Below the pieces are notes generated by a model. The model had not been told where the DNA came from, ran no database searches, and was given only the letters and a program-made list of their open reading frames with translations. From Natronorubrum halalkaliphilum (lineage in GTDB: Archaea > Halobacteriota > Halobacteria > Halobacteriales > Natrialbaceae), in the NCBI RefSeq assembly GCF_009834785.1, contig NZ_WUYX01000053.1:1-64000 (forward strand): a DNA stretch of 64,000 nt, given 5' to 3'. Each line of letters opens with the position of its first letter. The stretch's first letter is position 1. Positions 1 to 64,000 of this stretch are shown here, piece by piece. The position numbers and the translations under genes were made by a program.

Positions 1-83
1 TGTCCACCGACTTTGTGAACCGCTCTGCATCTTGGTCTCTGTCTCCACGAACTACGGCGATAGGATTTGTGGGTAAGAGACAG

Positions 84-105
84 GACTTCAGTCGTGGGAG
101 AAGTC
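84..105 (-). repeat. 22-nt hairpin-forming repeat at purB stop, copy 1
   Basis: This 22-nt unit reads directly into the stop codon of purB. An almost identical unit (20 of 22 bases) lies at 3433-3454, in the same position relative to the universal stress gene. Its ends gacttc and gaagtc are complementary. Short stem-loops of this kind resemble the ends of haloarchaeal IS200/IS605-type elements, but that origin is inferred from memory of such ends. Confidence 0.5.
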
Positions 106-1489
106 ACTCGAGGTCGTCGACCAACTCGCTCGCGACGCCGATGTAGCCCGCGGGCGTCAGTGCGTGCAGTTCCTCGCGAACGTCCTCGTCGACCTCGAGA
201 TCGTCGAACATCTCTCTGAAGTCCTCGAGCGTGACGTCCTTTCCGCGGGTCACCGCTTTGACCCGCTCGTAGGCGTCTTCTTGGCCCTCGCGGCGGAGGA
301 TCGTCTGGACGGCCTCGCCGATGATCTCGGGGGTCGACTCGAGGTCCTCGCGCATGACCTGTTCGGTGGGAACGACCTTCGAGAGGCCGGCGGCCGTTTT
401 CCCGTAGCCGATCAGACAGTGGGCGAAGGCGGCGCCGATGTTTCGCTTGACGGTCGAGTCGGAGAGGTCCCGCTGGAGCCGCGAGGTGGTGATGTAGTCC
501 GCGAGGAAGGCCAGATCGGAGTTGGCCTTCGAGAGGTTCCCTTCGCTGTTCTCGAAGTCGATCGGGTTGACCTTGTGGGGCATCGTCGAGGAGCCCGTTT
601 CGCCCTCGACAGCCTCCTGTCCGAGGTAGCGATCGGAGACGTAGAGCCACATGTCCAGATCGAGGTCGAGCAGGACGTCGTTCGCGCCGCGGAAGGCGTC
701 GAAGACGCTCGCGAGGTCATCACAGGGGTTGACCTGCGTCGTGAGCGGTTCGAACTCGAGACCGAGTCCGGTCACGAACTCCGCCGCGAAGGCCGACCAA
801 TCGACGTCGGGGTAGGCCGCGTGGTGGGCGGCGTAGGTCCCGGACGCACCGCCGAGTTTCCCCCGAAGACCGTCGGTCGCCCGTCGAACGCGTCCCGTCG
901 TGCGGCCCAGACGGGCCGCGTAGACGGCCATCTCCTTGCCGAACGTCGTCGGCGTCGCGGGCTGGCCGTGGGTGCGGGCCAGCATCGGAAGGTCTCGGTA
1001 CTCGCGGGCCATGTCGGCCAGCGTCTCGCGGACGTCGTACAGTTCCGGCAAGAGCACCTCGTCGACGGCGTCGCGGACGAGCAGCCGGTGAGCGAGGTTG
1101 TTGACGTCCTCGCTGGTCAACCCGAAGTGGATCCAGGCCGAGGCGTCGCTGTCCGCCGGCAGGTTGTGGCGGACGAAGTACTCGACGGCCTTGACGTCGT
1201 GATTCGTCGCGTCGAAGCCGGCGTGGCCCTCCGTCTCGAGTTTCTTGATCAGCCGCGCGTCCTCCTCGGCGAAGTGCTCGTACAGTCCGCGGAGCTGTTG
1301 GCGCTCTTCAAGGTCGAGTTCCAGCGACGTCGCCTCGCAGTCGGCGAGCGCGATGAGATACTCGACCTCGGCGCGGACGCGAGCGCGCATGAGCGCGGCT
1401 TCGCTCGCGTACGGCGACAGCGGTGCGGTCCGGCTTCCGTAGCGGCCGTCCAGCGGCGAGACGGCGTACAGGGCGTCGGTGTCGGTCAT
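104..1489 (-). CDS. purB: Adenylosuccinate lyase
   Basis: This enzyme removes fumarate from SAICAR and from adenylosuccinate, acting twice in purine synthesis in the cytosol. The protein is 461 residues, normal for the family. It carries the fumarase/aspartase superfamily signature GSSTMPHKVNP at about residues 299-309 and the THGQ active-site segment at about 173-176. The opening SPLDGRYG is typical of PurB. I chose the ATG at 1487-1489 because upstream in-frame residues look non-coding. It is divergent from the purN-purH fusion gene at 1666, which belongs to the same pathway. Confidence 0.96.
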   Translation of the reverse strand: MTDTDALYAVSPLDGRYGSRTAPLSPYASEAALMRARVRAEVEYLIALADCEATSLELDLEERQQLRGLYEHFAEEDARLIKKLETEGHAGFDATNHDVKAVEYFVRHNLPADSDASAWIHFGLTSEDVNNLAHRLLVRDAVDEVLLPELYDVRETLADMAREYRDLPMLARTHGQPATPTTFGKEMAVYAARLGRTTGRVRRATDGLRGKLGGASGTYAAHHAAYPDVDWSAFAAEFVTGLGLEFEPLTTQVNPCDDLASVFDAFRGANDVLLDLDLDMWLYVSDRYLGQEAVEGETGSSTMPHKVNPIDFENSEGNLSKANSDLAFLADYITTSRLQRDLSDSTVKRNIGAAFAHCLIGYGKTAAGLSKVVPTEQVMREDLESTPEIIGEAVQTILRREGQEDAYERVKAVTRGKDVTLEDFREMFDDLEVDEDVREELHALTPAGYIGVASELVDDLE

Positions 1490-1665
1490 TGTGCGACTCT
1501 TTCCAGCACGGTCCAAAAGGGTATCGAAACCCGGCCCCTCCCAGGCCACGAGTGTGCATATCTCGCTGAGGGACACCGACCATACCGACGTTATGATACA
1601 CGAACATGCATATTCCGGTGGTCGAGACCGCAACCACTTTGCCCTTCGCGGGCGGGAGTTCGACC

Positions 1666-3303
1666 ATGACCCGAATCGCCGGGATGGCCGGCAACCGAGG
1701 GCGCAACCTGTTGAACATCGCCGACCGCGCGCCGGGCGGGGCCGAACTCGCCGTCGTCCTCACCACCGACGAGGACGCGCCGGTACTCGAGTCCGCCGCC
1801 GAGCGCGAGATTCCGACCGAAGTCGTCCCGCTCGAGGACGGGATGAGCCGCAGCGAGCACGAGCGAGCGGTACTCGAGGCCCTCTCGGAGTACGACTTCG
1901 AACTGGTCTGTCTGGACGGCTACATGCGCATCCTCTCGGATACCTTCCTCTCCGAGACCCCGACGACGCTGAACGTCCACCCCTCCCTGCTGCCGTCGTT
2001 CCCCGGGATAGACGCCTGGGGCGACGCGCTCGAGGCCGACGTCTCGGTCACGGGCTGTACGGTCCACGTCGTCACGGACGCGACCGACGACGAGGGCGAA
2101 GTCGTCGACGAGAACGTCGACGGCGGCCCGATCGTCACCCAGGAGCCGATTCCGGTCTATCAGGGCGACGACGAGGAGACGCTCAAAGAGCGCGTGCTCT
2201 ACGAGGGCGAGTTCCGCGCGTACCCGCGGGCCGTGAAGTGGTTCGCCGAGGGGAACATCGACGTCGATCTCGAGTCGGGCGAGGTCTCGGTCGACGCAGA
2301 CGTGGCGACCGCCGGCGGCGACGATCACGACGGACTACCGGCTCGCCGGATCGTTTCCGACGACCGAGCCGATACCCTCCGCTACGGCGAAAACCCGCAT
2401 CAGGACGCCGCGGTCTACGCCGATTACACCACCAACGAGGCCAGCGTCGTCCACGCCGATCAGCTCAACGAGGGCGCGAAGGCGTTGTCCTACAACAACT
2501 ACAACGACGCCGACGGCGCGCTCAATCTCATCAAGGAGTTCGACGAACCCGCCGCCGCGGTGATCAAACACACGAACCCCGCGGGCTGTGCGACCGCCGA
2601 CTCGCTTGCCGAGGCCTACGAGAAGGCGCTCTCGACCGATCCGATGAGCGCCTTCGGCGGCATCGTCGCGCTCAACCGGGAGTGTGACGCCGCGACCGCC
2701 GAGGGGATTGTCGACTCGTTCAAGGAAGTCGTCGTCGCGCCGGGGTACACCGAGGACGCCCTCGAGGTGCTCTTCGAGAAGGACAATCTGCGAGTCCTCG
2801 ACGTTGGAGAGCTCGGCGAGCGCAGCGAGCGGTTTACCGAAAAACCGCTCGTCGGCGGCCGATTGGTCCAGGAACGTGATCTCCAGTCGATTTCGGTCGA
2901 CGACCTCGAGGTCGTCACCGAACGCGAGCCGAGCGACGAGGAACTCGAGTCGATGGTGTTCGCCTGGCAGACGCTCAAACACGTCAAATCGAACGGGATC
3001 CTCTTCACGAAGGGGACCGAGACGGTCGGCGTCGGGATGGGGCAGGTCTCCCGCGTCGACGCGGTTCGTCTCGCAGCGATGAAAGCCGACGAGCACGCGG
3101 AAGGCAAAGACGCCGAGGGAGCCGTGATGGCCTCGGACGCGTTCTTCCCGTTCCCGGACGGTATCGAGGAGGCGGCCGAAGCGGGCATCGAGGCGGTCGT
3201 CCAGCCCGGCGGCTCGGTTAACGACGACGACGTGATCGAAGCCGCGGACGAACACGGGATTGCGATGGCGTTTACGGGCCAGCGGTCGTTCAGACACGAC
3301 TGA
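1666..3303 (+). CDS. purH: PurN-like formyltransferase fused to AICAR transformylase
   Basis: The 545-residue protein joins two folate-dependent formyl transfer domains of purine synthesis. Residues 1-200 look like a GAR-transformylase (PurN) fold with NVHPSLLPSFPG at about 103-114. Residues from about 235 form an AICAR transformylase domain with RYGENPHQ (239-246), KHTNPAGC (301-308) and the C-terminal FTGQRSFRHD. Bacterial PurH instead has an N-terminal IMP cyclohydrolase (MGS-like) domain, and this is absent here. In archaea that last step is usually done by PurO. The ATG at 1666 is preferred because the PurN fold starts there. It is divergent from purB. Confidence 0.92.
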   Translation: MTRIAGMAGNRGRNLLNIADRAPGGAELAVVLTTDEDAPVLESAAEREIPTEVVPLEDGMSRSEHERAVLEALSEYDFELVCLDGYMRILSDTFLSETPTTLNVHPSLLPSFPGIDAWGDALEADVSVTGCTVHVVTDATDDEGEVVDENVDGGPIVTQEPIPVYQGDDEETLKERVLYEGEFRAYPRAVKWFAEGNIDVDLESGEVSVDADVATAGGDDHDGLPARRIVSDDRADTLRYGENPHQDAAVYADYTTNEASVVHADQLNEGAKALSYNNYNDADGALNLIKEFDEPAAAVIKHTNPAGCATADSLAEAYEKALSTDPMSAFGGIVALNRECDAATAEGIVDSFKEVVVAPGYTEDALEVLFEKDNLRVLDVGELGERSERFTEKPLVGGRLVQERDLQSISVDDLEVVTEREPSDEELESMVFAWQTLKHVKSNGILFTKGTETVGVGMGQVSRVDAVRLAAMKADEHAEGKDAEGAVMASDAFFPFPDGIEEAAEAGIEAVVQPGGSVNDDDVIEAADEHGIAMAFTGQRSFRHD

Positions 3304-3432
3304 TACGGACAGCTGTACCGAGTTATCGGCGTACCCGTCGACGGCCTGTGGTACCACCGGTACCCACCTACAGCAAACGTATCAGAGCGCGCGGGAGACG
3401 TGACATTACAGAAATTCGAGGAGAAATCCCAC

Positions 3433-3454
3433 GACTTTAGTCGGGGGAGAAGTC
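3433..3454 (-). repeat. 22-nt hairpin-forming repeat at usp stop, copy 2
   Basis: This is the near-identical copy of the unit at 84-105, again ending in the stop codon of a minus-strand gene. Here the upstream arm cccacgac (3428-3435) can pair with gtcggggg (3440-3447), with one mismatch. Confidence 0.5.
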
Positions 3455-4316
3455 ACAGCCGGTCGCGAAGTCGTCGCCACAGCGCCTTCGGCAGTCCCTG
3501 ATGGCGCTTGGCCATGACGACGGCACCGTCGGCCTCGCGGCCCACCGCCTGCGGAACCGAACCGACCAGCACCCGTCGAAGGAGTCCGTTCTCCGCGGCA
3601 CCGATGATCGTCACGTCGTGGTCCCGCGAGCGGTCGACGATCGTCTCGACCACATCGTCACCCCGAAGGACTGTTTCACCGACCGACTCCACTGCGCCCA
3701 GAGCGGGAGACGTGCGGGTCAACAGCGACCGGCCGTCGGCGACGGCTTCTTCGTCGGCGTCCGGCGAAACGACGGTAACGAGTTCGACGCTGGCGCCCTG
3801 CCCGCGAGCGAGGGAGCCGGCAATTTCGGCGGCGTACTCGGTGTGGGGGCCGCCAGCGACGGGGACCAGTACCGACGAAACGTCACCGCCCTCGCGGTCG
3901 ATCCGTTTGACCAGCACGTCACACGGCGCGTTCGCCAGCACCTCGTCGATGTAGCTCCCGAGAATGACGTCGCGGCGGCGCGGACGGCCTCGCCAGCCGA
4001 GCAGAATCGTCTCGACGTCCTCCTGTTCGGCAACGCTCAGGACGCTTCCGGCAACGTCGCGGCCGAAACGGACCCGGCCGGTCACCGAGACATCTCGCTG
4101 GCGTGTCCGGTCGACGGCGTACTCCACGACCGACTCACCCTCCTCGACGTCCATCGACCGACGCGCCTGCTCGAGCGAGAGTTGCATCGGGACGCCAACG
4201 ACGTGAAGGACGAGAATCTCGAGGTCGCGATCGCGAGCGACGTCGATCGCGGTGTCGAGCAGTCGGTCGGCGGTCTCCGGGTTCGCCACCGGAACGAGTA
4301 ATCGATCCCCAGACAT
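3453..4316 (-). CDS. Tandem universal stress protein (UspA)
   Basis: The 287-residue protein has two UspA-like alpha/beta domains. The first begins LLVPVANPE near residue 6. The second begins with SSVLVPVAGGPH near residue 147. Each has nucleotide-loop-like glycine patterns (GSYIDEVLANAPCDVLV and GSVPQAVGREADGAVVM). UspA proteins bind ATP or act as stress-linked scaffolds, and no specific substrate can be read from the sequence. It is transcribed alone on the minus strand. The stop abuts the short repeat at 3433-3454. Confidence 0.85.
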   Translation of the reverse strand: MSGDRLLVPVANPETADRLLDTAIDVARDRDLEILVLHVVGVPMQLSLEQARRSMDVEEGESVVEYAVDRTRQRDVSVTGRVRFGRDVAGSVLSVAEQEDVETILLGWRGRPRRRDVILGSYIDEVLANAPCDVLVKRIDREGGDVSSVLVPVAGGPHTEYAAEIAGSLARGQGASVELVTVVSPDADEEAVADGRSLLTRTSPALGAVESVGETVLRGDDVVETIVDRSRDHDVTIIGAAENGLLRRVLVGSVPQAVGREADGAVVMAKRHQGLPKALWRRLRDRL

Positions 4317-4645
4317 CTATCAGTTCCGAGTACAATCGTGCAATCCATAACCGTTTGCGTGCCGTCTCGAATCGCGAAAACCCGGATTCGCGTTTCAGCG
4401 AGTCGTGAGGTTGGGACTGGCGACCGGCGCGCCGGCGTGTGGTTCCGAGTCGGCGTGCAGCCACTACGCATTACATCTGGTTTCGGCGTTTCTCAGCCTC
4501 TCGAGGCGGAACCCGACTCGCTGGTGACGAACCGCCCCGATTACGCGTTCGATGGGCTCGAGAGCGGCTGACTGTCTCCTGGAGACGGTCAAATCAGCGT
4601 TTGAGCTAGGCGGGACTATTTCTCGCCGCCGGGTGATCGCCCAGT
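4317..4645. other. Intergenic region between divergent usp and SIMPL genes
   Basis: 329 bases separate two divergent genes. I see no RNA gene or strong palindrome. It must hold both promoters. The only open frames are compositionally unlike haloarchaeal protein. Confidence 0.5.
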
Positions 4646-5386
4646 ATGGATCGACGACAGTTCCTCGCGGCGTCGGGCGTCGGCGTCGCGGCGGCGACGG
4701 CAGGCTGTACGACCGATGTCCTCGGTAGCACCGAGGCGGAAACTGGTTCCGAAACGGAGACGAACGGGCGAGAGATCACCGTCAGCGCGAGTGGCGGCGT
4801 CGAAGCGGAGCCGGATAGGGCGGTCGTCAGCGTCGGTGTCACCGCGTCGGGAGAGAGCGCCGAGGCGGTTACCGACGAGCTGGCGGAGGGAGCCCAACAG
4901 CTCCGCGAAACGTTCGACGAGCTCGGGATTCCCGAGGAGAACGTCGAGGAAGGCCAGTATCGGGTACATCCGGCACGTGGTCGGGAAAGCGACGGATTCG
5001 AAGGGGCCCACTCGTTTGATCTCACCCTCGAGACGACCGATCGCGTCGGCGAAGTGATCGACGCGTCGGTCGCGGCGGGTGCCGACGACATCGGCCGGGT
5101 AAACTTCACGCTGCAGGACGAAACGCGGGACGAACGCCGCCGGGCTGCGATCGACGAGGCGCTTGCAAACGCCGATGCGGAGGCGGCACACGTCGCCGAC
5201 AACCGCGGCGGCGAACTCGTCGAGACCGTAGCGGTCACGACCGACGACGTTCGAGTACGGGCAACGCGGTACGACGTCGCCGCGGAGACGACGGACGCGG
5301 ACGACGCCGCACCGCCGACCGAAATCGACGCCGATCCCGTCAGCGTCAGCGCGACCGTGACGGTGGTGTATCGGTTCACCGATTGA
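4646..5386 (+). CDS. SIMPL-domain (DUF541) Tat lipoprotein
   Basis: The 246-residue protein starts DRRQFLAASG, a twin-arginine signal, followed by a lipobox with cysteine at about residue 21 (TAGC). It should be exported folded and anchored by lipid outside the membrane. The mature part opens with ITVSASGGVEAEPDRAVVSV, the hallmark of SIMPL/DUF541 proteins, and ends in a matching beta-strand with VSVSATVTVVYRF. The biochemical role of haloarchaeal SIMPL proteins is unknown. It appears monocistronic. Confidence 0.85.
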   Translation: MDRRQFLAASGVGVAAATAGCTTDVLGSTEAETGSETETNGREITVSASGGVEAEPDRAVVSVGVTASGESAEAVTDELAEGAQQLRETFDELGIPEENVEEGQYRVHPARGRESDGFEGAHSFDLTLETTDRVGEVIDASVAAGADDIGRVNFTLQDETRDERRRAAIDEALANADAEAAHVADNRGGELVETVAVTTDDVRVRATRYDVAAETTDADDAAPPTEIDADPVSVSATVTVVYRFTD

Positions 5387-5695
5387 ACGGCATCGTCTCG
5401 GTTACAGCGAACGGATAGTGACGGTGCTCACCAACTCGAGAATATCGAAGACGTGTCGGTAGAGCCGAACGACAAAACGAGCATCGATAGTGCTACACGC
5501 AGGGGGTGCACGTCAGCGGCGGTCCCAACCCGTCCCGTGGGTTCGTTGAGACACCGGAGACATCGGAGACGCGAAAAACATCAAAATCAGGATATCGATA
5601 TGGCAGCCCGTCTCACACGGTTTACTGTAGTCAATTACCGCCGATCACCGCCCCCGTCCCTGATGATCGGCGGTACATAGTTACAGCAATCCGTC
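5387..5695. other. Convergent intergenic region with a long inverted repeat
   Basis: These 309 bases lie between the ends of the SIMPL gene and carA. The upstream 240 bases show nothing recognisable. The last 60 contain the inverted repeat listed separately (5621-5686). Confidence 0.5.
5626..5686. terminator. Inverted repeat downstream of carA
   Basis: The arms taccgccgatca (5636-5647) and tgatcggcggta (5664-5675) are perfectly complementary over 12 bp with a 16-nt loop. Outer segments ctgta (5626-5630) and tacag (5682-5686) extend the pairing. The structure ends 10 bp beyond the carA stop, so a role in 3'-end formation or mRNA stability is the simplest reading. A small mobile-element remnant is the alternative. 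Confidence 0.5.
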
Positions 5696-6772
5696 TCAGT
5701 CGTCGGCGGGAACGGCTCGCTGGCTTCGCGTCTCGGCCATCGCGAGGACGTCGTCGAAGAAGTCGAGGGTGTCCTCCGGGCCGGGGTTGGCTTCGGGGTG
5801 GTACTGACGGGTGATGACGTCGTACTCGATGCCGTCGATTCCTTCCGGCGTGTCGTCGTTGACGTTGATCTGGGTGACCTCGAGGTGGTCGCCCGGATCG
5901 GCGACGGTGTAGCCGTGGTTCTGGGTGGTCATGACGACCTGCCCGGACTCGAGATCGAGGACGGGCTGGTTGACGCCGCGGTGGCCGAAGGTCATCTTCT
6001 CGGTGGTGCCGCCGAGTGCTTCGGCGACGATCTGCTGCCCGAGACAGATGCCGGCGACGGGCGTGTCCTCGACGAAGGTATCGACGAGGTTGATCGCCTG
6101 CTCGTAGTTCGCGGGATCGCCGGGACCGTTCGAGATGAACAGGATGTCGGGGGAGACGGCCTCGACATCGTGGGCGCTCGCGTCGTGTGGGAGGACGTGG
6201 ACCGTTGCGTTACGGGCGAGCAGCGAGTCGACGATCGACCCCTTTGCACCGCAGTCGATCAGGGCGACGGTGTCGCCGTCGTTGTCCGCGCCGTGGACGA
6301 CCGGTTCGTCGACGCTGACCTGCGCGCCGATCTCGGTGTGGTCGCTCATCGCCTTGCAGGCCTCGAGTTGCTCGAGGGCGTCGTCCTCGGTGACGTCCTC
6401 GCCGACGGCGATGCCACACTTCATGGCGCCGCCGTCGCGGATGTCGGTGACGACCTCTCGGGTGTCGAGGTGGTCGACCGCCGGGACGCCCTCGCTCGCG
6501 AGCCATTCGGTGACGTCTTCGGTGAGTTCCTTTGCCAGCACCGCACGCGGGTGGACGCGATCGGACTCGAACCGCTCCTCCCGGACGCCGTAGTTGCCGA
6601 TTAGCGGGTACGAGAAGGTCAGAATTTGCTCCTCGTAGGATGGGTCAGTGAGACTTTCCTCGTAGCCAGTGTAGGCCGTGGTAAACACGAGTTCGCCACG
6701 GGCCGTTCCCGGAGCACGACCACGTCCCTCGATCACGTGGCCACCCTCCAGTGCAACGTAGGCTGGTGTCAT
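5696..6772 (-). CDS. carA: Carbamoyl-phosphate synthase small (glutaminase) subunit
   Basis: This subunit hydrolyses glutamine and passes ammonia to CarB, supplying carbamoyl phosphate for arginine and pyrimidines. At 358 residues it has the normal length. The N-terminal CPSase_sm domain begins YVALEGGHVIEGRG. The class I glutamine amidotransferase triad is visible: Cys about 243 in GICLGQQ, His about 325 and Glu about 327 in RQYHPEANPGP. carB is not in this window. It is divergent from an Lrp/AsnC regulator, with a palindrome between them. Confidence 0.96.
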   Translation of the reverse strand: MTPAYVALEGGHVIEGRGRAPGTARGELVFTTAYTGYEESLTDPSYEEQILTFSYPLIGNYGVREERFESDRVHPRAVLAKELTEDVTEWLASEGVPAVDHLDTREVVTDIRDGGAMKCGIAVGEDVTEDDALEQLEACKAMSDHTEIGAQVSVDEPVVHGADNDGDTVALIDCGAKGSIVDSLLARNATVHVLPHDASAHDVEAVSPDILFISNGPGDPANYEQAINLVDTFVEDTPVAGICLGQQIVAEALGGTTEKMTFGHRGVNQPVLDLESGQVVMTTQNHGYTVADPGDHLEVTQINVNDDTPEGIDGIEYDVITRQYHPEANPGPEDTLDFFDDVLAMAETRSQRAVPADD

Positions 6773-6798
6773 TACGATCTACGTATTGGAGCGACCGG

Positions 6799-6806
6799 CA
6801 TAAGTG
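6799..6806 (-). promoter_or_regulatory. TATA-like box of carA
   Basis: On the minus strand the sequence reads cacttatg, 27-34 bases before the carA ATG. This suits a leaderless archaeal transcript. Confidence 0.4.
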
Positions 6807-6823
6807 TTGTCTTCGAAGCTGAG

Positions 6824-6838
6824 TTACGAAATTCGTAA
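6824..6838. promoter_or_regulatory. Perfect palindrome between carA and lrp (probable Lrp operator)
   Basis: TTACGAA-A-TTCGTAA is a perfect 7+7 palindrome around one base. It lies 52 bp before carA and 36 bp before the divergent Lrp/AsnC gene. Symmetric AT-flanked sites are usual for Lrp-family dimers. It overlaps where the lrp core promoter should sit, so autoregulation is likely. This is inferred from position. Confidence 0.55.
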
Positions 6839-6874
6839 TCGGTAAGTGCCCGTTCCGCATAGTCACGCATCTCC

Positions 6875-7288
6875 ATGGACGACCTGGACCGACAGATTCT
6901 CGATATCCTCCGGCGAGACGCCCGGACACCGTACACCGAGATCGCCGACGAGGTCGGAACGAGCGAGGGAACCGTCCGCAACCGTGTCGAGCGGATGATG
7001 GACGACGACGTCATCGAACGCTTTACGATTTCGACCCGGACGGGCAACGTCAAGGCGATGCTCGAGATCGGCGTCGCGGTCGACGTCGACACCAAAGCGG
7101 TCTCGGAACGGATCGCCGAGTGGGAAGAAGTCGACTTCGTCTGGATGGTCTCGGGCGAACAGGACATCGTGCTCGTCGTCGACGCCGCGGACACGCGCGG
7201 AGTGAACGATCTCATCACGAAAGCCCGCGATCAAGAAGAGGTCGTGAGCACGAAGACGCGGCTGATTCTCGACGAAGAGCTCGGGTAA
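6875..7288 (+). CDS. Lrp/AsnC family transcriptional regulator
   Basis: The 137-residue protein has an N-terminal helix-turn-helix (LDRQILDILRRDARTPYTEI, then EVGTSEGTVRNRVERM, residues about 3-45). A C-terminal RAM ligand-binding beta-alpha-beta domain follows (about 65-135). Lrp proteins sense amino acids and act as dimers or octamers. The divergent carA and the palindrome between the two genes suggest control of carbamoyl phosphate synthesis, perhaps by an arginine- or glutamine-related signal. The ligand cannot be read from the sequence. Confidence 0.9.
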   Translation: MDDLDRQILDILRRDARTPYTEIADEVGTSEGTVRNRVERMMDDDVIERFTISTRTGNVKAMLEIGVAVDVDTKAVSERIAEWEEVDFVWMVSGEQDIVLVVDAADTRGVNDLITKARDQEEVVSTKTRLILDEELG

Positions 7289-7405
7289 TCGGTTGGTGGT
7301 CAGCGACTCGACAGTTCGGCAACTCGGTGAGCGACGACGCTCGAGTATCGATTGACGAGTCCACCCGTGCGAGCCGACCGTGACCCCTCGAGGCCAGCTA
7401 TCGAT

Positions 7406-8509
7406 CTATCGGTTGTACCGGTTGTACAACGATCGGCCGGTCTCGACCACCTTCCAGGTCGGTCCGGTGCCGCGCTCCCAGTAGATGTTCGGGATCAGTT
7501 CGCCGCCGAACTCCTCTTTGAACTGGAACGCGCCGTCCTCGAAGTCCGCGCCGCCGCCGCCGAAGTCGTAAGTGTCGTATCCGTTCTCGATCGCCCACTG
7601 GAACACGTAGTCGTAGAGCCGTTCCGACGCGTGGTACTCGAAGTATTCGGCGGGAACGCCGGCGAAGAACCCGTGGACCGTATCCTGTTCGTCGTTGAGC
7701 AACTCGAAGAAGCCGCCGGCGTACTCGCCCTCGACGTATAGCTGTAAGAGCAGGATTCGGTCCTCCATCGCCGACAGCTCCTCGAAGAACTCGAGCGGGT
7801 AGACTTTCCCGCCGACGCTCTCCATGTGCTGTTTGTACTTCTCGTGAAAGCGGACCAGGTTCGTCTGCGAGAGTTCCGCTTCGACGATTTCGTGGTCGGT
7901 TTCGCGGCCTCGTCGAATCGCCCGGCGTTTAGAGCTCGTCATCCCGTCGAAGACCGCGTCGTACCCTCTGGCGAGATTCAGCACGAACCGCCCCCCGACA
8001 CGACTGGAGTCGTATCCTTCGGACTCGAGGAAGTCGTTGTAGCGGAGAAAGTTCGTGTTACAGGCCCGGATCTCGTGAACGATCGTTCGGTTGTCACACA
8101 GTTCCGGAATCGCATCGACGATGAGCGAAAGCGAATCGGACACATCCGTCGTCAGTAGCGGACCGCCGAAACCCGGATAGATCGACGTCAATCGCTGGAA
8201 CGGCGTCTTTGGAATGTCGGCGACGAAGTTCGGAAACAGACCGATAGGATTGGTGTCCTTCTCGACGACGAGATGTCTGGCCGGGTAGTCGAGCGCGTTT
8301 TCGATCGCCTCGAGCCACTCGTACCGGTGGAAGACGGTCCCCTGTTCGGATCGTTCGACGACGTCGTTCCACCGGTCCCTGTCCATCCCCTGAATGGTGT
8401 CGATAACGTTCGCCGTCAGGCCCGTTTGTGAATCCGTCAGCCGTTGGACGGTGCCGGCGGTCGGTTCGCTGTGGTTCGAGTGTGTCCCCTCTGTAACTTG
8501 CTGGGCCAT
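7406..8509 (-). CDS. GNAT-fold (FemAB/BioF2-like) acetyltransferase-family protein
   Basis: The 367-residue protein fits the double-GNAT arrangement of FemAB-like proteins. An N-terminal half contains FHRYEWLEAIENALDYPARH. A C-terminal half has the acceptor-binding pattern GGFFELLNDEQDTVHGFFAG, followed by the typical C-terminal end segment YDFGGGGADFEDGAFQFKEEF. Such proteins transfer acyl or aminoacyl groups, often in cell-surface or polysaccharide work. The substrate is unknown. I prefer the ATG at 8507-8509 over a GTG at 8530 because the TATA-like taaaataac lies near 8546-8554, about 40 bases upstream. Confidence 0.75.
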   Translation of the reverse strand: MAQQVTEGTHSNHSEPTAGTVQRLTDSQTGLTANVIDTIQGMDRDRWNDVVERSEQGTVFHRYEWLEAIENALDYPARHLVVEKDTNPIGLFPNFVADIPKTPFQRLTSIYPGFGGPLLTTDVSDSLSLIVDAIPELCDNRTIVHEIRACNTNFLRYNDFLESEGYDSSRVGGRFVLNLARGYDAVFDGMTSSKRRAIRRGRETDHEIVEAELSQTNLVRFHEKYKQHMESVGGKVYPLEFFEELSAMEDRILLLQLYVEGEYAGGFFELLNDEQDTVHGFFAGVPAEYFEYHASERLYDYVFQWAIENGYDTYDFGGGGADFEDGAFQFKEEFGGELIPNIYWERGTGPTWKVVETGRSLYNRYNR

Positions 8510-8851
8510 CTGTTGTCTGCTTCGTCTCACCGGTCGACGGCGGTTAAGTTATTTTAGCCTACACCCATATGTTGGTGGGCTGAGTGGTGTATCGCCCCCG
8601 TAATTATTTGGCCGGAGTGAGCCCTGTTCTCGGCCACGAGAGCGGCTTTCGCCTGCAGACAAAAGGGTAAAATGAGCCGAAGCCGCGCTGACTCGGAAAA
8701 GTCAGGCCATTTGATCGTAATCCCAGTGTCGATTCGACCTCCGGAGTGGACGCACACAGGCTACGATACCGGGTTGCCGGGACAGCCGCAGGACGGTTTG
8801 GCTACCGGATCTGATCCGGAACTCCATCTCAGGTACCGAAACCCGGTTCCG
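8510..8851. other. Intergenic region upstream of the GNAT gene
   Basis: The GNAT promoter (minus-strand taaaataacttaa, near 8544-8557) is the only element I can name. The rest of these roughly 340 bases shows no convincing gene or structure. Confidence 0.4.
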
Positions 8852-9583
8852 TTATTCAGCGGAGCCAGCACTGTCTCGCATCTCAGCGAGACGCGTCAGG
8901 TCGGCCGGCGACTGGGCCAGAATGTCGTCGGGGTATTTTCGTTCGTGAACCCGCCGATACCCTCGACGGAGTTGCTCGTCGAGCGGGCCGGTCGCGACGC
9001 GGGGTTCGACGCGTCCGTCCCGAATCGCATCGACGACCGACGACGGCGTGAGCGCGTCGGCGTCGATCCGCGTGTACGCTCGTCCCCCCTCGAACGGGAA
9101 GTGGGAGTCGCTCCCGGCGACGATCGGTAGATCGCGCTCCGCGGCGAGGGATTCGACGAGCGGACGCGTCCGCGGGTGTTTGCCGTTGATCTCGACCGCA
9201 TCGAAGGGGACGTCTGCGAACCGCTCGGCCGCGAGTTCGCTTCCCCGGTAGGGGTGGGCGATGATCGCCGCACAGCCGCGTTCGTGTGCCAACTCGACGA
9301 CTTCGCTCGGCGTGTACTCGAGCGGGACCGTTTCGGTCGGCGGATCCGGGCCGATCACGAGGACGTGACCGTGGGTCGTCGAGACCTCGATGCCGGGGAT
9401 CGCGGTAACGCGCGGCGACGAGAACGCCGTACAGTAGTCGTGGTTCGTCGTCGCGACGCCGTCGAGACCGCGTTGGTCGAGGGCGCGGGCGAGCAGTCTG
9501 AATCCGAACGGGTCGAACCGATCGCCGAGTCGACGGCGACCGTGGAAGAATCGCGTGTGCGCGTGCAGGTCGACGGCGAACAT
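8852..9583 (-). CDS. PHP-domain metal-dependent phosphoesterase
   Basis: The 243-residue protein begins MFAVDLHAHTRFFHG, the first PHP metal motif (DLHAH). Further metal ligands appear as TNHDY, IPGIEVSTTHGHVL, IIAHPYRG and GSDSHFP. These match the nine-ligand PHP active site of small phosphoesterases such as the RNase AM/TrpH group. It probably removes a phosphate from nucleotides or short RNA, but the substrate is not readable. The start at 9581-9583 is chosen because the metal motif begins immediately after it. Confidence 0.85.
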   Translation of the reverse strand: MFAVDLHAHTRFFHGRRRLGDRFDPFGFRLLARALDQRGLDGVATTNHDYCTAFSSPRVTAIPGIEVSTTHGHVLVIGPDPPTETVPLEYTPSEVVELAHERGCAAIIAHPYRGSELAAERFADVPFDAVEINGKHPRTRPLVESLAAERDLPIVAGSDSHFPFEGGRAYTRIDADALTPSSVVDAIRDGRVEPRVATGPLDEQLRRGYRRVHERKYPDDILAQSPADLTRLAEMRDSAGSAE

Positions 9584-9811
9584 ATTCCTGCAAACGTGAA
9601 CGAGTGCTTTCGTCTTTATCAATCGACCCGAGTCGCTACGGTATCCTCGGCGCAGGACTCGATCGAACGGCGAGCGGGAGACCCGCGCGCTCACCTCCGC
9701 TGGCGAAACCGATCAACCGAACCCCGACGGAGCGGGAGATGTCTGGCCCTTCGACGGGTAGCCCCGCCGGAAGACGATACTGGTTTCAAGAGTCACTCCA
9801 ATTGTGCGGGT

Positions 9812-10378
9812 ATGACGACGCCACAGGACGAACTTCCCCACGAGAACGCCGGACAGGACGTGATCGCCGTCGACGAGGACGACGCCGAACTCGAGTTGGT
9901 CAACCGACTCGAGGCCCACACGGGTGAGGGCATTCGCCACCGGGCGTTCACTTCGCTCGTCTTCGACGGCGAGGGGAACATTCTGCTCGCCCAGCGAGCG
10001 CCCGACAAGCGTCTCTGGGGCACCCACTGGGACGGCACCGTCGCGTCCCACCCCGTCGAAGGCCAGAGTCAGGAGGAAGCGACGCGGGTCCGACTCGAGG
10101 AGGAGCTGGGCATCTCGCCCGACCAGTACGACGACCTGCGACTGACCGACCGCTTCGAGTACAAACGCTACTTCGAGAACGCGGGCGTCGAACACGAAGT
10201 CTGTGCCGTACTGAAGGTGACGCTGTCCGACCGCAGCCTCGAGCCGAACGAGGAGGAGGTGGCCGGGCTGATGTGGGTGCCCTACGAGCGACTGCACTCG
10301 AATCCGGAGTGGTACCGGCAGCTTCGACTCTGCCCGTGGTTCGAAATCGCGATGCGTCGGGACGTTCGAGACGAGTAG
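9812..10378 (+). CDS. idi: Type 1 isopentenyl-diphosphate isomerase-like Nudix protein
   Basis: The 188-residue protein has a Nudix fold with the Nudix-box helix GQSQEEATRVRLEEELGI (about residues 85-102) and the IDI-like VEHEVCAVL segment carrying the conserved glutamate pair. IDI-1 interconverts IPP and DMAPP to start archaeal lipid synthesis. One point is odd. The bacterial active-site cysteine in WTNxxCxHP corresponds here to alanine (WDGTVASHP), so isomerase activity should not be assumed. The start ATG at 9812 fits the haloarchaeal N-terminus. Confidence 0.8.
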   Translation: MTTPQDELPHENAGQDVIAVDEDDAELELVNRLEAHTGEGIRHRAFTSLVFDGEGNILLAQRAPDKRLWGTHWDGTVASHPVEGQSQEEATRVRLEEELGISPDQYDDLRLTDRFEYKRYFENAGVEHEVCAVLKVTLSDRSLEPNEEEVAGLMWVPYERLHSNPEWYRQLRLCPWFEIAMRRDVRDE

Positions 10379-10589
10379 CCAACTTCCGGCCGGGAAACCG
10401 CGGACACCACACGCGGAATCCCCGCAGTTGTGACTGAACACCGTCAGCCACGCGTTTCGAGGTCGGACCCGAGTCCCGGGCCATCCCTCCTCCGGTCCAA
10501 TTACGACATATGATAACAACCAACAAGGCTTATGTCAGACCCCTTCGTATCGTTGCCCGAGGACCAACGTAATCGGTCCGTGTGACGAA

Positions 10590-10913
10590 ATGACCTCCCC
10601 ACAACCGGAAACCGAGACGCACGAAGTCACGCTCTCCAGAGACGAACAATGGGCCGTCCACGCCCACCTCGCGAGCATCGTCGACGAGGCCCTCGAGAAC
10701 GACGAGACCCCGCCGACGTGGGCGCTCGATCTATTCGATGCAGTCGAGGACGGCGACGGCACGACAGTACTCACCGGCTCCCAGGCGCGACGACTCTCCG
10801 ACGCGATGACTTCCTACGTCGACTGTGAGGAGAGTCCCGACCGCGACGTCATCCACGGATCGAACGTCGTCAACCGACTCGAGGACTGTCTCGAGTCGGA
10901 ACCGACACAGTAA
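10590..10913 (+). CDS. Conserved small haloarchaeal protein, unknown function
   Basis: A 107-residue acidic soluble protein, with no transmembrane segment and no cysteine pair. Helical sequence such as TLSRDEQWAVHAHLASIVDEA dominates. The codon use and acidic composition match true haloarchaeal genes. I do not recognise a functional domain. It stands alone between idi and a minus-strand membrane protein. Confidence 0.7.
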   Translation: MTSPQPETETHEVTLSRDEQWAVHAHLASIVDEALENDETPPTWALDLFDAVEDGDGTTVLTGSQARRLSDAMTSYVDCEESPDRDVIHGSNVVNRLEDCLESEPTQ

Positions 10914-10950
10914 GCACACCCGCCGAATCGGCTTTTCACGTCGTTATTGG

Positions 10951-11346
10951 TCAGGGACGCGTCGTCGCCCAGACTGCCGTCACGGCGAGGAAAAAGGCCG
11001 GGAACAACGGCAGGATCAACAGCGCAAAGCGGTAGCCGACGCCCGGCGGCCAGAGCACAATCGCGACCGGAGCGACGATAAACGCGAGGACGATCATGCC
11101 GACGACGACCCAGCCTCGCCAGTCGAACTCCCGGTCGGTCGTTTCGGGATGGGCCGGCCGGTCGAGCCAGTTGTCGTCCGTCGACTCCGCTTGCTCCCCG
11201 TCCTCGTCGAACGCCGAAGGATCGTGGACGTAGCCGCCGCCGTCGTCGCTGGAGCTCACAATCGAGGGTTTCGAGTCCGTGGTGAAAGCCCTCACGGTTT
11301 CATACGGAACGTTTTCAGCCTCGGGTTCGCTCGCGTGGTCGCTCAC
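10951..11346 (-). CDS. Small two-helix membrane protein, unknown function
   Basis: The 131-residue protein has an acidic soluble N-terminal half (about 1-75). Two hydrophobic helices follow, about 79-99 (GWVVVGMIVLAFIVAPVAIV) and about 106-126 (RFALLILPLFPAFFLAVTAV). No ATG lies near the natural N-terminus. I take the GTG at 11344-11346, giving VSDHASEPEAENVPYET. The function is not recognised. The codon pattern supports a real gene. Confidence 0.65.
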   Translation of the reverse strand: MSDHASEPEAENVPYETVRAFTTDSKPSIVSSSDDGGGYVHDPSAFDEDGEQAESTDDNWLDRPAHPETTDREFDWRGWVVVGMIVLAFIVAPVAIVLWPPGVGYRFALLILPLFPAFFLAVTAVWATTRP

Positions 11347-11468
11347 CACCCGGCGCAAACGCGTCGATGAAAACCGGCGAGGAGCTTGGTTCGCGAGGCG
11401 GCCGTTCGCTCGCGGCTGGAGCACTCGCCGCTCGAGCGCGGAATCTCCGCAACGCCGCGTCAGTCGCT

Positions 11469-12494
11469 CTACAGTTCGCTGTCCGGTCGAACGACCACCT
11501 TTCCAAACCCTTCTCGGTTCTCGATGATCTCGTGGGCTCGCGGCGTCTCGCTCATCGGGAGCTCCTCGCGGATCGCGGGCTCGAAGGTACCGTCCCAGAC
11601 GAGTTCCATCACGTCGTCGACCTGCTCCGGCGTCGCCATCGTCGAGCCGATGATCTGAAGCTGGTTCCAGAAGATGCGCGGGATGTCCGTCTCGGGCGCG
11701 CCGCCGCCGGTCCCGCCGCAGGTGACGAGTCGCCCGCCCTTGGTGAGGCTCTTGAGCGAGTCCTGCCACGTGGGCGCGCCGACGTGTTCGACGACGACGT
11801 CGACGCCGCGGCCGCCGGTCTCGGACTGCACCCAGTCCGCGAAGTTCTCCTCCTCGTAGTTACAGACGTGGTCCGCGCCGTGTGCTTCGGCGTACTCGAG
11901 TTTCTCCGCCGTACTCCCGGTCGCGTACACCTCCGCACCCGCGTAGTCGGCGATCTGGAGGGCGGCGTGACCGACTCCGCCGCTGGCACCGAGGACCAGC
12001 ACCGACTCGCCGGCCTCGAGGTCGGCCCGTTCGATCAGCATCCGCCAGGCCGTCTGAAAGACGAGACAGCTCGAGCCGGCGACCGCCCAGTCGACGGCCT
12101 CGGGGACGGGAATCAGGTTGTCTTCGGGGATCGCGGCGTACTCGGAGTGGATCCCCGTGACGTGCTCGCCGATGATGTGGTACCGCGGATCGAGCGTCGG
12201 GTCGTCCATCCGCAGATCGCCGACGCCGGCCGAAAGTGCGACGCGGTCTCCTTCCTCGAAGCGGGTGACTCCCTCGCCGACTTCCTCGACGATACCGGCT
12301 CCGTCGCTGCCCGGAATGTGGGGCATCTCGAGGTCCAGCCCGGGCATTCCGCGGCGCGTCCAGATGTCGAGGTGGTTGAGCGCCGCCGCCTTCACGTCGA
12401 CCAGTACCTCCTCGCGACCGACCTCCGGGTCGGGATACTCGCCGTACTCGATGACGTCAGTGTCGCCGTGTTCGGTGATTTTGACTGCCTGCAT
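11469..12494 (-). CDS. Medium-chain NAD(P)-dependent dehydrogenase / quinone oxidoreductase
   Basis: The 341-residue protein is a medium-chain dehydrogenase/reductase. It has an N-terminal GroES-like domain (NHLDIWTRRGMP, GSDGAGIVEEVGEGV). A Rossmann domain follows with VLVLGASGGVGHAALQIA near residue 170. The residue usually holding catalytic zinc (Cys) is Asn in NHLD, and the structural cysteine cluster is missing. That places it with zinc-free quinone-oxidoreductase types. The substrate is unknown. The start ATG at 12492-12494 gives the typical opening MQAVKITEHGD. Confidence 0.87.
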   Translation of the reverse strand: MQAVKITEHGDTDVIEYGEYPDPEVGREEVLVDVKAAALNHLDIWTRRGMPGLDLEMPHIPGSDGAGIVEEVGEGVTRFEEGDRVALSAGVGDLRMDDPTLDPRYHIIGEHVTGIHSEYAAIPEDNLIPVPEAVDWAVAGSSCLVFQTAWRMLIERADLEAGESVLVLGASGGVGHAALQIADYAGAEVYATGSTAEKLEYAEAHGADHVCNYEEENFADWVQSETGGRGVDVVVEHVGAPTWQDSLKSLTKGGRLVTCGGTGGGAPETDIPRIFWNQLQIIGSTMATPEQVDDVMELVWDGTFEPAIREELPMSETPRAHEIIENREGFGKVVVRPDSEL

Positions 12495-12735
12495 ACACGC
12501 AACGCAACGGAAACTCCGTGCATAACAGTTGGGCTCGCAGAACCGATCGGTCTCGGAACGAACACCGAGGTTATCACATACGGTCCCCCGTACGTCAGTA
12601 TCGCTGGACTCATCGACAGCCTGCGGTTGCCACCGGCGGATCGGTACGGCAGCCCGTATGCCACACCTCATCGAAGTTTCCGCACGAACAGCGCAGTGAC
12701 CAGTGTTTTACTCGCCGGCTCTCGAACGATACGCT

Positions 12736-13461
12736 ATGGACGAGACGGACGAGCGTGGAGACGTGGAAACGGAGGGTGGTGGAGACGCGAAAACGGAGAG
12801 GGGAGAAGACGAAGGAGCGACCGAAGACGGTGGGGACGAAACGGTAACATCGTCCGATCCCGACGAACGGACGCTCGGCACCGCCGTTATCACGATCGCC
12901 GCGGATCGATCGCTCGAGGCCGACGCTGCCGGCAATGCAATCACCGAAGCCCTCGAAAACGACGGCTTCGAGATCGCGACGCGAGAGCACATCGACACCG
13001 ACCACGATCGGGTCCAGTCGATCGTCTCGCGGATGATCGACCGCGACGACGTCGACGTCATCATCACCGGCGGCGCGACCAGCGTCGAACCCGACGACGT
13101 AACCATCGAAGCCGTCGAACCGCTACTCGACAAGGAGTTGACGGCGTTTCCCCAACTGTTTGCGACGCTCGCTTACGAGGCGGTCGGCAGCCGCGCCGTC
13201 GCCTCGCGAACCCTCGCGGGCGTGGCCGACGGCGTTCCGCTCTTCTGTCTGCCCGGCGACGAAGCCGCGGCGCGACTCGGCACCGAGAAGCTCATCCTCC
13301 CCGAGGCGGCCTATCTCGCCGGGATCGCTCGCGCCGAGCGAGACGAGCGCGACCATCCCTCGAGCGACGATGAATCCGCGGTCGACGAGACGGACAACGG
13401 CCAGGAGTCCGCCACCGACGCTGAGGGGGAGCTCAAGGACGAGCGTGAGGAAGGATCGTAA
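12736..13461 (+). CDS. MoaB/MogA-like molybdopterin-binding protein
   Basis: The 241-residue protein has a MoCF_biosynth core at about 55-195. It includes the ligand loop TGGATSVEPDDVTIEAV and a downstream GVPLFCLPGD, as in MoaB/Mog enzymes that adenylate molybdopterin. Unusually, the core is flanked by two highly acidic, low-complexity tails (residues 1-50 and 200-241) rich in Asp, Glu and Gly. The stop codon ends one base before the ATG of the next gene, so the two are probably co-transcribed. Confidence 0.85.
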   Translation: MDETDERGDVETEGGGDAKTERGEDEGATEDGGDETVTSSDPDERTLGTAVITIAADRSLEADAAGNAITEALENDGFEIATREHIDTDHDRVQSIVSRMIDRDDVDVIITGGATSVEPDDVTIEAVEPLLDKELTAFPQLFATLAYEAVGSRAVASRTLAGVADGVPLFCLPGDEAAARLGTEKLILPEAAYLAGIARAERDERDHPSSDDESAVDETDNGQESATDAEGELKDEREEGS

Positions 13462-13462
13462 G

Positions 13463-14257
13463 ATGACCGGGTCCGATCACTCCGACGAGCCGAGCGCGAC
13501 CGCCGTCGACAAGGAATCGATCCGCCAGCGCGTCTGGAACGACCTCGAGGAGAGCGGCGAGGCCCGGTTTCCGTTCCCACCCCACGGCCGAATCCCGAAC
13601 TTCGCCGGGGCGGACGAGGCCGCCGATCGGTTGGCCGACCAGCCCGAGTGGCGAAGCGCGTCGACGATCAAGGCCAACCCCGACGCGCCGCAGTTGCCGG
13701 TTCGACGGCGCGCTCTGCGGGACGGGAAGACCGTCTACATGGCCGTTCCGCGACTCGCCGACGAACGATGTTTCCTGAAACTCGATCCCGACGTTCTCGA
13801 GGACTACGACGCCGCAACGACGGTCTCGGGCTCTTCCGAGCACGGCGAGCAGGTCGGGCCGGACGCGGTCGAGGAAATCGACCTGATCGTCTCCGGAAGC
13901 GTGGCCGTCAGCGTGGCTCCCCGAGTCACGAAATCGGCGAGCGGCGATAGCCGCGAGGTCGACGATGGCGGCCGTATCGGCAAGGGCGAAGGTTACAGCG
14001 ACCTCGAGTACGCCATCCTCCGCGGACTCGGCCTCGTCGACGAGACGACGACCGTCGCGACGACGGTCCACGAACGACAGCTGATCGACGACCCGGTTTC
14101 GATCGGCGATCACGACGTCTCGATGGAACTGATCGTCACGCCCGAGCGGGTGATTCGACCGGACGAGAGCGAACAGCCGACCGGAATCGACTGGGACCTC
14201 CTCTCGGACGAACGACTCGAGGAGATACCGGTATTGAAGCGACTCCGAGAACAGTAG
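13463..14257 (+). CDS. 5-formyltetrahydrofolate cyclo-ligase family protein
   Basis: The 264-residue protein begins SIRQRVWNDLEESGEARFPFPPHGRIPNF and contains KANPDAPQLPVRRRAL and KGEGYSDLEYAILRGLGLV. Those segments match archaeal MTHFS-like proteins related to 5-formyl-THF cyclo-ligase. Its ATG follows the MoaB-like stop by one base (taagatg). Archaeal members may act on thiamine- or pterin-type substrates rather than folate, so the family is secure but the reaction is not. Confidence 0.8.
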   Translation: MTGSDHSDEPSATAVDKESIRQRVWNDLEESGEARFPFPPHGRIPNFAGADEAADRLADQPEWRSASTIKANPDAPQLPVRRRALRDGKTVYMAVPRLADERCFLKLDPDVLEDYDAATTVSGSSEHGEQVGPDAVEEIDLIVSGSVAVSVAPRVTKSASGDSREVDDGGRIGKGEGYSDLEYAILRGLGLVDETTTVATTVHERQLIDDPVSIGDHDVSMELIVTPERVIRPDESEQPTGIDWDLLSDERLEEIPVLKRLREQ

Positions 14258-14692
14258 CTACGGATCGAGAATCCACCGAGGCGCGAAAAGACGCGCCTCG
14301 AGTGCCAACCGCAGGGTGGACACGGACCGGGTGCAGCGGAACCCGTGTCGGTACCGGGGAAACGGTACGGTGTGGCAATGGTGGGGGAAGGGTGCTGTGG
14401 TGGGGTTGCTGGAAGTCACGGGAGCAGGCAGTGGATGCCTTGGTGGGGTCTGCCCGTCGACCTCCATTGCTCAGTAGCGCCGGGACCCACTTGAACGGGG
14501 GAGACGGTATTGGAGTCTTACGCCGGATTCCGCCGAATTCAAGACGAGTTTACCCGGCCAAATACCGGCTCGAGAGCGTTCATTGACGGGACCTAGCTCG
14601 AAATAATAATTTGTGTTGATCAGTCGTCGGAAGCGATCGTTCAAAAGCGAGCCGGCGGCGCTACCGTGATCCCTGCGAACGCTCGGGACCGT
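14258..14692. other. 435-bp convergent intergenic region
   Basis: No gene is convincing here. Bases 14370-14440 are strongly G-rich on the plus strand, with several runs of three to five G. I compared it mentally with haloarchaeal SRP RNA and RNase P RNA and saw no match. Short frames lack haloarchaeal composition. Confidence 0.4.
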
Positions 14693-15022
14693 TCACGCGG
14701 TTAGCTCTTCGGCGACGATGGCGGCGTCCATCAGTTGCGGGTCGACCGCGAGGTCGAGTTGCCCCTTGATGAACTCCGGAATCGTGTCTCGAGCGTAGAC
14801 GACCGTGCGAACGTCGTCGGTTAGATCGCAGACGATCGGAACCGTCGTCGCCTGACCGATGTCGGTCAGGACGTACAGATCGGCGTCGATGATGCCGGCC
14901 TCCTCGAGCGTCGGCCGCGAGATGACGCCGTTGATGCGGACCACGTCGACGCCCTCCGTCTCGAGGGCGGCGGCGATTCCGTCTTCGTCCGGCCCGGCGA
15001 CGATTGCCGTATCTGTGCTCAT
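14693..15022 (-). CDS. Conserved haloarchaeal Rossmann-like small protein
   Basis: A 109-residue protein opening [20 protein letters not shown], a Rossmann-like beta-strand and glycine loop. It continues through [21 protein letters not shown], which resembles TrkA-N style NAD-binding folds. It overlaps the guaA stop by 4 bases (ATGA), so it is translationally coupled in the pyrG-guaA operon. I believe this is the haloarchaeal DUF7126 family, but that name is from memory. A regulatory or accessory role in nucleotide synthesis is inferred only from position. Confidence 0.75.
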
Positions 15023-15936
15023 TCGTACTCGATTGTCGCGGGTGGTTTGTGGGTCACGTCGTAGACGACGCGAGCGACGTTCTCGTTCTGACCGGTGATA
15101 CGGGACTGAATCCGCTGGAGGGTTTCCCAGTCGATCTCCTGTGCGCGAGCGGTCATGCCGTCGCGCGAGTCCACGGAACGGACGGAAACAATCCAGCCGT
15201 GAACGCGGTTGTCACCTTTCACGCCGGTCGCCTTGCCGATCACGGCTGCAAGCGCTTGCCACGGCTCGTACTCCTCGAGTTCCTCCTCGACGACGTGACA
15301 CGAGTGGCGCGCGACCTCGAGTTTCTCCTCGGTCACTTCGCCGATGACGCGCACGGCGAGTCCGGGGCCGGGGAACGGCATCCGCTCGGCGACGATCTCG
15401 TCGAGGCCGAGGTGGCGAGCGACCTCGCGCACTTCGTCCTTGTAGAGGTCGCGAACGGGTTCGACGATGCCGTCGAAGTCGACGACCTCGGGCAGTCCGC
15501 CGACGTTGTGGTGGGACTTGATCCCGCCCTCGCTCTCGATGCGGTCGGGGTAGATCGTCCCCTGGACGAGGTAGTCCGCGTCAGTGTCTTTGGCCTCACG
15601 CTCGAACTCGCGAATGAACTGCTCGCCGATGACCTTGCGCTTTGCTTCGGGGTCGGTGACGCCCGAGAGAGCCTCGAGGAAGCGATCCTTCGCGTCGACG
15701 ATCCGCAGCGACTCCATGTAGTCGAACGTCTCGCGAATCTGGTCGGTCTCGCCTTTTCGCATCAGGCCGGTATCGACGTAGACCGGGGTGAGCTGGTCGC
15801 CGATGGCCTCGTAAGCCAGCGCGGCGGCGACACTCGAGTCGACGCCGCCCGAGAGAGCGATGACAGCGTTTGCGTCGCCGATTTCGTCGCCGATCTCTGC
15901 AACTGCTTCCGGAACGAATGTGTCTGTGTCTACCAT
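15019..15936 (-). CDS. guaA: GMP synthase, ATP-pyrophosphatase subunit B
   Basis: This subunit adenylates XMP and aminates it to GMP, using ammonia from a separate glutaminase subunit. The 305-residue protein contains only the ATP-PPase (SGGVDSS at about 29-35) and C-terminal dimerisation domains ([30 protein letters not shown]). That is the archaeal split arrangement. The glutaminase subunit gene is not in this window. The start overlaps the pyrG stop by one base (TGATG on the minus strand), indicating co-translation. Confidence 0.95.
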
Positions 15937-17618
15937 CAGTGGGTAACCTCGGTTTCGGTGTCTACGGACTCGCTGTCCGCGTCGTCAGCATCGGTCGCCG
16001 TCTCTTCGAGAACGGCCTCGACGAGTCCCAAAAACGGCGGGCTCGGCTGACCGGGCCGGGACGTGTACTCGGGGTGGAACTGCGTCCCGAGGAAGTACGG
16101 ATGATCGTCGAGTTCGAGGATCTCCATTCGGTTTCCGGCCGTGCCGGAGAAGACCAGCGGTTCGTCCTCGAAGTCCTCGAAGTATTCGGGGTTGACCTCG
16201 TAGCGGTGGCGGTGGCGCTCCGTACAGGACGTATCGTCGTAGAGCTCGTACGCCAGCGTCTCGGGCTCGATAACGGTCGTGTGCTCCCCGAGTCGCATCG
16301 TGCCGCCCATGTCCTCGACCTCGTACTGCTCGGGCAGGATATCGATAATCGGATGGGACGTATCCTCGACCATCTCGGCCGAGTGGGCGTCCTCGAGACC
16401 CAGGACGTTCCGGGCGTACTCGACGACGGCCATCTGGAAGCCGAGACAGAGTCCGAGGAACGGCACGTCGTTCTCGCGGGCGTACTGGACCGCCTCGATC
16501 TTGCCCTCGGAGCCGCGCATCCCGAAGCCGCCGGGGACGATGACCCCGTCGACGTCCTCGAGTTGACCGGCGTGGCCGTCGGCCATCTCGTCGGCCGGCA
16601 CCCAGTGGACGTTGACGTCGACGCCGACCTCGAAGCCGGCGTGTTTCAGCGACTCGTGGATCGACATGTAGGCGTCCTCGAGATCGTACTTGCCGACCAG
16701 TGCGATATCAACCGCGCCGTCTTTCTCGGTCGTGACGATCTCGCGCCAGTCGTTCGCCCGTTCGCCTTCGGGGAGCGCCTCGTCGGCCAGCCCGAAGTGC
16801 TCGAGGACGTACTGGTCGAGTCCTTCCGCTTCGACCATCAACGGGACGTGATAGACGTCATCGACGTCGGGGTTGGAGAACACCGCCTCCGTGGGAATGT
16901 CACAGAACAGCGCGATCTTCTCTTTCGTCTCGGGATCGAGTCGGTCCTCACAGCGGCCGACGATCACGTCGGGCTGGAGTCCGATCGATCGGACCTCCTT
17001 GACGCTGTGCTGGGTCGGTTTCGTCTTCTGTTCGCCGTTTTTCGAGTACGGAACGAGCGTGACGTGGGTAAAGAGGACGTTCTCCTCGGGTTCCTCGTGG
17101 GCGAACTGGCGCAGCGCCTCGAGATAGGGCATCCCCTCGATGTCGCCGACGGTGCCCCCGACTTCGATGATACAGACGTCGGTGCCTTCGGCAGCCTCCC
17201 GAATCCGGCGTTTGATGTCGTCGGTGATGTGGGGAATGATCTGGACCGTCTTCCCGAGATAGTCGCCCGCACGTTCCTTCTCGATGACGTGCTGGTAGGT
17301 CTTCCCGGTGGTGATGTTGTGGTCCGAAGTCATGTCGATATCGAGGAACCGTTCGTAGTTCCCCAGATCGAGGTCGACTTCCCCGCCGTCCTCGAGGACG
17401 TAGACTTCCCCGTGCTGGTAGGGATTCATCGTCCCCGCGTCGACGTTGAGGTACGGATCGATCTTCACCGCGGTGACGTCGAACCCGGCGTTTTTCAGGA
17501 GCCGGCCGGTGCTCGCGGCCGTAATCCCCTTGCCGAGTCCCGACATCACGCCGCCGGTGACGAAGATGAACTTGTTCCCCAGAGAGGGGTCATAATGAGT
17601 GTCCGATTCCGTCGGCAT
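15936..17618 (-). CDS. pyrG: CTP synthase
   Basis: This enzyme aminates UTP to CTP. The 560-residue protein has the N-terminal synthase domain ([10 protein letters not shown] at about 22-31; [15 protein letters not shown]). The C-terminal glutaminase domain has Cys in GLCLGFQMA and His/Glu in [11 protein letters not shown]. An acidic tail of about 20 residues is typical of haloarchaea. The start at 17616-17618 is taken because the family N-terminus begins just after it. It is the first gene of the pyrG-guaA-small protein operon. Confidence 0.97.
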
Positions 17619-17725
17619 ACCGAGTGTCCGCGTGAACGGTTGAAAACGATTTCGGGACCGGCCCGGCTCCGGGACCGGGTACCACACTCGAGACGGGCCC
17701 GGCCGTCCGACGACGGCTCCAGAGA

Positions 17726-18070
17726 CTACCCCTCCTGTACTTCGACGATCGTGGCCTGCTCGAGCGACTCGCTCCCGCCAGCCGTGCGAATCTGAATCGT
17801 CTCTCCGGGGAGATCCGGATCGTTCTCTTCGGCCGACTCCCGCGGGACGGAGACGGCGGTGGCCCCGTCGATCGTGATCGATCGGCGTTGAATCGGATCT
17901 CCATCGTACTCGACGGTGGCCCACGTTTCGATGTCGAATTCGTCCATCTCTTTGCCGAAGTAGTCCTCCGCATCCGGATTGACCGAGTCTTCGGTCTGTG
18001 ACTCCCCGGTCGTCCGGTTGTCATCGAACTGGACCTCCTCGTGTTTGTACTGGTGGAGTTGAACGAGCAT
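17726..18070 (-). CDS. Conserved small haloarchaeal protein, unknown function
   Basis: A 114-residue acidic protein starting [17 protein letters not shown], with a predicted beta-rich C-terminal half. No cysteines or membrane segments are seen. It lies 107 bp upstream of pyrG in the same direction and may share a transcript, but an independent promoter is equally possible. I do not recognise the family. Confidence 0.65.
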
Positions 18071-18390
18071 ACCGCCAGCCACCACAGCGAGCGTGTTAAT
18101 CCTTACAGGGGCAAGCGCAATGTAGTGGGACGGTAGCGTGTCAGGAGTCTATGGTATCGAACGGCTTTTTGCGATTATTGTAGCAGATGTAGCGTCTCTG
18201 CACGATCGCTGACCTCCCGACGGATCTCGAGCGCGGCCGACGGACGCTCGTCCCGACTCCGCGATGAACGGCGCTGACCGCAAGTCACCATCGGGAACTC
18301 GAGACCGACACAGCCGCCCCGCCGATCAGCGGCCGTACGTGAGAACCCCGGTTTATTTCGTGTCGTAGCTACAACACGTGAGCAAGGTAG
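18071..18390. other. Divergent intergenic region
   Basis: These 320 bases lie between a minus-strand and a plus-strand gene. The plus-side end contains a TATA-like tttattt (18352-18358) and a 20-bp palindrome listed separately. I see nothing else identifiable. Confidence 0.4.
18359..18378. promoter_or_regulatory. 20-bp near-perfect palindrome upstream of the membrane protein gene
   Basis: CGTGTcGTAGCTACaACACG pairs at 9 of 10 positions. It lies directly after the TATA-like tttattt and 12 bp before the start at 18391, so it covers the expected transcription start. This is a classical repressor-operator position. The regulator is unknown. Confidence 0.5.
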
Positions 18391-19305
18391 ATGGCACACA
18401 CGCCACAGTCCCCTTCCGAACCCGAACCCGAACCCGGAACCGGAAGTCTCGACATCGGCTTTAAAGCCGGAGTCGGCTTCTATCTCGGTCTCATCGTCGC
18501 CGGGTTCACCTCGATCGGCGGGATCCTCGCCGGCGTGTCGACCGAGGCGGTCCTGGCAACCACCCCGGGAACGGTGACGGCCGTTCTGATCGTCGTCCTC
18601 CTCCTCGGCGACCGGCTCCGCGGCCTGCCCGAACGGACCGGCCGAAGCCGCCGGCTCCGGTTGGGCTGGTACGCTCCCGCGGCGTTGATCGCGTCGGTAC
18701 TGCTCGTCCCTGCAGTGTCCTCCCTCGAGTACTCGGCCCGACTCGGATTCATCACGGTCGTTTTCGCCGCCGTGATCGCTGCGGTCGCGGCCGGGGTCGC
18801 TCGAATGACCAAAAACCGGTACATCGTGTCGATTACCGACGACGAGCCGGCGGTCACGTGGACGTGGCAGCGAACCACGTTCGACACCGAGTTCTGGCGC
18901 CGGCTGACGGCCGGTGGCGGGATACTGCTGCTGGCCGGCGGACTCTGGAGTCTCTATACGGGCTCGAGATACGGGCTCTGGTGGTCCTTCTACGGCGGAC
19001 TGCTACTGATCACCCTGCGGAGCGACTCCTACGGCTGGTACGACGTCGAGAATCAGGGGTACGAACGCGAACTCGCCGTCCACGGCGCCGGAGTCCTCCT
19101 CGACCAGACCTTCCGGAAGAAGCTCATCCCGTGGGACGCCATCGAGGACGTTCGGCTGACCGACGAAGAACTGATTCTCGAGCGCCGCTGGCTCGACGTT
19201 CGATGTGCTCGGTCGGCGATCGACGATCCCGAAGCCGTCCTCGAAGCGATCGAGCGCACGCGTTCCGACACCGAACGCGGCGTCGAACATAGCTCGCAGT
19301 ACTGA
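18391..19305 (+). CDS. Multi-pass membrane protein with a PH-like soluble domain
   Basis: The 304-residue protein has hydrophobic segments at about 28-50, 52-70, 93-111, 116-136 and 175-215. A soluble C-terminal part follows, where LIPWDAIEDVRLTDEELILER resembles the bacterial-PH-domain pattern of small membrane proteins. The N-terminus is proline/glutamate rich (SEPEPEPGTG). The function is unknown. A palindrome sits in its promoter, so it is probably regulated. Confidence 0.75.
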   Translation: MAHTPQSPSEPEPEPGTGSLDIGFKAGVGFYLGLIVAGFTSIGGILAGVSTEAVLATTPGTVTAVLIVVLLLGDRLRGLPERTGRSRRLRLGWYAPAALIASVLLVPAVSSLEYSARLGFITVVFAAVIAAVAAGVARMTKNRYIVSITDDEPAVTWTWQRTTFDTEFWRRLTAGGGILLLAGGLWSLYTGSRYGLWWSFYGGLLLITLRSDSYGWYDVENQGYERELAVHGAGVLLDQTFRKKLIPWDAIEDVRLTDEELILERRWLDVRCARSAIDDPEAVLEAIERTRSDTERGVEHSSQY

Positions 19306-19331
19306 AGTGACGCTTCGACGTGTCTCGACGC

Positions 19332-19706
19332 ATGACTGACCTTCGCGTCACCGTCGGCGATCGCGACTTCGAGGCGACCTGGAGCGACGATGCACCCGAA
19401 ACGCGGGCGGCACTCGAGGCGACGCTCCCCGTCGGCGGCGACGCCGTTCGCTGGGGCGACGAACTGTATTTCGATTGCTCGCTGGACGCTCCGCCCGAGA
19501 ACGCACGCGAAGTCGTTCCCGAGGGCGCGATCGCCTACTGGCCGGCCGGAAGCAAACTGTGTCTGTTCTGGGGTCCGACGCCCGCGAGTCAAAACGGAGC
19601 ACCGCGGGCCGCTGCGCCCGTCACCGTCGTCGCGCGACTCGAGGACGCCACGCCGCTGTCGAATCTCGAAGGTGGGGCGGCGATGCGACTCGAACGAGTG
19701 GAGTAA
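19332..19706 (+). CDS. Cyclophilin-like fold protein
   Basis: The 124-residue protein fits the small cyclophilin-like family (TM1367/DUF369 type). It has LRVTVGDRDFEATWSDDAPETR, WGDELYFDC and the loop VPEGAIAYWPAGSKLCLFWGPTP. Members share the fold but not a proven prolyl isomerase activity, and the substrate is unknown. The start ATG at 19332 is preferred over an upstream GTG because the first beta-strand begins there. It follows the membrane protein gene by 26 bp. Confidence 0.8.
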   Translation: MTDLRVTVGDRDFEATWSDDAPETRAALEATLPVGGDAVRWGDELYFDCSLDAPPENAREVVPEGAIAYWPAGSKLCLFWGPTPASQNGAPRAAAPVTVVARLEDATPLSNLEGGAAMRLERVE

Positions 19707-19710
19707 CTCC

Positions 19711-19992
19711 TCAAGTACGATTGCGGGAGATCGGGTCGGGCGACTGCGACCGACGATCCTCGCTGCGAGCGCAGAGATACCGCTGCGGGAGCGCCAGCAG
19801 GACCAACACCGTACCGGCGGTGACGAGCAGCGTCCTCGAGCCGATGGCCACCCCGTAGACGAGTGCGGTCCCGAGAGCGACGTACAACGCGGCGAGAATC
19901 CAGACTCCTCGGTTAATGAGAGTTACAGGCGGGGCGATATGATAAGGATAGCGGCAGTTCGGTGGAACGGTCGCACAGCTATCGGTCGGCAC
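19711..19992 (-). CDS. Possible small two-helix membrane protein
   Basis: The frame encodes two hydrophobic helices (VWILAALYVALGTALVYGVA and LLVTAGTVLVLLALPQRYLC) and a polar, Arg-rich C-terminus. The N-terminal part upstream of these helices looks like promoter sequence (tatccttatcatatc on the minus strand). The true start is therefore probably an unusual codon near residue 24, or the frame may not be a gene. It is convergent with the cyclophilin-like gene. Confidence 0.4.
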   Translation of the reverse strand: MPTDSCATVPPNCRYPYHIAPPVTLINRGVWILAALYVALGTALVYGVAIGSRTLLVTAGTVLVLLALPQRYLCARSEDRRSQSPDPISRNRT

Positions 19993-20116
19993 TGATGGTT
20001 CCCCGTGAAGTATTTCAGAAGAACTGATTTGCAGTCTACGCGATAGACCGGCGACACCGCTATCCGTTATCCGGTGACAGCGGGAGAATCCGTGCCGTTC
20101 GCGGCGGGTGTGGACC

Positions 20117-21916
20117 TTACTTGCCCCAGAAGGGGTCCCGACTGCGCTGCTTGTCGAGGTACATGTTCAGCGCCTCGAGTTCGTCGCCCGGAATCTCGCT
20201 CGCGAGTTCCTGCTCCAGGATCTTCGCGTGTTTCTCGGGGATTTCGATCCAGAGTTCGTCGTCCTCCTCGATTTGGCGGCCGACGGTAGGGCCGTCGATG
20301 GCGACCGAGACGCGGTTGCCCGCGCGGGCCTCGTCGACGTCTTCGCCCTGTTCCTGAATCCCTTTGACCTGTCCGACGCGATCGGGTTCGTTCCCTTCGA
20401 ACTTGACGACGTTCGCGTTGTTCTGTACCGTTCCCGAATTCACCTCGACGCCGACGACCGCCGGATCGTTCTGGCGGAACGTATGATCCGGCAGGATACG
20501 GAATCGCGCGGGTCGAACGATGTTTTCGAGGATGGTGTCCTGCTGTTCGCGCTCGATCGCCTCGATGTGGTCCTCGTACTCCTCGATGAGCTGATAGATG
20601 ACTTCGTCGGTAAACAGCGTCACGTCCTCGATTTCGGCGCGCTGTTTGGCGTCGCTGAGCACGTCGACGTTGAAGCCGAGGATCGCCTGCTGTTTCGGAT
20701 CCTCGGCCGTCGAGGCGACCGAGATATCTCGCGGCGCGACGTCGCCGACCTCCGCCCGGACGATCGGTACCTCCGCCTCGTCTAGTGCGTCCGCCATCGC
20801 CTCGAGACTGCCGAGCGTGTCAGCCTTGACGACGACCCCTTCTTCGGCGGTGTCGACGGCGATGTCGGCGAGTTCCGCTCGAACCTCCTGAATGACGTCC
20901 TCGAGCGGGCGGTCGCGGACGACGCGGACCGGCGCGCCGGCCATCGCGTCACCGAGTTCGGGGGCCGCGATCTTGATCCCCGAGGCGGCCGATACCTCGT
21001 CCACTTTCTCGAACCGGCTCTCGGTTCGAATCTCGGCGAGCGGACGGGGCTGGAGCAGCGCGCGGACTTCGGTGACGATCGGGTCGTTCTGTCCGCCGAC
21101 GACGATCGTATCGTCGGCCTTGATCGTGCCGTCGTAGAGGACGATGTCGATCGTCTTCCCGAACCCTTTCTCCTCTTTGACCTCGAGGACGGTGCCGACG
21201 CCGGGGCCGGCGACGTCGATCTCCATTTCCTCTTTCATGTAGCGCTGGGAGAGGCCCATCATCACGGTCAGGAGGTCGGGAACGCCCTCGCCGGTCATCG
21301 CCGAGACGGGGACGACGCCGACGTTGCGCTGGAAGTTCTGGACCCGCCAGTAGAGGTCGGCGGAGAACTCCTCGTCGGAAAGGTTACCGATGATCTCGTA
21401 GAGGCTCTCGTCGAGTCGAGAGCGCACGCGGTCGGACTGGGACTCGTAGGTATCGTTGATCGGCGAATCCTCGTTTGCGTTCCAGCCGGGAACCGTGTCG
21501 ATCTTGTTCGCCGCGACGATAAACGGCGTCTGAGATCGTTTGAGGATATCGAGGGCCTCGAGGGTCTGGGGCTGGAACCCGTCGTTGACGTCGACGACGA
21601 GAATCGCGATATCGGCGAGTGCGCCGCCGCGAGAGCGAAGCGTCGTAAACGAGTGATGGCCCGGCGTGTCGATAAAGAGGAGGCCGGGCAGGTCGAAGTC
21701 GTCGGGGTCGACGAGATCACCCGCGATCGAGGAGATGATATCCAGCGGAACGGCCGTCGCGCCGATGTGCTGGGTAATCGCTCCTGCTTCGCCCTCGATA
21801 ACCGCGGAGCCGCGTATCTTATCGAGGAGACTGGTCTTGCCGTGATCGACGTGTCCGAGGACGGCGACGATCGGTGTTCTGAGAGATGTGGGGTCGCGCG
21901 TATCCGTATTCGACAT
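20117..21916 (-). CDS. infB: Translation initiation factor aIF5B (IF2-like GTPase)
   Basis: This GTPase promotes ribosomal subunit joining and initiator tRNA placement. The 599-residue protein starts with G1 GHVDHGKT at about 21-28, then DTPGHHSF (G3) and NKID (G4). Domains II-IV of the aIF5B type follow, with EVKEEKGFGKTIDIVLYDGT and VGVEVNSGTVQNNANV. There is no bacterial-style long N-terminal extension. It is divergent from the PRC-barrel/Nob1 pair, a grouping I have seen in other haloarchaea. Confidence 0.96.
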   Translation of the reverse strand: MSNTDTRDPTSLRTPIVAVLGHVDHGKTSLLDKIRGSAVIEGEAGAITQHIGATAVPLDIISSIAGDLVDPDDFDLPGLLFIDTPGHHSFTTLRSRGGALADIAILVVDVNDGFQPQTLEALDILKRSQTPFIVAANKIDTVPGWNANEDSPINDTYESQSDRVRSRLDESLYEIIGNLSDEEFSADLYWRVQNFQRNVGVVPVSAMTGEGVPDLLTVMMGLSQRYMKEEMEIDVAGPGVGTVLEVKEEKGFGKTIDIVLYDGTIKADDTIVVGGQNDPIVTEVRALLQPRPLAEIRTESRFEKVDEVSAASGIKIAAPELGDAMAGAPVRVVRDRPLEDVIQEVRAELADIAVDTAEEGVVVKADTLGSLEAMADALDEAEVPIVRAEVGDVAPRDISVASTAEDPKQQAILGFNVDVLSDAKQRAEIEDVTLFTDEVIYQLIEEYEDHIEAIEREQQDTILENIVRPARFRILPDHTFRQNDPAVVGVEVNSGTVQNNANVVKFEGNEPDRVGQVKGIQEQGEDVDEARAGNRVSVAIDGPTVGRQIEEDDELWIEIPEKHAKILEQELASEIPGDELEALNMYLDKQRSRDPFWGK

Positions 21917-22094
21917 GGTGAACCACCCGAGAAGGTCTTATCTAAAGCGTCCGCAGGACGGTAGTTAAACCCATCGTCATCCGCGTTCGACGGCCGCCGT
22001 CGCCGGTACCGTGGGACGCGCTTGCGTCCCTCGAGTACAGCCGTGCGGCGGCAGAATATAATAAAACAACTGTCAGTTCCGGAGAGCCCGTGGT

Positions 22095-22103
22095 TTTTAA
22101 TAG
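22095..22103 (+). promoter_or_regulatory. TATA box of the PRC-barrel/nob1 operon
   Basis: The sequence tttttaata... lies 23-31 bases before the ATG at 22126, the spacing expected for a leaderless archaeal transcript. Confidence 0.5.
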
Positions 22104-22125
22104 CGATTAGTAAGTACAGGGATGC

Positions 22126-22371
22126 ATGAGCGATATACTCGCTGAAAATCTCTCGGGGAAGTCCGTCATGGGATCGGACGGAACTGAACTGGGACTGCTC
22201 TACAACATCACGATGGACCTGAAATCGGGCAAACTCCACGACCTCGTCATCGAACCCGACGAGGAGCTTCCACGCCGAACGGTCGACTTCGACGTCGACG
22301 AGGCCGGCCGGTTTCTCGTTTCAGTCGATCGCGTTCAAGCGGTGAAAGATTACATTGTCGTCCAGCGCTAA
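22126..22371 (+). CDS. PRC-barrel domain protein
   Basis: The 81-residue protein is a single PRC-barrel: LSGKSVMGSDGTELGLLYNI, then KLHDLVIEPDEELPRR and VDRVQAVKDYIVVQR. These small beta-barrels bind RNA or proteins and recur next to ribosome-assembly genes in archaea. It is followed after 4 bp by nob1 and is divergent from infB, so a translation or ribosome-biogenesis link is plausible by context. Confidence 0.85.
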   Translation: MSDILAENLSGKSVMGSDGTELGLLYNITMDLKSGKLHDLVIEPDEELPRRTVDFDVDEAGRFLVSVDRVQAVKDYIVVQR

Positions 22372-22375
22372 CGGT

Positions 22376-22834
22376 ATGTACGTTCTCGACTCCTCGGCGT
22401 TTATCCACGATTTCCACACAACAGAACAGACTGCAACGATCCCGCTCGTCCGCGAGGAACTCGAGGACGAGAGCGCCTATCGCTACGACGCGATGGAAGG
22501 CTCGGGGATGCACATCCACATTCCGAACGAGGATACCACCGAAAAGGTCGAGCGCGCGGCCGGCGAATCCGGCGACCTCGAGGTGCTCTCCGAGACCGAC
22601 GTTCGCCTCGTTGCAGCGAGTTTCGAACTCGACGCGACGCTCGTTACCGACGACTACGCGATGCAAAACGTCGCGGAGAAACTCAATGTCGACGTCGAGG
22701 TGATCGCCCGCGAGGGCATCGACGAACAGCGCCACTGGACCTACCAGTGTCAGGGCTGTGGCCGGGAGTTCGACGAAGAGAAGGACCGCTGTCCGATCTG
22801 CGGGTCGGAACTGGCGCGCAAGAACCCGTCGTAG
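22376..22834 (+). CDS. nob1: Ribosome-maturation endonuclease Nob1
   Basis: This PIN-domain nuclease cleaves pre-16S rRNA at its 3' end. The 152-residue protein starts MYVLDSSAFIHDF, with the first catalytic Asp at about residue 5. Further acidic residues lie in LVTDDYAMQNVAEKL. It ends with a C4 zinc ribbon (CQGCGREF and CPICGSEL). The start at 22376 lies 4 bp after the PRC-barrel stop, forming an operon. Confidence 0.93.
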   Translation: MYVLDSSAFIHDFHTTEQTATIPLVREELEDESAYRYDAMEGSGMHIHIPNEDTTEKVERAAGESGDLEVLSETDVRLVAASFELDATLVTDDYAMQNVAEKLNVDVEVIAREGIDEQRHWTYQCQGCGREFDEEKDRCPICGSELARKNPS

Positions 22835-22900
22835 TCCGGCTCCACGCTTCGTTTCTTCGCTCGTTGTGCTCGGAGACGTACTCGAGTCCGTAGGGCGGTT

Positions 22901-24022
22901 TCAGAGTAACGTGAGAAATATCGCCGCATTGTAACAGCCGTGGACGAGCGCCGGGACGAGCAGGTTGTCCGTGCGTTCGTAGATCGTTCCGAGTATCAAC
23001 GAGAGCACGAACAGCAGCGAGAGGCTCGCGAGGATCTGATCCGCGCCCGCGGTCGCGTACGCCGAGATGTGAACGGCCGTGAACACGACGCTCGCGACGA
23101 CGACCGCCCCGTACCGAGAGAACGTTCCGTACAGTGTTTTCTGAATGACGTTTCGGTACAGCAGTTCCTCGAACGGACCGACGAACAACACCATCGCCGG
23201 AATGATGACGAGCAACAGATCGGGGTTTTCGGCCGCTTGCTGTGTCGTCGTGTGTTCGGAGCCCTCGATGCCGAAAACGGTCATGAGCGCCGACACACCG
23301 AGGTTCGCCGCGAGTATCAGGATCAGCCCGCCGACGATCCAGCCGACCGTTCGAAGCGTCGGCCGCTCGAGGTCGATAAACGATACGTCGTGGTCGCGAA
23401 GGGCCAGATATCCGGCCGTAACGGCGCCGAGTCCGACGGCGAACGACACGTATTCGATGATCGTCCACTGGAAGTCGGTCGGCTCGCCCGCGACGAGAAA
23501 CACCGGCAGTGCGACGAAGAGACTCGCGACCGAGATGGCAAACAGCCCGATCCCGGCCAACAGCAGCATCTCGGTCGAACGGGCGAGTCGGTGTTTCAGT
23601 CCGCGACCCGAGACGCCGGCGTAATCGGCGATCCCGACGCCGACGCCGCCCGACGCCACGAAAAACGCCACGAACAGCAGCGATACCGACCACTCGAGAC
23701 CCGGCACGACGACCGATCCCAGGACGCCCTGGGTGATCGCGTATCCCGAGAGGACGACGACGAGGAAACTCGCGCCGGCGGCGACCGGACCGGCGAGTCG
23801 GCGCTCGAGGACGTCGTGGCGGCGTCCGAGGAAGACACCGGTCGCGACGAGCGCGGCGGCCGCGCCGATCCAGAGTCCGGGATCGTCGGCCCCGTGGCGA
23901 ACGGGAACCAGCAGTGCGGCGACGGTGACGGCCGAGAGAACGGTACCGACGGTCGGAACGGCGGCAGAAGAGAACGAGTCGCCGTCGTCCCGACCGTCGG
24001 CGGCCCGTGCGGTGTCGCTCAT
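22901..24022 (-). CDS. CPBP-family intramembrane metalloprotease
   Basis: The 373-residue multi-pass membrane protein has roughly ten hydrophobic segments. The C-terminal Abi/CPBP (Rce1-like) core carries all three motifs: EELLYR (EExxxR), FTAVH (FxxxH) and HGCYN (HxxxN/B). Rce1 relatives cleave prenylated or other membrane-associated peptides; haloarchaeal substrates are unknown. The ATG at 24020-24022 precedes MSDTARAADG. It is convergent with nob1. Confidence 0.88.
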   Translation of the reverse strand: MSDTARAADGRDDGDSFSSAAVPTVGTVLSAVTVAALLVPVRHGADDPGLWIGAAAALVATGVFLGRRHDVLERRLAGPVAAGASFLVVVLSGYAITQGVLGSVVVPGLEWSVSLLFVAFFVASGGVGVGIADYAGVSGRGLKHRLARSTEMLLLAGIGLFAISVASLFVALPVFLVAGEPTDFQWTIIEYVSFAVGLGAVTAGYLALRDHDVSFIDLERPTLRTVGWIVGGLILILAANLGVSALMTVFGIEGSEHTTTQQAAENPDLLLVIIPAMVLFVGPFEELLYRNVIQKTLYGTFSRYGAVVVASVVFTAVHISAYATAGADQILASLSLLFVLSLILGTIYERTDNLLVPALVHGCYNAAIFLTLL

Positions 24023-24125
24023 CTGTATATGTGGGTGTTCGTGTGCGGGGTCATAGGCGAACCGGAACCGAGCGGTCGAATCGGTCGCGCTCGAGTGGAT
24101 CCCCATCCCCGAACTCGTCGATCCG

Positions 24126-25427
24126 CTATCGCTCGACCCGAAGCTCCGTCTTCTCGGCGACGGCCTCGGCTTCCGCGAACTCGCCGCCGCCGAGCAGCCC
24201 GCGCGTCGCCTTCTTCGCCCACTCCACGGCGGGCTGTTCGAACGTGTTGACGCCGTACAGTTCGCCCGCGAGCACGCAGGCCGCCTCCATTGCGTACAAC
24301 AGCCCGCCCAGTTCGTACTCGTCGACGCGCTCGAGTTCGAGACGGACGTTCGGCCGGCCCGCCGCGGCGAGGCTGGCTTCGGTCGCCTCGAACTCCGCCT
24401 CGAGCAGGCTCCCGAGCGACGCGTCGCCGAGATACGCGAGATCCTCGACGTCGGTAGTCGGAATCGGTCGGTCGTCGGTTTCGCCCGGCGAGACGAAGGT
24501 GACGAGTTTGTCCCGGGGCCCTGCTCGGTAGAGCTGGAGCTGGGAGTGTTGGTCGGTGACGCCGAGTGCGCGCGCCGGGGTCTGTCCGAGGTCGTCCTTG
24601 CCCAAACTTTCGGCCCACAGCTGGGCGAACCACTCGGCGAAGGTCTCGAGCGATTCGGCGTAGGGCAACATCGCGTTGATTCCGGCCCCGCGCTGGTCCA
24701 GCGCGTAGGCCGTCGCTCCGTAGGCGTAGGCGGGACAGTCGAACAGCGAGCCCGCAAGGGTCTCGCGCTCGGCGGCCGCGCCCTCGAGCAGCGCCTCGAT
24801 GTCGTGGCCACAGAGTTCGGCGGCGACCAGTCCGACCGCCGAAAGGGCCGAAAAGCGCCCGGGGACGCCGTCGGGAACCGAAAGCGACGGCAGGTCGTGG
24901 CGCTCCGAGAGGTCACGAAGGGGGCTGGACTCGCCGGTCGTCACGATCGTTCGCTCGGTCCAGTCGACGCCCGCCTCCTCGAAGGCCTCGCGAACGACGA
25001 GGAAGTTCGCTAGCGTCTCCGCCGTCGTCCCCGAGCGCGAGACCACGTTGATCGCGGTCTCCTCGAGGGACAGTCGCTCGAGTTGGCTCGAGACCCACTC
25101 GGGATCGACGTTGTCGAGGTAAACTGCCTCGGTGTCGCTCTCGTCGGCGAGCGCGTCGGTGATCGTCGCCGCGCCGAGTGCGCTGCCGCCGATGCCGACC
25201 GTGATCAGGGCCTCGGCGTCGGCGACGGGCTCGACGGCCGATCGAACCGCGTCGGGGTCCGTTCGTTCCGGCAGATTCAACGCTTCGTAGCCGTGTTCTT
25301 CGTTCGCCATCCCGCGTTCGATGCGCTCGTGGGCCACCGCGACCTGCTCGTCCAGTCGCTCGAGTGAGTCCCTCGAGAGCCCGGGCGACGCGACGGACGC
25401 GAGTGCGTTACCGATATCGACGTTCAT
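24126..25427 (-). CDS. pgi: Glucose-6-phosphate isomerase
   Basis: This enzyme interconverts glucose-6-phosphate and fructose-6-phosphate in gluconeogenesis and the semi-phosphorylative pathway. The 433-residue protein contains the SIS-domain phosphate loops VGIGGSALGA and VVSRSGTTAETLANF. It also contains the PGI segments GVPGRFSALSAVGL and YGVNTFEQPAVEWAKK near the C-terminus. The length suits the shorter archaeal-bacterial PGI type. It seems monocistronic, 104 bp from the CPBP gene. Confidence 0.94.
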   Translation of the reverse strand: MNVDIGNALASVASPGLSRDSLERLDEQVAVAHERIERGMANEEHGYEALNLPERTDPDAVRSAVEPVADAEALITVGIGGSALGAATITDALADESDTEAVYLDNVDPEWVSSQLERLSLEETAINVVSRSGTTAETLANFLVVREAFEEAGVDWTERTIVTTGESSPLRDLSERHDLPSLSVPDGVPGRFSALSAVGLVAAELCGHDIEALLEGAAAERETLAGSLFDCPAYAYGATAYALDQRGAGINAMLPYAESLETFAEWFAQLWAESLGKDDLGQTPARALGVTDQHSQLQLYRAGPRDKLVTFVSPGETDDRPIPTTDVEDLAYLGDASLGSLLEAEFEATEASLAAAGRPNVRLELERVDEYELGGLLYAMEAACVLAGELYGVNTFEQPAVEWAKKATRGLLGGGEFAEAEAVAEKTELRVER

Positions 25428-25583
25428 ACGCGAGACGGCGTCCCCCGGGGAGAAAGGCGTTGTGAGATGGAAATCGACGGCCCGTCCAATTCGTCTCTCG
25501 ACGGCCGCCGATTGTCACCACGACACACCACCATGTGTGTAGGGGCTAGCCTTACGCGCTTGTCTGTACTAACCACTGATACA

Positions 25584-26036
25584 ATGACCAGTCACACGCC
25601 GACCGAGCCGGTTGAAATACTACTCGTCGAAGACAATCCCGGGGACGTTCGTTTGACCCAGGAGGCGTTCAAATCGGTCGATAGCGAGATCGAATTCCAC
25701 ACCGTTACCGACGGCAAGGAGGCGACCACGTTTTTCGACGTGTGCGAGACCGACACCTCGAGCGTCGATCCCGATCTGATCCTGCTCGATTTGAACTTGC
25801 CGCGGGTTGATGGGTTCAAAATACTGGAGATACTCGGCGAGGAACTCGACTATCCACCGCCACCGATCCTCGTCCTCTCGAGTTCGGAGACGGAAGCCGA
25901 CATCGTCAAAAGCTACGAGCGGGCCGCAAACGCCTACCTCACGAAGCCGGACACCCCCGACGAGTTCGACACGTTAGCGCAAGCGATCGAGGATTTCTGG
26001 ATCGATTCCGCGCGCCATCCGCCCGCACCGTCGTAA
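25584..26036 (+). CDS. Single-domain response regulator (receiver only)
   Basis: The 150-residue protein is a CheY-like receiver: LLVEDNPGDVRLTQEAF (acidic pocket), phosphoacceptor Asp in LILLDLNLPRVDG (about residue 63), then LSSSE (Ser/Thr) and LTKPDTPDEF (conserved Lys). No output domain is present. The Pxx DNPGDVRL form is the Rcp1-like type that pairs with hybrid or phytochrome-like kinases. No kinase is adjacent, so the partner is unknown. Confidence 0.88.
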   Translation: MTSHTPTEPVEILLVEDNPGDVRLTQEAFKSVDSEIEFHTVTDGKEATTFFDVCETDTSSVDPDLILLDLNLPRVDGFKILEILGEELDYPPPPILVLSSSETEADIVKSYERAANAYLTKPDTPDEFDTLAQAIEDFWIDSARHPPAPS

Positions 26037-26151
26037 CCGCGTGCTCTCGAGGCGTCTGGCGCTGGGCCGAGCGTGTCCGAAACGCCTCGTGTCCCACGGC
26101 ACGCGACCGAAAGCCGAAACCCCGAAAACGGCCCTCCGCGTACCACGTCCC

Positions 26152-26625
26152 ATGACCGAACAGACGGGCACGTTCGTCGTCACCCACGCCGAAGCCGACT
26201 CGGCCATCGTCCGAGACGTCGAGACCGCACAGGTACACACCCTCGCATCGAACCCCGGTGTCGAGGTCCACGACGTCCTCGAGGCCACCGTCGCACCCGA
26301 TCCGCCGCTCGAGGTCACCTGGCAGGTCGTCGAAATCGACGACAGACGGTCGATCGAACTGGTCGACAGCGACCTCGAGCCGACTCAGCACTCGAAGGAA
26401 CTGGCAGCCGACGCCGACGTCGGCGACCTGCTCCAGGAGGAACGAGCCGGGACCGGCGAGATTCACGTCTTCCGCGTGCCCGTAGACGAAGTCGAAACCG
26501 CAGCACAGGACGTTCTCGAGGACGAAGAGACGATCGCTCGAGCGGCGCGACTCGAGGCGGTCCGCGTGGAAGTGCGCCGCGCTCCCGACGACGGCGTGTT
26601 GAGCGTTCGGTACCTCCCCGACTGA
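26152..26625 (+). CDS. Haloarchaeal conserved protein (probably DUF5812)
   Basis: The 157-residue acidic protein opens TGTFVVTHAEADSAIVRDVE and reads as a beta-rich N-terminal half, then a helical segment (ETAAQDVLEDEETIARAARLEAVRV). No catalytic motif is evident. I believe this is the haloarchaeal DUF5812 family, from memory. The ATG at 26152 fits this N-terminus. The function is unknown. Confidence 0.75.
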   Translation: MTEQTGTFVVTHAEADSAIVRDVETAQVHTLASNPGVEVHDVLEATVAPDPPLEVTWQVVEIDDRRSIELVDSDLEPTQHSKELAADADVGDLLQEERAGTGEIHVFRVPVDEVETAAQDVLEDEETIARAARLEAVRVEVRRAPDDGVLSVRYLPD

Positions 26626-26697
26626 CCCGGTAACGTCGCCGGGTTCGGCGGTCGAAGCGGGCAGATTTCGGGGCCGTCCAGCGCATCCCTGACCCGC

Positions 26698-27072
26698 TCA
26701 AGCCCGATTGGGGCCACCCTCGCTCTGGACCCGCCAGCTTCCCTCGAGGCCGCAGGCCTCCCGAACGTCGTAGCTGATCTCGGTCTCTTCGTCGATCAGG
26801 GAGCCCCCATCGACCCGTTCGACCCGCAGCGGGACGTCCAGGGTGTTGCCACAGCAGCCGACACCGACGAACTCCTCCCAGACGTCCCCCGAACGGGCCC
26901 GCTCACGAGTCTTCCGAAGGAAGGCGCGAAACGACCGCTTCTCGACCTGAAACCGACCCCAGTCCGAGAGGTCGGCCGGGTAGGAAACGACGACCCGATC
27001 GGCGGGCTGGTGTTCTGGCGAACTGGTCGGTTCTACAACACGTCCGGGATTTTGACCTGATTCAGGCGTCAT
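26698..27072 (-). CDS. Conserved haloarchaeal protein with a Cys-Cys pair
   Basis: The 124-residue soluble protein has the central segment DVWEEFVGVGCCGNTLDVPLRV and a later ISYDVREACGLEG. The adjacent cysteines and a third downstream could bind metal or form a disulfide. The ATG at 27070-27072 follows an AT-richer promoter-like stretch. It is divergent from secF. I do not recognise a function. Confidence 0.7.
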   Translation of the reverse strand: MTPESGQNPGRVVEPTSSPEHQPADRVVVSYPADLSDWGRFQVEKRSFRAFLRKTRERARSGDVWEEFVGVGCCGNTLDVPLRVERVDGGSLIDEETEISYDVREACGLEGSWRVQSEGGPNRA

Positions 27073-27189
27073 AACGGATGAAACGGGCTCGAGCGGCTTC
27101 AGACCATCGTCGCTGGAGTAACGTTCTCGCGGAAATATGCTGCAGAAATTGAGAAGGCTTACTTCGGCCGACCCCCAGTGGTCGCGTAT

Positions 27190-28074
27190 ATGGGGTATTT
27201 CGACGTACCGGAGATCAATTATACCCGGTACAGCAACCGCCAACTCGCGGCGGTGCCGCTTGCAGTTCTCGCGGTTGCATTGCTCGTCCTCACCGGCTCG
27301 TTTCTCGTCACCGGAACGCCGGTTCAGTTGGGGATGGACTTCGCTGGCGGATCGGAGCTGACCGTTCAGACGACGTCCTCCGAAGACGAGATCGCGAACG
27401 CGTTCGACGAGGAACCCGAGTCGGTCCAGGCGGTCACCGCGCCTGACACGGAGAACCAGTACATCGTCCAGTTCACGTCGACCGATCTCTCGGCGCTGAG
27501 CGAACAGGCCGAAACCAACCTCGAACAGGACGGCGATAACGATATCGTCCAGCTCGAGTCGACGGTATCCGAAAGCTTCGGTGCACAGACCCAGCAGACG
27601 GCGCTGCTCGGGATCGCCGCAGCGTTCCTGGGAATGAGCGTGCTCGCGTTCTTGCTCTTTCGGACGTTCGTGCCGTCGATCGCGATCGTGGTCTCGGCGT
27701 TTTCGGATATCGTGATCCCGCTCGCGTTCATGGCGGTCGCCGGCATCTCGCTCTCGCTGGGGACCGTCGCCGCCCTGCTGATGTTGATCGGATACTCGGT
27801 CGACTCCGACATCCTGTTGAACAACCACATCCTGCGTCGGCAGGGTGACTTCTACGAGAGCACCACTCGTGCGATGGAGACCGGTGTGACGATGACGGTC
27901 ACGTCGATGTCGGCGATGCTCGTGATGGGCGTCACCGCGTGGCTGTTCGGCGTCGAGTTGCTGGCGTCGATCGGGATCATCCTCTTCGTCGGTCTCGCGG
28001 CTGACCTGATGAACACCTACATGTTGAACCTGAGTCTGCTTCGCTGGTACAAGTTCCACGGGGTGAGATCCTAA
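27190..28074 (+). CDS. secF: Protein-export membrane protein SecF
   Basis: SecF works with SecD to pull translocating proteins across the membrane using the ion gradient. The 294-residue protein has TM1 (about 23-45), a periplasm-side loop starting MDFAGGSELTVQ and five C-terminal helices with the typical GYSVDSDILLNNHILRR. The archaeal order secF-secD is kept. The start could be ATG 27190 (used) or GTG 27178; the first fits the promoter distance better. The stop overlaps the secD ATG by one base (TAATG). Confidence 0.93.
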   Translation: MGYFDVPEINYTRYSNRQLAAVPLAVLAVALLVLTGSFLVTGTPVQLGMDFAGGSELTVQTTSSEDEIANAFDEEPESVQAVTAPDTENQYIVQFTSTDLSALSEQAETNLEQDGDNDIVQLESTVSESFGAQTQQTALLGIAAAFLGMSVLAFLLFRTFVPSIAIVVSAFSDIVIPLAFMAVAGISLSLGTVAALLMLIGYSVDSDILLNNHILRRQGDFYESTTRAMETGVTMTVTSMSAMLVMGVTAWLFGVELLASIGIILFVGLAADLMNTYMLNLSLLRWYKFHGVRS

Positions 28075-29699
28075 TGGGGCCGATCAGTTTCGTCAAGGAG
28101 TACTGGCGGATCCTCCTGCTAGTCGGCTTCGTGAGCGGGGCCCTCCTCGCCCTGTTCATCCCTGGCGGCATCATGGCCGACGATAGCCTCGTCGAGGACG
28201 AAAGCGTCGACGACAACCCGACGAACCTCGAGTACGGGCTCGGACTCGACGGCGGGACGCGGATTAGCGCCCCGGTCATCGGGATGACCGCCGAAGACAT
28301 CGACGCTGGGGCCGTCGACGATGAAGACGGCACCGTCGATCGCGAACGGCTCACCGAGATCGAGAACACGTTGTATGACGAACTCGACCTCGATACGGGG
28401 AACGCAAGTGTCAGCGTCGACGACGACGGCAACGTCCACGCTGAAGTGTTCACCCACGAGGTAACCGAAGAGGAGTTCGCCGCCGCGCTCGCGGAAGCCG
28501 ACGTCGAAGTGGACCCTGACGATATCCGCGACGGCGTGTCGGCACAGACTCGGGACCAGATCGTCGAGACGATCCAGTCACAGATCAACGCGGCCGGTCT
28601 CTCCGGCGGTGACGCCTACGAGTCGGCGAGACTCGGCGGCGACTACTACATCGTCACCGAAGTGCCGGATATGGATCCCGACGAACTCCGTGAACTCCTC
28701 TCCGAACGGGGGGTCGTCGAGGTGAGAGCCTACCACCCGGACGGCAACGGCTCGCACACGAACGAGACGGTGTTAGAAGGCGAGGATATCGTGCAGGTTG
28801 ATCCGCCGGAGCCGGCCGAGAGAGGGACGGGCTACAGCGTGCCGGTTCAGGTCGACAGTAACGCCGCGCCTCACTTCCAGGAGCGGATGAACGAACTCGG
28901 CTTTACCAGCGAAGGGATCGGACAGTGTTCGCTCCGGGGTGACGGCGAGACGATCAACTTCGATCACGCGGACACCGACGAGCAGTACTGTCTGCTCACC
29001 GTCGTCGACGGAGAGGTCGTCGACGCCCACTCGATGGGTGACCTCGCCGACGGAATGAGCGCCGGCACCTGGGCGAACGACCCCTCGTTCGTGATGGGGG
29101 CCCAGAGCCAACAGCAGGCCCAGACGCTCTCGGTGAACCTGCAGGCCGGCGCGCTGCCGGCACCGCTTGACTTCGGCCAGGAACAGACGCTCTCGCTGTC
29201 GCCGGCACTCGCCGATCAGTTCAAGCTCTATTCGCTGATCATCGGCACCCTGTCGGTGCTGACCGTCAGCGGAATGGTGTTCCTGCGTTACCGTGACGTC
29301 CGGGTCGCCGCACCGATGGTCGTCACCGCGATGGCGGAGGTGTTGATCCTGCTCGGCTTCGCGGCGCTGATACGCATGCCGCTGGATCTCTCCCACGTTG
29401 CCGGCTTCATCGCCGTCGTCGGGACGGGGGTGGACGACCTCATCATCATCGCCGACGAGGTGATGGACGACGGCGAAGTGAACTCACAGAAGGTGTTCGA
29501 ATCCCGCTTCCGCAAGGCGTTCTGGATCATCGGAGCCGCCGCGGCGACGACGATCATCGCCATGTCGCCGCTGGCCGTGTTGAGCCTCGGGGACCTTCGC
29601 GGGTTCGCGATCATCACCATCCTCGGCGTGCTGATCGGGGTGCTCATCACCCGACCGGCCTACGGGGATATCCTCCAGCGGCTGCTGACGGACAAGTAG
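28074..29699 (+). CDS. secD: Protein-export membrane protein SecD
   Basis: The 541-residue partner of SecF is translationally coupled to it. It has TM1 at about 11-33, a large extracytoplasmic domain beginning GLGLDGGTRI, and six predicted helices after residue 380. The diagnostic VVGTGVDDLIIIADEVMDDG sits in TM4-TM5. The acidic extracytoplasmic part (for example GAVDDEDGTVDRE) is typical of haloarchaeal adaptation. Confidence 0.94.
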   Translation: MGPISFVKEYWRILLLVGFVSGALLALFIPGGIMADDSLVEDESVDDNPTNLEYGLGLDGGTRISAPVIGMTAEDIDAGAVDDEDGTVDRERLTEIENTLYDELDLDTGNASVSVDDDGNVHAEVFTHEVTEEEFAAALAEADVEVDPDDIRDGVSAQTRDQIVETIQSQINAAGLSGGDAYESARLGGDYYIVTEVPDMDPDELRELLSERGVVEVRAYHPDGNGSHTNETVLEGEDIVQVDPPEPAERGTGYSVPVQVDSNAAPHFQERMNELGFTSEGIGQCSLRGDGETINFDHADTDEQYCLLTVVDGEVVDAHSMGDLADGMSAGTWANDPSFVMGAQSQQQAQTLSVNLQAGALPAPLDFGQEQTLSLSPALADQFKLYSLIIGTLSVLTVSGMVFLRYRDVRVAAPMVVTAMAEVLILLGFAALIRMPLDLSHVAGFIAVVGTGVDDLIIIADEVMDDGEVNSQKVFESRFRKAFWIIGAAAATTIIAMSPLAVLSLGDLRGFAIITILGVLIGVLITRPAYGDILQRLLTDK

Positions 29700-29766
29700 A
29701 AGAGCGTTCGAACGCTGCGGTTTCGAGTTCGCTTTCTGATCGATCCTCGTTTTCGTTGTTGCGTCG

Positions 29767-29874
29767 TTACCGGCCGTCTCGACAGCGCGGACACCAGTCG
29801 ACGGTACCGTCGTCACCGTACGCACGCGCGAAATCGAGGGAGACAGGGGTGTCGCAGTTCGTACAGATCGGCAT
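29767..29874 (-). CDS. Tiny double-CxxC zinc-ribbon protein (35 aa)
   Basis: This frame is too short for ordinary gene finding. It encodes a 35-residue protein with two CxxC pairs: CTNC near the start (PICTNCDTPVSLDF) and CPRC near the end (VDWCPRCRDGR). That is a minimal zinc ribbon like other single-ribbon proteins of haloarchaea. The ATG lies at 29872-29874 and the stop at 29767-29769. It is convergent with secD. The function is unknown; RNA or protein binding is the usual guess. Confidence 0.7.
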   Translation of the reverse strand: MPICTNCDTPVSLDFARAYGDDGTVDWCPRCRDGR

Positions 29875-29976
29875 CGGAACAGCACCTCTAGGGGTGCCGC
29901 GGATAAGAGCAGCGAGCCTGATACTGCAACTCGGGGTCCGCCTCGAGCCGCTCGGGTGCCCCCATCCGCCGGCGAG

Positions 29977-30990
29977 TCACGTCGGCACGACGCTCGACAG
30001 CCCGACGCTCTCGAGGACGAGCCAGACCACGAACAGGCCGTACAGTCCGAGCAGCGTCCAGGCTTCCCGTTCTGACAGCAGCATATCGGTCCGGACGATG
30101 GTGAAGAACACGATCGTCGCGAGAATGAGAAAACCCATCATCGGGACGATGTGAGCGAACGTGATCGCCAGGGTACCGGCGACCAACACGCCCACCGGCA
30201 CCGCGACGAGCAGATCGAAGACGTTGCTCCCCAGCACGTTCGCGAGGCTGACCGACGGCCGGCCGGCTCGGGCAGCGGTGACACTGACGAACGCGTCGGG
30301 GATACTCGAGCCCGCGGCGACGACGGTCATTCCCCAGAGGAACGCGGGCGTCCCGAACGCATCTCCGAGTCCGAGTGCGGCCTGGACGAGCCCCTCGACG
30401 CCGACGATGATGACGACCAGTCCGAGGCCGAACCAGAGCCACGCCCGGCCGAGGTTAACATCGACGTCACCCGCAACCGCGTGGTCGGCGGCGTCGAGGT
30501 ACTGCGTGAACACGTAGAGCCCATACAGCACCAGCGGAAACAGCGCGAGCGGCCGCGTGATGTCTCCCTGCAGCCCCGGCCCCTCGATCGGGTTGTAGAT
30601 CACCGCGAGCGAGAACGTCAACAGGAGCGACGCGACCGCGAGCATGTAGAACAGCGCCTCCTTGTAGACGAGATCCTTACCCGTCGACATGCCGCTGTCG
30701 TCGGCCGCGAGCACCGCCACGGCGGGGACGACCAGCAGGTTGAACACGGCCGAGCCGACGATCGCGCCGACGCCGAGTTCGAACTCGCCGTAACGAAGCG
30801 TCGAGACGAGGACGCTCACCAGCTCCGGCATACTCGAGCCCGCGGCGGCGATGAGCGCCCCCTGTACGACCGGCGGGACGCCGTAGCCGGCCGCGAGACT
30901 GTTGGCGGACGTCTCGAGCCACGTGCTGCCCTTCCAGACGACGCCCGTGGCGACGGCAGCGAGCGCGAGGAGCGCGACGACGTCAAACAC
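29977..30990 (-). CDS. Sodium/calcium exchanger family membrane protein
   Basis: The 337-residue CaCA-family antiporter has about ten helices and the two alpha-repeats that form the ion site: AAAGSSMPELVSVLVSTLR (about 48-66) and VVAAGSSIPDAFVSVTAARA in the second half. The GSS(M/I)P core is conserved in both. It exchanges Ca2+ (or a similar cation) for Na+ or K+ across the membrane. No partner gene is adjacent. Confidence 0.9.
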   Translation of the reverse strand: MFDVVALLALAAVATGVVWKGSTWLETSANSLAAGYGVPPVVQGALIAAAGSSMPELVSVLVSTLRYGEFELGVGAIVGSAVFNLLVVPAVAVLAADDSGMSTGKDLVYKEALFYMLAVASLLLTFSLAVIYNPIEGPGLQGDITRPLALFPLVLYGLYVFTQYLDAADHAVAGDVDVNLGRAWLWFGLGLVVIIVGVEGLVQAALGLGDAFGTPAFLWGMTVVAAGSSIPDAFVSVTAARAGRPSVSLANVLGSNVFDLLVAVPVGVLVAGTLAITFAHIVPMMGFLILATIVFFTIVRTDMLLSEREAWTLLGLYGLFVVWLVLESVGLSSVVPT

Positions 30991-31053
30991 GAGTCGTTCG
31001 TGTGTCGACCGGATGAATAAAACGCCCGATGGACGGCGGGGGACGGATTCGCG

Positions 31054-31749
31054 TCAGAACTGCTCGAGTCCGGTCTGTTCGGCCTCGGCTAACGCAGTCT
31101 CGCAGGTCGACCACGATTCGCGGGCAAACGGCGGGAGAGCACCGTGTTCCGCGACGTAGGACTCGAGGAACGCCCGCGTGTTCGGATCGCTTGGGTAGCC
31201 GCTGCCGATCGGGCCGTACTCCTCGGCGATGTCCGCGACGTGGGCGTCGCGCTCGACCTTGGCGACGATGCTGGCCGCGCCGACGAGTTGCGAGTCGTCG
31301 TCGGCTCCGTGGCGGGCCTCGAGATCGAGACGTTCTTTCCTGTCCTCGAGGCCAGAGGCGGCCGAACAGGCCTCGCTAACCCGACGGGCGAACCGATCCG
31401 CGTCGGTGTCGCAGGCGTCACAGAGTCCCGAAATCGAGCCGGTCTCGAGCGCCTCGGGCTCGAGGTCTTCGAGCGCCCCCTCGATCGCTTCGGCGTGGGC
31501 GGCGACGGCCAGGGAGTTCATGTCCGTCTCCGGGTCGTCGATCCGCGCCGTCGTGATCTCGGCGAGGCCGACGCGGATCCGATCGTCCCGGCGGAGCGTC
31601 GACGCGAGTTCCTCGCGGCGGTCGGGTGTGAGTCGCTTCGAGTCCGCGATGCCGTCGGGGAGGACCGCTGGCTCTTCGCAGTAGACGGCCGCGGCGAACA
31701 TCGATCCGAACGCCGGCCCCTTTCCCGCTTCGTCGACGCCGAATGGCAT
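31054..31749 (-). CDS. rnhB: Ribonuclease HII
   Basis: This enzyme cleaves RNA in RNA-DNA hybrids and at embedded ribonucleotides. The 231-residue protein begins MPFGVDEAGKGPAFG, holding the first catalytic Asp-Glu. It continues with DSKRLT, GAASIVAKVERDAHV (third acidic region) and GSGYPSDPNTRAFL. The start at 31747-31749 is forced by the DEAGKG motif lying at residues 6-11. Confidence 0.94.
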   Translation of the reverse strand: MPFGVDEAGKGPAFGSMFAAAVYCEEPAVLPDGIADSKRLTPDRREELASTLRRDDRIRVGLAEITTARIDDPETDMNSLAVAAHAEAIEGALEDLEPEALETGSISGLCDACDTDADRFARRVSEACSAASGLEDRKERLDLEARHGADDDSQLVGAASIVAKVERDAHVADIAEEYGPIGSGYPSDPNTRAFLESYVAEHGALPPFARESWSTCETALAEAEQTGLEQF

Positions 31750-31953
31750 ACGACGATAGCTCGCCGGACAGTGAAATAACGGTTGTGATACTGTCGGACA
31801 GAAGTCAATACGAAGTCGCGGCCGCCGACATCGGAGACGGCCCCAGTAGAGCGACCGATCGTCACGTCGTTCTGTTCGACAGTATGACTCTCGAATCGAT
31901 GACTCCCCCGCCGATCCGATACCGTTCTCGGCTCCACCAGTGGCTATTTCCAC

Positions 31954-31964
31954 AATATATAATA
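31954..31964 (+). promoter_or_regulatory. TATA box of the S9 peptidase gene
   Basis: The sequence aatatataata lies 24-34 bases before the GTG start at 31988, the expected distance for a leaderless haloarchaeal gene. Confidence 0.55.
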
Positions 31965-31987
31965 CAATCGGTTAACACGAATACGTC

Positions 31988-34111
31988 GTGACTGAACGGA
32001 CCGACATTCCACTGGATGCCTTCTACGATCTCACGCAACTCACCGACCTCGCGGTGTCTCCCGACGGGGAGCGAGTCGCGTTCACTGCAACCGAGTACGA
32101 TCAATCGGCCGACGAGGCCGTCGCCTCGCTGTTCGTCGTCCCCGCCGACGGCTCCCGCCAGCCCCACCGGCTGACGACCGTCGCGGGCGCGTCGAGTCCG
32201 GCCTGGAGCCCGTCGGGCGACGAACTCGCGTTTCTCGCCGCGCGCGAAACCGACGTCGAGCGTCGGGTGGGATGGCAGGACCGCGACGACGAAGCGACCG
32301 GCGAGAGCGACGAGGAGTCGTCGGCGGAGACCGATGCGGACGACACGGACGACGCGGAGGGGAGCGACGACGCCGGCGGCGACGAGCCGAAACAGCAGCT
32401 CTGGGTGTTCGACCTCGAGCGCGGCGGCGACGCGCGACAGGTGACCGACCGCGAGGAGGGCGTCGCGGAGTTCGATTGGTCGCCCGACGGCGACCGGTTC
32501 GTCGTCGCTTCTCGCGATCCGACCGACGACCAGCGCGAGCAACTCGACCAGCGACGCGAGGGCGGCCCGATCGAGACAACGCGACTCCAACACAAACTCG
32601 ACGGCGTCGGCTGGACGGACGACGTGACGACCTACCTGTTCGTCGTCGACCGCGACGCCGGGGAGATGCGGCGACTCGACGACGCCTACGGCGGCGGTGC
32701 CTTTCAGGACCTGTCCGGGATGGAGCCCCACTGGGGTCCGACCGGCCGAATCGCGTTTACCGCCTGCCGAACCGACCGGCCCGACGATACGCTCGTCCGC
32801 GACCTCTACACCATCGATCCCGACGGCGAGCACCTGGAACGCCTCACCGACGGCGGACGCGGCTGTTCGAATCCGCGCTGGCGATCGGACGGCAGTCTCG
32901 CCTTCATCGATCAGGATCCGGACCACCGGTACCGACCGGCGAACGTGTACCTACACGACGGGGAGGCAGACCGGTCGCTGACCGACTCGCTCGATCGGAC
33001 GATCGCCCGACAGGGAGAACTCAACTGGATCAACGACGCCGTCTACACGCTCATCGCCGACGAGTCCCGAACGCGGCTCGTGCGTGCGGACGACGAGGGC
33101 ACCGTCGAGCGGCTCTTCGAGGCCCAAGGCGACGGCCGCGCGATCGCCGCGTTCGACGTCTCGAGCGACGGGTCGACCGCCGCGGTGGTGTTCTCGGACC
33201 CCGAGGAGGGAATCGACGTCTACACGGTCGCCGTCGACGACCTCACCGCCGACGAAGAGCCGGAATCGCTCCGGCGGCTCTCGCGGGTGAACGACGCGTT
33301 GCTCGAGGAGTATCCGATGCCGACCGCCCGCCGGGTCGAGTGGGAGTCCGACGGCTGGGCGATAGACGGCGTGGTCTACCACGACCCCGAGATCGATCTC
33401 GAGGCCGACGGGCCACACCCGTTCGTGGTCGCGATCCACGGCGGGCCGCTGTCGTACGACGAACCGGAGTTCCGGTTCGACCACGCGGCGCTGACGAGTC
33501 GCGGCTACGCGGTCTTTCGGCCGAACTACCGCGGCGGGACCTCCCGCGGGGAGGCGTTCGCGAAAGAACTGCACGGCCGCTGGGGAACCGTCGAAGCCGC
33601 GGATATCGCCGCCGGCGTCGAAGCGCTTGTCGGCCGCGGCTGGGCGGATCCCGACCGCATCTTCGGGCACGGCTTCTCCTACGGCGGCATTGCACAGGGG
33701 TATCTCGTCACGCAGACGGATCTGTTTGCGGCCGCGGCACCCGAACACGGCATCTACGACCTGCGGTCGGCGTTCGGCACCGACGACACCCACGCGATGA
33801 TGGAATCCGAATTTGGACTTCCGTGGGAACACCCCGACCGCTACGACGAATCCTCGTCCATCGTCGATGCCGACGCGATCGACACACCGCTGCTGGTGAT
33901 GGCCGGCGGTCAGGACTGGCGCTGTCCGCCCTCCCAGTCCGAGCAGCTCTACGTCGCGGCACGAAAACAGGACGTCGACGCGAAACTCGTCGTCTACCCC
34001 GACGAACACCACAACATCGGCGACCCCGATCGGGCGATTCACCGCCTCGAGGAACTGCTCGAGTGGTACGAGACCCACGATCCCGACGGCGAACCGCAGG
34101 CGACCGAGTAA
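31988..34111 (+). CDS. S9-family prolyl oligopeptidase-like peptidase
   Basis: The 707-residue protein has an N-terminal beta-propeller of WD-like repeats (SPDGERVAF, WSPSGDELAFL, WSPDGDRFVVA). A C-terminal alpha/beta hydrolase domain follows, with nucleophile Ser in GHGFSYGG, Asp in GGQDWRCPPSQ and His in YPDEHHNI. An acidic, disordered insert at about 95-135 interrupts the propeller. It should cleave small peptides in the cytosol, having no signal peptide. The start is GTG at 31988, supported by the TATA box. Confidence 0.93.
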   Translation: MTERTDIPLDAFYDLTQLTDLAVSPDGERVAFTATEYDQSADEAVASLFVVPADGSRQPHRLTTVAGASSPAWSPSGDELAFLAARETDVERRVGWQDRDDEATGESDEESSAETDADDTDDAEGSDDAGGDEPKQQLWVFDLERGGDARQVTDREEGVAEFDWSPDGDRFVVASRDPTDDQREQLDQRREGGPIETTRLQHKLDGVGWTDDVTTYLFVVDRDAGEMRRLDDAYGGGAFQDLSGMEPHWGPTGRIAFTACRTDRPDDTLVRDLYTIDPDGEHLERLTDGGRGCSNPRWRSDGSLAFIDQDPDHRYRPANVYLHDGEADRSLTDSLDRTIARQGELNWINDAVYTLIADESRTRLVRADDEGTVERLFEAQGDGRAIAAFDVSSDGSTAAVVFSDPEEGIDVYTVAVDDLTADEEPESLRRLSRVNDALLEEYPMPTARRVEWESDGWAIDGVVYHDPEIDLEADGPHPFVVAIHGGPLSYDEPEFRFDHAALTSRGYAVFRPNYRGGTSRGEAFAKELHGRWGTVEAADIAAGVEALVGRGWADPDRIFGHGFSYGGIAQGYLVTQTDLFAAAAPEHGIYDLRSAFGTDDTHAMMESEFGLPWEHPDRYDESSSIVDADAIDTPLLVMAGGQDWRCPPSQSEQLYVAARKQDVDAKLVVYPDEHHNIGDPDRAIHRLEELLEWYETHDPDGEPQATE

Positions 34112-34171
34112 CGCGAACGGCCGAAGCGGATTGAACCGACGCGGCGTTCGCGCTCGATGCTATCGGCCGAT

Positions 34172-35530
34172 TCAGGCCGCCGTTTCTTCGCGCGGCTCGT
34201 CGAGGAAGTACTCTTCGAGTTCGAACGGCTCGTTTTCGCCTTCGACGCCGGTCACGTCCAGGGCCGTCACCTCGGCGTCGATCTCGAGTAACCCGGCCAG
34301 ACTCGGCACCGTCCGCCCGTCGTCGCTGCTGATGAGTTCCTTGACGTAGAGCCCGCCCTCACCGTGGATCCGCACTTCGGCCCGGGTCGGCTCGAACAGT
34401 TCGCCGTCGATATCGTAGACGGTCCGTTCGCGCGTGAGCGCGGCTCTGCGGTGGTCGACGCGCTGTGGCGTGTCCTGATCGACGGTCGTCCCCGCGAGTT
34501 CCTCGAGCGCCGCCTCGAAGTCGGCTTCCTCGACGGGGTCGGCGAACTCGACGTCGGCGCGGTACTGCTTGCTCGCGTCGTGTTCCTTGACGCGCTCGAC
34601 CATCTCGTATGTCGCCAGCCGCAGTCCCTCGACCTCGACGGCTCCCGCCGCAGCCTCGTTGATCTCGCGCTCGAGGGCTGCGGGATCCGGATCGCGCGTG
34701 TTCGGTCGCTTCACCTCGAGGACGAACGGCCGCCCTTCCTCGAGCATTCGGGCGTCGACGTCTTCGCGACCCGCGCCGTGGAAGGTGCCCTCCTCGCCGT
34801 CCATCGCCTCGACGACGTGGGGACGGACGACCTGTTCGACGCTCGTATCGTACATGTACCCCGATCCGCCGCAGTAGTCACAGGGCTCTTCGCCCTCGTC
34901 GCCGAGTTGGATCCCGCTGCCGCCACACTCTCGGCACGGCCACTCGGTCTGGGGAATGTCCCGCTCGAGTTTGCGGTACCGACCGTAGACGAACGCCGGA
35001 TTGACCTGCACGTCGACCGCGTGGCTCGTGACGGAGTCCGACTCGAGGTCCTCGAGGGGGTCGAACCCCTCGAGATCGATGACGGCGAGGACGTCCGGTC
35101 GATCGAAGTCGACTTCGGTCTCCGTCTTCGCGCCGACGCGACGCCCCACCTCGCGGTTGCTCTCCTGTTTGAGGAACTCGCCGACGTCCGGCTCGAGGCC
35201 GGCGTCCTCCCGGAAGAGCCGTTCGTTTTCCTCGACCAGCGGCGGGACGCGAGTCCCGACCTGATAGGTGGCGAACTCGACGTCTGCGAGCGCGTCGACG
35301 ATCGTCTCGGCGATCGCATCGAAAGTTCCGCAGTAGCCCTCACAGACCCAGCAGGTTTCGGGGTCGACGGGGGCGAAGTCCTCGTCATCGGCCATCGCGA
35401 CGGTCGTGCGCAGCGCCCGACCGCGCTCGGCGTTGGTCAGTCCGAAGCTCCGCTCGGCGAACGGGCGTCCGAGACAGGAGTCACAGACGGCTCCCGTCTC
35501 GAGTAGCTCGCGGGCGTCTTCCGTGATCAT
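34172..35530 (-). CDS. pus10: tRNA pseudouridine(54/55) synthase Pus10
   Basis: Archaeal Pus10 makes pseudouridine at tRNA positions 54 and 55. The 452-residue protein has an N-terminal zinc/THUMP region (CDSCLGRPF, CWVCEGYC). A pair of CxxCxGSG motifs follows in the middle (CRECGGSG, CDYCGGSG), and the catalytic Asp lies in GREDVDARML near residue 250. TrmY, which methylates the pseudouridine at 54, is encoded 2.6 kb away. The stop is convergent with the S9 peptidase gene. Confidence 0.94.
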   Translation of the reverse strand: MITEDARELLETGAVCDSCLGRPFAERSFGLTNAERGRALRTTVAMADDEDFAPVDPETCWVCEGYCGTFDAIAETIVDALADVEFATYQVGTRVPPLVEENERLFREDAGLEPDVGEFLKQESNREVGRRVGAKTETEVDFDRPDVLAVIDLEGFDPLEDLESDSVTSHAVDVQVNPAFVYGRYRKLERDIPQTEWPCRECGGSGIQLGDEGEEPCDYCGGSGYMYDTSVEQVVRPHVVEAMDGEEGTFHGAGREDVDARMLEEGRPFVLEVKRPNTRDPDPAALEREINEAAAGAVEVEGLRLATYEMVERVKEHDASKQYRADVEFADPVEEADFEAALEELAGTTVDQDTPQRVDHRRAALTRERTVYDIDGELFEPTRAEVRIHGEGGLYVKELISSDDGRTVPSLAGLLEIDAEVTALDVTGVEGENEPFELEEYFLDEPREETAA

Positions 35531-35733
35531 ATCACGAGAATCGGGCGGCCGCGGGTAACACGTTTTCCCTTCGGGCGGACGGCTGACCGGGTTGAAAACG
35601 CAGCCATACTCTTCCGATTAATCGTCACGCCCGCGGACATCGCGCATCGTACACGGTCCATCGTAGATCCTAGATCGAACCGCGACATATCACATTCCGG
35701 AGATTCAAATGGGTAGGATCCTATCCCCAGCAC

Positions 35734-36840
35734 ATGAACGACTCCCGACCGGATCGGCGCGGCTTTCTGGCGCTCGCCGGTGCCGGACTCGTCGGTGCCG
35801 TCGCCGGCTGTTCCGAGCCCCGAGTCGACAACTCGATGGAGGGCACTTCCTCGCGAACGATCGACCGGGACAACGTCGCCGACGGATCGACCTTTACGGA
35901 CGTCTACGAGTCCGTTATCGACTCGGTAACGCAGGTGCAGGTCCACGGCGTCGACGACCCGATCACCGGCGAGGAGGGGCGCGGACAGGGATCGGGCTTC
36001 GTGTTCGACGAGACTCACGTCGTTACGAACGAACACGTCGTCGCCGGCGGCGATAGCGTCGACCTGCAGTACATCAACGGCGACTGGACGAGCACCCGCG
36101 TCGTCGGTATCGATCGCTACAGCGACCTGGCCGTCCTCGAAGTCGATCACGTTCCCGACGGAGCGACGCCGCTGTCGCTCGCCGACGAACGCCCCGTCGT
36201 CGGTCAGGAGGTACTCGCGATCGGCAACCCATACGGCCTCGAGGGATCGATGACGAAGGGGATCGTCAGCGGGGTCGATCGAACGCTCGATGCGCCGAAC
36301 CGGAACTTCTCGTTCTCGAACGTGATCCAGACCGACGCCGCGGTCAACCCTGGCAACAGCGGCGGCCCGCTCGTCAACTTGGACGGCGAAGTCATCGGCG
36401 TCATCAACGCCGGCGGCGGCGAGAACATCGGCTTTGCGATCTCCGGAGCGCTCACGAGTCGAATCGTTCCGACGCTCATCGACGCCGGCGAGTACGACCA
36501 TCCCTTCATGGGAATCGGCCTCGCGACCGTCGATCGACACATCGCCGAGGCCAACAACCTCCCCGAAGCCACTGGGATTATTGTGACCGACGTCATCGAC
36601 GGCGAACCCGCAGACGGCGTCCTCGAACCGGCGACGATTCAGGGCGGGAGTGATCCGGTCCCCGCCGGCGGTGACGTCATCTTCGCCATCGACGGCGAAC
36701 CGATCCCCGACCGCCACGCGCTCTCGACGTATCTCGACCTCGAGACCAGTCCGGGCGATACGATCGAGATGGATCTCTGGCGAAACGGCGTGGAGACCAC
36801 GGCGTCGCTGACCCTCGGTGTGCGACCGCCTGCGCAGTAG
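35734..36840 (+). CDS. HtrA/DegP-type serine protease, Tat lipoprotein
   Basis: The 368-residue protein has a Tat-type start (DRRGFLALAGAG) and a lipobox with Cys at about residue 27 (AVAGC). It is therefore exported and membrane-anchored. The trypsin-like triad is present: His in TNEHVV, Asp in RYSDLAVLEV and Ser in NPGNSGGPLV. One PDZ domain follows (from about residue 255). HtrA proteins degrade misfolded extracytoplasmic proteins. It appears monocistronic. Confidence 0.92.
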   Translation: MNDSRPDRRGFLALAGAGLVGAVAGCSEPRVDNSMEGTSSRTIDRDNVADGSTFTDVYESVIDSVTQVQVHGVDDPITGEEGRGQGSGFVFDETHVVTNEHVVAGGDSVDLQYINGDWTSTRVVGIDRYSDLAVLEVDHVPDGATPLSLADERPVVGQEVLAIGNPYGLEGSMTKGIVSGVDRTLDAPNRNFSFSNVIQTDAAVNPGNSGGPLVNLDGEVIGVINAGGGENIGFAISGALTSRIVPTLIDAGEYDHPFMGIGLATVDRHIAEANNLPEATGIIVTDVIDGEPADGVLEPATIQGGSDPVPAGGDVIFAIDGEPIPDRHALSTYLDLETSPGDTIEMDLWRNGVETTASLTLGVRPPAQ

Positions 36841-37170
36841 TCCAACGGCCCAGAACCGAACGACGCGACGACGTCGAACTCTCTTATCGATTTCCTAACG
36901 CCCGCGTTCCGAGCGAGGAGACGTACTGCGATCGCTCGAGACCGGACGAAATAGTCGCGTACATCGATAGCTCCGAAGACGGGTGTTTGAGCGACGCTCG
37001 TAGTGTGCTCGTACACGTTAGCACTGATTTCGGTCTCGATGGAGTGAATGCACGATCCGCAACGAGACGGATCGGACGCTATCGGCACTGTGAAACCGGT
37101 TAGCGACTCGATAACAATAGGTGATTTGCTGATAGGCATAGACGGAGCGATTCCCCATCGCCTGTCACAG
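36841..37170. other. 330-bp intergenic region
   Basis: No gene or palindrome stands out between the HtrA gene and the small DUF7511-like gene. A promoter for the latter must lie near 37110-37140. Confidence 0.35.
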
Positions 37171-37362
37171 ATGAATACGGACGCCGACAGCCATTCCCCC
37201 ACCGACGAACCGACGACCGACCTCGACCACGTCACCGTCGAGAACGAGGACGCTCCCAACGAGTGTGCGATCTTTCCGCGGGAGGCGAGCGAGGACGAAC
37301 TGATGACCAACTGGATCACCGCCCACGACGAGTCGTTCGTCTCGCTGGATACGATGCGATAA
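37171..37362 (+). CDS. DUF7511-type small haloarchaeal protein
   Basis: The 63-residue protein carries the recognisable core ENAPNECAIFPREASEDELM followed by NWITAHDESFVSLDTMR (with D for N at the second core residue). I believe this is the haloarchaeal DUF7511 family, a small acidic protein of unknown function. The start at 37171 excludes a non-haloarchaeal-looking N-terminal extension. A small membrane protein gene follows 4 bp later, probably co-transcribed. Confidence 0.75.
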   Translation: MNTDADSHSPTDEPTTDLDHVTVENEDAPNECAIFPREASEDELMTNWITAHDESFVSLDTMR

Positions 37363-37366
37363 TGCC

Positions 37367-37561
37367 ATGATGATGCACCTAGAGCAGTCCGTCACCGCTG
37401 CCGGCTTCTGGCTCGGCACGCTGTTGCCGGTCGCGTACTTCCCCGTCTTCCTCTTGGGCATCGACTCCGCCGGGATGTTATCGATCTTCCTCGGACTCCT
37501 CGCCATTCACGTCCTCGCGCTCGTCATCGGCCACGACTACTCCGGTTCCCGCACGCGATGA
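37367..37561 (+). CDS. Small two-helix membrane protein
   Basis: The 64-residue protein has two hydrophobic helices, about 12-32 (GFWLGTLLPVAYFPVFLLG) and about 37-55 (MLSIFLGLLAIHVLALVIG), with a short basic C-terminus. It starts at a run of ATG codons (37367-37372), four bases after the previous stop. The function is unknown. The pairing with the DUF7511-like gene is the only context. Confidence 0.65.
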   Translation: MMMHLEQSVTAAGFWLGTLLPVAYFPVFLLGIDSAGMLSIFLGLLAIHVLALVIGHDYSGSRTR

Positions 37562-37722
37562 CCCGATCGGTCGGATCCGACCGCCGAAAGAACACCGGTG
37601 GCTCGACGCTGGCGTGGGGAGCTACAGAGTCGCTGTTTTCGCGTTCGGGATTCGGTAAACGACTGGAGCGATAACCGGTGACAAAAACGCGGGATAGTTA
37701 CCGTTCGGCACCCGCTCTCGTC

Positions 37723-37896
37723 TCACCACAACTGGGCGTGAGGCGTGTCGCAACTGTCACAGACCACCGCCTGATTGTCCTTGTAGACGTCCCGCTCGAG
37801 TTCGCCATCGGGACAGTACGAACACGACCGTCCCTCGAGGAGCGCGAGTAACTGCCGATCTCCGCCGCTCGTCTGCGACGACTGTGATTTCGCCAT
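37723..37896 (-). CDS. Small zinc-finger protein (HVO_A0556/HVO_0416-like)
   Basis: The 57-residue protein has two CxxC pairs, RSCSYCPDGEL and VVCDSCDTPHAQLW, spaced as a rubredoxin-like zinc ribbon. The end DTPHAQLW is characteristic of a haloarchaeal micro-protein family studied in Haloferax. The start at 37894-37896 gives the expected short N-terminus. It probably binds a macromolecule, but the exact role is unknown. Confidence 0.8.
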   Translation of the reverse strand: MAKSQSSQTSGGDRQLLALLEGRSCSYCPDGELERDVYKDNQAVVCDSCDTPHAQLW

Positions 37897-38101
37897 ATAG
37901 GTATACCATACCCGAGATACCGGAAACGGTTGGCCATGCCTATGCAATGTCAACTCCTCGAATAGTGGATCCAAACTGCGATAGCAAAGACGGTGTCACA
38001 GCGACTGGAGCCCCGCAATTTCGTTGTACGCCAACCCTAGACAGGCCACGGTACCGCCGACAAACCGTCGCGGCTATCCCGCCGGTCCCCTTTCCCCCGG
38101 T

Positions 38102-38698
38102 ATGCGCCAGTTCGTACTCATCGGTCACGACGTTCCGCTCGAGCCCGAGTTCTCGCTCGACGACCTCGCGGGCGGTGCCGGTCGGCTCGACGCGCTGTGT
38201 CGATCGATTACCGCGTCGTTCGTCACCTCCCACGGGATCCGCGAGGACGTCCGCACCCACCTCGTCGTCCAGGACGAACTCACGATCACGTTCGACGGCA
38301 GCGAACTCCGTCGGCTCAACCCCGACGAACGGAGTACCGCCGCCCTCGTTCGAACGGCTCTGGAGCACCGCGACGAAGCCATCGGTGCGCTCCCCGCAGA
38401 GCCAAGCCCCGGCATCGAACTGTATCGACGCGGGTTCGAGGCAACGCTCGAGGACGTCGCGGACGACGGGACGGTGGTGCAGTTGCACGAAGCGGGTGAC
38501 GCGGTGACCGAGGTCGGAACGCTCGAGAACCCTGTCTTCGTCCTCTCCGACCACCGGGACTTTACCGACGAGGAGGAGCGACTTCTCGAGGAAGCCGTCG
38601 ACCAGCAGCTCCGACTCGGGCCCGAACTGTTACACGCCGACCAGGCGATTACCGTCGCCCATCACTATCTGGATACGGACGGATACGAGCAGTTTTGA
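38102..38698 (+). CDS. trmY: tRNA (pseudouridine54-N1)-methyltransferase TrmY
   Basis: TrmY methylates N1 of pseudouridine 54 in archaeal tRNA, after Pus10. The 198-residue SPOUT-fold protein starts MRQFVLIGHDVPLE. It contains the knot-forming segments NPVFVLSDHRDFTDEEERLL and LRLGPELLHADQAITVAHHYLD. The start at 38102 is set by the conserved first strand. The tRNA-Pro gene follows about 90 bp downstream. Confidence 0.93.
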   Translation: MRQFVLIGHDVPLEPEFSLDDLAGGAGRLDALCRSITASFVTSHGIREDVRTHLVVQDELTITFDGSELRRLNPDERSTAALVRTALEHRDEAIGALPAEPSPGIELYRRGFEATLEDVADDGTVVQLHEAGDAVTEVGTLENPVFVLSDHRDFTDEEERLLEEAVDQQLRLGPELLHADQAITVAHHYLDTDGYEQF

Positions 38699-38791
38699 AG
38701 CGGTCTGGAGATGGCGAAAATCGCTATCAAGCGCCCCGGTGATGGGCTGTTTCGGAACCGTTAAACAATCCGACGCACATAGTAGGATTGC

Positions 38792-38864
38792 GGGCCGGTG
38801 GGGTAGCTTGGTATCCTTCGGCCTTCGGGTGGCCGTAACCGCAGTTCGAATCTGCGCCGGCCCA
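38792..38864 (+). tRNA. tRNA-Pro (CGG anticodon)
   Basis: The 73-nt gene folds as a full cloverleaf. The acceptor GGGCCGG pairs with CCGGCCC, followed by A73. The anticodon stem CGGCC/GGCCG closes loop TTCGGGT (anticodon CGG, reading CCG). The T arm CGCAG-TTCGAAT-CTGCG is perfect, and no intron is seen. Its 3' end is the target of the island: the last 22 nt (38843-38864) recur at 61753-61774. Confidence 0.95.
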
Positions 38865-38866
38865 CT
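38843..38866 (+). other. attL: tRNA-Pro 3' end used as integration site
   Basis: The 22 bases 38843-38864 are repeated exactly at 61753-61774. The 17 bases 38850-38866 are repeated at 61889-61905. Such a tRNA 3' repeat plus a tyrosine recombinase next to the distal copy is the standard sign of tRNA-targeted integration. The tRNA gene stays intact here. Confidence 0.8.
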
Positions 38867-39237
38867 TTACCTCACACCGCTTTTGGATACGAGTCAAAAC
38901 GCCGTAAGGCTAGGGGTTCCGGTGCTCTTGCAGCGAGTTGGGAGGCAAGAGTCGACTTGCAGCGCAGTCGCACCCCGACGCCTTCGCGTGGTTCTGGTTG
39001 ATTGGAGAACGCTCCCGCGGCGGTATCCTGTTCGTGCTTCGAGTGGGGCGATTTCGTTCAACACGTGGAGTGGGACACACTTTCAAAAATTCCCGGGTTG
39101 GGGATATCACCCTTTTAGACACAACGTTTTTCTGAGTACCCCAGAGAGAGAGAGAGAGATTTCGTCTACGTTCGGGTTGCTTTCCCCACGGAGGCCGTTC
39201 TTCACGAATCAGTCGGATCCTGCGTAATCTGCTGGTT
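38865..39237. other. Left-end noncoding region of the island
   Basis: Directly after attL are two direct copies of cttgcagcg (38927-38935, 38956-38964), with the inverted pair ctcttgc/gcaagag (38925-38931, 38945-38951) between or overlapping them. There is also an (AG)8 run (39143-39159). No gene is convincing. The repeats could be recombinase arm-binding sites, which is inference. Confidence 0.4.
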
Positions 39238-39768
39238 TCACCAATCACCTACCTCGTGTTCGTCTCGATACCGTTGATAGTAGGCCTTCTCGACGGTTCG
39301 AAGGTCGAAGTCGTCGGGGTTCCGGTTGTGGAGTTCCTCCAGTATCTTCGGGTAGTCGGTGACACGCATACCTCGATCCTCCCCAAAGAACTCGTGAACG
39401 ATATACCGGTCACCGATAGCGTAATTCTTCGGGTCGTTGAATCGAAGGATGACCGTGGCTGTCGCCCCGCCAATCCCCGGAATCGACTTTAGCGTCTTCA
39501 ACTGGAGTGCCGGATCCTTGACGAGAAACGCAGCCTCGCTGACGCGTCGAATAAACTCGTCTGGGACGGTGTTCACCTTCTCGATATTCAGATCCCGGCG
39601 TCCCTTCTGACCGTTCAGTTTCCACTGAACCACGTCTTCGAGTTGATCTTGGGTGATGTAGCCCTGCTTAGGAAGAGCATCATTGAGTCGGTCTTCAATT
39701 TCTCGAAGGTCGTCGTCGTAGACCTCGTCGTAGCGGTCACTCCATCGTCGGATCTCGTTGGCGTCCAT
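39238..39768 (-). CDS. HhH-GPD-like DNA glycosylase-fold protein
   Basis: The 176-residue protein has a helix-hairpin-helix LKSIPGIGGATATVILRF at about residues 93-110. FNDPKNYAIGDRY follows, the spacing seen in small HhH base-excision (glycosylase-like) domains. A classical catalytic Lys/Asp pair is not certain: the Asp in IGDRY is a candidate. It is the first gene of the island, facing attL. It may act on damaged or modified DNA. A pure DNA-binding role is possible. Confidence 0.65.
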   Translation of the reverse strand: MDANEIRRWSDRYDEVYDDDLREIEDRLNDALPKQGYITQDQLEDVVQWKLNGQKGRRDLNIEKVNTVPDEFIRRVSEAAFLVKDPALQLKTLKSIPGIGGATATVILRFNDPKNYAIGDRYIVHEFFGEDRGMRVTDYPKILEELHNRNPDDFDLRTVEKAYYQRYRDEHEVGDW

Positions 39769-40161
39769 ACACCACGCTCACACAGTGGCATTATAGACCT
39801 CCTGATACAGCCTCAATGACACGTCTCTAACTATCTTGTATGGCCGACCGTCCCGACGATGACGCGAGTTCAGCTGAGATTGCTCGTTGAATGGAAGAGG
39901 GTTTCTGGGAATCCGTCACGGAAGGTATCGAGGGGCGGACAGGGATGTTATCGTTGACGAGTGAGACCGGTAGGATAGGTAGTAGCCGTTATAAGGCCAA
40001 TTGAGGGCAGTTTTTGGGATGTTACTCCACAACCGATACCGAGATACACCGAACCGAACTCCCTATCTCACAGTGGAAGTGGGTAGACTCGGTGCTTACT
40101 GGTTGTGGTAACCGATTTTATAGATGGATTGAAGTAGGGGGCGTGCAGACTTTCTGATATT
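39769..40161. other. 393-bp divergent intergenic region
   Basis: It holds an imperfect inverted repeat with exact arms ccacaacc (40027-40034) and ggttgtgg (40101-40108), and the AT-rich promoter attttatag (40115-40123) of the nuclease gene. I see no further gene. Confidence 0.45.
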
Positions 40162-41358
40162 ATGAACGGTGGGGCGGTTAGAGACTATGTCGACCAATCG
40201 CAGACCCTATTGGAGACCTCACCACAGATGGACGAGGAGAACACGAAGGTCAAACTTGTCCAGCCGTTCATCGACCTATTGGGATGGGACTTCTATTCGA
40301 CAGATGTCCAACTCGAATACACCGTCCAGATGGGAACGCAATCTTCGAGGGTTGATTACGCGTTGATGGTCGGTGATACACCTGTCGTGTTTATTGAAGC
40401 GAAACCAGCACGAAGCGATCTCAGTGAATCCGATATTCGACAACTCCAGAGTTATATGCGACAGGAGTTGTCCGTCGATTGGGGCGTCCTTACTAACGGG
40501 AGGGTCTTCGAAATCCTCAGCGTCAACGGTGACGACAGACGCGACGGAGAAACCTCGATTGCTACGTTCGACTTGGACGAGGTAGGTGAGAACCCTGAGA
40601 TATTGGAAATTCTTACCAAAGACGCGATCCAGTCCGGTCGGGCTGACGAAATAGCGCGACAACTCACGGAGACAAACCGAGCAATCCGTCGGTTGACTGA
40701 CCGGGAGGAACCTATTGCTGAACGACTCACCGACATACTACGGGACGAGCTAGGTGAAACCCCGCTTGACCTCGAAGAGCAGAGTTTGGACTTTGTCCAC
40801 GCCCTTCGTAGTACCCTTCGAGACCGACGCGAGTTTATTGGTAAGTCGACAGACAAAGAACCCGATACGATAGAAAGTGAACAAATAGATAACGATAGCC
40901 GGAGCGAAGAAGCAGATATTGAAGCAATCAAAGATAGTGTGGTTGGGGAAATTGGACGGCAGGATATTGAAGGAGAAGACGACGCTCAGGTTGCCGTCTT
41001 TCCGACCCGTGAATCAGGTATTCCTTTTTTACTCGAAAACAACGCTTGGGGGTTCGTTCGTATCGGTCGTGACTTCAACTATGTGGCGATGTACGTTACT
41101 GGGGATGTCCGAGAGGTACGCTACTTTGCTACCGTGAAGGATGTGGTTGATCCAGACGAGCCAGACCTCGTCCGGGAACCGTCCGAGTACGTTGACCGGG
41201 CCAAGGTTGGTGAAAATAAAAAAGTAGTCCGGTTTGAAGAGGGCAGTCTCTACCGCCTCGAAGATCCGATTCCCTACGAGTCGAAGTATCCACAGGGACA
41301 CCGCTACACAACACTCGGGGAATTCCGTACAGCCGAAACCACGGATAACATACTGTAG
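40162..41358 (+). CDS. HsdR-N-like PD-(D/E)XK nuclease-domain protein
   Basis: The 398-residue protein has an N-terminal domain (about 20-130) like the start of type I restriction subunit R. KVKLVQPFIDLLGWDFYS is followed by the nuclease core RVDYAL...VVFIEAKPARSDL, giving Asp and Glu-x-Lys of a PD-(D/E)XK fold. No helicase motifs follow. The middle is charged and helical, and the C-terminal 120 residues form a beta-rich domain without a recognised name. It is therefore a stand-alone nuclease-like protein, not a complete type I HsdR. The G+C content is lower than in the chromosome part. Confidence 0.75.
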   Translation: MNGGAVRDYVDQSQTLLETSPQMDEENTKVKLVQPFIDLLGWDFYSTDVQLEYTVQMGTQSSRVDYALMVGDTPVVFIEAKPARSDLSESDIRQLQSYMRQELSVDWGVLTNGRVFEILSVNGDDRRDGETSIATFDLDEVGENPEILEILTKDAIQSGRADEIARQLTETNRAIRRLTDREEPIAERLTDILRDELGETPLDLEEQSLDFVHALRSTLRDRREFIGKSTDKEPDTIESEQIDNDSRSEEADIEAIKDSVVGEIGRQDIEGEDDAQVAVFPTRESGIPFLLENNAWGFVRIGRDFNYVAMYVTGDVREVRYFATVKDVVDPDEPDLVREPSEYVDRAKVGENKKVVRFEEGSLYRLEDPIPYESKYPQGHRYTTLGEFRTAETTDNIL

Positions 41359-41596
41359 AGCAGAATCACCCGTGGATTCCTCGGCTACGCATAACCCGGT
41401 ACGGATCCTCGGGGAGGAGACTGGCGTGCGGAGAGTGGTTCAGTTGATCAGACGTGGGTCAAGTGGACGACGAACACCCCGTAGTCTCACTCGCCATCGT
41501 ACCAATCGGTCAAAAACTCAATTTGAACAACGTCAACTATCCAAGCTTCTGCTACTCGGCTGCTGCGAACAATGATGATTTCCGCATTCTTGAGTA

Positions 41597-42388
41597 TTAG
41601 CCGAAGACAGTTCGCCGCCGATCCACCGTGAGGAACATCGGTTGATAACTCGGCCCCCTTCGGTACCTATGACACGCTTCGCGATACCAGTCCTCCGCAT
41701 ATCCCAACGCCGGCCCGTGATCATTCCAGCCACACTCTATGAACACCCCTCCGGGCCGCACCAACCGCATCAATAACCGCCGAGCTGGCCCGCGCTGGGT
41801 GTCGTGCATCGAATAGTGCTCCTTGGCCTGTGACTGGTCAAATGGCGGGTCAAACACAACGCTGTCGAACGACTCCTCCTCGAAGTGCTCACCCAACTCT
41901 GTTACGTCCAGGTTTAGGTCGGCGTCCATCTCAGGATTGATGTCATTCCTGACGATTTCGGCGTCGTGTTCCAGTTCTGTTTTTCCAGCGCACGCGTTGA
42001 GTACTCGTCCCTCAATCCATTCTTCAACTACGTCTCTCACCATCTTCGTCGAGAAAGTCCACGGCCCAATATAGGTAGGCGAACCGTCAGGCTCCCGACC
42101 TCCGACATTGTGAACGTACAGAGGGTAGTTGACCTGTGGTTTCTCTTTGCCTGTTCTCGGTCGTTTCTCAGCGTTTGGGTCGCGGTAAACGGATGGTGCG
42201 GAACCTTCCCCTGGCTCTTTTTCGACGACGCCTAGGTCTACCATCGATTCCAACCGGCGATATATTGTTTGTCGGGCCGGTGGGTTTTCCATCTCGTCTC
42301 TGAGGCCCTCGATGGTCAAGGATTCTTGTCGTGTGAGATGGAATAAGACTGCGTACCAGATGCGGTCGCCAGTCGTCGCAGACGACAT
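41597..42388 (-). CDS. Winged-helix plus amino-methyltransferase fusion
   Basis: The 263-residue protein starts with a winged helix at about 8-62 (LTIEGLRDEMENPPARQTIY, RRLESMVDLGVVEKE). It continues with a Rossmann methyltransferase: the SAM-binding VLNACAGKTEL at about 128-138, and the catalytic-type motif VFDPPFDQSQAKEHYSMHD at about 178-196. DPPF is in the DPPY/NPPY class of N6-adenine or N4-cytosine methylases. The family is uncertain; a self-regulating DNA methyltransferase is the best reading. Confidence 0.65.
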   Translation of the reverse strand: MSSATTGDRIWYAVLFHLTRQESLTIEGLRDEMENPPARQTIYRRLESMVDLGVVEKEPGEGSAPSVYRDPNAEKRPRTGKEKPQVNYPLYVHNVGGREPDGSPTYIGPWTFSTKMVRDVVEEWIEGRVLNACAGKTELEHDAEIVRNDINPEMDADLNLDVTELGEHFEEESFDSVVFDPPFDQSQAKEHYSMHDTQRGPARRLLMRLVRPGGVFIECGWNDHGPALGYAEDWYREACHRYRRGPSYQPMFLTVDRRRTVFG

Positions 42389-42689
42389 ATTGTGTTACGA
42401 TAATGTTACAGTATTTCAAATATACGATAGTAAAATCCACAATTGAACAAGTGAATAATTGGGTTGTGTAGACACCTCTCGACAGAGTCAATTCGTCTGT
42501 CCTCGTTGTCCTTGTAGCGCAATAGTAGGACATTTTCCCGTGCAAGTACTCTCCACGGGGTGATCAACGGCAAAACGCGGTGGTTTGTCTTGGTTTGGGG
42601 GAGTCCCGGACACTCACGGTTTGACGTGACCAGAAACCATCAAATATGAATCATACAAATACATATCATACTGTTATCTATTCAAGCAT
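42389..42689. other. AT-rich divergent intergenic region
   Basis: These 301 bases are much richer in A+T than the surroundings, with TATA-like stretches on both sides (tttcaaatatac near 42414; aatacatatcata near 42659). It probably carries the promoters of the flanking divergent genes. No RNA gene is seen. Confidence 0.4.
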
Positions 42690-43352
42690 ATGTCAGAATG
42701 GACGGGGATTCAATTCGAGACAAATACCCCGGAGGACGCACAGCGAGTCATCGATAATTATGCTATCGACGCGGTCGAACGGGTATCCTCACTGGACGCC
42801 TGTGAAGCGTTCACGTTCGCACCCGCCTGGAATCCCGAAACCGAAGATCGGAGTAAGGCGGCAATTGCGTTCAAAGGCGACTCTGACGCCATCATCCAAC
42901 ACGAACGGGATCGATGGAATTCGCTCGTCGAAGAGGGCGTAGCAACCAACTGGAACGAGATGATGTCGATGGACGAGGCCGAGATGGTAGGGGTAATGGG
43001 CGAGAAGGGCGCTGAATTATGGCCGCGTCTCGGGGGTATATCCGCTAAAATGGCGAAACTAGCGTACGAGGAGTTCGATGACCTTGAGACACTTCCCGGG
43101 GCAGTTGAAACATATCCGGAGGAGGATCGAGAAATTGGGCCTCTCGGATGGTGGAGCGTGCTTCATACTGTTACTGTCCAGCTGAACTATTCACTCGACG
43201 AAGAGATCGATGCGTATCTGTATGGGATCGAGCATACGTTGCGGAACCACGCGGAATATCAGGGCGAAGACGTTGTTAACGAACGAATAGACGAACTCAT
43301 AGACGCGCTCGACGGGATGCGCGAGGAGGTAGTAGAAGGTAGACTTAGATGA
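42690..43352 (+). CDS. Unrecognised helical protein of the island
   Basis: The 220-residue protein opens WTGIQFETNTPEDAQRVIDN and has a tryptophan-rich middle (GPLGWWSVLHTVTVQLNYS). The C-terminus is a long charged helix (DVVNERIDELIDALDGMREEVVEG). No signal peptide, cysteine cluster or catalytic motif is visible. It is alone between two methyltransferase genes, and I do not recognise the family. Confidence 0.6.
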   Translation: MSEWTGIQFETNTPEDAQRVIDNYAIDAVERVSSLDACEAFTFAPAWNPETEDRSKAAIAFKGDSDAIIQHERDRWNSLVEEGVATNWNEMMSMDEAEMVGVMGEKGAELWPRLGGISAKMAKLAYEEFDDLETLPGAVETYPEEDREIGPLGWWSVLHTVTVQLNYSLDEEIDAYLYGIEHTLRNHAEYQGEDVVNERIDELIDALDGMREEVVEGRLR

Positions 43353-43457
43353 AGATGGCCAGGGATCCGTTCTCGCTCGTGGGCTCGGATATGCTAATGT
43401 AGCATAACTGTACTCGACGTAGTGAAGCCGTGATCCCAGCGCGTAAACCCGGTCGGT

Positions 43458-43467
43458 GCGGATCTAG
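43458..43467 (+). repeat. GCGGATCTAG motif, copy 1
   Basis: One of six exact copies of this 10-mer seen in the island. Here it lies between the ends of convergent genes. CTAG is rare in haloarchaeal DNA, and the motif contains GATC. Confidence 0.5.
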
Positions 43468-43493
43468 ACCCGTATAACAAAAATTGAACCTGT

Positions 43494-43540
43494 AGTGGGA
43501 TTCGCCGCCCAAGTCGCTCCGAGTAGCTCGTCATCCCACT
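43494..43540. other. Stem-loop in convergent region
   Basis: The arms agtgggat (43494-43501) and atcccact (43533-43540) are perfectly complementary across a 31-nt loop. It sits between the unrecognised gene (end 43352) and dam (end 43631), so a transcript-end role is possible. Confidence 0.35.
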
Positions 43541-43630
43541 CATCGTCTTTCTCCTGTTGGCGGAATCAAGCTGTCCAGGTGGGCTATGCGGCTGGAGAAA
43601 TACGAAAAGGAAAGAAGGAGAAGTCGCAGA

Positions 43631-44476
43631 TTAGTCGCCGGCAGCCCCTTCAAGCGATGACTGACTCGTAACCGTTACCGCGTGGGGGTCGAAATTCATC
43701 ACCAACCGCTCCTTCACCTCATCCGTCTCTTGGTAGTTGACGACAGTACGAGTCGCGTCCTTCTCAGCGACAACCCAGTCATCCTCGTTGATGAGATCGA
43801 TGAACGACGGGGGGAGATCGTCGTACGACACGACAACGCGTGCATCCAAGCCACGTACCGCTTCCGCGAACACCTCGTGACAGAAGTCCTCGGCACCGTA
43901 ATCCGTCGAACGGTCGAAGTAAGGGGGGTCGCAGTACACGACGGCGTCCTCACAGTCGTACGCATCGATACACTCCCTGTAGTCCAGGCGCTCGATGCAG
44001 GCGTCTCTGAGCCGTTCAGCTGCAGCGTCAATCCGCTCGTCGATCTTGTTCTCCCACGTCCGCACCTTCCACGTGTTTGTGTGAACTGAAGGACGAGAGA
44101 AACCACCTGGTTCGAGGTCACCCGTGTACCCTTGCTCCAGCACGGCAAAGTACTCTCCAGCGCGCTGGATGGGATCGTCGGGACGTTCACCTTCGTCGAA
44201 CCACCGCTCTTTGATTTCGTTGAAGTACTGGCGGCTGTATGGCGTTTCCTCCAGCCACTCGCGGAGTTCACTAGGACGGTCGCGAACTACTGTGAGGTAG
44301 TGCGTGATGTCTCCGTTGCGGTCGTTCAAGACTTCGCATTCGGCGGCGTTCTTGCGGAAGAACACGGATGCGCTCCCGCTGAACGGCTCTACGTATACTC
44401 TGTGCTTCGGCAAATGATCTACAATCCAACCGGCAATCTTGATCTTCGCTCCGGGGTACGCAATTGGGCTTTTCAC
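43631..44476 (-). CDS. Dam-family (D12 class) N6-adenine DNA methyltransferase
   Basis: This enzyme methylates adenine in DNA. The 281-residue protein has the opening SPIAYPGAK, SAM-binding VEPFSGSASVFFR (about 27-39) and catalytic CDPPYFDRSTDYG, the alpha-class D12 order. The longer frame up to 44557 would translate a tRNA-like segment, so I use the GTG at 44474-44476. It is the last gene in a minus-strand run that starts at 45693. No partner nuclease is adjacent, so it may be an orphan methylase. The target is unknown. Confidence 0.85.
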   Translation of the reverse strand: MKSPIAYPGAKIKIAGWIVDHLPKHRVYVEPFSGSASVFFRKNAAECEVLNDRNGDITHYLTVVRDRPSELREWLEETPYSRQYFNEIKERWFDEGERPDDPIQRAGEYFAVLEQGYTGDLEPGGFSRPSVHTNTWKVRTWENKIDERIDAAAERLRDACIERLDYRECIDAYDCEDAVVYCDPPYFDRSTDYGAEDFCHEVFAEAVRGLDARVVVSYDDLPPSFIDLINEDDWVVAEKDATRTVVNYQETDEVKERLVMNFDPHAVTVTSQSSLEGAAGD

Positions 44477-44480
44477 CCGA

Positions 44481-44521
44481 TGGCCCGCCGATGGAATCGA
44501 ACCATCGCTCCCCAAGGGGAG
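44481..44521 (-). tRNA. tRNA 3'-half-like fragment (partial, probably nonfunctional)
   Basis: On the minus strand, a short CTCCCC/GGGGAG hairpin is followed by a canonical T arm GATGG-TTCGATT-CCATC with an exact B-box, then the acceptor-like GGCGGGCCA. No matching 5' acceptor strand, D arm or anticodon arm is found upstream. It looks like the tRNA end carried by a mobile element or a relic of an earlier integration site. Confidence 0.45.
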
Positions 44522-44569
44522 GCGGCCAGCGCGAGCGAGAGGTTGTTTGAAAGTCATTTCTGTTCTGAG

Positions 44570-44579
44570 CTAGATCCGC
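44570..44579 (-). repeat. GCGGATCTAG motif, copy 2
   Basis: An exact copy on the minus strand, just after the stop of the 116-residue gene and upstream of the tRNA-like fragment and dam. Confidence 0.5.
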
Positions 44580-44582
44580 CGG

Positions 44583-44933
44583 CTACCGCAACCCGTCAAG
44601 TTCCTCTCGTTCGAGACGCGACTCGGGGAAGCCGTACGTCTTGATTCCATACCGCTTCAGCGTGCCCTCCTCATAGTGCCCAAGGAGGGAGTCGATGTCC
44701 CAGGGGCCGAGTCGATCAAGGCTTTCGTCGAAGTACACCGCTTCGACGATGCGGTCATCAGCAGGGTACTCGGGGTTGTAGTAGTCGGCGCAGATGTCCG
44801 CGTCGTCCTCGGGCGTCTCCCAGACCGTGTACTCGCTCGCGGGCGTCTCGGTCGGGTTGACGACGATTAGCCAGTCCTCATCCTCCGACTCGAGGTCGAC
44901 GACCAGGTCGCCCAAGTCGAACGAGCGGGTCAC
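44583..44933 (-). CDS. Small acidic haloarchaeal island protein
   Basis: The 116-residue protein starts TRSFDLGDLVVDLESEDEDW, and continues LIVVNPTETPASEYTVWE. It reads as an SH3-like beta-barrel with a helical tail. The frame overlaps the upstream zinc-motif gene by 4 bases (ATGA), so the two are translationally coupled. Homologues typically sit in haloarchaeal plasmids and proviruses, as far as I recall. The function is unknown. Confidence 0.7.
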   Translation of the reverse strand: MTRSFDLGDLVVDLESEDEDWLIVVNPTETPASEYTVWETPEDDADICADYYNPEYPADDRIVEAVYFDESLDRLGPWDIDSLLGHYEEGTLKRYGIKTYGFPESRLEREELDGLR

Positions 44934-45262
44934 TGATCATCACCCACCTCCCTGGTGGACTCGTCGAACGATGGAACCCAATATGGCGTCTCGATCCCGC
45001 GGGTGTGCTCGTGCTCGTTGAGTCGGTGCAAGTCTTCGGCGATCAACTGCTCAATGTCGTCGCTGTGCTCGACCAACTCCACGCTGCCGCCGTCCTCGAG
45101 GACGTCAAACCGGCAACCGCAGTTGCATTCGTATCGTACTGCGATCTGGGTTGGATCCGGGAATTCTCCCTCGTAGATTGGCTTCTTCGCCTCACCTCGC
45201 CAATCGCACTCAGGGCACGGGTGTGTGACGATCCGCTCTCCTGGAGTGAGTCGGCGCGTCAT
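44930..45262 (-). CDS. Zinc-ribbon small protein of the island
   Basis: The 110-residue protein has a clear metal site: HPCPECDWRGEA, then YECNCGCRFDV about 30 residues later. The C-terminus is acidic and helical. It overlaps both neighbours by 4 bases, forming the centre of a three-gene coupled set upstream of dam. It may be a nucleic-acid-binding accessory protein, but this is inferred from the ribbon alone. Confidence 0.7.
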   Translation of the reverse strand: MTRRLTPGERIVTHPCPECDWRGEAKKPIYEGEFPDPTQIAVRYECNCGCRFDVLEDGGSVELVEHSDDIEQLIAEDLHRLNEHEHTRGIETPYWVPSFDESTREVGDDQ

Positions 45263-45693
45263 CGGTCATCACCCCCGATTTCTCGGGCGTTGCGGAACAC
45301 CGCGTCTCGCTTGCACTCGTCGAGCCGCCAGTGCGTCCGGCTTCGTCGGAGACCGTCTAGTTCGTGCTGGACACCGCGCTCGTCGTCTGGGGCTCGCAGA
45401 ACCTGCACAGCCTGGTGTTCCTCGCCGCCGTGCGACGTGCAGTGGTAGTGGACGCGTGCTGCCCACGAGCTCAATTCGACTCGAAGGTGTGGTTGTACTG
45501 CGCTACCGCAGTCGTCGCAAGCCAGCTCTCGCGGCTTCAGCTCCCCATTAAGGGGTTCGTCGACTTCGATGGGGTATTCTCGATCCATTGCTGCTGACTG
45601 GGGCGACGTGGTTGGGGATGTGCCGCCACTGCCGCTCGCCCCGGGGGCGGCGTGGTGGGCTCCGTCGTGGGTCTTCTCAGGCGCATCGTGCAT
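45259..45693 (-). CDS. Cys/His-rich small protein, first gene of the dam operon
   Basis: The 144-residue protein has a low-complexity N-terminus (Ala, His, Gly, Ser, Thr) up to about residue 35. A putative zinc site follows: LACDDCGSAVQPH and, 25 residues on, VHYHCTSHGGEEH. A minus-strand TATA-like aagtcttatact at 45721-45732 lies 28-39 bases before the ATG at 45693 and supports this start. A shorter start at 45588 (MDREYPIE) is possible. Confidence 0.6.
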   Translation of the reverse strand: MHDAPEKTHDGAHHAAPGASGSGGTSPTTSPQSAAMDREYPIEVDEPLNGELKPRELACDDCGSAVQPHLRVELSSWAARVHYHCTSHGGEEHQAVQVLRAPDDERGVQHELDGLRRSRTHWRLDECKRDAVFRNAREIGGDDR

Positions 45694-45720
45694 CTCCTAA
45701 TTTGTCGTTGGTTAGGCGAC

Positions 45721-45732
45721 AGTATAAGACTT
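45721..45732 (-). promoter_or_regulatory. TATA-like box of the zinc-protein/dam operon
   Basis: On the minus strand aagtcttatact precedes the ATG at 45693 by 28-39 bases. Confidence 0.4.
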
Positions 45733-45836
45733 ATCACCCATAGGGTATGATAGAAAGCCCAATTATTAACATACCTATCCCTGTGAAGGGCTCTCCAGCG
45801 ATTCCCTTATCACACACGCGACACTACATTTGATCG

Positions 45837-46115
45837 GTGACGGAACGTAATAACATAACGCCAAAAGCACAGCAAGTAGACACCTACGTCGCACGAGAAG
45901 GACGAGCAACCCGCCAAATGGTCGCCAGTGAGTTTGACGTCTCCGGCCCACGAGCAAATGAACTCCTTGACAAACTCCTCGAAAGAGGTCGAATCACGCG
46001 AGTCGCTCGAGGCATCTACGAACACCAATACTACTCCCACCCGTCGGCGGATCTAGACCAACTCCGACAGTTCGACGACGATGCGGAGCCGCACAACACG
46101 GATAATTCGCAGTGA
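45837..46115 (+). CDS. Winged-helix DNA-binding protein
   Basis: The 92-residue protein is a compact winged helix: ARQ-type helix REGRATRQMVASEFDVSGPR, recognition helix ANELLDKLLERGRIT and wing RVARGIYEHQYY. It starts at GTG 45837. It is probably an island transcription regulator. The divergent zinc-protein/dam operon begins 144 bp upstream and would be the natural target. The 3' end contains one GCGGATCTAG copy within the reading frame. Confidence 0.75.
   Translation: MTERNNITPKAQQVDTYVAREGRATRQMVASEFDVSGPRANELLDKLLERGRITRVARGIYEHQYYSHPSADLDQLRQFDDDAEPHNTDNSQ
46048..46057 (+). repeat. GCGGATCTAG motif, copy 3 (in coding sequence)
   Basis: An exact copy inside the winged-helix gene (codons for Ala-Asp-Leu-Asp), unlike the other copies, which lie at gene borders. 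Confidence 0.45.
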
Positions 46116-46155
46116 CTCGCGACTGTTGCGCCCTCATACCCAGCGAGTTCATCCA

Positions 46156-46380
46156 GTGCCTCCGCGACCCGCGATCGATCCCGCCGGCGAATTGTACACA
46201 CGGACGTGCTACGCAGCCCAGATCGCCAAGCCGCCTAGTAATGACCGAGACACCCTCACAGAAGAAGAGTTCCTTGAAGTCCTCTACCAGTACGGCGGCG
46301 TCACGACCGACTGCCCAGACGAGATCACGGTGTGGTACAAGCAGCATCTCAGAATCGCCGGGGAGGTAGACACACATTGA
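46156..46380 (+). CDS. Small island protein, start uncertain
   Basis: The C-terminal half (TLTEEEFLEVLYQYGGVTTDCP, EITVWYKQH) has real-protein composition, but the N-terminus is unclear. I take GTG 46156 (about 74 residues). A longer frame from ATG 46081 overlaps the winged-helix gene. No motif is recognised. It is probably co-transcribed with the winged-helix gene. Confidence 0.45.
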   Translation: MPPRPAIDPAGELYTRTCYAAQIAKPPSNDRDTLTEEEFLEVLYQYGGVTTDCPDEITVWYKQHLRIAGEVDTH

Positions 46381-46565
46381 CGAGCGGATCCCGCTGACCT
46401 CGGTCACCCCCTTCGCTTTCGCGCACATTGCCCCGTGGATTCGCCAGTTTCCACGCAGACCACGTTCCTGGCTCGCTTTCGTACGTCGAGCAAGTGGTAT
46501 GACTGATACCTCCAAAGCACAAGCGACTCCTCTACGACCCTAAACGAGCCTCGCTGCTACCACGA

Positions 46566-46602
46566 AATAGTTGTTGAATTATTTGGCCCCTCCCTATGTG
46601 TG
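46566..46602 (+). repeat. Iteron A
   Basis: An AT-rich half (aatagttgttgaattattt) is followed by GGCCCCTCCCT and TGTGTG. It resembles copy D most closely, in opposite orientation: TTrTTGAAyTATT then CCTCCC and TGTGTG. Confidence 0.65.
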
Positions 46603-46651
46603 GGGCAGTCCGAGAGGGAAAGGGGAGTGGAAGGACGAAAACCGATAACAA

Positions 46652-46687
46652 AATAGTTCAATAACTATTCTACCCCTCCCTCTGTGT
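46652..46687 (+). repeat. Iteron B
   Basis: Starts aatagttcaataactatt, then CTACCCCTCCCTCTGTGT. It shares CTACCCCTCCC and CTGTG with copy C and AATAGTT with copy A. It lies just upstream of the possible 33-codon ORF. Confidence 0.65.
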
Positions 46688-46693
46688 AACACG

Positions 46694-46795
46694 ATGCGAG
46701 AGAGTGCCCTAGTCGAACAACGACAAGAACACGCAGAAGGCCAAGAGGAGTTGTGGCGAGATGCAGAAGGGCGTAGGATGCCATCCCTCGGTTAG
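46694..46795 (+). CDS. Possible 33-residue micro-protein
   Basis: The ATG at 46694 opens a 33-codon frame encoding a strongly charged helix-like peptide (SALVEQRQEHAEGQEELW, then basic GRRMPSLG). It starts 7 bp after iteron B, and its stop lies in the palindrome at 46790-46805. The position is suggestive, but length and lack of homologues keep it doubtful. Confidence 0.25.
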   Translation: MRESALVEQRQEHAEGQEELWRDAEGRRMPSLG

Positions 46796-46805
46796 CAAGC
46801 TAACC
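46790..46805. repeat. Perfect 16-bp palindrome in the iteron core
   Basis: GGTTAGC-aa-GCTAACC, 7-bp perfect arms with a 2-nt centre, near the midpoint of the four iterons. A protein-binding site or cruciform is likely in an origin-like context. Confidence 0.5.
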
Positions 46806-47001
46806 TCGGTTTGCGTCATAGCCTCGGTGTAGTGTAATAGTGTAGGGTATTTATCTTTTTCTCGACAGTACTACTTATAACAACAAACGTCCACGATACA
46901 CCAGCGTGAACCCACGCCAACGAAGATCCTTTCACTGCGATCATCGTGTTGTTGCGTGTTTTTGCCGGTCGGCGTCTCCCCCACCTTTCACGTAACAAGC
47001 T

Positions 47002-47037
47002 GCACAGGGGGAGGGGTAGTATATTCCAATAATTATT
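47002..47037 (-). repeat. Iteron C (inverted)
   Basis: The minus strand reads aataattattggaatata then CTACCCCTCCCCCTGTG. It matches copy B in the CTACCCCTCCC and CTGTG parts, with equal length. Confidence 0.65.
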
Positions 47038-47074
47038 CAGGATTGTTCGGATGGGGTACTCTCTCGACACGAGT

Positions 47075-47111
47075 CACACAAGGGGAGGGAGCCAATAGTT
47101 CAATAAGAATT
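47075..47111 (-). repeat. Iteron D (inverted), overlapping the RHH gene promoter
   Basis: The minus strand reads ttattgaactattggctccc then TCCCCTTGTGTG, matching copy A. Its AT-rich end abuts and overlaps the TATA-like aatttatg (47108-47115), 26-33 bases before the start at 47141. A protein bound here would block transcription of the gene. Confidence 0.65.
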
Positions 47112-47140
47112 TATGTTTTCCTGACTAACCGTAACCAACG

Positions 47141-48109
47141 ATGGGAAAGCCAGTGCAAATCAACTTCGACGACGAGACACTGTCGCTCCTCGACGAATAC
47201 GCCAATCAAGTCACCGATGAAGGAATCGGCCCGAACCGGTCACGAGCAGTCCGCGAAACCGTCGACTTGGTTGACGAAGCACGCGAACTAACGGGAGAAG
47301 AAAACCCGGTCGAAGCCCTCCAGGAACTCCTCCGCGCATACCCCAGGGATGCACGCCAAGGCGAGTATGATCCCGACGAGTACCAAGGATACCTCTCCTC
47401 AGACGACATCGAAGCGATGGTCAAATCGGATCCCGTTCCAGATATTGACCCTGAGCACGTTGATTCTAACGACATTCCGTCCAAGACGACGCACAAGGCC
47501 GGGCTTGTCGCCGGCGTCCTCCGCCACGAGTTCGACGCTACCGAAATGGATGATGTCGAAGATGAGGACGCTGAGAAGTGGATGCGTCGGCTCGTTGCGG
47601 CGCGATCAGCTGTCGACCCCAGTACAGTGCTTTGGCGGCTGAATCGGAGCGTCCCGTATGCTGCTCGTCTTGACGCGAGAGATTGGACGGGTATGGCGCA
47701 AGACTATCTCCACAACACCTTTTTGACCGGTGCGGATCACGACGTGAAAAGAGAGTGGATCAGCGAGCATATCCGCGACGGCAAGGAGTTGCTCGAGGCG
47801 GCGAAACGTGACGGGAACGAGGAATTGGAAATGGAGGTAGAGGAGTTGTTGAGTGGTCTGCAGGCAGAGATAGAAGAGTTAGAGGCAGAGGAGGCAGAGG
47901 ACGAGTTGGATGCGCAAATGGAAGCATCAACACCGGGGCAGTGCCGTGCTCGTGCGAAAGGCGCTGGTGACCGTTGCCACCGTGACGCGGAGCCTGGGGA
48001 GAAGTACTGTCGGAACCATTTGAACGAAATTGAGCAGTACGGTGAGGATGCTGTGATGGACTACGAGTCGGATGGTGGTTCTGAGGCCGTGGAGTCGGGT
48101 GACGAGTAG
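47141..48109 (+). CDS. Ribbon-helix-helix / coiled-coil / zinc-motif DNA-binding protein
   Basis: The 322-residue protein has three parts. Residues 1-50 look like a ribbon-helix-helix domain (VQINFDDETLSLLDEYANQV, then RSRAVRETVDLV). Residues 220-265 form an acidic coiled coil (EELEMEVEELLSGLQAEIEE). Residues 268-295 carry a zinc-type motif, CRARAKGAGDRCHRDAEPGE ending KYCRNH, known from phage and DNA-binding proteins. The middle is unrecognised and helical. Four iterons lie upstream, one on its promoter. Autoregulation and a role in partition or replication of the element are inferred. No ParA-like or Rep gene is visible nearby. Confidence 0.7.
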   Translation: MGKPVQINFDDETLSLLDEYANQVTDEGIGPNRSRAVRETVDLVDEARELTGEENPVEALQELLRAYPRDARQGEYDPDEYQGYLSSDDIEAMVKSDPVPDIDPEHVDSNDIPSKTTHKAGLVAGVLRHEFDATEMDDVEDEDAEKWMRRLVAARSAVDPSTVLWRLNRSVPYAARLDARDWTGMAQDYLHNTFLTGADHDVKREWISEHIRDGKELLEAAKRDGNEELEMEVEELLSGLQAEIEELEAEEAEDELDAQMEASTPGQCRARAKGAGDRCHRDAEPGEKYCRNHLNEIEQYGEDAVMDYESDGGSEAVESGDE

Positions 48110-48118
48110 CTGCGTAAC

Positions 48119-48128
48119 GCGGATCTAG
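48119..48128 (+). repeat. GCGGATCTAG motif, copy 4
   Basis: An exact copy, 9 bp after the stop of the ribbon-helix-helix gene. Confidence 0.5.
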
Positions 48129-48186
48129 CATCAACGTTGAACAACCCGTTTTGCGACAGACCAGAAGCATCATCAGAAAGTCAACC

Positions 48187-48198
48187 TTTTTTTAGAAC
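48187..48198 (+). promoter_or_regulatory. TATA box of the erythromycin esterase-like gene
   Basis: The sequence tttttttagaac lies 21-32 bases before the ATG at 48219. Confidence 0.45.
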
Positions 48199-48218
48199 AC
48201 ACTGAGAGGTCTCGTTAG

Positions 48219-49505
48219 ATGACCCCTCAGGATCAGGGAAGCAAAAACCAGGAGTTAGAACCCATTTCCCAAGCAATCATCGAGGCAAGAACCATACTAA
48301 CCTCTGTCGACCCTAACAGCCCGCAGTCGGAGCTGACACCGATTGCCGACATTGTCGGCGACGCAACAGTCGTTGGACTGGGGGAACACTCCCACGGCAC
48401 CAACGAAGTCTTCCAATACAGGTATCGACTGTTTCGCTATCTCGTCACGGAACACGACTTCCGCGTGTTCGCGCTGGAAACCGAGTTCTCCGGCGCAGTC
48501 GTCCTCGACGAATACGTCACGGGTGGCGACGGAACCGCGCACGATGTGATCGCTCACGACGGCGTTCACGCCATCTACCAGTGCGAGCCGATGGTCGAAC
48601 TCATCGAATGGATCCGTTCGTTCAACGAGGGCCGGGACGCCGACGATCAGGTCAGAGTCCACGGCATCGATTTGAACTTCTCCACCCCGACGCGGATCGT
48701 CTCGTTCCTGGAGCGCGTCGACCTGAATGCTCTCGACGAGATCGCCGACCCGCTGGAACGCATTGCGGAGAACGCGATAAGTATCGATTTGGAGGCCAAT
48801 TTGGACGAGATTGCCACCGGATACAGCGAGATTGCTGACCAACTCTTGGATCGATTCGAGCAGAATCGTTCAGAGTACATCCAAGCCAGCTCCGAACGAG
48901 AGTTCGAACTGGCGAAGCGAGATCTAGAAGTGGTCGCCAAGAGCGGCGAACACTGGTCAATGGTTTCTGAGCAGGAGTCGGCTGTGGCACTTCGATCGGA
49001 AGTGATGGCCGAAAACGTCCGCTGGGCGTTCGAATACGAATCATCGAACCGAGTCGTCGTTTGGGCGCACAACAACCACGTCAACCGCGGCCCGTTCGCC
49101 GACGGAAGTTTCGGCGATGGGCCGTCGATGGGCGAGCACCTGGCGCGAGCGGAGGAGTTGGAGTACGTCAACATCGCGTCGAGCGTGGGCGAGGAATCAT
49201 TCCTCAGTTTCTCGATGGAGGAGGGGTCGTTCGAGGCGTTCGACCGACCTGACGCACCGGCAGGGTCACTTGCCGATGTGTTGTCGGAGGTCGATGACGG
49301 CCCGTTCTTCGTCGATCTGGAAACACTGCGGGATGATGAGCGTGCCGAGCAGTGGCTTCAGGAGGATGCCGAGCGGTTGGTGATGGGCGCTCGGGTGGAT
49401 GATGAAGATGAGATGATGGGGGTGCTTAACACGAATCCAGCGGAGGAGTTCGATGGTCTATTCTTCATTCCGGAGGGTACACCAGTGCCAACACTCGATG
49501 ATTGA
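48219..49505 (+). CDS. Erythromycin esterase family protein
   Basis: The 428-residue protein matches the Ere family. It has GLGEHSHGTNEVFQYRYRLF (catalytic-type His and Glu at about 57-62), LETEFSGAVVLDEYV, FEYESSNRVVVWAHNNHV and the GPSMGEHL loop. Ere enzymes hydrolyse macrolide lactones, but many relatives (succinoglycan-biosynthesis-like) act on other esters. Archaeal ribosomes are little affected by macrolides, so the native substrate is probably something else. No signal peptide is present. It has its own promoter. Confidence 0.85.
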   Translation: MTPQDQGSKNQELEPISQAIIEARTILTSVDPNSPQSELTPIADIVGDATVVGLGEHSHGTNEVFQYRYRLFRYLVTEHDFRVFALETEFSGAVVLDEYVTGGDGTAHDVIAHDGVHAIYQCEPMVELIEWIRSFNEGRDADDQVRVHGIDLNFSTPTRIVSFLERVDLNALDEIADPLERIAENAISIDLEANLDEIATGYSEIADQLLDRFEQNRSEYIQASSEREFELAKRDLEVVAKSGEHWSMVSEQESAVALRSEVMAENVRWAFEYESSNRVVVWAHNNHVNRGPFADGSFGDGPSMGEHLARAEELEYVNIASSVGEESFLSFSMEEGSFEAFDRPDAPAGSLADVLSEVDDGPFFVDLETLRDDERAEQWLQEDAERLVMGARVDDEDEMMGVLNTNPAEEFDGLFFIPEGTPVPTLDD

Positions 49506-49805
49506 TTTGTTTTGGGTGAAGATGCTTGCCAGAGTCGTTACGATCACAAGTTAACAATATTCAGTCGGCGAGAACGACGCCTGTTTACTGCCTGTACAAC
49601 TCGCGTGTGCTACCAACGACCCCAGGCAATGTAGCAGCCCGGGCGTGCCGGCATTCAAGTTATATCACGGGTTATGAACAGATGCGCCGCGGATCCGTGA
49701 TGGGGGTCACATCCGTGAGCGTCCATCCACCCTTGTCTGTCAGAGGAGTTGGAGGTGACAGTTTCGGTTTCAAAAGGCGATTCCGAACGTCCCTTTCGGG
49801 ACTTC
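49506..49805. other. 300-bp convergent intergenic region
   Basis: No gene, repeat or RNA structure that I can support lies between the esterase-like gene and the coiled-coil gene. Confidence 0.35.
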
Positions 49806-50519
49806 TCACCGCTTCCAATCGCGTAGCTTACGCGGCCAGTTGTTCGACAAGATCACCTTCCTCTTCCGCGACGGCAGGTTCGCCGGCTTCGGCAAGTCAA
49901 GTTTCCTAGCGATGCCATTAGCGAACGCCCACGCCTCCTCAGCGATGCTCGTCGCATACTCAACATCCTCATCGACATCGTCGACGCGCTCCTCCAAGGC
50001 GTCGATTTGCTGCACGTGCCATCGCTGGCTTCCTTCGAGCGACTCGACTCGATCTTCCAATTCTGCGAGGTCGTCGGACTGCCCGACTTCCCCGGCAAGT
50101 TGGTCGATGCGGCGCTTGAGTCGCTCCACATCCGCCTCAAGAGCGGCTAAATCGTCGTCATTCGCGGCGTCAGTCTGTAGGCGATCTACGTGACTCGCCA
50201 GGCTATTCAGCTCCTCCTCGAGGTCACTGAGGTCGTCGACGGAGACGGGAGCGACCTCGACTGACATCGCTGCTTGTTCACCGGCCAACGTCAACCGCGC
50301 CAGTCGTGGGGCCGCGAGAGGCGGATCCGCGTCTCCATCTTCAGTGACGATGAGACCGCGTTCTTCGAGCGAGTCGAACGTGCGGGTGATTTGCCTGTTG
50401 TGCTGGAGTGTGTCATCGTAGGCTTTCGCTTCGGTGAGAACGTCGCCGGTCGACATCGCTTCTTCGGGGTTGTGTGAGAGTACGTCGAGTACAATTTGTT
50501 CTCGTTCTGATAGCTCCAT
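49806..50519 (-). CDS. Winged-helix plus coiled-coil protein
   Basis: The 237-residue protein begins with a winged helix (SEREQIVLDVLSHNPEEAMS, TRTFDSLEERGLIVTEDG, about 1-65). It continues with a long heptad-rich coiled coil at about 95-205 (DDLSDLEEELNSLASHVDRL, ALEADVERLKRRIDQLAG). A basic C-terminal tail (LPSRKRKVILSNNWPRKLRD) could bind DNA. Such phage/plasmid proteins often act as regulators or DNA-organising factors. The specific role is unknown. Confidence 0.7.
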   Translation of the reverse strand: MELSEREQIVLDVLSHNPEEAMSTGDVLTEAKAYDDTLQHNRQITRTFDSLEERGLIVTEDGDADPPLAAPRLARLTLAGEQAAMSVEVAPVSVDDLSDLEEELNSLASHVDRLQTDAANDDDLAALEADVERLKRRIDQLAGEVGQSDDLAELEDRVESLEGSQRWHVQQIDALEERVDDVDEDVEYATSIAEEAWAFANGIARKLDLPKPANLPSRKRKVILSNNWPRKLRDWKR

Positions 50520-50873
50520 ATTGGATCAAAAGTGTCTGAATGACTAAACTTTGTTCCGGGACAGGGGCCGGGACACGTCCTAAACATCTGGGGTTCGTCG
50601 TTCTCCAATGCGCGTGCGTGCTCGCGAGGGACGCGGAGGAGGTGGGTGCTCGAGATCCGTTCGGTGGTGGGTTCCTTCCTCGTTGAGGAGAGGGTGGGTG
50701 CCTCTCACGAACTCCAACCGGGGTCTATCTTAACTCGAAGTGAGGGGTCACCTCCGATGCGTGAGTGGGACACTGGCGTGCAAGTGTTTACCCGATCGTG
50801 AGGACGTCTATCTCGGGATCTCGAGCACCTGGAACCAGTGGTTGTATCACGAGTAACCGAATGAGGGGCACTA

Positions 50874-50916
50874 GGGCACCACCCGACCAAGGTGTGTTGC
50901 TTGTGTGTTGGTGCCC
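50874..50916. other. Stem-loop with 8-bp perfect arms
   Basis: gggcacca pairs exactly with tggtgccc over a 27-nt loop. It may form in RNA or DNA. No adjacent gene end explains it. Confidence 0.3.
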
Positions 50917-51007
50917 CGATCGAGTGCGACGTCGCCTATCGCCTAAAACCTAATTCCACCGGTTTCAGGCGTCTACACTTGCGTTGAGCCATTTTGGAAA
51001 CGTGGGT

Positions 51008-51017
51008 GCGGATCTAG
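51008..51017 (+). repeat. GCGGATCTAG motif, copy 5
   Basis: An exact copy, 14 bp before the promoter box of the 59-residue gene. A nine-base relative (minus-strand CCGGATCTAG) lies near 51203-51212. Confidence 0.5.
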
Positions 51018-51030
51018 TGGCTGACCTCGA

Positions 51031-51039
51031 GTTTAAACG
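51031..51039 (+). promoter_or_regulatory. TATA-like box of the 59-residue gene
   Basis: gtttaaacg lies 27-35 bases before the ATG at 51066. Confidence 0.45.
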
Positions 51040-51065
51040 GGAAGGCGCGGCCAGCAGGGGTTTTG

Positions 51066-51245
51066 ATGTCCAATCGACACGCGCAGGACGACTTGATCCT
51101 CGTGATCGCGCTCACCCGGTACTCCTACCAATTCCGGGATGCAGAACCAGGGAACGCTCGTCGGGCCTGGCAAATGGCCAGGGTGCTCAGTCTTCAACAC
51201 GGTCTAGATCCGGCCGATGCAGTACGCCAGCTCGAGATGAAGTGA
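51066..51245 (+). CDS. Small helical island protein (59 aa)
   Basis: The 59-residue protein (DDLILVIALTRYSYQFRDAE, then RRAWQMARVLSLQHGLDPAD) reads as three helices with a natural composition. It has a promoter at the right distance. The family is unknown. It is convergent with the SH3-like gene at 51253, only 7 bp away. Confidence 0.55.
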   Translation: MSNRHAQDDLILVIALTRYSYQFRDAEPGNARRAWQMARVLSLQHGLDPADAVRQLEMK

Positions 51246-51252
51246 AGGGGTT

Positions 51253-51513
51253 TCACTCGTTCTCGGCGATAGGGACGAGGTCGAAGTGCCGGAACCCAAC
51301 CGGCAGCGGATTGTCACCGTCAGCGGGCCGTACCCGGTACGAATAGCGGTCAAGTGCGCGCCCAGTCTCCCCGCCCAAGGAGTCCTCGAAACGATCGACG
51401 ACCACGCACTCTGACCCGTGGAACCGACGATCTGGGTCATCCTCGGCGACGTACACCCGGACGCGTTCGCCAATCGAGTAGGGTTCTGGTGCGGGTTGTG
51501 GGACGTCCTCCAT
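51253..51513 (-). CDS. Small beta-barrel-like island protein
   Basis: The 86-residue protein has the pattern YSIGERVRVYVAEDDPDRRF followed by CVVVDRFEDSLGGETGRALD and YSYRVRPADGDNPLPVGFRH. This is consistent with an SH3-like barrel of the type common in haloarchaeal plasmids. It is divergent from the large restriction-modification gene, and their starts are 43 bp apart. A regulatory partnership is possible but unproven. Confidence 0.65.
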   Translation of the reverse strand: MEDVPQPAPEPYSIGERVRVYVAEDDPDRRFHGSECVVVDRFEDSLGGETGRALDRYSYRVRPADGDNPLPVGFRHFDLVPIAENE

Positions 51514-51520
51514 CGTGATG

Positions 51521-51530
51521 AACGTTTAAG
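51521..51530 (+). promoter_or_regulatory. TATA-like box of the type IIG gene
   Basis: aacgtttaag lies 27-36 bases upstream of the ATG at 51557 and between two divergent genes. Confidence 0.4.
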
Positions 51531-51556
51531 AGGAGACCATATGAAAGGGATAGGTA

Positions 51557-54500
51557 ATGTCTGAGGCCGCTACGTCTGACCTTCGGGATGCGTTCACCCA
51601 GATCCACGAGGAAATACGCGAGGAAGGGAGTGAGTTCGACTTTCGTTTCAGCCTTGTCGATCACCTTTTCACAGATGCACTCGGCTGGTCTCGCACCGAA
51701 GGAGAAGGGCACGTCAACTTCGAAGATGATCGGAAAGACGTTCTTTGCTTCGACGACAGCGACCCTCCATTCCCGGTCGTCGTATGTGAGACAAAACGAC
51801 CGTCTCACGACCTTGCATTGGAAGACGTCGATCAATTGGAGACATATATGTCGGGCGTCGGCAGCGCAGAGTACGGCGTCCTGACGAACGGCCACGAGTT
51901 CCGGTTGTACGAATACCGTCCAGATGAACGGGCTGTTCGTTCCATTGACTCGTTTGAGATTGAGGACATAGCGACTGCTGACGAGCTAGGCGCGGAACTG
52001 CGCGAGTCGCTAGACGAGCTGGACGTTCTCCGCCAAGACCGGTTCGTCAACATCGGCGACGCCGAGTATTTCCGGAAACGCGTTCGTGAAGTACCTGTTC
52101 AGTACCAGCCTGGAACGGATGACGAAGGGTACGAACTGTTCGTTGATGCAGTGAAGGACTCGCTCGACGAGTTGAGCGACGTGATGATGGAGTTCTTCGA
52201 CGACTATCGAGATCGCCCTGAAGGATCGTACCCCCACGATTTCCTCGAAACGACCTACCCGGACTGGCAGGATTGGCGCGAGTACACGGGGAAGAGCGAT
52301 GATGCGAAGAAGACCTTCTGTCGTGAGACGGCGTACATCGTACTGAACAGGGCATTGTTCGCTCGAATTGCTGAGGACAAGGAGATTGTCGGGAACACCC
52401 GTCTATCGGGCCGTGGGATGGCCGAATCCGTCGAACGCGGTGATGAACGTCCATACCTCGAAGCGTTGATGGACACCTACGACCGCATCGATGACCACTA
52501 CGGAGACCTGTACGAATTGGGAATCTTCGACTGGTGGTGGGTGAGTCGAGACAAGCGAAACCGGTTTAGTTCGGAGGAGAAGCGCCGGCAAGCGAAGTTG
52601 GAAGATGAACTGGATTACACACTCGGAGTCGTATTGAAACGAATCAATCGGTTCGACTTCGAGTACGTCAACCGCGACATCCTCGGCCACGTCTACGAAG
52701 ACTACTTGCCGAAGCAAGAGCGGAAGGAACTCGGCGAGTACTACACCCCGATTGAAGTCATCCGGTTTATGCTGGACAGTACCGGGTATAGACCGACCGA
52801 AGGCATCGGTCAGCAGAAAATCCTCGACCCGGCGTGCGGGAGTGGGGGATTCCTTACCGAAGCGTGCGACCGCCTCATTCAACACTACCTCAACAAGTTC
52901 GGGAAGACGAGCATCCATCGCCTCGACGCAGAAGAAGCGCGGACGATCCTGGAGCGAGCGCAAGAGAATATCTACGGCATCGACATCAACCCGTTCGCCG
53001 TCCACATCACGCAGATCAACCTCCTGTTCCGCACCGTCGACCTGTACGACAAAGTCACGGAGAAGGATCCGCACTACACGATGGACGGGTTCGAGATCCA
53101 CGTAGCAGACACTCTTTCACCGACCGTACGCGAGAAGCAGGAGGGAAGTACGGGTAGTGACAGTCAACAGGCTCAGATTCAGCAGTTCGCGGATTACAAC
53201 GGGCGGGCGCAGGCGTTCATTGAGGACAGGAATGAGGTTGACCGGATCAAGGACGAGATGGAGTTCGAGGTGGTGGTTGCGAACCCACCGTACGTGAAGA
53301 CGCAGAACATCACCGGGCCGAAAGAAGAGTACGCGGAGAGGTACTCTTCCATCGACAGCAAGTCGTTCGACATTTACGTGCCGTTCATTGAGCGTGGTTT
53401 GGACTGGGTTTCCGCCCGCGGAAGCCTCTCATACATTTGCCCGAACCGCGTCCAAACGCACGAGTACGCCGAGGACATCCGAGAACTCCTCACCGAGGAA
53501 CCGATCACGCATCTAATTGATTTCAAAGACGTGGAGGTGTTCGATGCGGCGACTCCGTACCCGTCCATCTTCACCGTCGATCACGAATCTGACTCCGACG
53601 ATGAGGTGAAGTGCGCTCGATTCGCCGAGGAGCGTGACGGAGTGCTGGAGGAGATTTACCACCTTGACGAATGGGAGACGCCCAGTGATGTTTCCGAGTA
53701 CGACTTGTTCACGTACTCGAAGGAACGGATGCGTAGAGACAACGAAGACGACCACCTTCCGAGTTGGAAGCCGATGCCAGACGAGGAACGGCAGGTGTTC
53801 GATGCTATCGTTGAGGGCGGTGATGCTCGACTCGGCGACATTACGAACTCGGTGTTCCAGGGGTTGATCACTGGGTGGAACAAGGTGTTCGTCGGCGAGG
53901 TTGTCGGTGAAGCGGATGATGAGGGCGTCGTCCAGTTCCTCCGTGAAGGCGGGGACGAACCCGAACCGGTTGATGAGAAGCTACTCCGCAGGTTGTTGAA
54001 GGGAAGTGAAATCGACCACTGGGGAGCGGACTGGGAAGGACTGTGGCTGCTGTTCCCGTACGAAGTCGAGGACGGCGACGCTGAACTGTTGACGCGGGAA
54101 ACGTTACAAGAAGATTATCCGGACACGTGGGCGTTCTTCAAGAACCACGAGGACGAGTTGAAAGGCCGTGAAGGCGGAAAGTGGGAGGATGTCGACCAGT
54201 GGTGGGCGTTCGGTCGAAGTCAGAACTTGGCGAAGATGGAGCCGGACAAGATAATGACGAACATTATGAGTGACTACAACCGGTTCTCGGTCGACACCGA
54301 GGGCAAGTACTACTTCATCGGCGGAGGGAACGCCGGCGGATACGGAGTCGACTTGATGGAGGAGTACGCTCCTTCGTCGGAAGACCACCTCTACTATGCC
54401 GCTCTGCTGAATTCGAGCGTCCTGGAGTTCTGGCACAAACACATCGCGCCGATATTCGGCGGAAAGTACTACAGCTACAACAAGCGGTACTTGGAGCCAC

Positions 54501-55063
54501 ACCCGATCTCCCTCCCGGAGAACTCGCCGGACGAGGAGATCCTTGAATCCGCGCGGGAGATCAAGGCGACGCGGGAGCAGATCACCGACTTGGAGTACAA
54601 GACATCGGACGTTCGCAACTACCTCTCGGACTACAACCGGTCGGCTGCGGTTCTCGACCTCGCACAGTCCATCGACCTGTCGGACGATGATTACCGACAG
54701 GGGCCGATTCGGAAAGACGTGAAGATGGATGTGCAGACGACGGAAAAGGTGTACCAGGTGGTGATGAAGCGCGGCCACCACCTCGAGTTCGACGATGAAC
54801 GCGTGCGGGACTTCGTCTTCGAGATGTTGACTGCTCAGGATCGCCGGCTCACGCGGTCGGAAGTGTTGAATATGGAGGTGCCGTCGAGCGCGGATGTCGT
54901 GGAGTTGATGGACGAGTATCACGGCGATGAGGAACGGATCGCTGAGTTGGAGGAGCAGTTCGACGAGTTGCGGCGGGCGTTGGACGAGACGATTCTGCGG
55001 GAGGCATACGGGTTGGACTTGGAAGGCGAGGAAGTGGTTGACGAGTTCTTGGAAGTCTGGTAG
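51557..55063 (+). CDS. Type IIG (Eco57I-like) restriction-modification enzyme
   Basis: A single 1168-residue chain combines nuclease, methylase and specificity parts. Residues 20-130 are an HsdR-N-like PD-(D/E)XK domain (RKDVLCFDDS, VVVCETKRP). Residues 380-620 form an N6-adenine methylase with ELGEYYTP, DPACGSGGFL (about 423) and catalytic VVANPPYVKTQ (about 575). Residues 740-1000 resemble a TaqI/Eco57I-type target recognition domain ending YNKRYLEPHPI. It is followed by a coiled coil. It should cut unmodified foreign DNA; the target is unknown. A recombinase gene follows after 107 bp. Confidence 0.88.
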   Translation: MSEAATSDLRDAFTQIHEEIREEGSEFDFRFSLVDHLFTDALGWSRTEGEGHVNFEDDRKDVLCFDDSDPPFPVVVCETKRPSHDLALEDVDQLETYMSGVGSAEYGVLTNGHEFRLYEYRPDERAVRSIDSFEIEDIATADELGAELRESLDELDVLRQDRFVNIGDAEYFRKRVREVPVQYQPGTDDEGYELFVDAVKDSLDELSDVMMEFFDDYRDRPEGSYPHDFLETTYPDWQDWREYTGKSDDAKKTFCRETAYIVLNRALFARIAEDKEIVGNTRLSGRGMAESVERGDERPYLEALMDTYDRIDDHYGDLYELGIFDWWWVSRDKRNRFSSEEKRRQAKLEDELDYTLGVVLKRINRFDFEYVNRDILGHVYEDYLPKQERKELGEYYTPIEVIRFMLDSTGYRPTEGIGQQKILDPACGSGGFLTEACDRLIQHYLNKFGKTSIHRLDAEEARTILERAQENIYGIDINPFAVHITQINLLFRTVDLYDKVTEKDPHYTMDGFEIHVADTLSPTVREKQEGSTGSDSQQAQIQQFADYNGRAQAFIEDRNEVDRIKDEMEFEVVVANPPYVKTQNITGPKEEYAERYSSIDSKSFDIYVPFIERGLDWVSARGSLSYICPNRVQTHEYAEDIRELLTEEPITHLIDFKDVEVFDAATPYPSIFTVDHESDSDDEVKCARFAEERDGVLEEIYHLDEWETPSDVSEYDLFTYSKERMRRDNEDDHLPSWKPMPDEERQVFDAIVEGGDARLGDITNSVFQGLITGWNKVFVGEVVGEADDEGVVQFLREGGDEPEPVDEKLLRRLLKGSEIDHWGADWEGLWLLFPYEVEDGDAELLTRETLQEDYPDTWAFFKNHEDELKGREGGKWEDVDQWWAFGRSQNLAKMEPDKIMTNIMSDYNRFSVDTEGKYYFIGGGNAGGYGVDLMEEYAPSSEDHLYYAALLNSSVLEFWHKHIAPIFGGKYYSYNKRYLEPHPISLPENSPDEEILESAREIKATREQITDLEYKTSDVRNYLSDYNRSAAVLDLAQSIDLSDDDYRQGPIRKDVKMDVQTTEKVYQVVMKRGHHLEFDDERVRDFVFEMLTAQDRRLTRSEVLNMEVPSSADVVELMDEYHGDEERIAELEEQFDELRRALDETILREAYGLDLEGEEVVDEFLEVW

Positions 55064-55082
55064 CTCAGCGAAGGGTGTCCGG

Positions 55083-55111
55083 GATCCCCCCGATCTCGGT
55101 CAGATCCCCCC
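55083..55111 (+). repeat. Direct repeats GATCCCCCC
   Basis: Two exact 9-mers (55083-55091, 55103-55111) lie 20 bp apart in the gap between the type IIG gene and the recombinase gene, that is, about two helical turns apart on one DNA face. Confidence 0.4.
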
Positions 55112-55170
55112 TGAAAACGCTGCTGAAGACCCCCAATTGGGCAGCCCTCATACCCTTGAGCGTCCTACAA

Positions 55171-55884
55171 ATGAACAACGCGGACAGTCGCGTTGAATTA
55201 CCTATGCGAATGAAACCCTACCCCGACCGAGACGGGAAACGCGTCTGGCTCTCCAAACGAGAACTCCAGATGCTCATCGACGATATCAACAATCACGAAA
55301 CGCTCGAAAAAGAAATCGGAGTCAAACTCGCAGCGCGCGCCGGCCTCCGCCGCAAAGAACTCGCCAACGTCAAAGTCAAAGACCTCGTTGAGGACGAAAA
55401 GGGTCATCCACGGATTCGCGTCTGGGAGGGCGTCGCAAAGAAGGAACACTACCGTGAGCCGCCGATTCCGCACGAACTTGCGACGCAGATCGACTCTCTC
55501 GCCCGCGTCCAAGGCCTCGACCCGAACGACGAGATTGTCTCGGTCAGCGATCGCACAATCTTCCGAGTCGTTCGCCGCGCCTGCGACCGCCTCGAAGAGG
55601 AGACGAACGATGAGGGTTGGAGTCGCGTCGATGTTCACGACCTCCGCCGTTCGTGGGCGACGCACGTCCTGGCAGACGGTGTACTCCCCAGCGTTGTGAT
55701 GGAGTGGGGTGGCTGGAAAAACTGGGAGACCTTCCGAAAACACTACTTAGGAGAGTTCTCGCCAGAGGTTCTCGAACGAGAACGAGAGAAGGTAGACTTC
55801 CTCGCCGAAGGTGATGCTATCGAGACAGAACCGGTTTCCCACACCGTCGTACCGGACTCGTCGGCGAACTACGCTGGAGACTGA
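55171..55884 (+). CDS. Minimal tyrosine recombinase (catalytic domain only)
   Basis: The 237-residue protein holds the tyrosine-recombinase catalytic set: Arg in ARAGLRRKELANV, Lys region VAKKEHYREPPIP, His-x-x-Arg in VDVHDLRRSW, a Trp/His position in GGWKNWETF, and Tyr in FRKHYLGEF. The N-terminal core-binding (SAM-like) domain of normal integrases is missing. It follows the type IIG gene, probably from its own start ATG at 55171. It is clearly different from the integrase at 60476. It could invert or excise DNA, but its sites are unknown. Confidence 0.8.
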   Translation: MNNADSRVELPMRMKPYPDRDGKRVWLSKRELQMLIDDINNHETLEKEIGVKLAARAGLRRKELANVKVKDLVEDEKGHPRIRVWEGVAKKEHYREPPIPHELATQIDSLARVQGLDPNDEIVSVSDRTIFRVVRRACDRLEEETNDEGWSRVDVHDLRRSWATHVLADGVLPSVVMEWGGWKNWETFRKHYLGEFSPEVLEREREKVDFLAEGDAIETEPVSHTVVPDSSANYAGD

Positions 55885-56035
55885 TTGTTGCGCCTCGTTT
55901 CTGCGCAGATCGTTGCGCTACTCGCTCTCCGGACGAGGATGGGAGATACGTTGAACGAGGCCTCGCCGACAGTCGCGGGGTAAGATCTATGTATCAGTGC
56001 TCCAACGTCAAACTCATACGTGTACAACTGCCGAG

Positions 56036-56662
56036 GTGTCCCTCATTTCACGGGTTGATAGCACACCCTCCCCGTGGACGAGGGTGGATGGAATAGACGC
56101 ACTCCGCGTACCCGGGCACACGCAACCAGACCGGGAGCCAGAGTGCCTTCTGTACGCGATGTGGATGACACTCCAATACATCTCCACCGTCTACCCCTCC
56201 GACCCCGTGCAAGACGCTACGCCAGTCTTACGCCCCGACGAAATGAAAAACCACATCCGGATCCGCCAAAGCGGATGGGCGCCGAACCAAGACGACCTCG
56301 ACGCGCTCTCGGAGGAAACGGAACCAGTGAACTGGAAGTTGAAAACGTGGCGAGGTGCGCCACCAGTGGACTCTCTCTACACCGTCGTGGAAAACGGACT
56401 GGAAGACACTGTTCCCACTATTGCAGTCGTCGACTCGATGCGGTTGCAGGGGTACGACGAACAGGGCCCGCTTCACGCAGTGGTCGTAACCGGGATGGAC
56501 GACCAACGTGTTGTCTTGAACGACCCGTGGGGACGGATGTACGATGTCTACCCGAAGGATCTAGTGGCTGATGCGTGGGACACAACGCTTAACCGCTTGA
56601 TCACGGTTGATCTACACGAACAAGCAGTACTACAGGAAACGCTAACGGAGGATTCAGAATGA
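56036..56662 (+). CDS. C39/papain-like cysteine protease-fold protein
   Basis: The 208-residue protein has the core of a C39-like peptidase. The nucleophile Cys lies in REPECLLYAMWMTLQYIST (about residue 37). The His and the Asn/Asp lie in PLHAVVVTGMDD and VVLNDPWGRMYDV. The distances match bacteriocin-processing or effector-type C39 domains without any transporter attached. The start is GTG 56036 (a GTG at 55997 is possible). Its stop overlaps the ATG of the next gene by 4 bases (ATGA), so the two are coupled. Intracellular: no signal peptide is seen. Confidence 0.75.
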   Translation: MSLISRVDSTPSPWTRVDGIDALRVPGHTQPDREPECLLYAMWMTLQYISTVYPSDPVQDATPVLRPDEMKNHIRIRQSGWAPNQDDLDALSEETEPVNWKLKTWRGAPPVDSLYTVVENGLEDTVPTIAVVDSMRLQGYDEQGPLHAVVVTGMDDQRVVLNDPWGRMYDVYPKDLVADAWDTTLNRLITVDLHEQAVLQETLTEDSE

Positions 56663-57624
56663 ACTCGGACACCGGACGATTGATCAGCGAAACAGAAGCC
56701 CGTAGGAAGGCCGAGGAGACCCTGGCTTTTGAGATTGGAAACCTACCCCGACTGGGCGAAGTCGAGGTCGCCGAGTCCGAGTACATCTATCCACTGGAAA
56801 TCCGTCTCCCCCGCGTCATCTTCGACCAAGACCGCGACAAGCCGGTCGATGTCAAATTTATGAACGCGGAGACCATCGGCGAGATCACGGTCGACGCCGC
56901 CTCGGGAGAAGTGTCACGGCCACACCTCCACGAGATTGAGTCTGAGATTCGCCGTCAGAAGAAGGAGGTGGAGAACGTAGTGCATAAGGCGCTCGTTCGG
57001 TCGTCGGCGAAGAAGTTCTCTCAACTCCCCTTCCCAGAACACCGGTACACGCCGATCCTTGACGTGCTCTCGCACCTGATCATCGAAGGGCCGATCACCG
57101 CGCAGGAGTTGTCCGAGATGAGTTCGGTCGATGAGCAGAAGTACCGGGATTACGTCGACATCCTCGCCGAAGTTGATCTCGTTCGGTGGGAGAGCGACCA
57201 GGTCGAGGCTGACAACATCCTCATCGAAATCTTGGCGCAGCCGAAGTCTCCGCCCGAACACCTGAATGCGGCGATGGCGCACTTCTTCAAACAGGGAGCG
57301 GAGCACATCGGCACGATTCGTGAGATCCTCGGGCCGCACCTCCTCCTGTCCGGCCACTACTATTACAGTGCGTTGGGACAGCCCGAAATGCCTCGGATGG
57401 GCGAACGCGAGTTCGATGACGTGATGAAGTGGAACTACTCGGGGAACAATCGGAATCAAAAGCGGTTCAAGCTCCCGCGCTACCTCATCCAGTTGGAGGA
57501 TGTCGGTCTGTTGGAGAGCGAGAACGGTACTGGGCCTCGTGCGTGGAAGGGGAAGGAGGATGTCCAGCGCAACCTGTTGCGGCAGGACGATCTCCTTGCC
57601 CCGATTTCGGAAGTAATCGCTTGA
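56659..57624 (+). CDS. Partner of the cysteine protease: beta-rich plus winged-helix protein
   Basis: The 321-residue protein begins SDTGRLISETEARRKAEETL and has a beta-rich N-terminal part to about 90. A helix of charged residues follows (HEIESEIRRQKKEVENVVHK). A likely winged helix lies at about 128-178 (LDVLSHLIIEGPITAQELSE, DEQKYRDYVDILAEVDLV). The end is a second helical region with RYLIQLEDVGLLESENG. No enzymatic motif is visible. It is coupled to the C39-like protease gene, so sensing, inhibition or substrate delivery is possible. Confidence 0.65.
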   Translation: MNSDTGRLISETEARRKAEETLAFEIGNLPRLGEVEVAESEYIYPLEIRLPRVIFDQDRDKPVDVKFMNAETIGEITVDAASGEVSRPHLHEIESEIRRQKKEVENVVHKALVRSSAKKFSQLPFPEHRYTPILDVLSHLIIEGPITAQELSEMSSVDEQKYRDYVDILAEVDLVRWESDQVEADNILIEILAQPKSPPEHLNAAMAHFFKQGAEHIGTIREILGPHLLLSGHYYYSALGQPEMPRMGEREFDDVMKWNYSGNNRNQKRFKLPRYLIQLEDVGLLESENGTGPRAWKGKEDVQRNLLRQDDLLAPISEVIA

Positions 57625-57652
57625 AGACAACTCTCCATCGAGTGGCACTGGG

Positions 57653-57662
57653 GCGGATCTAG
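57653..57662 (+). repeat. GCGGATCTAG motif, copy 6
   Basis: An exact copy, 29 bp after the stop of the protease partner gene. It includes the stop codon of the minus-strand zinc-motif gene. Confidence 0.5.
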
Positions 57663-57874
57663 TCCTCGAACTCCAGATGATGGATCAAGACGCCGTAGAC
57701 AGTACTGCACAACCTGGCGTTGCGAAGATCGGCGATGTCACGACTGTCTTGGGGGACGATCCGGTCGTGCCATTCCTCGTCGCAGTTGGGGCACGTGCTG
57801 TACGGCTGGTCTTCCTTGCGGTTGCGTTGGATGGGGTGCTGGTCTTCGAGGTACATACGCTGGTTTGGACGCAC
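57659..57874 (-). CDS. Small zinc-motif protein
   Basis: The 71-residue protein has one clear CxxC (YSTCPNCDEEWHDRIVP), with a following His and a later Cys (NARLCSTVYG) that might complete a metal site. The N-terminus is basic and proline/glutamine rich. It is convergent with the protease partner gene. The function is unknown. Confidence 0.5.
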   Translation of the reverse strand: MRPNQRMYLEDQHPIQRNRKEDQPYSTCPNCDEEWHDRIVPQDSRDIADLRNARLCSTVYGVLIHHLEFED

Positions 57875-57933
57875 GTGGTGACGTTATGCTTTCCTTATAG
57901 GTTTTAAGTGGGTGGGAGCGGTCGCGTCCAGTA

Positions 57934-58236
57934 ATGACCACCAACCCGGATCCGCGCACCGCGACCCTCCAAAGCCTCAAACAAGGCGACCAAGTCGAAT
58001 TCAAACTGCTCGCCGAACACGGCTCACACACTGGCCGCGGCGAAGTCGTGGAACGAGAAGACGCCTCTGCAGTGATCGACCTCACCAACGGCATCCGCGT
58101 GGGCTACAAGCACTACCCTCGCCTCGAACTCCGCCACGACCCAGGTGGGCCGCTCCGATCGCCCGTCGTCGCCGCCGACCCGGAAAGCGATGCGTTGGTG
58201 GAGAACGTCGTCGCGCTGGAGAGGACAGACGGTTAA
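57934..58236 (+). CDS. Small beta-barrel-like protein upstream of the ART-like gene
   Basis: The 100-residue protein contains LKQGDQVEFKLLAEHGSHTG and RGEVVEREDASAVIDLTNGI, a beta-barrel-like pattern as in SH3/Tudor-type small domains. The end is acidic. The next gene starts 22 bp after its stop, so a two-gene unit is likely. It could be an immunity or adaptor partner, which is guesswork. Confidence 0.6.
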   Translation: MTTNPDPRTATLQSLKQGDQVEFKLLAEHGSHTGRGEVVEREDASAVIDLTNGIRVGYKHYPRLELRHDPGGPLRSPVVAADPESDALVENVVALERTDG

Positions 58237-58258
58237 CGAAAGCCAGCACCAACGACCA

Positions 58259-58891
58259 ATGGACGCACACGAACTCGAACGAATCAGTTCAACCGACGAC
58301 CCCTACGAACGGATGGGCCACGTCTTTACCGAAGGCGGGCCGATAGAAGCGATGGCCAAACGTTCGGCTATCAACCCTCTCTATTGGATCGAAGCAGAGC
58401 CACGAAGCGATGAGGACAAAACGCGGTTGATGCGTGAAGCCGAACAAGTGGAACTCGAGCCGGGAGAAGCAGTCTTAGTCCACGAATCCAATCCTCGGCG
58501 AGCCGAATCAATCGTTGAACAGGGTTTCGATGACCCGTTCGACCACGCGGGAGACGACCTCTACCACATCCCCGGTTCCGTCCGTTATGGCCGCGTGTTC
58601 CTCTGGCCGCACGTGGATATGTTTGGCGCGCACGACATCAATGGAGCCGCAGTGATTTGCCGAGCCCGGATTGATAATGTGTTGGTGTCGAGCTACGCGT
58701 CGCACTCCGCGTTGACGCCAGAGGATCGGTATGAACGGAGCGTGCAGGGCGGATACCATTACGACAAGATTCCGCCGGAAGAGTACAACGAGCTCCACGT
58801 CTTCGAGTACTCGGATTACCTTCGGTGGATCGAAGAGGGCGGTGGTGGGGATTGGTCGGCGGACTCGCTCTTCCCCTACGTTTTGGAATAG
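58259..58891 (+). CDS. Possible ADP-ribosyltransferase-fold protein
   Basis: The 210-residue protein has a segment VLVHESNPRRAESIVEQGFD at about 72-91 that imitates the ART opening (beta-strand, H-x-S/T, helix AxxIxxxGF). It is followed by RYGRVFLWPH at about 108-117 and the strand VICRARIDNVLV at about 128-139. A catalytic Glu is not certain (candidate in EYNELHVFEY). The call is by pattern memory only. Alternatives are another small alpha/beta fold or a phage accessory protein. The start at 58259 excludes a shadow frame. Confidence 0.4.
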   Translation: MDAHELERISSTDDPYERMGHVFTEGGPIEAMAKRSAINPLYWIEAEPRSDEDKTRLMREAEQVELEPGEAVLVHESNPRRAESIVEQGFDDPFDHAGDDLYHIPGSVRYGRVFLWPHVDMFGAHDINGAAVICRARIDNVLVSSYASHSALTPEDRYERSVQGGYHYDKIPPEEYNELHVFEYSDYLRWIEEGGGGDWSADSLFPYVLE

Positions 58892-58903
58892 AGTTCCGCG
58901 CGG

Positions 58904-59626
58904 TCACACCTCATCAGGATGCTTTTCCAGCTTTCCGATTGACCTCTCGGGTATCACTTTCACACCAACACCTTTCACTTCATCCGTACGTGGATGCCGG
59001 TCGAAGTTGTCGTAGAGATGTCTATAGTAGTCCGAATTCCCCCTTATCAGGTGAGTCCCGGTCGCACTCACCATCCAGTCCGCTAAGGCCATTCCATTCG
59101 ACTTGTCGTCGCGAAGCGGCGCTGCAACACCTACGATGTTTTCTGGATCAACATAATCAGTACCCTGTTCTTTGATTTCATAGTGGTATTCGCGAAGATC
59201 CTTGAAGCTCTTATCATCTCGTTCATCAATGAACATAATCCCAGGGTCATTCTTTTTCTGAAGGTACATCTGGAACCTTTCGACTACGTTGCTGAAGGCA
59301 ATGTTGTAGATGTCACTCGGTTCTTCAACCTTGTTCCAGCGAAGCGCCTCAGTCTGGTCTACAAGAGCTACGATTGGAGTGAACCCGAGGAAATCAAGGT
59401 GGCCATAGATCGTCTCGCTGGCTTCCGATCGGAGGTTGTTGTCGTAATGGGGTTTCGGAATCTCGGTAAGATCGTCGTTAAATACTTCTCTGGCTTCGTC
59501 ACTTAGTGATTCTTCGATGCGCTCTATGATTCGCCATCTACTTTCCTCTATGACTAGTCCGCCGAAAAGGAACCAGTCATCGGCACCTTCAGTGAAGGCT
59601 TCATCAAAATACCCAAGCTTCATCAC
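58904..59626 (-). CDS. DUF3800 family protein
   Basis: The 240-residue protein starts KLGYFDEAFTEGADDWFLFG, the DUF3800 opening (Asp-Glu after a strand). It contains GIMFIDERDDKSFKDLREY in the centre and the family's terminal helix GMALADWMVSATGTHL. DUF3800 proteins have an RNase H-like fold and are common in phages and defence islands; a nuclease role is suspected but not shown. It is convergent with the ART-like gene and next to a PD-(D/E)XK nuclease gene. Confidence 0.75.
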   Translation of the reverse strand: MMKLGYFDEAFTEGADDWFLFGGLVIEESRWRIIERIEESLSDEAREVFNDDLTEIPKPHYDNNLRSEASETIYGHLDFLGFTPIVALVDQTEALRWNKVEEPSDIYNIAFSNVVERFQMYLQKKNDPGIMFIDERDDKSFKDLREYHYEIKEQGTDYVDPENIVGVAAPLRDDKSNGMALADWMVSATGTHLIRGNSDYYRHLYDNFDRHPRTDEVKGVGVKVIPERSIGKLEKHPDEV

Positions 59627-59754
59627 TCGGTGATAGTTGCAAGAAGAGTTAATTACTTGGTATTGTCAGAGGCTGCCTGGGAGTTGTTCGTGTCTCACGT
59701 CCGCCTTCTCGTCCTCGGTCAGTTCGTTGTAGTGCTCGGAAACCGAATGCCGCG

Positions 59755-60282
59755 TCACAATTCCTCGTCGAGGCTCCACCGGGAGGAATTATACGTGACT
59801 GAACCAAGCGGAAAACCACCCTCACCATCATCATCATCATCGACTACCTCGTGAAGTTTGATGTGACCTTCGTCGAGCTCGTCGATGTCTCGCTGATACA
59901 CCCCAACGTTGTCGCCGCCCTCCAAGTACGGATTCCAGTCGACCAGCAACACGTTATCCGCCTCGAGGTTACTCGTTTTGATCTCGTTGTGGAGTGAGGG
60001 GGTCGAAAAGCCCTTGATCTCCACATTGAAGTCAACTTCGAGGATAATGTCAGGGTCATTGGATCCACCCCGTCTTGTAACGGCGAATCCGTTCCGTTGT
60101 AGGTAGTGGCCTGCGAGGCTTTCGGTCACCTTGTAGTGGAACGGCGCGCGGAATGGAGTGATTTCGTCGGTGATGGCAGTTGACAGGTCGTTGACTAACT
60201 CCGAGTAATACTGTCGGCGTTTTCGTTCGAACTCGGCGTACTCCCTGATCTCGGGGATTGATAAGGGTATTTCACTGGTCAT
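59755..60282 (-). CDS. PD-(D/E)XK nuclease-like protein
   Basis: The 175-residue protein has the nuclease-type core GSNDPDIILEVDFNVEIKGF at about 84-103, giving the Asp and Glu-x-Lys pattern of restriction-like folds. The upstream helix KVTESLAGHYLQRNGFAVTR fits the domain. A run of five Asp (VVDDDDDGEGG) lies near the C-terminus. I use the ATG at 60280-60282 rather than the longer frame because the extension looks artificial. It lies between DUF3800 and the integrase. Confidence 0.65.
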   Translation of the reverse strand: MTSEIPLSIPEIREYAEFERKRRQYYSELVNDLSTAITDEITPFRAPFHYKVTESLAGHYLQRNGFAVTRRGGSNDPDIILEVDFNVEIKGFSTPSLHNEIKTSNLEADNVLLVDWNPYLEGGDNVGVYQRDIDELDEGHIKLHEVVDDDDDGEGGFPLGSVTYNSSRWSLDEEL

Positions 60283-60404
60283 AGTTGGTTTGTTGGACGA
60301 CGATGCCCTCGCTGCCCCTGGCAACGGGTGCGGGACACCGTTGTATCTGTGATTGACAGATATAGACTTAAGAGCGATCCGTAGGGCGGAAGTGAAGTGA
60401 CAAT

Positions 60405-60424
60405 AAACTTATAAGCATAAGTTT
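60405..60424. repeat. AT-rich perfect palindrome downstream of the integrase
   Basis: AAACTTAT-aagc-ATAAGTTT, 8-bp perfect arms with a 4-nt loop. It lies 52 bp beyond the integrase stop and upstream of the nuclease gene. It could be a terminator, a promoter element or an accessory recombination site. Confidence 0.45.
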
Positions 60425-60475
60425 TAAGATAGGGGTGTTGGGGATTAGAGGGTAAAACGCAAGGAAGAAGCGGCT

Positions 60476-61513
60476 TCAGAGGTCGACGCGGTCGACGTGC
60501 TCCCGTCGCTGCTCCATCTTCTCACGCTCCGACCGGAAGTCGTAGTGCTGGTCAAGAACCTTCTTGCTCAGGTTCATCCGATCACTCACCACTTCACCCG
60601 CGACGCCCTCAGAGCAATAGTGCGTGATCGCACCCCTCCTAACCGCGTGAGGCCCCACTGAATCCGGGCACTTACTTGCCGACATCCGCGACTGGACGGC
60701 TTCGCACGACTCCCGCTCCCTCCCGTGAGGGCACTCTTTCCCAATCTCGCACGGCCTCGTCAACCGGTAGACGTACGCGCGGAACGTGTTCTTGGTCAAC
60801 CGGCCAAACCGACTCGTGTAGAGCGGATCCCTGCCATAGTCGTCCTGCACATCCCAGCGGTTCTCTGAGATGTAGTCCCGGAGGACGATTGCGGTCTTCT
60901 CGTCGATCGAGACATCGCGCTCTCCGCGGTCTCCGTTCTTCAACCGAGTGTCGCGTTCGGGACGGTTCCTGAGACGGATGTACGCTTCGCTGGCCTGGTC
61001 GAGGTGGCAGTCCTGAAGGTCGATCGCCCTGGCCGCGCCCATCCGCATCCCAGTCGCCCACAAGAGGCGAAGAACAGCGTGTCGAACCGAAGCGTATTCG
61101 AACCGATCGAGGTAAGCAAGGGTTTCTTTGGCGCGCACGGCTTGTAGGATGTCCGTTCCGACGGCGTCTTCATCGCTCAAGGAGGGACTGTTCACCGACT
61201 CCGCCAATCCGTCCTGTGCGGCGTCCAGCGACTCACAGAACCGCAAGAACACTCGCAAGGTGTCCAGCGTGGACTTGAGCGTGGCGGGCTGGATGTCGTG
61301 GCCTTTCCGCCAGACTTTGAACTTCTGCAACGCGAGTCCGTCGAGGGTGGCGACGCTTTCGATGTCGTTCTCCTTGCACCAAGTGGTGAAGTGCTTGAGG
61401 CGGTATCCGTGCGACTGGAGCGTCGCATCAGACACTTCGCCTCGACGGTCGTCTTTGTATAGCTGTACGGCTTCGCTTGGACTGATGTCGTTCAGTCGGT
61501 TTCTGGGTTCCAT
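60476..61513 (-). CDS. Tyrosine recombinase (island integrase)
   Basis: The 345-residue integrase has an N-terminal SAM-like core-binding domain (about 1-110). The catalytic domain has Arg in ATGMRMGAARAIDL, His-x-x-Arg in GPHAVRRGAITHY and Tyr in LDQHYDFRS. A cysteine cluster (CEIGKECPHGRERESCEAVQ, then KCPDSVG) interrupts the catalytic domain; this is common in haloarchaeal integrases. The start ATG 61511-61513 removes a doubtful extension. It lies about 240 bp inside the right tRNA-like end, so it is the likely agent of integration into tRNA-Pro. Confidence 0.9.
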   Translation of the reverse strand: MEPRNRLNDISPSEAVQLYKDDRRGEVSDATLQSHGYRLKHFTTWCKENDIESVATLDGLALQKFKVWRKGHDIQPATLKSTLDTLRVFLRFCESLDAAQDGLAESVNSPSLSDEDAVGTDILQAVRAKETLAYLDRFEYASVRHAVLRLLWATGMRMGAARAIDLQDCHLDQASEAYIRLRNRPERDTRLKNGDRGERDVSIDEKTAIVLRDYISENRWDVQDDYGRDPLYTSRFGRLTKNTFRAYVYRLTRPCEIGKECPHGRERESCEAVQSRMSASKCPDSVGPHAVRRGAITHYCSEGVAGEVVSDRMNLSKKVLDQHYDFRSEREKMEQRREHVDRVDL

Positions 61514-61752
61514 ATGTTGCCTCCGTGTGGTGTGAGGCAACCTGACGGGCCGACGACGACGGCGCGGATCCCGGGAGCGCGGCGATGATTACCAACGAGG
61601 CGGTTCCCTGGGAGAGTTGCATCCCCGGTCGGCGGAACGCCTTCGCGCGAAGCTTGGTAGCTCCACGCCCCCTTCACGCGCTTGCGTGGCCGTAACCGCA
61701 CCGAGCAGACCCCTTGCGGGTCTGCGAGGGAAGTCGCCGTAAGGCGACTGTG

Positions 61753-61774
61753 AGTTCGAATCTGCGCCGGCCCA
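61753..61774 (+). other. attR: exact 22-nt copy of the tRNA-Pro 3' end
   Basis: AGTTCGAATCTGCGCCGGCC plus CA, identical to 38843-38864. The preceding base differs from the tRNA (g for c), marking the edge of identity. Confidence 0.85.
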
Positions 61775-61835
61775 TTTCTGCCCGCGAATCCTAACCGACG
61801 AGCGAAGCGAGTCGCGTTCGTGAGCGGGCAGAAAT
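61774..61835. repeat. Hairpin with 12-bp perfect arms between the two tRNA-end copies
   Basis: atttctgcccgc (61774-61785) and gcgggcagaaat (61824-61835) pair perfectly across a 38-nt loop. The left arm starts at the last base of attR. Confidence 0.7.
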
Positions 61836-61843
61836 GCAGCCAA

Positions 61844-61854
61844 GCAGATTCGAA
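61844..61854 (-). repeat. Inverted T-arm fragment
   Basis: gcagattcgaa is the reverse complement of the tRNA T-loop segment TTCGAATCTGC. It sits between the two forward tRNA-end copies. Confidence 0.5.
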
Positions 61855-61888
61855 TCAGGAAGGAGCTTTGCTCCGACCGTGGTTCGTG

Positions 61889-61905
61889 ATCTGCGCCGGC
61901 CCACT
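61889..61905 (+). other. Second tRNA-Pro 3'-end copy (outer attR-like)
   Basis: ATCTGCGCCGGCCCACT matches 38850-38866, including two bases beyond the mature tRNA. It is degenerate upstream (gttcgtg for gttcga). It may be the true boundary or an older att relic. Confidence 0.65.
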
Positions 61906-61958
61906 GGATATAAACCCCGTTCCCCGCATTTCCTGACAGTTAGCGACCGGTTTGGGGG

Positions 61959-62360
61959 ATGGTCGGCGTGACGATCGCGCCGCGGCCGTCGACGACCACC
62001 GATTCAAGGTGCAGCCACTGCGGCGCGTACGTCACGGACCGGTTCGGCCGCGTCTTTGGTGACGAAAACGATCAGGCCCACCGCTGTCCTGATTGTGATT
62101 CGTATCACCGATTGAGTCGCGGCTCCGCGGCCGGCGTTGACGTCCGTGTTCCGGACCCGGACACAGACCGAAAAACCGGAAGGCGCCCCTCGAGCGCTAC
62201 GGAGATCAGCTCGCCGTCTGTGATGTTTGGTTCGGCGAGTCGGCTGTACAGCGTCGATCGGCGGGCACCTATCGCCAGTCTGGTCCAGCAAGCGATCGTC
62301 GAGGAGGATCAACGGACGTCAGAGCAACGGAAGCATAAGCCGACGGAGGTGCGCTTCTGA
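61959..62360 (+). CDS. Zinc-ribbon (DUF7563-like) protein
   Basis: The 133-residue protein has a zinc ribbon at about 17-47: RCSHCGAYVTDRFGRVFGDE, then HRCPDCDSYHRL. I believe this N-terminal domain is the haloarchaeal DUF7563. The C-terminal 80 residues are polar and basic (QQAIVEEDQRTSEQRKHKPT). It is the first chromosomal gene after the island. The function is unknown. Confidence 0.65.
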   Translation: MVGVTIAPRPSTTTDSRCSHCGAYVTDRFGRVFGDENDQAHRCPDCDSYHRLSRGSAAGVDVRVPDPDTDRKTGRRPSSATEISSPSVMFGSASRLYSVDRRAPIASLVQQAIVEEDQRTSEQRKHKPTEVRF

Positions 62361-62393
62361 CAAAACTGAACGAGGCTACCCGCAGATGAACTA

Positions 62394-62438
62394 CCCCTGC
62401 CTCCTCGCCAGCGGAAGCTGGCTCCTTGAGGACAGGGG
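62394..62438. other. Compound stem-loop (possible terminator or IS200/IS605 right-end relic)
   Basis: Nested perfect arms: cccctg/cagggg (62394-62399, 62433-62438), cctc/gagg (62400-62403, 62428-62431) and gccagc-ggaa-gctggc (62407-62422). It starts 34 bp past the zinc-ribbon gene stop. It resembles, by memory, the structured right ends of haloarchaeal tnpB elements in minus orientation. Confidence 0.4.
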
Positions 62439-62821
62439 CTTAGCGCCCTAATATCCAGCTAAACCAGCGGCGGAGAGGGAACGATCGCATTTGCAACGGC
62501 TGCATCGGCGAAAAACAGGACGAATGCGAACCAGGCCTGGAATTCGTGTTCGGGGGTTCGAATCGACGCGTACACGTACGCAGCCAAGCTGACTACCATG
62601 AGCTGAATCACGAACTACATTCTGATAAAGCAACACGAAACGGTCCGCATGAGTTCGTGAAGTACCTCGAGGGCAGTCATTCGAGCCCCGATACTTCTGT
62701 GGACGTCGCCTCTCGGGTTCGGCTTCGAGGAAACGGGTCTCGATCAGCGATTCGGGAGCGTCGGTCGTCGCGACCCTGAAGACGTCGACGACAGCCTGTT
62801 ATACGCTGAGCAGGCGCAATA

Positions 62822-62863
62822 CCACGGCCTTCAGGCCGTGGATACGCGCCGTCACTTAGTGAC
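62822..62863. repeat. Left-end hairpins of the tnpB element
   Basis: ccacggcc-ttca-ggccgtgg (62822-62841) is a perfect 8-bp hairpin. It is followed by gtcac-tta-gtgac (62851-62863). Subterminal imperfectly located hairpins of this kind are recognised by TnpA in IS200/IS605 elements. Confidence 0.55.
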
Positions 62864-62954
62864 ATATTCCACCGGCACCGACAGACCCGGATATTCCACA
62901 CCAAACACAGACTTTAATAGACTCTATTCCATAACTGGTTATGAACACAGTCCG

Positions 62955-64000
62955 ATGCTGGAGACGACCCGTACCTACGTCGCACGCATCACGAACCTCG
63001 ATCAGGTTCGTGACGACCTTGACCAGTGCGGGTTCGGAGCATCGAAACTGTGGAATGTCGGACGCTACTACATCCAAGGACAGTGGGACGAAGACGGTGA
63101 GATTCCCGACGAAGCCGAACTGAAATCGGAGTTGAAAGACCACGAACGCTACAGTGACCTGCATTCTCAGTCAAGTCAGCGAGTTCTCGAAGAACTTGCT
63201 GAAGCGTTCAATGGTTGGTACAACTCCGATGACGGCAACAACCCACCCGGCTATCGGAAACGTGGCGACCGACACCCACGCTCCACTGTGACCTGGAAAC
63301 AGAAAGGCATCAAACACGACGACAAGCACGGCCAGCTTCGCCTCTCGAAAGGCTGGAATCTGAAAGACGGACGGTCAGACTTCATCCTCGCCGAGTACGA
63401 AACTCGGCCCGACGTAGAAGTGGAGAACATCCAGCAAGTGCGTGCCGTCTGGAACGGAGACGAGTGGGAACTACACCTCGTCTGCAAAAAAGAGATTCCA
63501 GTCGAGGACGCTCCCGGCGACAAGACGGCGGGTATCGATCTCGGCATCAGCAACTACCTTGCCATCGACTACGAGGACGGCCCCTCAGAGTTGTATCCGG
63601 GGAACACGCTGAAAGAAGACAAGCACTACTTCACCCGCGAGGAATACCAGACCGAAGGCAAGAACGGGCTGTCAAAGCGTGCGCGGAAAGCCCGAAGGAA
63701 ACTCTCTCGGCGCAAAGACCACTTCCTCCACACACTCTCAAAACACATCGTACAACGGTGTGTCGAAGAAGGCGTGGAGAAGATAGCAGTTGGCGACCTT
63801 AGCGACATCCGCGAAGGCGTGAACGGTAACTCGCGGAACTGGGGTCAATCGGGGAATAAGAAATTGCATGGGTGGGAGTTCGACCGCTTCACGAACTTGC
63901 TCGAATATAAGGCTGAAGAACACGGCATCCTCGTTGACCGCGTAGACGAGGAAAATACCTCGAAGACGTGTTCGTGTTGCGGGCAGATTCGAGACAGCAA
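62955..64000 (+). CDS. tnpB: IS1341-type TnpB RNA-guided nuclease, truncated by window end
   Basis: About 348 residues are visible and the frame continues past the edge. The protein begins MLETTRTYVARITNLDQV and has the OrfB helical N-terminus (ASKLWNVGRYYIQGQW). RuvC-I is TAGIDLGISNYLAI with its Asp. The usual RuvC-II Glu position is in IAVGDLSDIREG (Asp-Leu form). The zinc finger starts as KTCSCCGQIRDS at the edge. TnpB nucleases use an RNA from the element's right end. No tnpA is visible upstream, as in IS1341-type elements. It has no stop in the window, so ordinary ORF lists miss it. Confidence 0.9.
   Translation, partial: MLETTRTYVARITNLDQVRDDLDQCGFGASKLWNVGRYYIQGQWDEDGEIPDEAELKSELKDHERYSDLHSQSSQRVLEELAEAFNGWYNSDDGNNPPGYRKRGDRHPRSTVTWKQKGIKHDDKHGQLRLSKGWNLKDGRSDFILAEYETRPDVEVENIQQVRAVWNGDEWELHLVCKKEIPVEDAPGDKTAGIDLGISNYLAIDYEDGPSELYPGNTLKEDKHYFTREEYQTEGKNGLSKRARKARRKLSRRKDHFLHTLSKHIVQRCVEEGVEKIAVGDLSDIREGVNGNSRNWGQSGNKKLHGWEFDRFTNLLEYKAEEHGILVDRVDEENTSKTCSCCGQIRDS

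Follow-up and report, generated by a model that had tools for sequence, protein, structure and literature searches.

What is the function of four mirror-symmetric repeats in front of a gene for a ribbon-helix-helix (RHH)-like protein, on an element that lacks a recognisable replication gene? How integrative elements of haloarchaea replicate when they carry no known Rep or Orc is, to our knowledge, largely obscure. The repeats were found in the window (the whole 64-kb stretch of DNA that was analysed, part of contig C6 of a haloarchaeal genome of 4.56 Mb), and a first-pass annotation had proposed that the iterons and the RHH protein form a replication or partition module. We lean, if only slightly, towards a replication origin: the module would start the replication of an integrative, plasmid-like element, with the RHH protein that it encodes as initiator.

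The iterons and the core that they enclose have the following positions.

46566-46600, forward strand: iteron A, leave-one-out PWM score 36.3 bits (best elsewhere in the window 10.8)
46652-46686, forward strand: iteron B, 35.8 bits (best elsewhere in the window 15.5)
46687..47002, no strand: core between the inner iterons B and C, 316 bp, with a putative unwinding region inside
46790..46805, no strand: inverted repeat GGTTAGC-AA-GCTAACC in the core, about 44 bp off the dyad centre
47003-47037, reverse strand: iteron C, inverted, 36.6 bits (best elsewhere in the window 16.6)
47077-47111, reverse strand: iteron D, inverted, 32.0 bits (best elsewhere in the window 10.8)

For the scores, a matrix from three iterons was used to score the fourth across the 64-kb window. 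The held-out iterons reach 32-37 bits, any other site in the window at most 16.6 bits. When the whole 4.56-Mb genome was searched with a degenerate pattern, iterons A-D were the sole sites, and the reversed control pattern gave zero matches. In the common register of 35 bp, an AT-rich half that is partly palindromic is followed by 3 bp of spacer, a C-string and TGTG. In iteron A, the AT-rich half (AATAGTT-GTTG-AATTATT) is followed by a TGG spacer, the C-string CCCCTCCC and TATGTG. The palindrome of the AT half is best in iteron B (AATAGTT-CAAT-AACTATT, then CTA, CCCCTCCC and TCTGTG). The C/G-string, either CCCCTCCC or CTCCCTCCCC, is present in all four iterons, which are identical to each other at 23-26 of 35 positions. 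The resemblance of A to D and of B to C that had been pointed out holds mainly in the spacer (TGG vs CTA), overall identities being similar.

The pairs A-D and B-C are centred at 46838.5 and 46844.5, with iteron spacings of 86 and 74 bp, and an AT-rich tract (~46836-46889) lies near the dyad centre. The dyad score of this region is 9.0, compared to at most 2.8 in 20 dinucleotide shuffles. With wider slip it rises to 11.8, while 90 other upstream regions do not exceed 10.8 and 16 further genes in the window do not exceed 2.8. The matrix, the genome-wide pattern search and the dyad score bear out two forward and two inverted repeats in symmetric placement, as read in the first-pass annotation. 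Its 36-bp motif and 310-bp core are given here as 35 bp and 316 bp, and its perfect palindrome has perfect arms that are separated by a 2-nt AA centre. The 322-aa gene (47141-48109) has its ATG 29 bp beyond the end of iteron D; as had been stated, this iteron covers the promoter of the gene, the position of which is presumed.

Which replication functions accompany these repeats? The surrounding element is defined by the following features.

38792-38865: tRNA-Pro gene, with AGTTCGAATCTGCGCCGGCCCA common to the gene and 61753-61774
38843..61774, no strand: integrative element in tRNA-Pro(CGG), 22.9 kb, att core AGTTCGAATCTGCGCCGGCCCA at both ends
51557-55063: type IIG-like enzyme in the window element
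55075..55884, forward strand: second, smaller tyrosine integrase (Phage_integrase E 3.4e-16)
60476..61540, reverse strand: large tyrosine integrase, adjoining the right att (Phage_integrase E 1.1e-7)

Because AGTTCGAATCTGCGCCGGCCCA occurs at tRNA-Pro and again beside the integrase, the module lies mid-way in a 22.9-kb integrative element. The cargo comprises a type I-R N-terminal-domain protein, a D12 methylase, the second small integrase, an erythromycin-esterase family protein (its gene is next to the 322-aa gene) and unknowns. Pfam scans of the element's ORFs detected no recognisable Rep, RCR or primase-polymerase domain. An HMM scan found no Orc1/Cdc6 within ±10 kb of the module, none of the Cdc6_lid matches listed, which leave out the weakest, is on contig C6, and this contig codes for no ParA. 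The earlier remark that ParA and a known Rep are missing thus holds for the element as covered by the Pfam and HMM scans and for contig C6. A search of Rfam gave nothing.

The 322-aa protein, P0001, is the candidate for a self-encoded initiator. Its predicted parts are listed here.

47141..48109, forward strand: P0001, 322 aa, with an RHH-like N-terminus, a YDPD/PxHV/RxE core, a coiled coil and a C-terminal zinc motif
47141..47290, forward strand: residues 1-50, RHH-like (profile matches, predicted helices 11-27 and 31-51)
47363..47590, forward strand: residues 75-150, core domain (EYDPDE...L...PEHV...LRHE)
47738..47926, forward strand: residues 200-262, acidic helical/coiled-coil region (pLDDT mostly 70-85; matched by low complexity only)
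47942..48019, forward strand: residues 268-293, Cys/His motif (Pfam WRC E 1.9e-4, below cut-off)

The N-terminus of P0001 is probably an RHH-like domain, to judge from profile matches. A profile of this region from 13 family members matches the RHH of NikR (2bj1, E 0.0012; 1q5v, E 0.013) and also CopG (6xrw, E 0.46); a designed helix bundle outranks both in this search, by composition. In the homologue from genome G191, RHH_1 is matched with E 0.008. The AlphaFold model of the full-length protein, made from a two-row alignment, has a pLDDT of 46, and that of the N-terminal 60 residues a pLDDT of 68, which is too weak to show an RHH dimer. The N-terminal RHH domain that had been proposed is thus consistent with the NikR and CopG matches, the models being too poor for the dimer fold. 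Foldseek searches with these weak models gave no useful match. A PDB match of P0001 to a tendon-repeat protein was discarded as acidic-helix similarity. No ATPase or nuclease motif was found in P0001.

The Cys/His motif is indeed present at residues 268-293, as described before, and is found in P0001 only among the 15 family members scanned. Judged by the alignment, the conserved module does not include this zinc motif. The motif also matches other haloarchaeal ORFs (loci L003, L004, L005 and L007) with 37-47% identity, and it may be a mobile zinc-binding module.

When P0001 alone was the query, no relatives were retrieved in searches of plasmids, phages, viral contigs and genome contigs. A genome-wide protein search returned two relatives with the N-terminal and core layout of P0001. 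With iterated profiles, 23 of the 391 Halobacteria genomes searched gave matches to the family (at least one being false), and a phylum-wide draw gave eight matches in 393 genomes, every one from the window's own order. A fragment (L082) and a false positive (L083) were left out of the family set. By its predicted architecture, P0001 belongs to an undescribed haloarchaeal family with an RHH-like N-terminus and a conserved "YDPD…PxHV…RYE" core. The proteins have 228-789 aa, and nearly all have the RHH-like start and a core with YDPD, PxHV and RYE/RHE signatures. In many members, the alignment suggests a winged-helix-like stretch after the core. No Pfam, NCBIfam or PHROG model matches the core domain. 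A literature search with partial coverage returned neither an RHH initiator nor a description of this family. The core profile has a weak match to the N-terminal part of MCM7 (PDB 8ouw_7, E 0.013); it is possibly due to chance and is a lead only, yet would be suggestive for an initiator.

Do the relatives have comparable repeats? Symmetric inverted arrays precede the respective gene for 11 members of the family. These are the window gene and those at 10 other loci, and the layout is the same throughout, each locus having its own repeat sequence around a core with an AT-rich tract. Tracts comparable to that of the window are found in the cores of L010, L034, L035 and L037. The clearest arrays are these.

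L010: three forward and three inverted repeats, spacing 104, 104 and 88, 103 bp
L034: three forward and three inverted repeats, spacing exactly 104 bp, the six segments sharing one centre
L078: two forward and two inverted repeats, spacing 114 bp

Arrays were scored by symmetry; a motif finder with 24-bp seeds was clean for L010, L034 and L078 only and gave noise elsewhere. Strong dyads also exist at L037, L040, L041, L043, L044 and L079. In nine of the 11 cases, the dyad score is higher than in any of the 90 upstream regions that were taken from the same loci as controls (maximum 9.0). The window score of 9.0 is at the edge of the control range, but here the array is secured independently by the iterons, and L035 (8.0, inside the control range) is counted as weak. 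When L078 and L079 were tested, the pattern had already been defined; both have arrays. The largest array is that of L079 (G097:C25, 8.1-9.2 kb), where perfect 20-mers are mirrored at about ±564, ±362 and ±256 bp; its centre is 792 bp upstream of a 480-aa family member.

At 12 family loci there is no array (L036, L038, L039, L042, L045, L047, L049, L050, L051, L077, L080 and L081). The first-pass annotation had made its reading depend on conserved upstream iterons in homologues; arrays are present at 11 genes and absent at about 12. The layout is conserved among the array-bearing relatives while the repeat sequence is not.

If the arrays are origins, what fires them? An Orc1/Cdc6 HMM had no match within ±10 kb at any of the 11 array loci, versus matches at five of 13 array-less loci (Fisher p 0.04), four of these five having supplied seeds for that HMM. 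A genome-wide search revealed an Orc1/Cdc6 match beside L043 on pHLAC01, just beyond ±10 kb. Haloarchaeal Orc1/Cdc6 genes, of which 6-18 were found per genome examined, far outnumber the potential origins (PMC3936714), which speaks for a host Orc1/Cdc6 firing the origin in trans, with the RHH protein as a mere repressor or copy-number regulator there. The C/G-strings of the iterons, which resemble haloarchaeal ORBs (PMC3936714), point in the same direction. However, there is no canonical ORB core near the module, the sole window match to a core of the TTCCANTGGAAA type being at 56788-56800. Furthermore, the repeats differ wholly between elements, yet an RHH-family gene always adjoins them. This combination suggests that the repeats co-evolve with the RHH protein and not with a conserved host initiator. 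We consider firing by a host Orc1/Cdc6 in trans to be improbable.

RHH adaptors acting with ParA are an established partner type. The iterons could be a centromere in a partition module. Either by itself or together with a ParA-like ATPase of the host, the RHH protein would then pair sister copies or tether them to the nucleoid. The array-less homologue from G191:C10, which is directly upstream of ParA (AAA_31, E 2.4e-42), fits partition, and so do several array-less members on plasmids with a separate Orc1/Cdc6 nearby. However, the ParA-adjacent member has only short TGTGTACACA operator pairs and no long array, while the array-bearing members have no nearby ParA: in a genome-wide search none was close to the array loci covered, the nearest being 16 kb from the gene of L043. 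Partition would also leave the array-bearing elements without any identified origin. Overall, we regard it as unlikely, although it deserves some weight. Where the element has an Orc of its own, array-less members presumably have a role in partition or regulation, and the simplest reading of array-bearing members is an origin plus initiator. G191:C10 itself is a circular 45.5-kb element, its contig ends being identical over ~92 bp. It is phage- or plasmid-like and carries Orc1/Cdc6 (L008/L009; IMGVR_UViG_2853968202_000001). In the array-bearing element of L034 (2275-4977, reverse strand), two ParB_N + HTH proteins adjoin a DNA methylase.

Partition predicts no switch of strand asymmetry at the array centre. 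Raw GC skew was rejected as stand-alone evidence, being confounded by gene direction, and an orientation-controlled test was used instead. In this test, genes within 7 kb are divided into those directed away from the array centre and those directed towards it, and their GC skew at third codon positions is compared. The RHH gene is left out, gene calls are heuristic, and permutation is stratified by locus. At the 11 array loci, the GC3-skew difference is +0.128 (108 genes, stratified permutation p<0.0001). The maximum is at zero shift, and the difference withstands the removal of any one locus; without L041, which is 79% identical to L040, it is +0.101 (p 0.0015-0.003). The 12 array-less homologue loci show no such difference (-0.014, p 0.86). 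As a positive control, 10 Orc1-adjacent oriC1 loci from the same genomes gave +0.047 (p 0.017), with the peak at zero; ORB-type inverted repeats are visible at six of them. The window copy by itself shows no orientation-controlled difference (-0.072 vs -0.084), and neither do L043 and L079 individually. We thus infer the origin role of the window copy from its relatives. As seen at the family level, the skew switch is centred on the arrays and speaks for replication rather than partition. The reading proposed at the outset is thus partly supported, and we favour the origin over the partition site.

RHH proteins commonly autorepress, and the array could simply be the autoregulatory operator/promoter of a transcription factor, with symmetry and skew as by-products of divergent transcription. 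The position of iteron D over the presumed promoter agrees with this. However, the sites reach upstream over more than 570 bp, in mirror order, and over up to ~1.36 kb in L079. Divergent transcription does not explain the skew either, because the test compares genes by orientation to the centre and leaves out the RHH gene. A plain operator is, in our view, very improbable.

For the origin that we favour, the following course of events can be envisaged. The four iterons face each other across the 316-bp core; the AT-rich half of each would be the binding site for dimers of the RHH protein. With spacings of ~104 bp, about ten helical turns, the copies of an array would share one face of the DNA. 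The symmetric nucleoprotein complex may open or stress the AT-rich tract close to the centre of the dyad, where MCM and its partners in the host replisome would be loaded bidirectionally. P0001 has no ATPase-like feature, so that host factors would be needed for melting and helicase loading. Firing could then occur on the excised circle and perhaps also on the integrated copy. Because iteron D overlaps the promoter of the protein's own gene, binding there would also repress the 322-aa gene and limit firing. The better-known RHH proteins act as repressors, antitoxins or partition adaptors. These usual roles count against the origin model, as do the ParA-adjacent homologue, the lack of an ATPase or nuclease motif and the null skew of the window alone.

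How does the module relate to known systems? In the haloarchaeal origins that have been characterised, inverted ORBs with an essential G-string surround an AT-rich region beside the origin's own orc1/cdc6, and in oriC1 an internal G-rich inverted repeat serves as an enhancer (PMC3528665, PMC3936714). As in oriC1 and oriC2, G/C-string inverted repeats flank an AT-rich core with an internal inverted repeat, the presumed initiator gene adjoins the repeats, and the skew switch at the centre of the array loci is of the same type. Unlike in oriC1 and oriC2, the neighbouring gene codes for an RHH-core protein and not for Orc1/Cdc6. Also, the repeats are element-specific and are not ORBs, and the clearest relatives have three plus three copies at ~104 bp. 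With neither an ORB sequence nor an Orc1/Cdc6 gene, the module would be origin-like in its working and is not a member of the Orc1/Cdc6-ORB class.

Cassettes of ParA and an RHH adaptor (type Ib plasmid partition; archaeal SegAB) share with the module an RHH-like protein and nearby repeats, and one family member (in G191) adjoins ParA. They differ in that ParA is present, whereas the window element has none and the other array loci have none close by. In addition, the array is large and mirror-symmetric, and the array loci taken together have an origin-like skew. As in iteron/Rep plasmids and CopG, the repeats precede the gene of the presumed binder and overlap its promoter. Unlike iteron/Rep plasmids, the element has no Rep or RCR gene. 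Copy control by the RHH protein, which the first-pass annotation had brought up as a precedent, is unsupported: CopG has 45 aa, while P0001 has 322 aa and RHH-core proteins in general 228-789 aa with an undescribed core domain, and the next gene codes for the erythromycin-esterase family protein instead of a downstream rep. Another RHH protein tied to archaeal plasmid replication is the regulator Orf56 of the pRN1 type, located beside the replicase, which regulates the primase-polymerase gene on the same transcript (PMC3543421). In contrast, no primase-polymerase gene was found in the window element.

A broader reading, which we hold more tentatively than that of an origin, is that RHH-core proteins are initiators unrelated to Orc1/Cdc6, rolling-circle Reps and primase-polymerases. 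They would define a new archaeal replicon class, in which fast-evolving mirror-symmetric arrays mimic ORB origins on integrative elements of Halobacteria that are rich in restriction-modification genes. The module is categorically new only if initiator activity is proven. If true, an unrelated DNA-binding fold would have converged on the ORB layout. The family with its co-varying symmetric arrays is a testable candidate for an Orc-independent origin. An array together with its RHH-core gene might provide a new vector replicon, and the gene could be an annotation marker for elements whose key gene now reads "hypothetical protein".

The elements themselves have further features in common. The large integrase of the window element has homologues in the elements of L010, L034 and L040, and the small integrase is common to those of L010, L034 and L037. 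Restriction-modification genes are abundant in the array-bearing elements examined (L010, L034, L041 and window positions 40162-55063). They code for BsuBI/PstI-, XamI-, AccI- and Mrr-like nucleases, N6-methylases and, in the window, the type IIG enzyme. In the right att region of the window element (61687-61774), the tRNA-Pro fragment is split by ~52 bp (GTGGCCGTAACCGCA ... AGTTCGAATCTGCGCCGGCCCA), and a further partial tRNA-Pro copy (61889-61904) lies 115 bp beyond this fragment. The split fragment and the extra copy suggest repeated or nested integrations.
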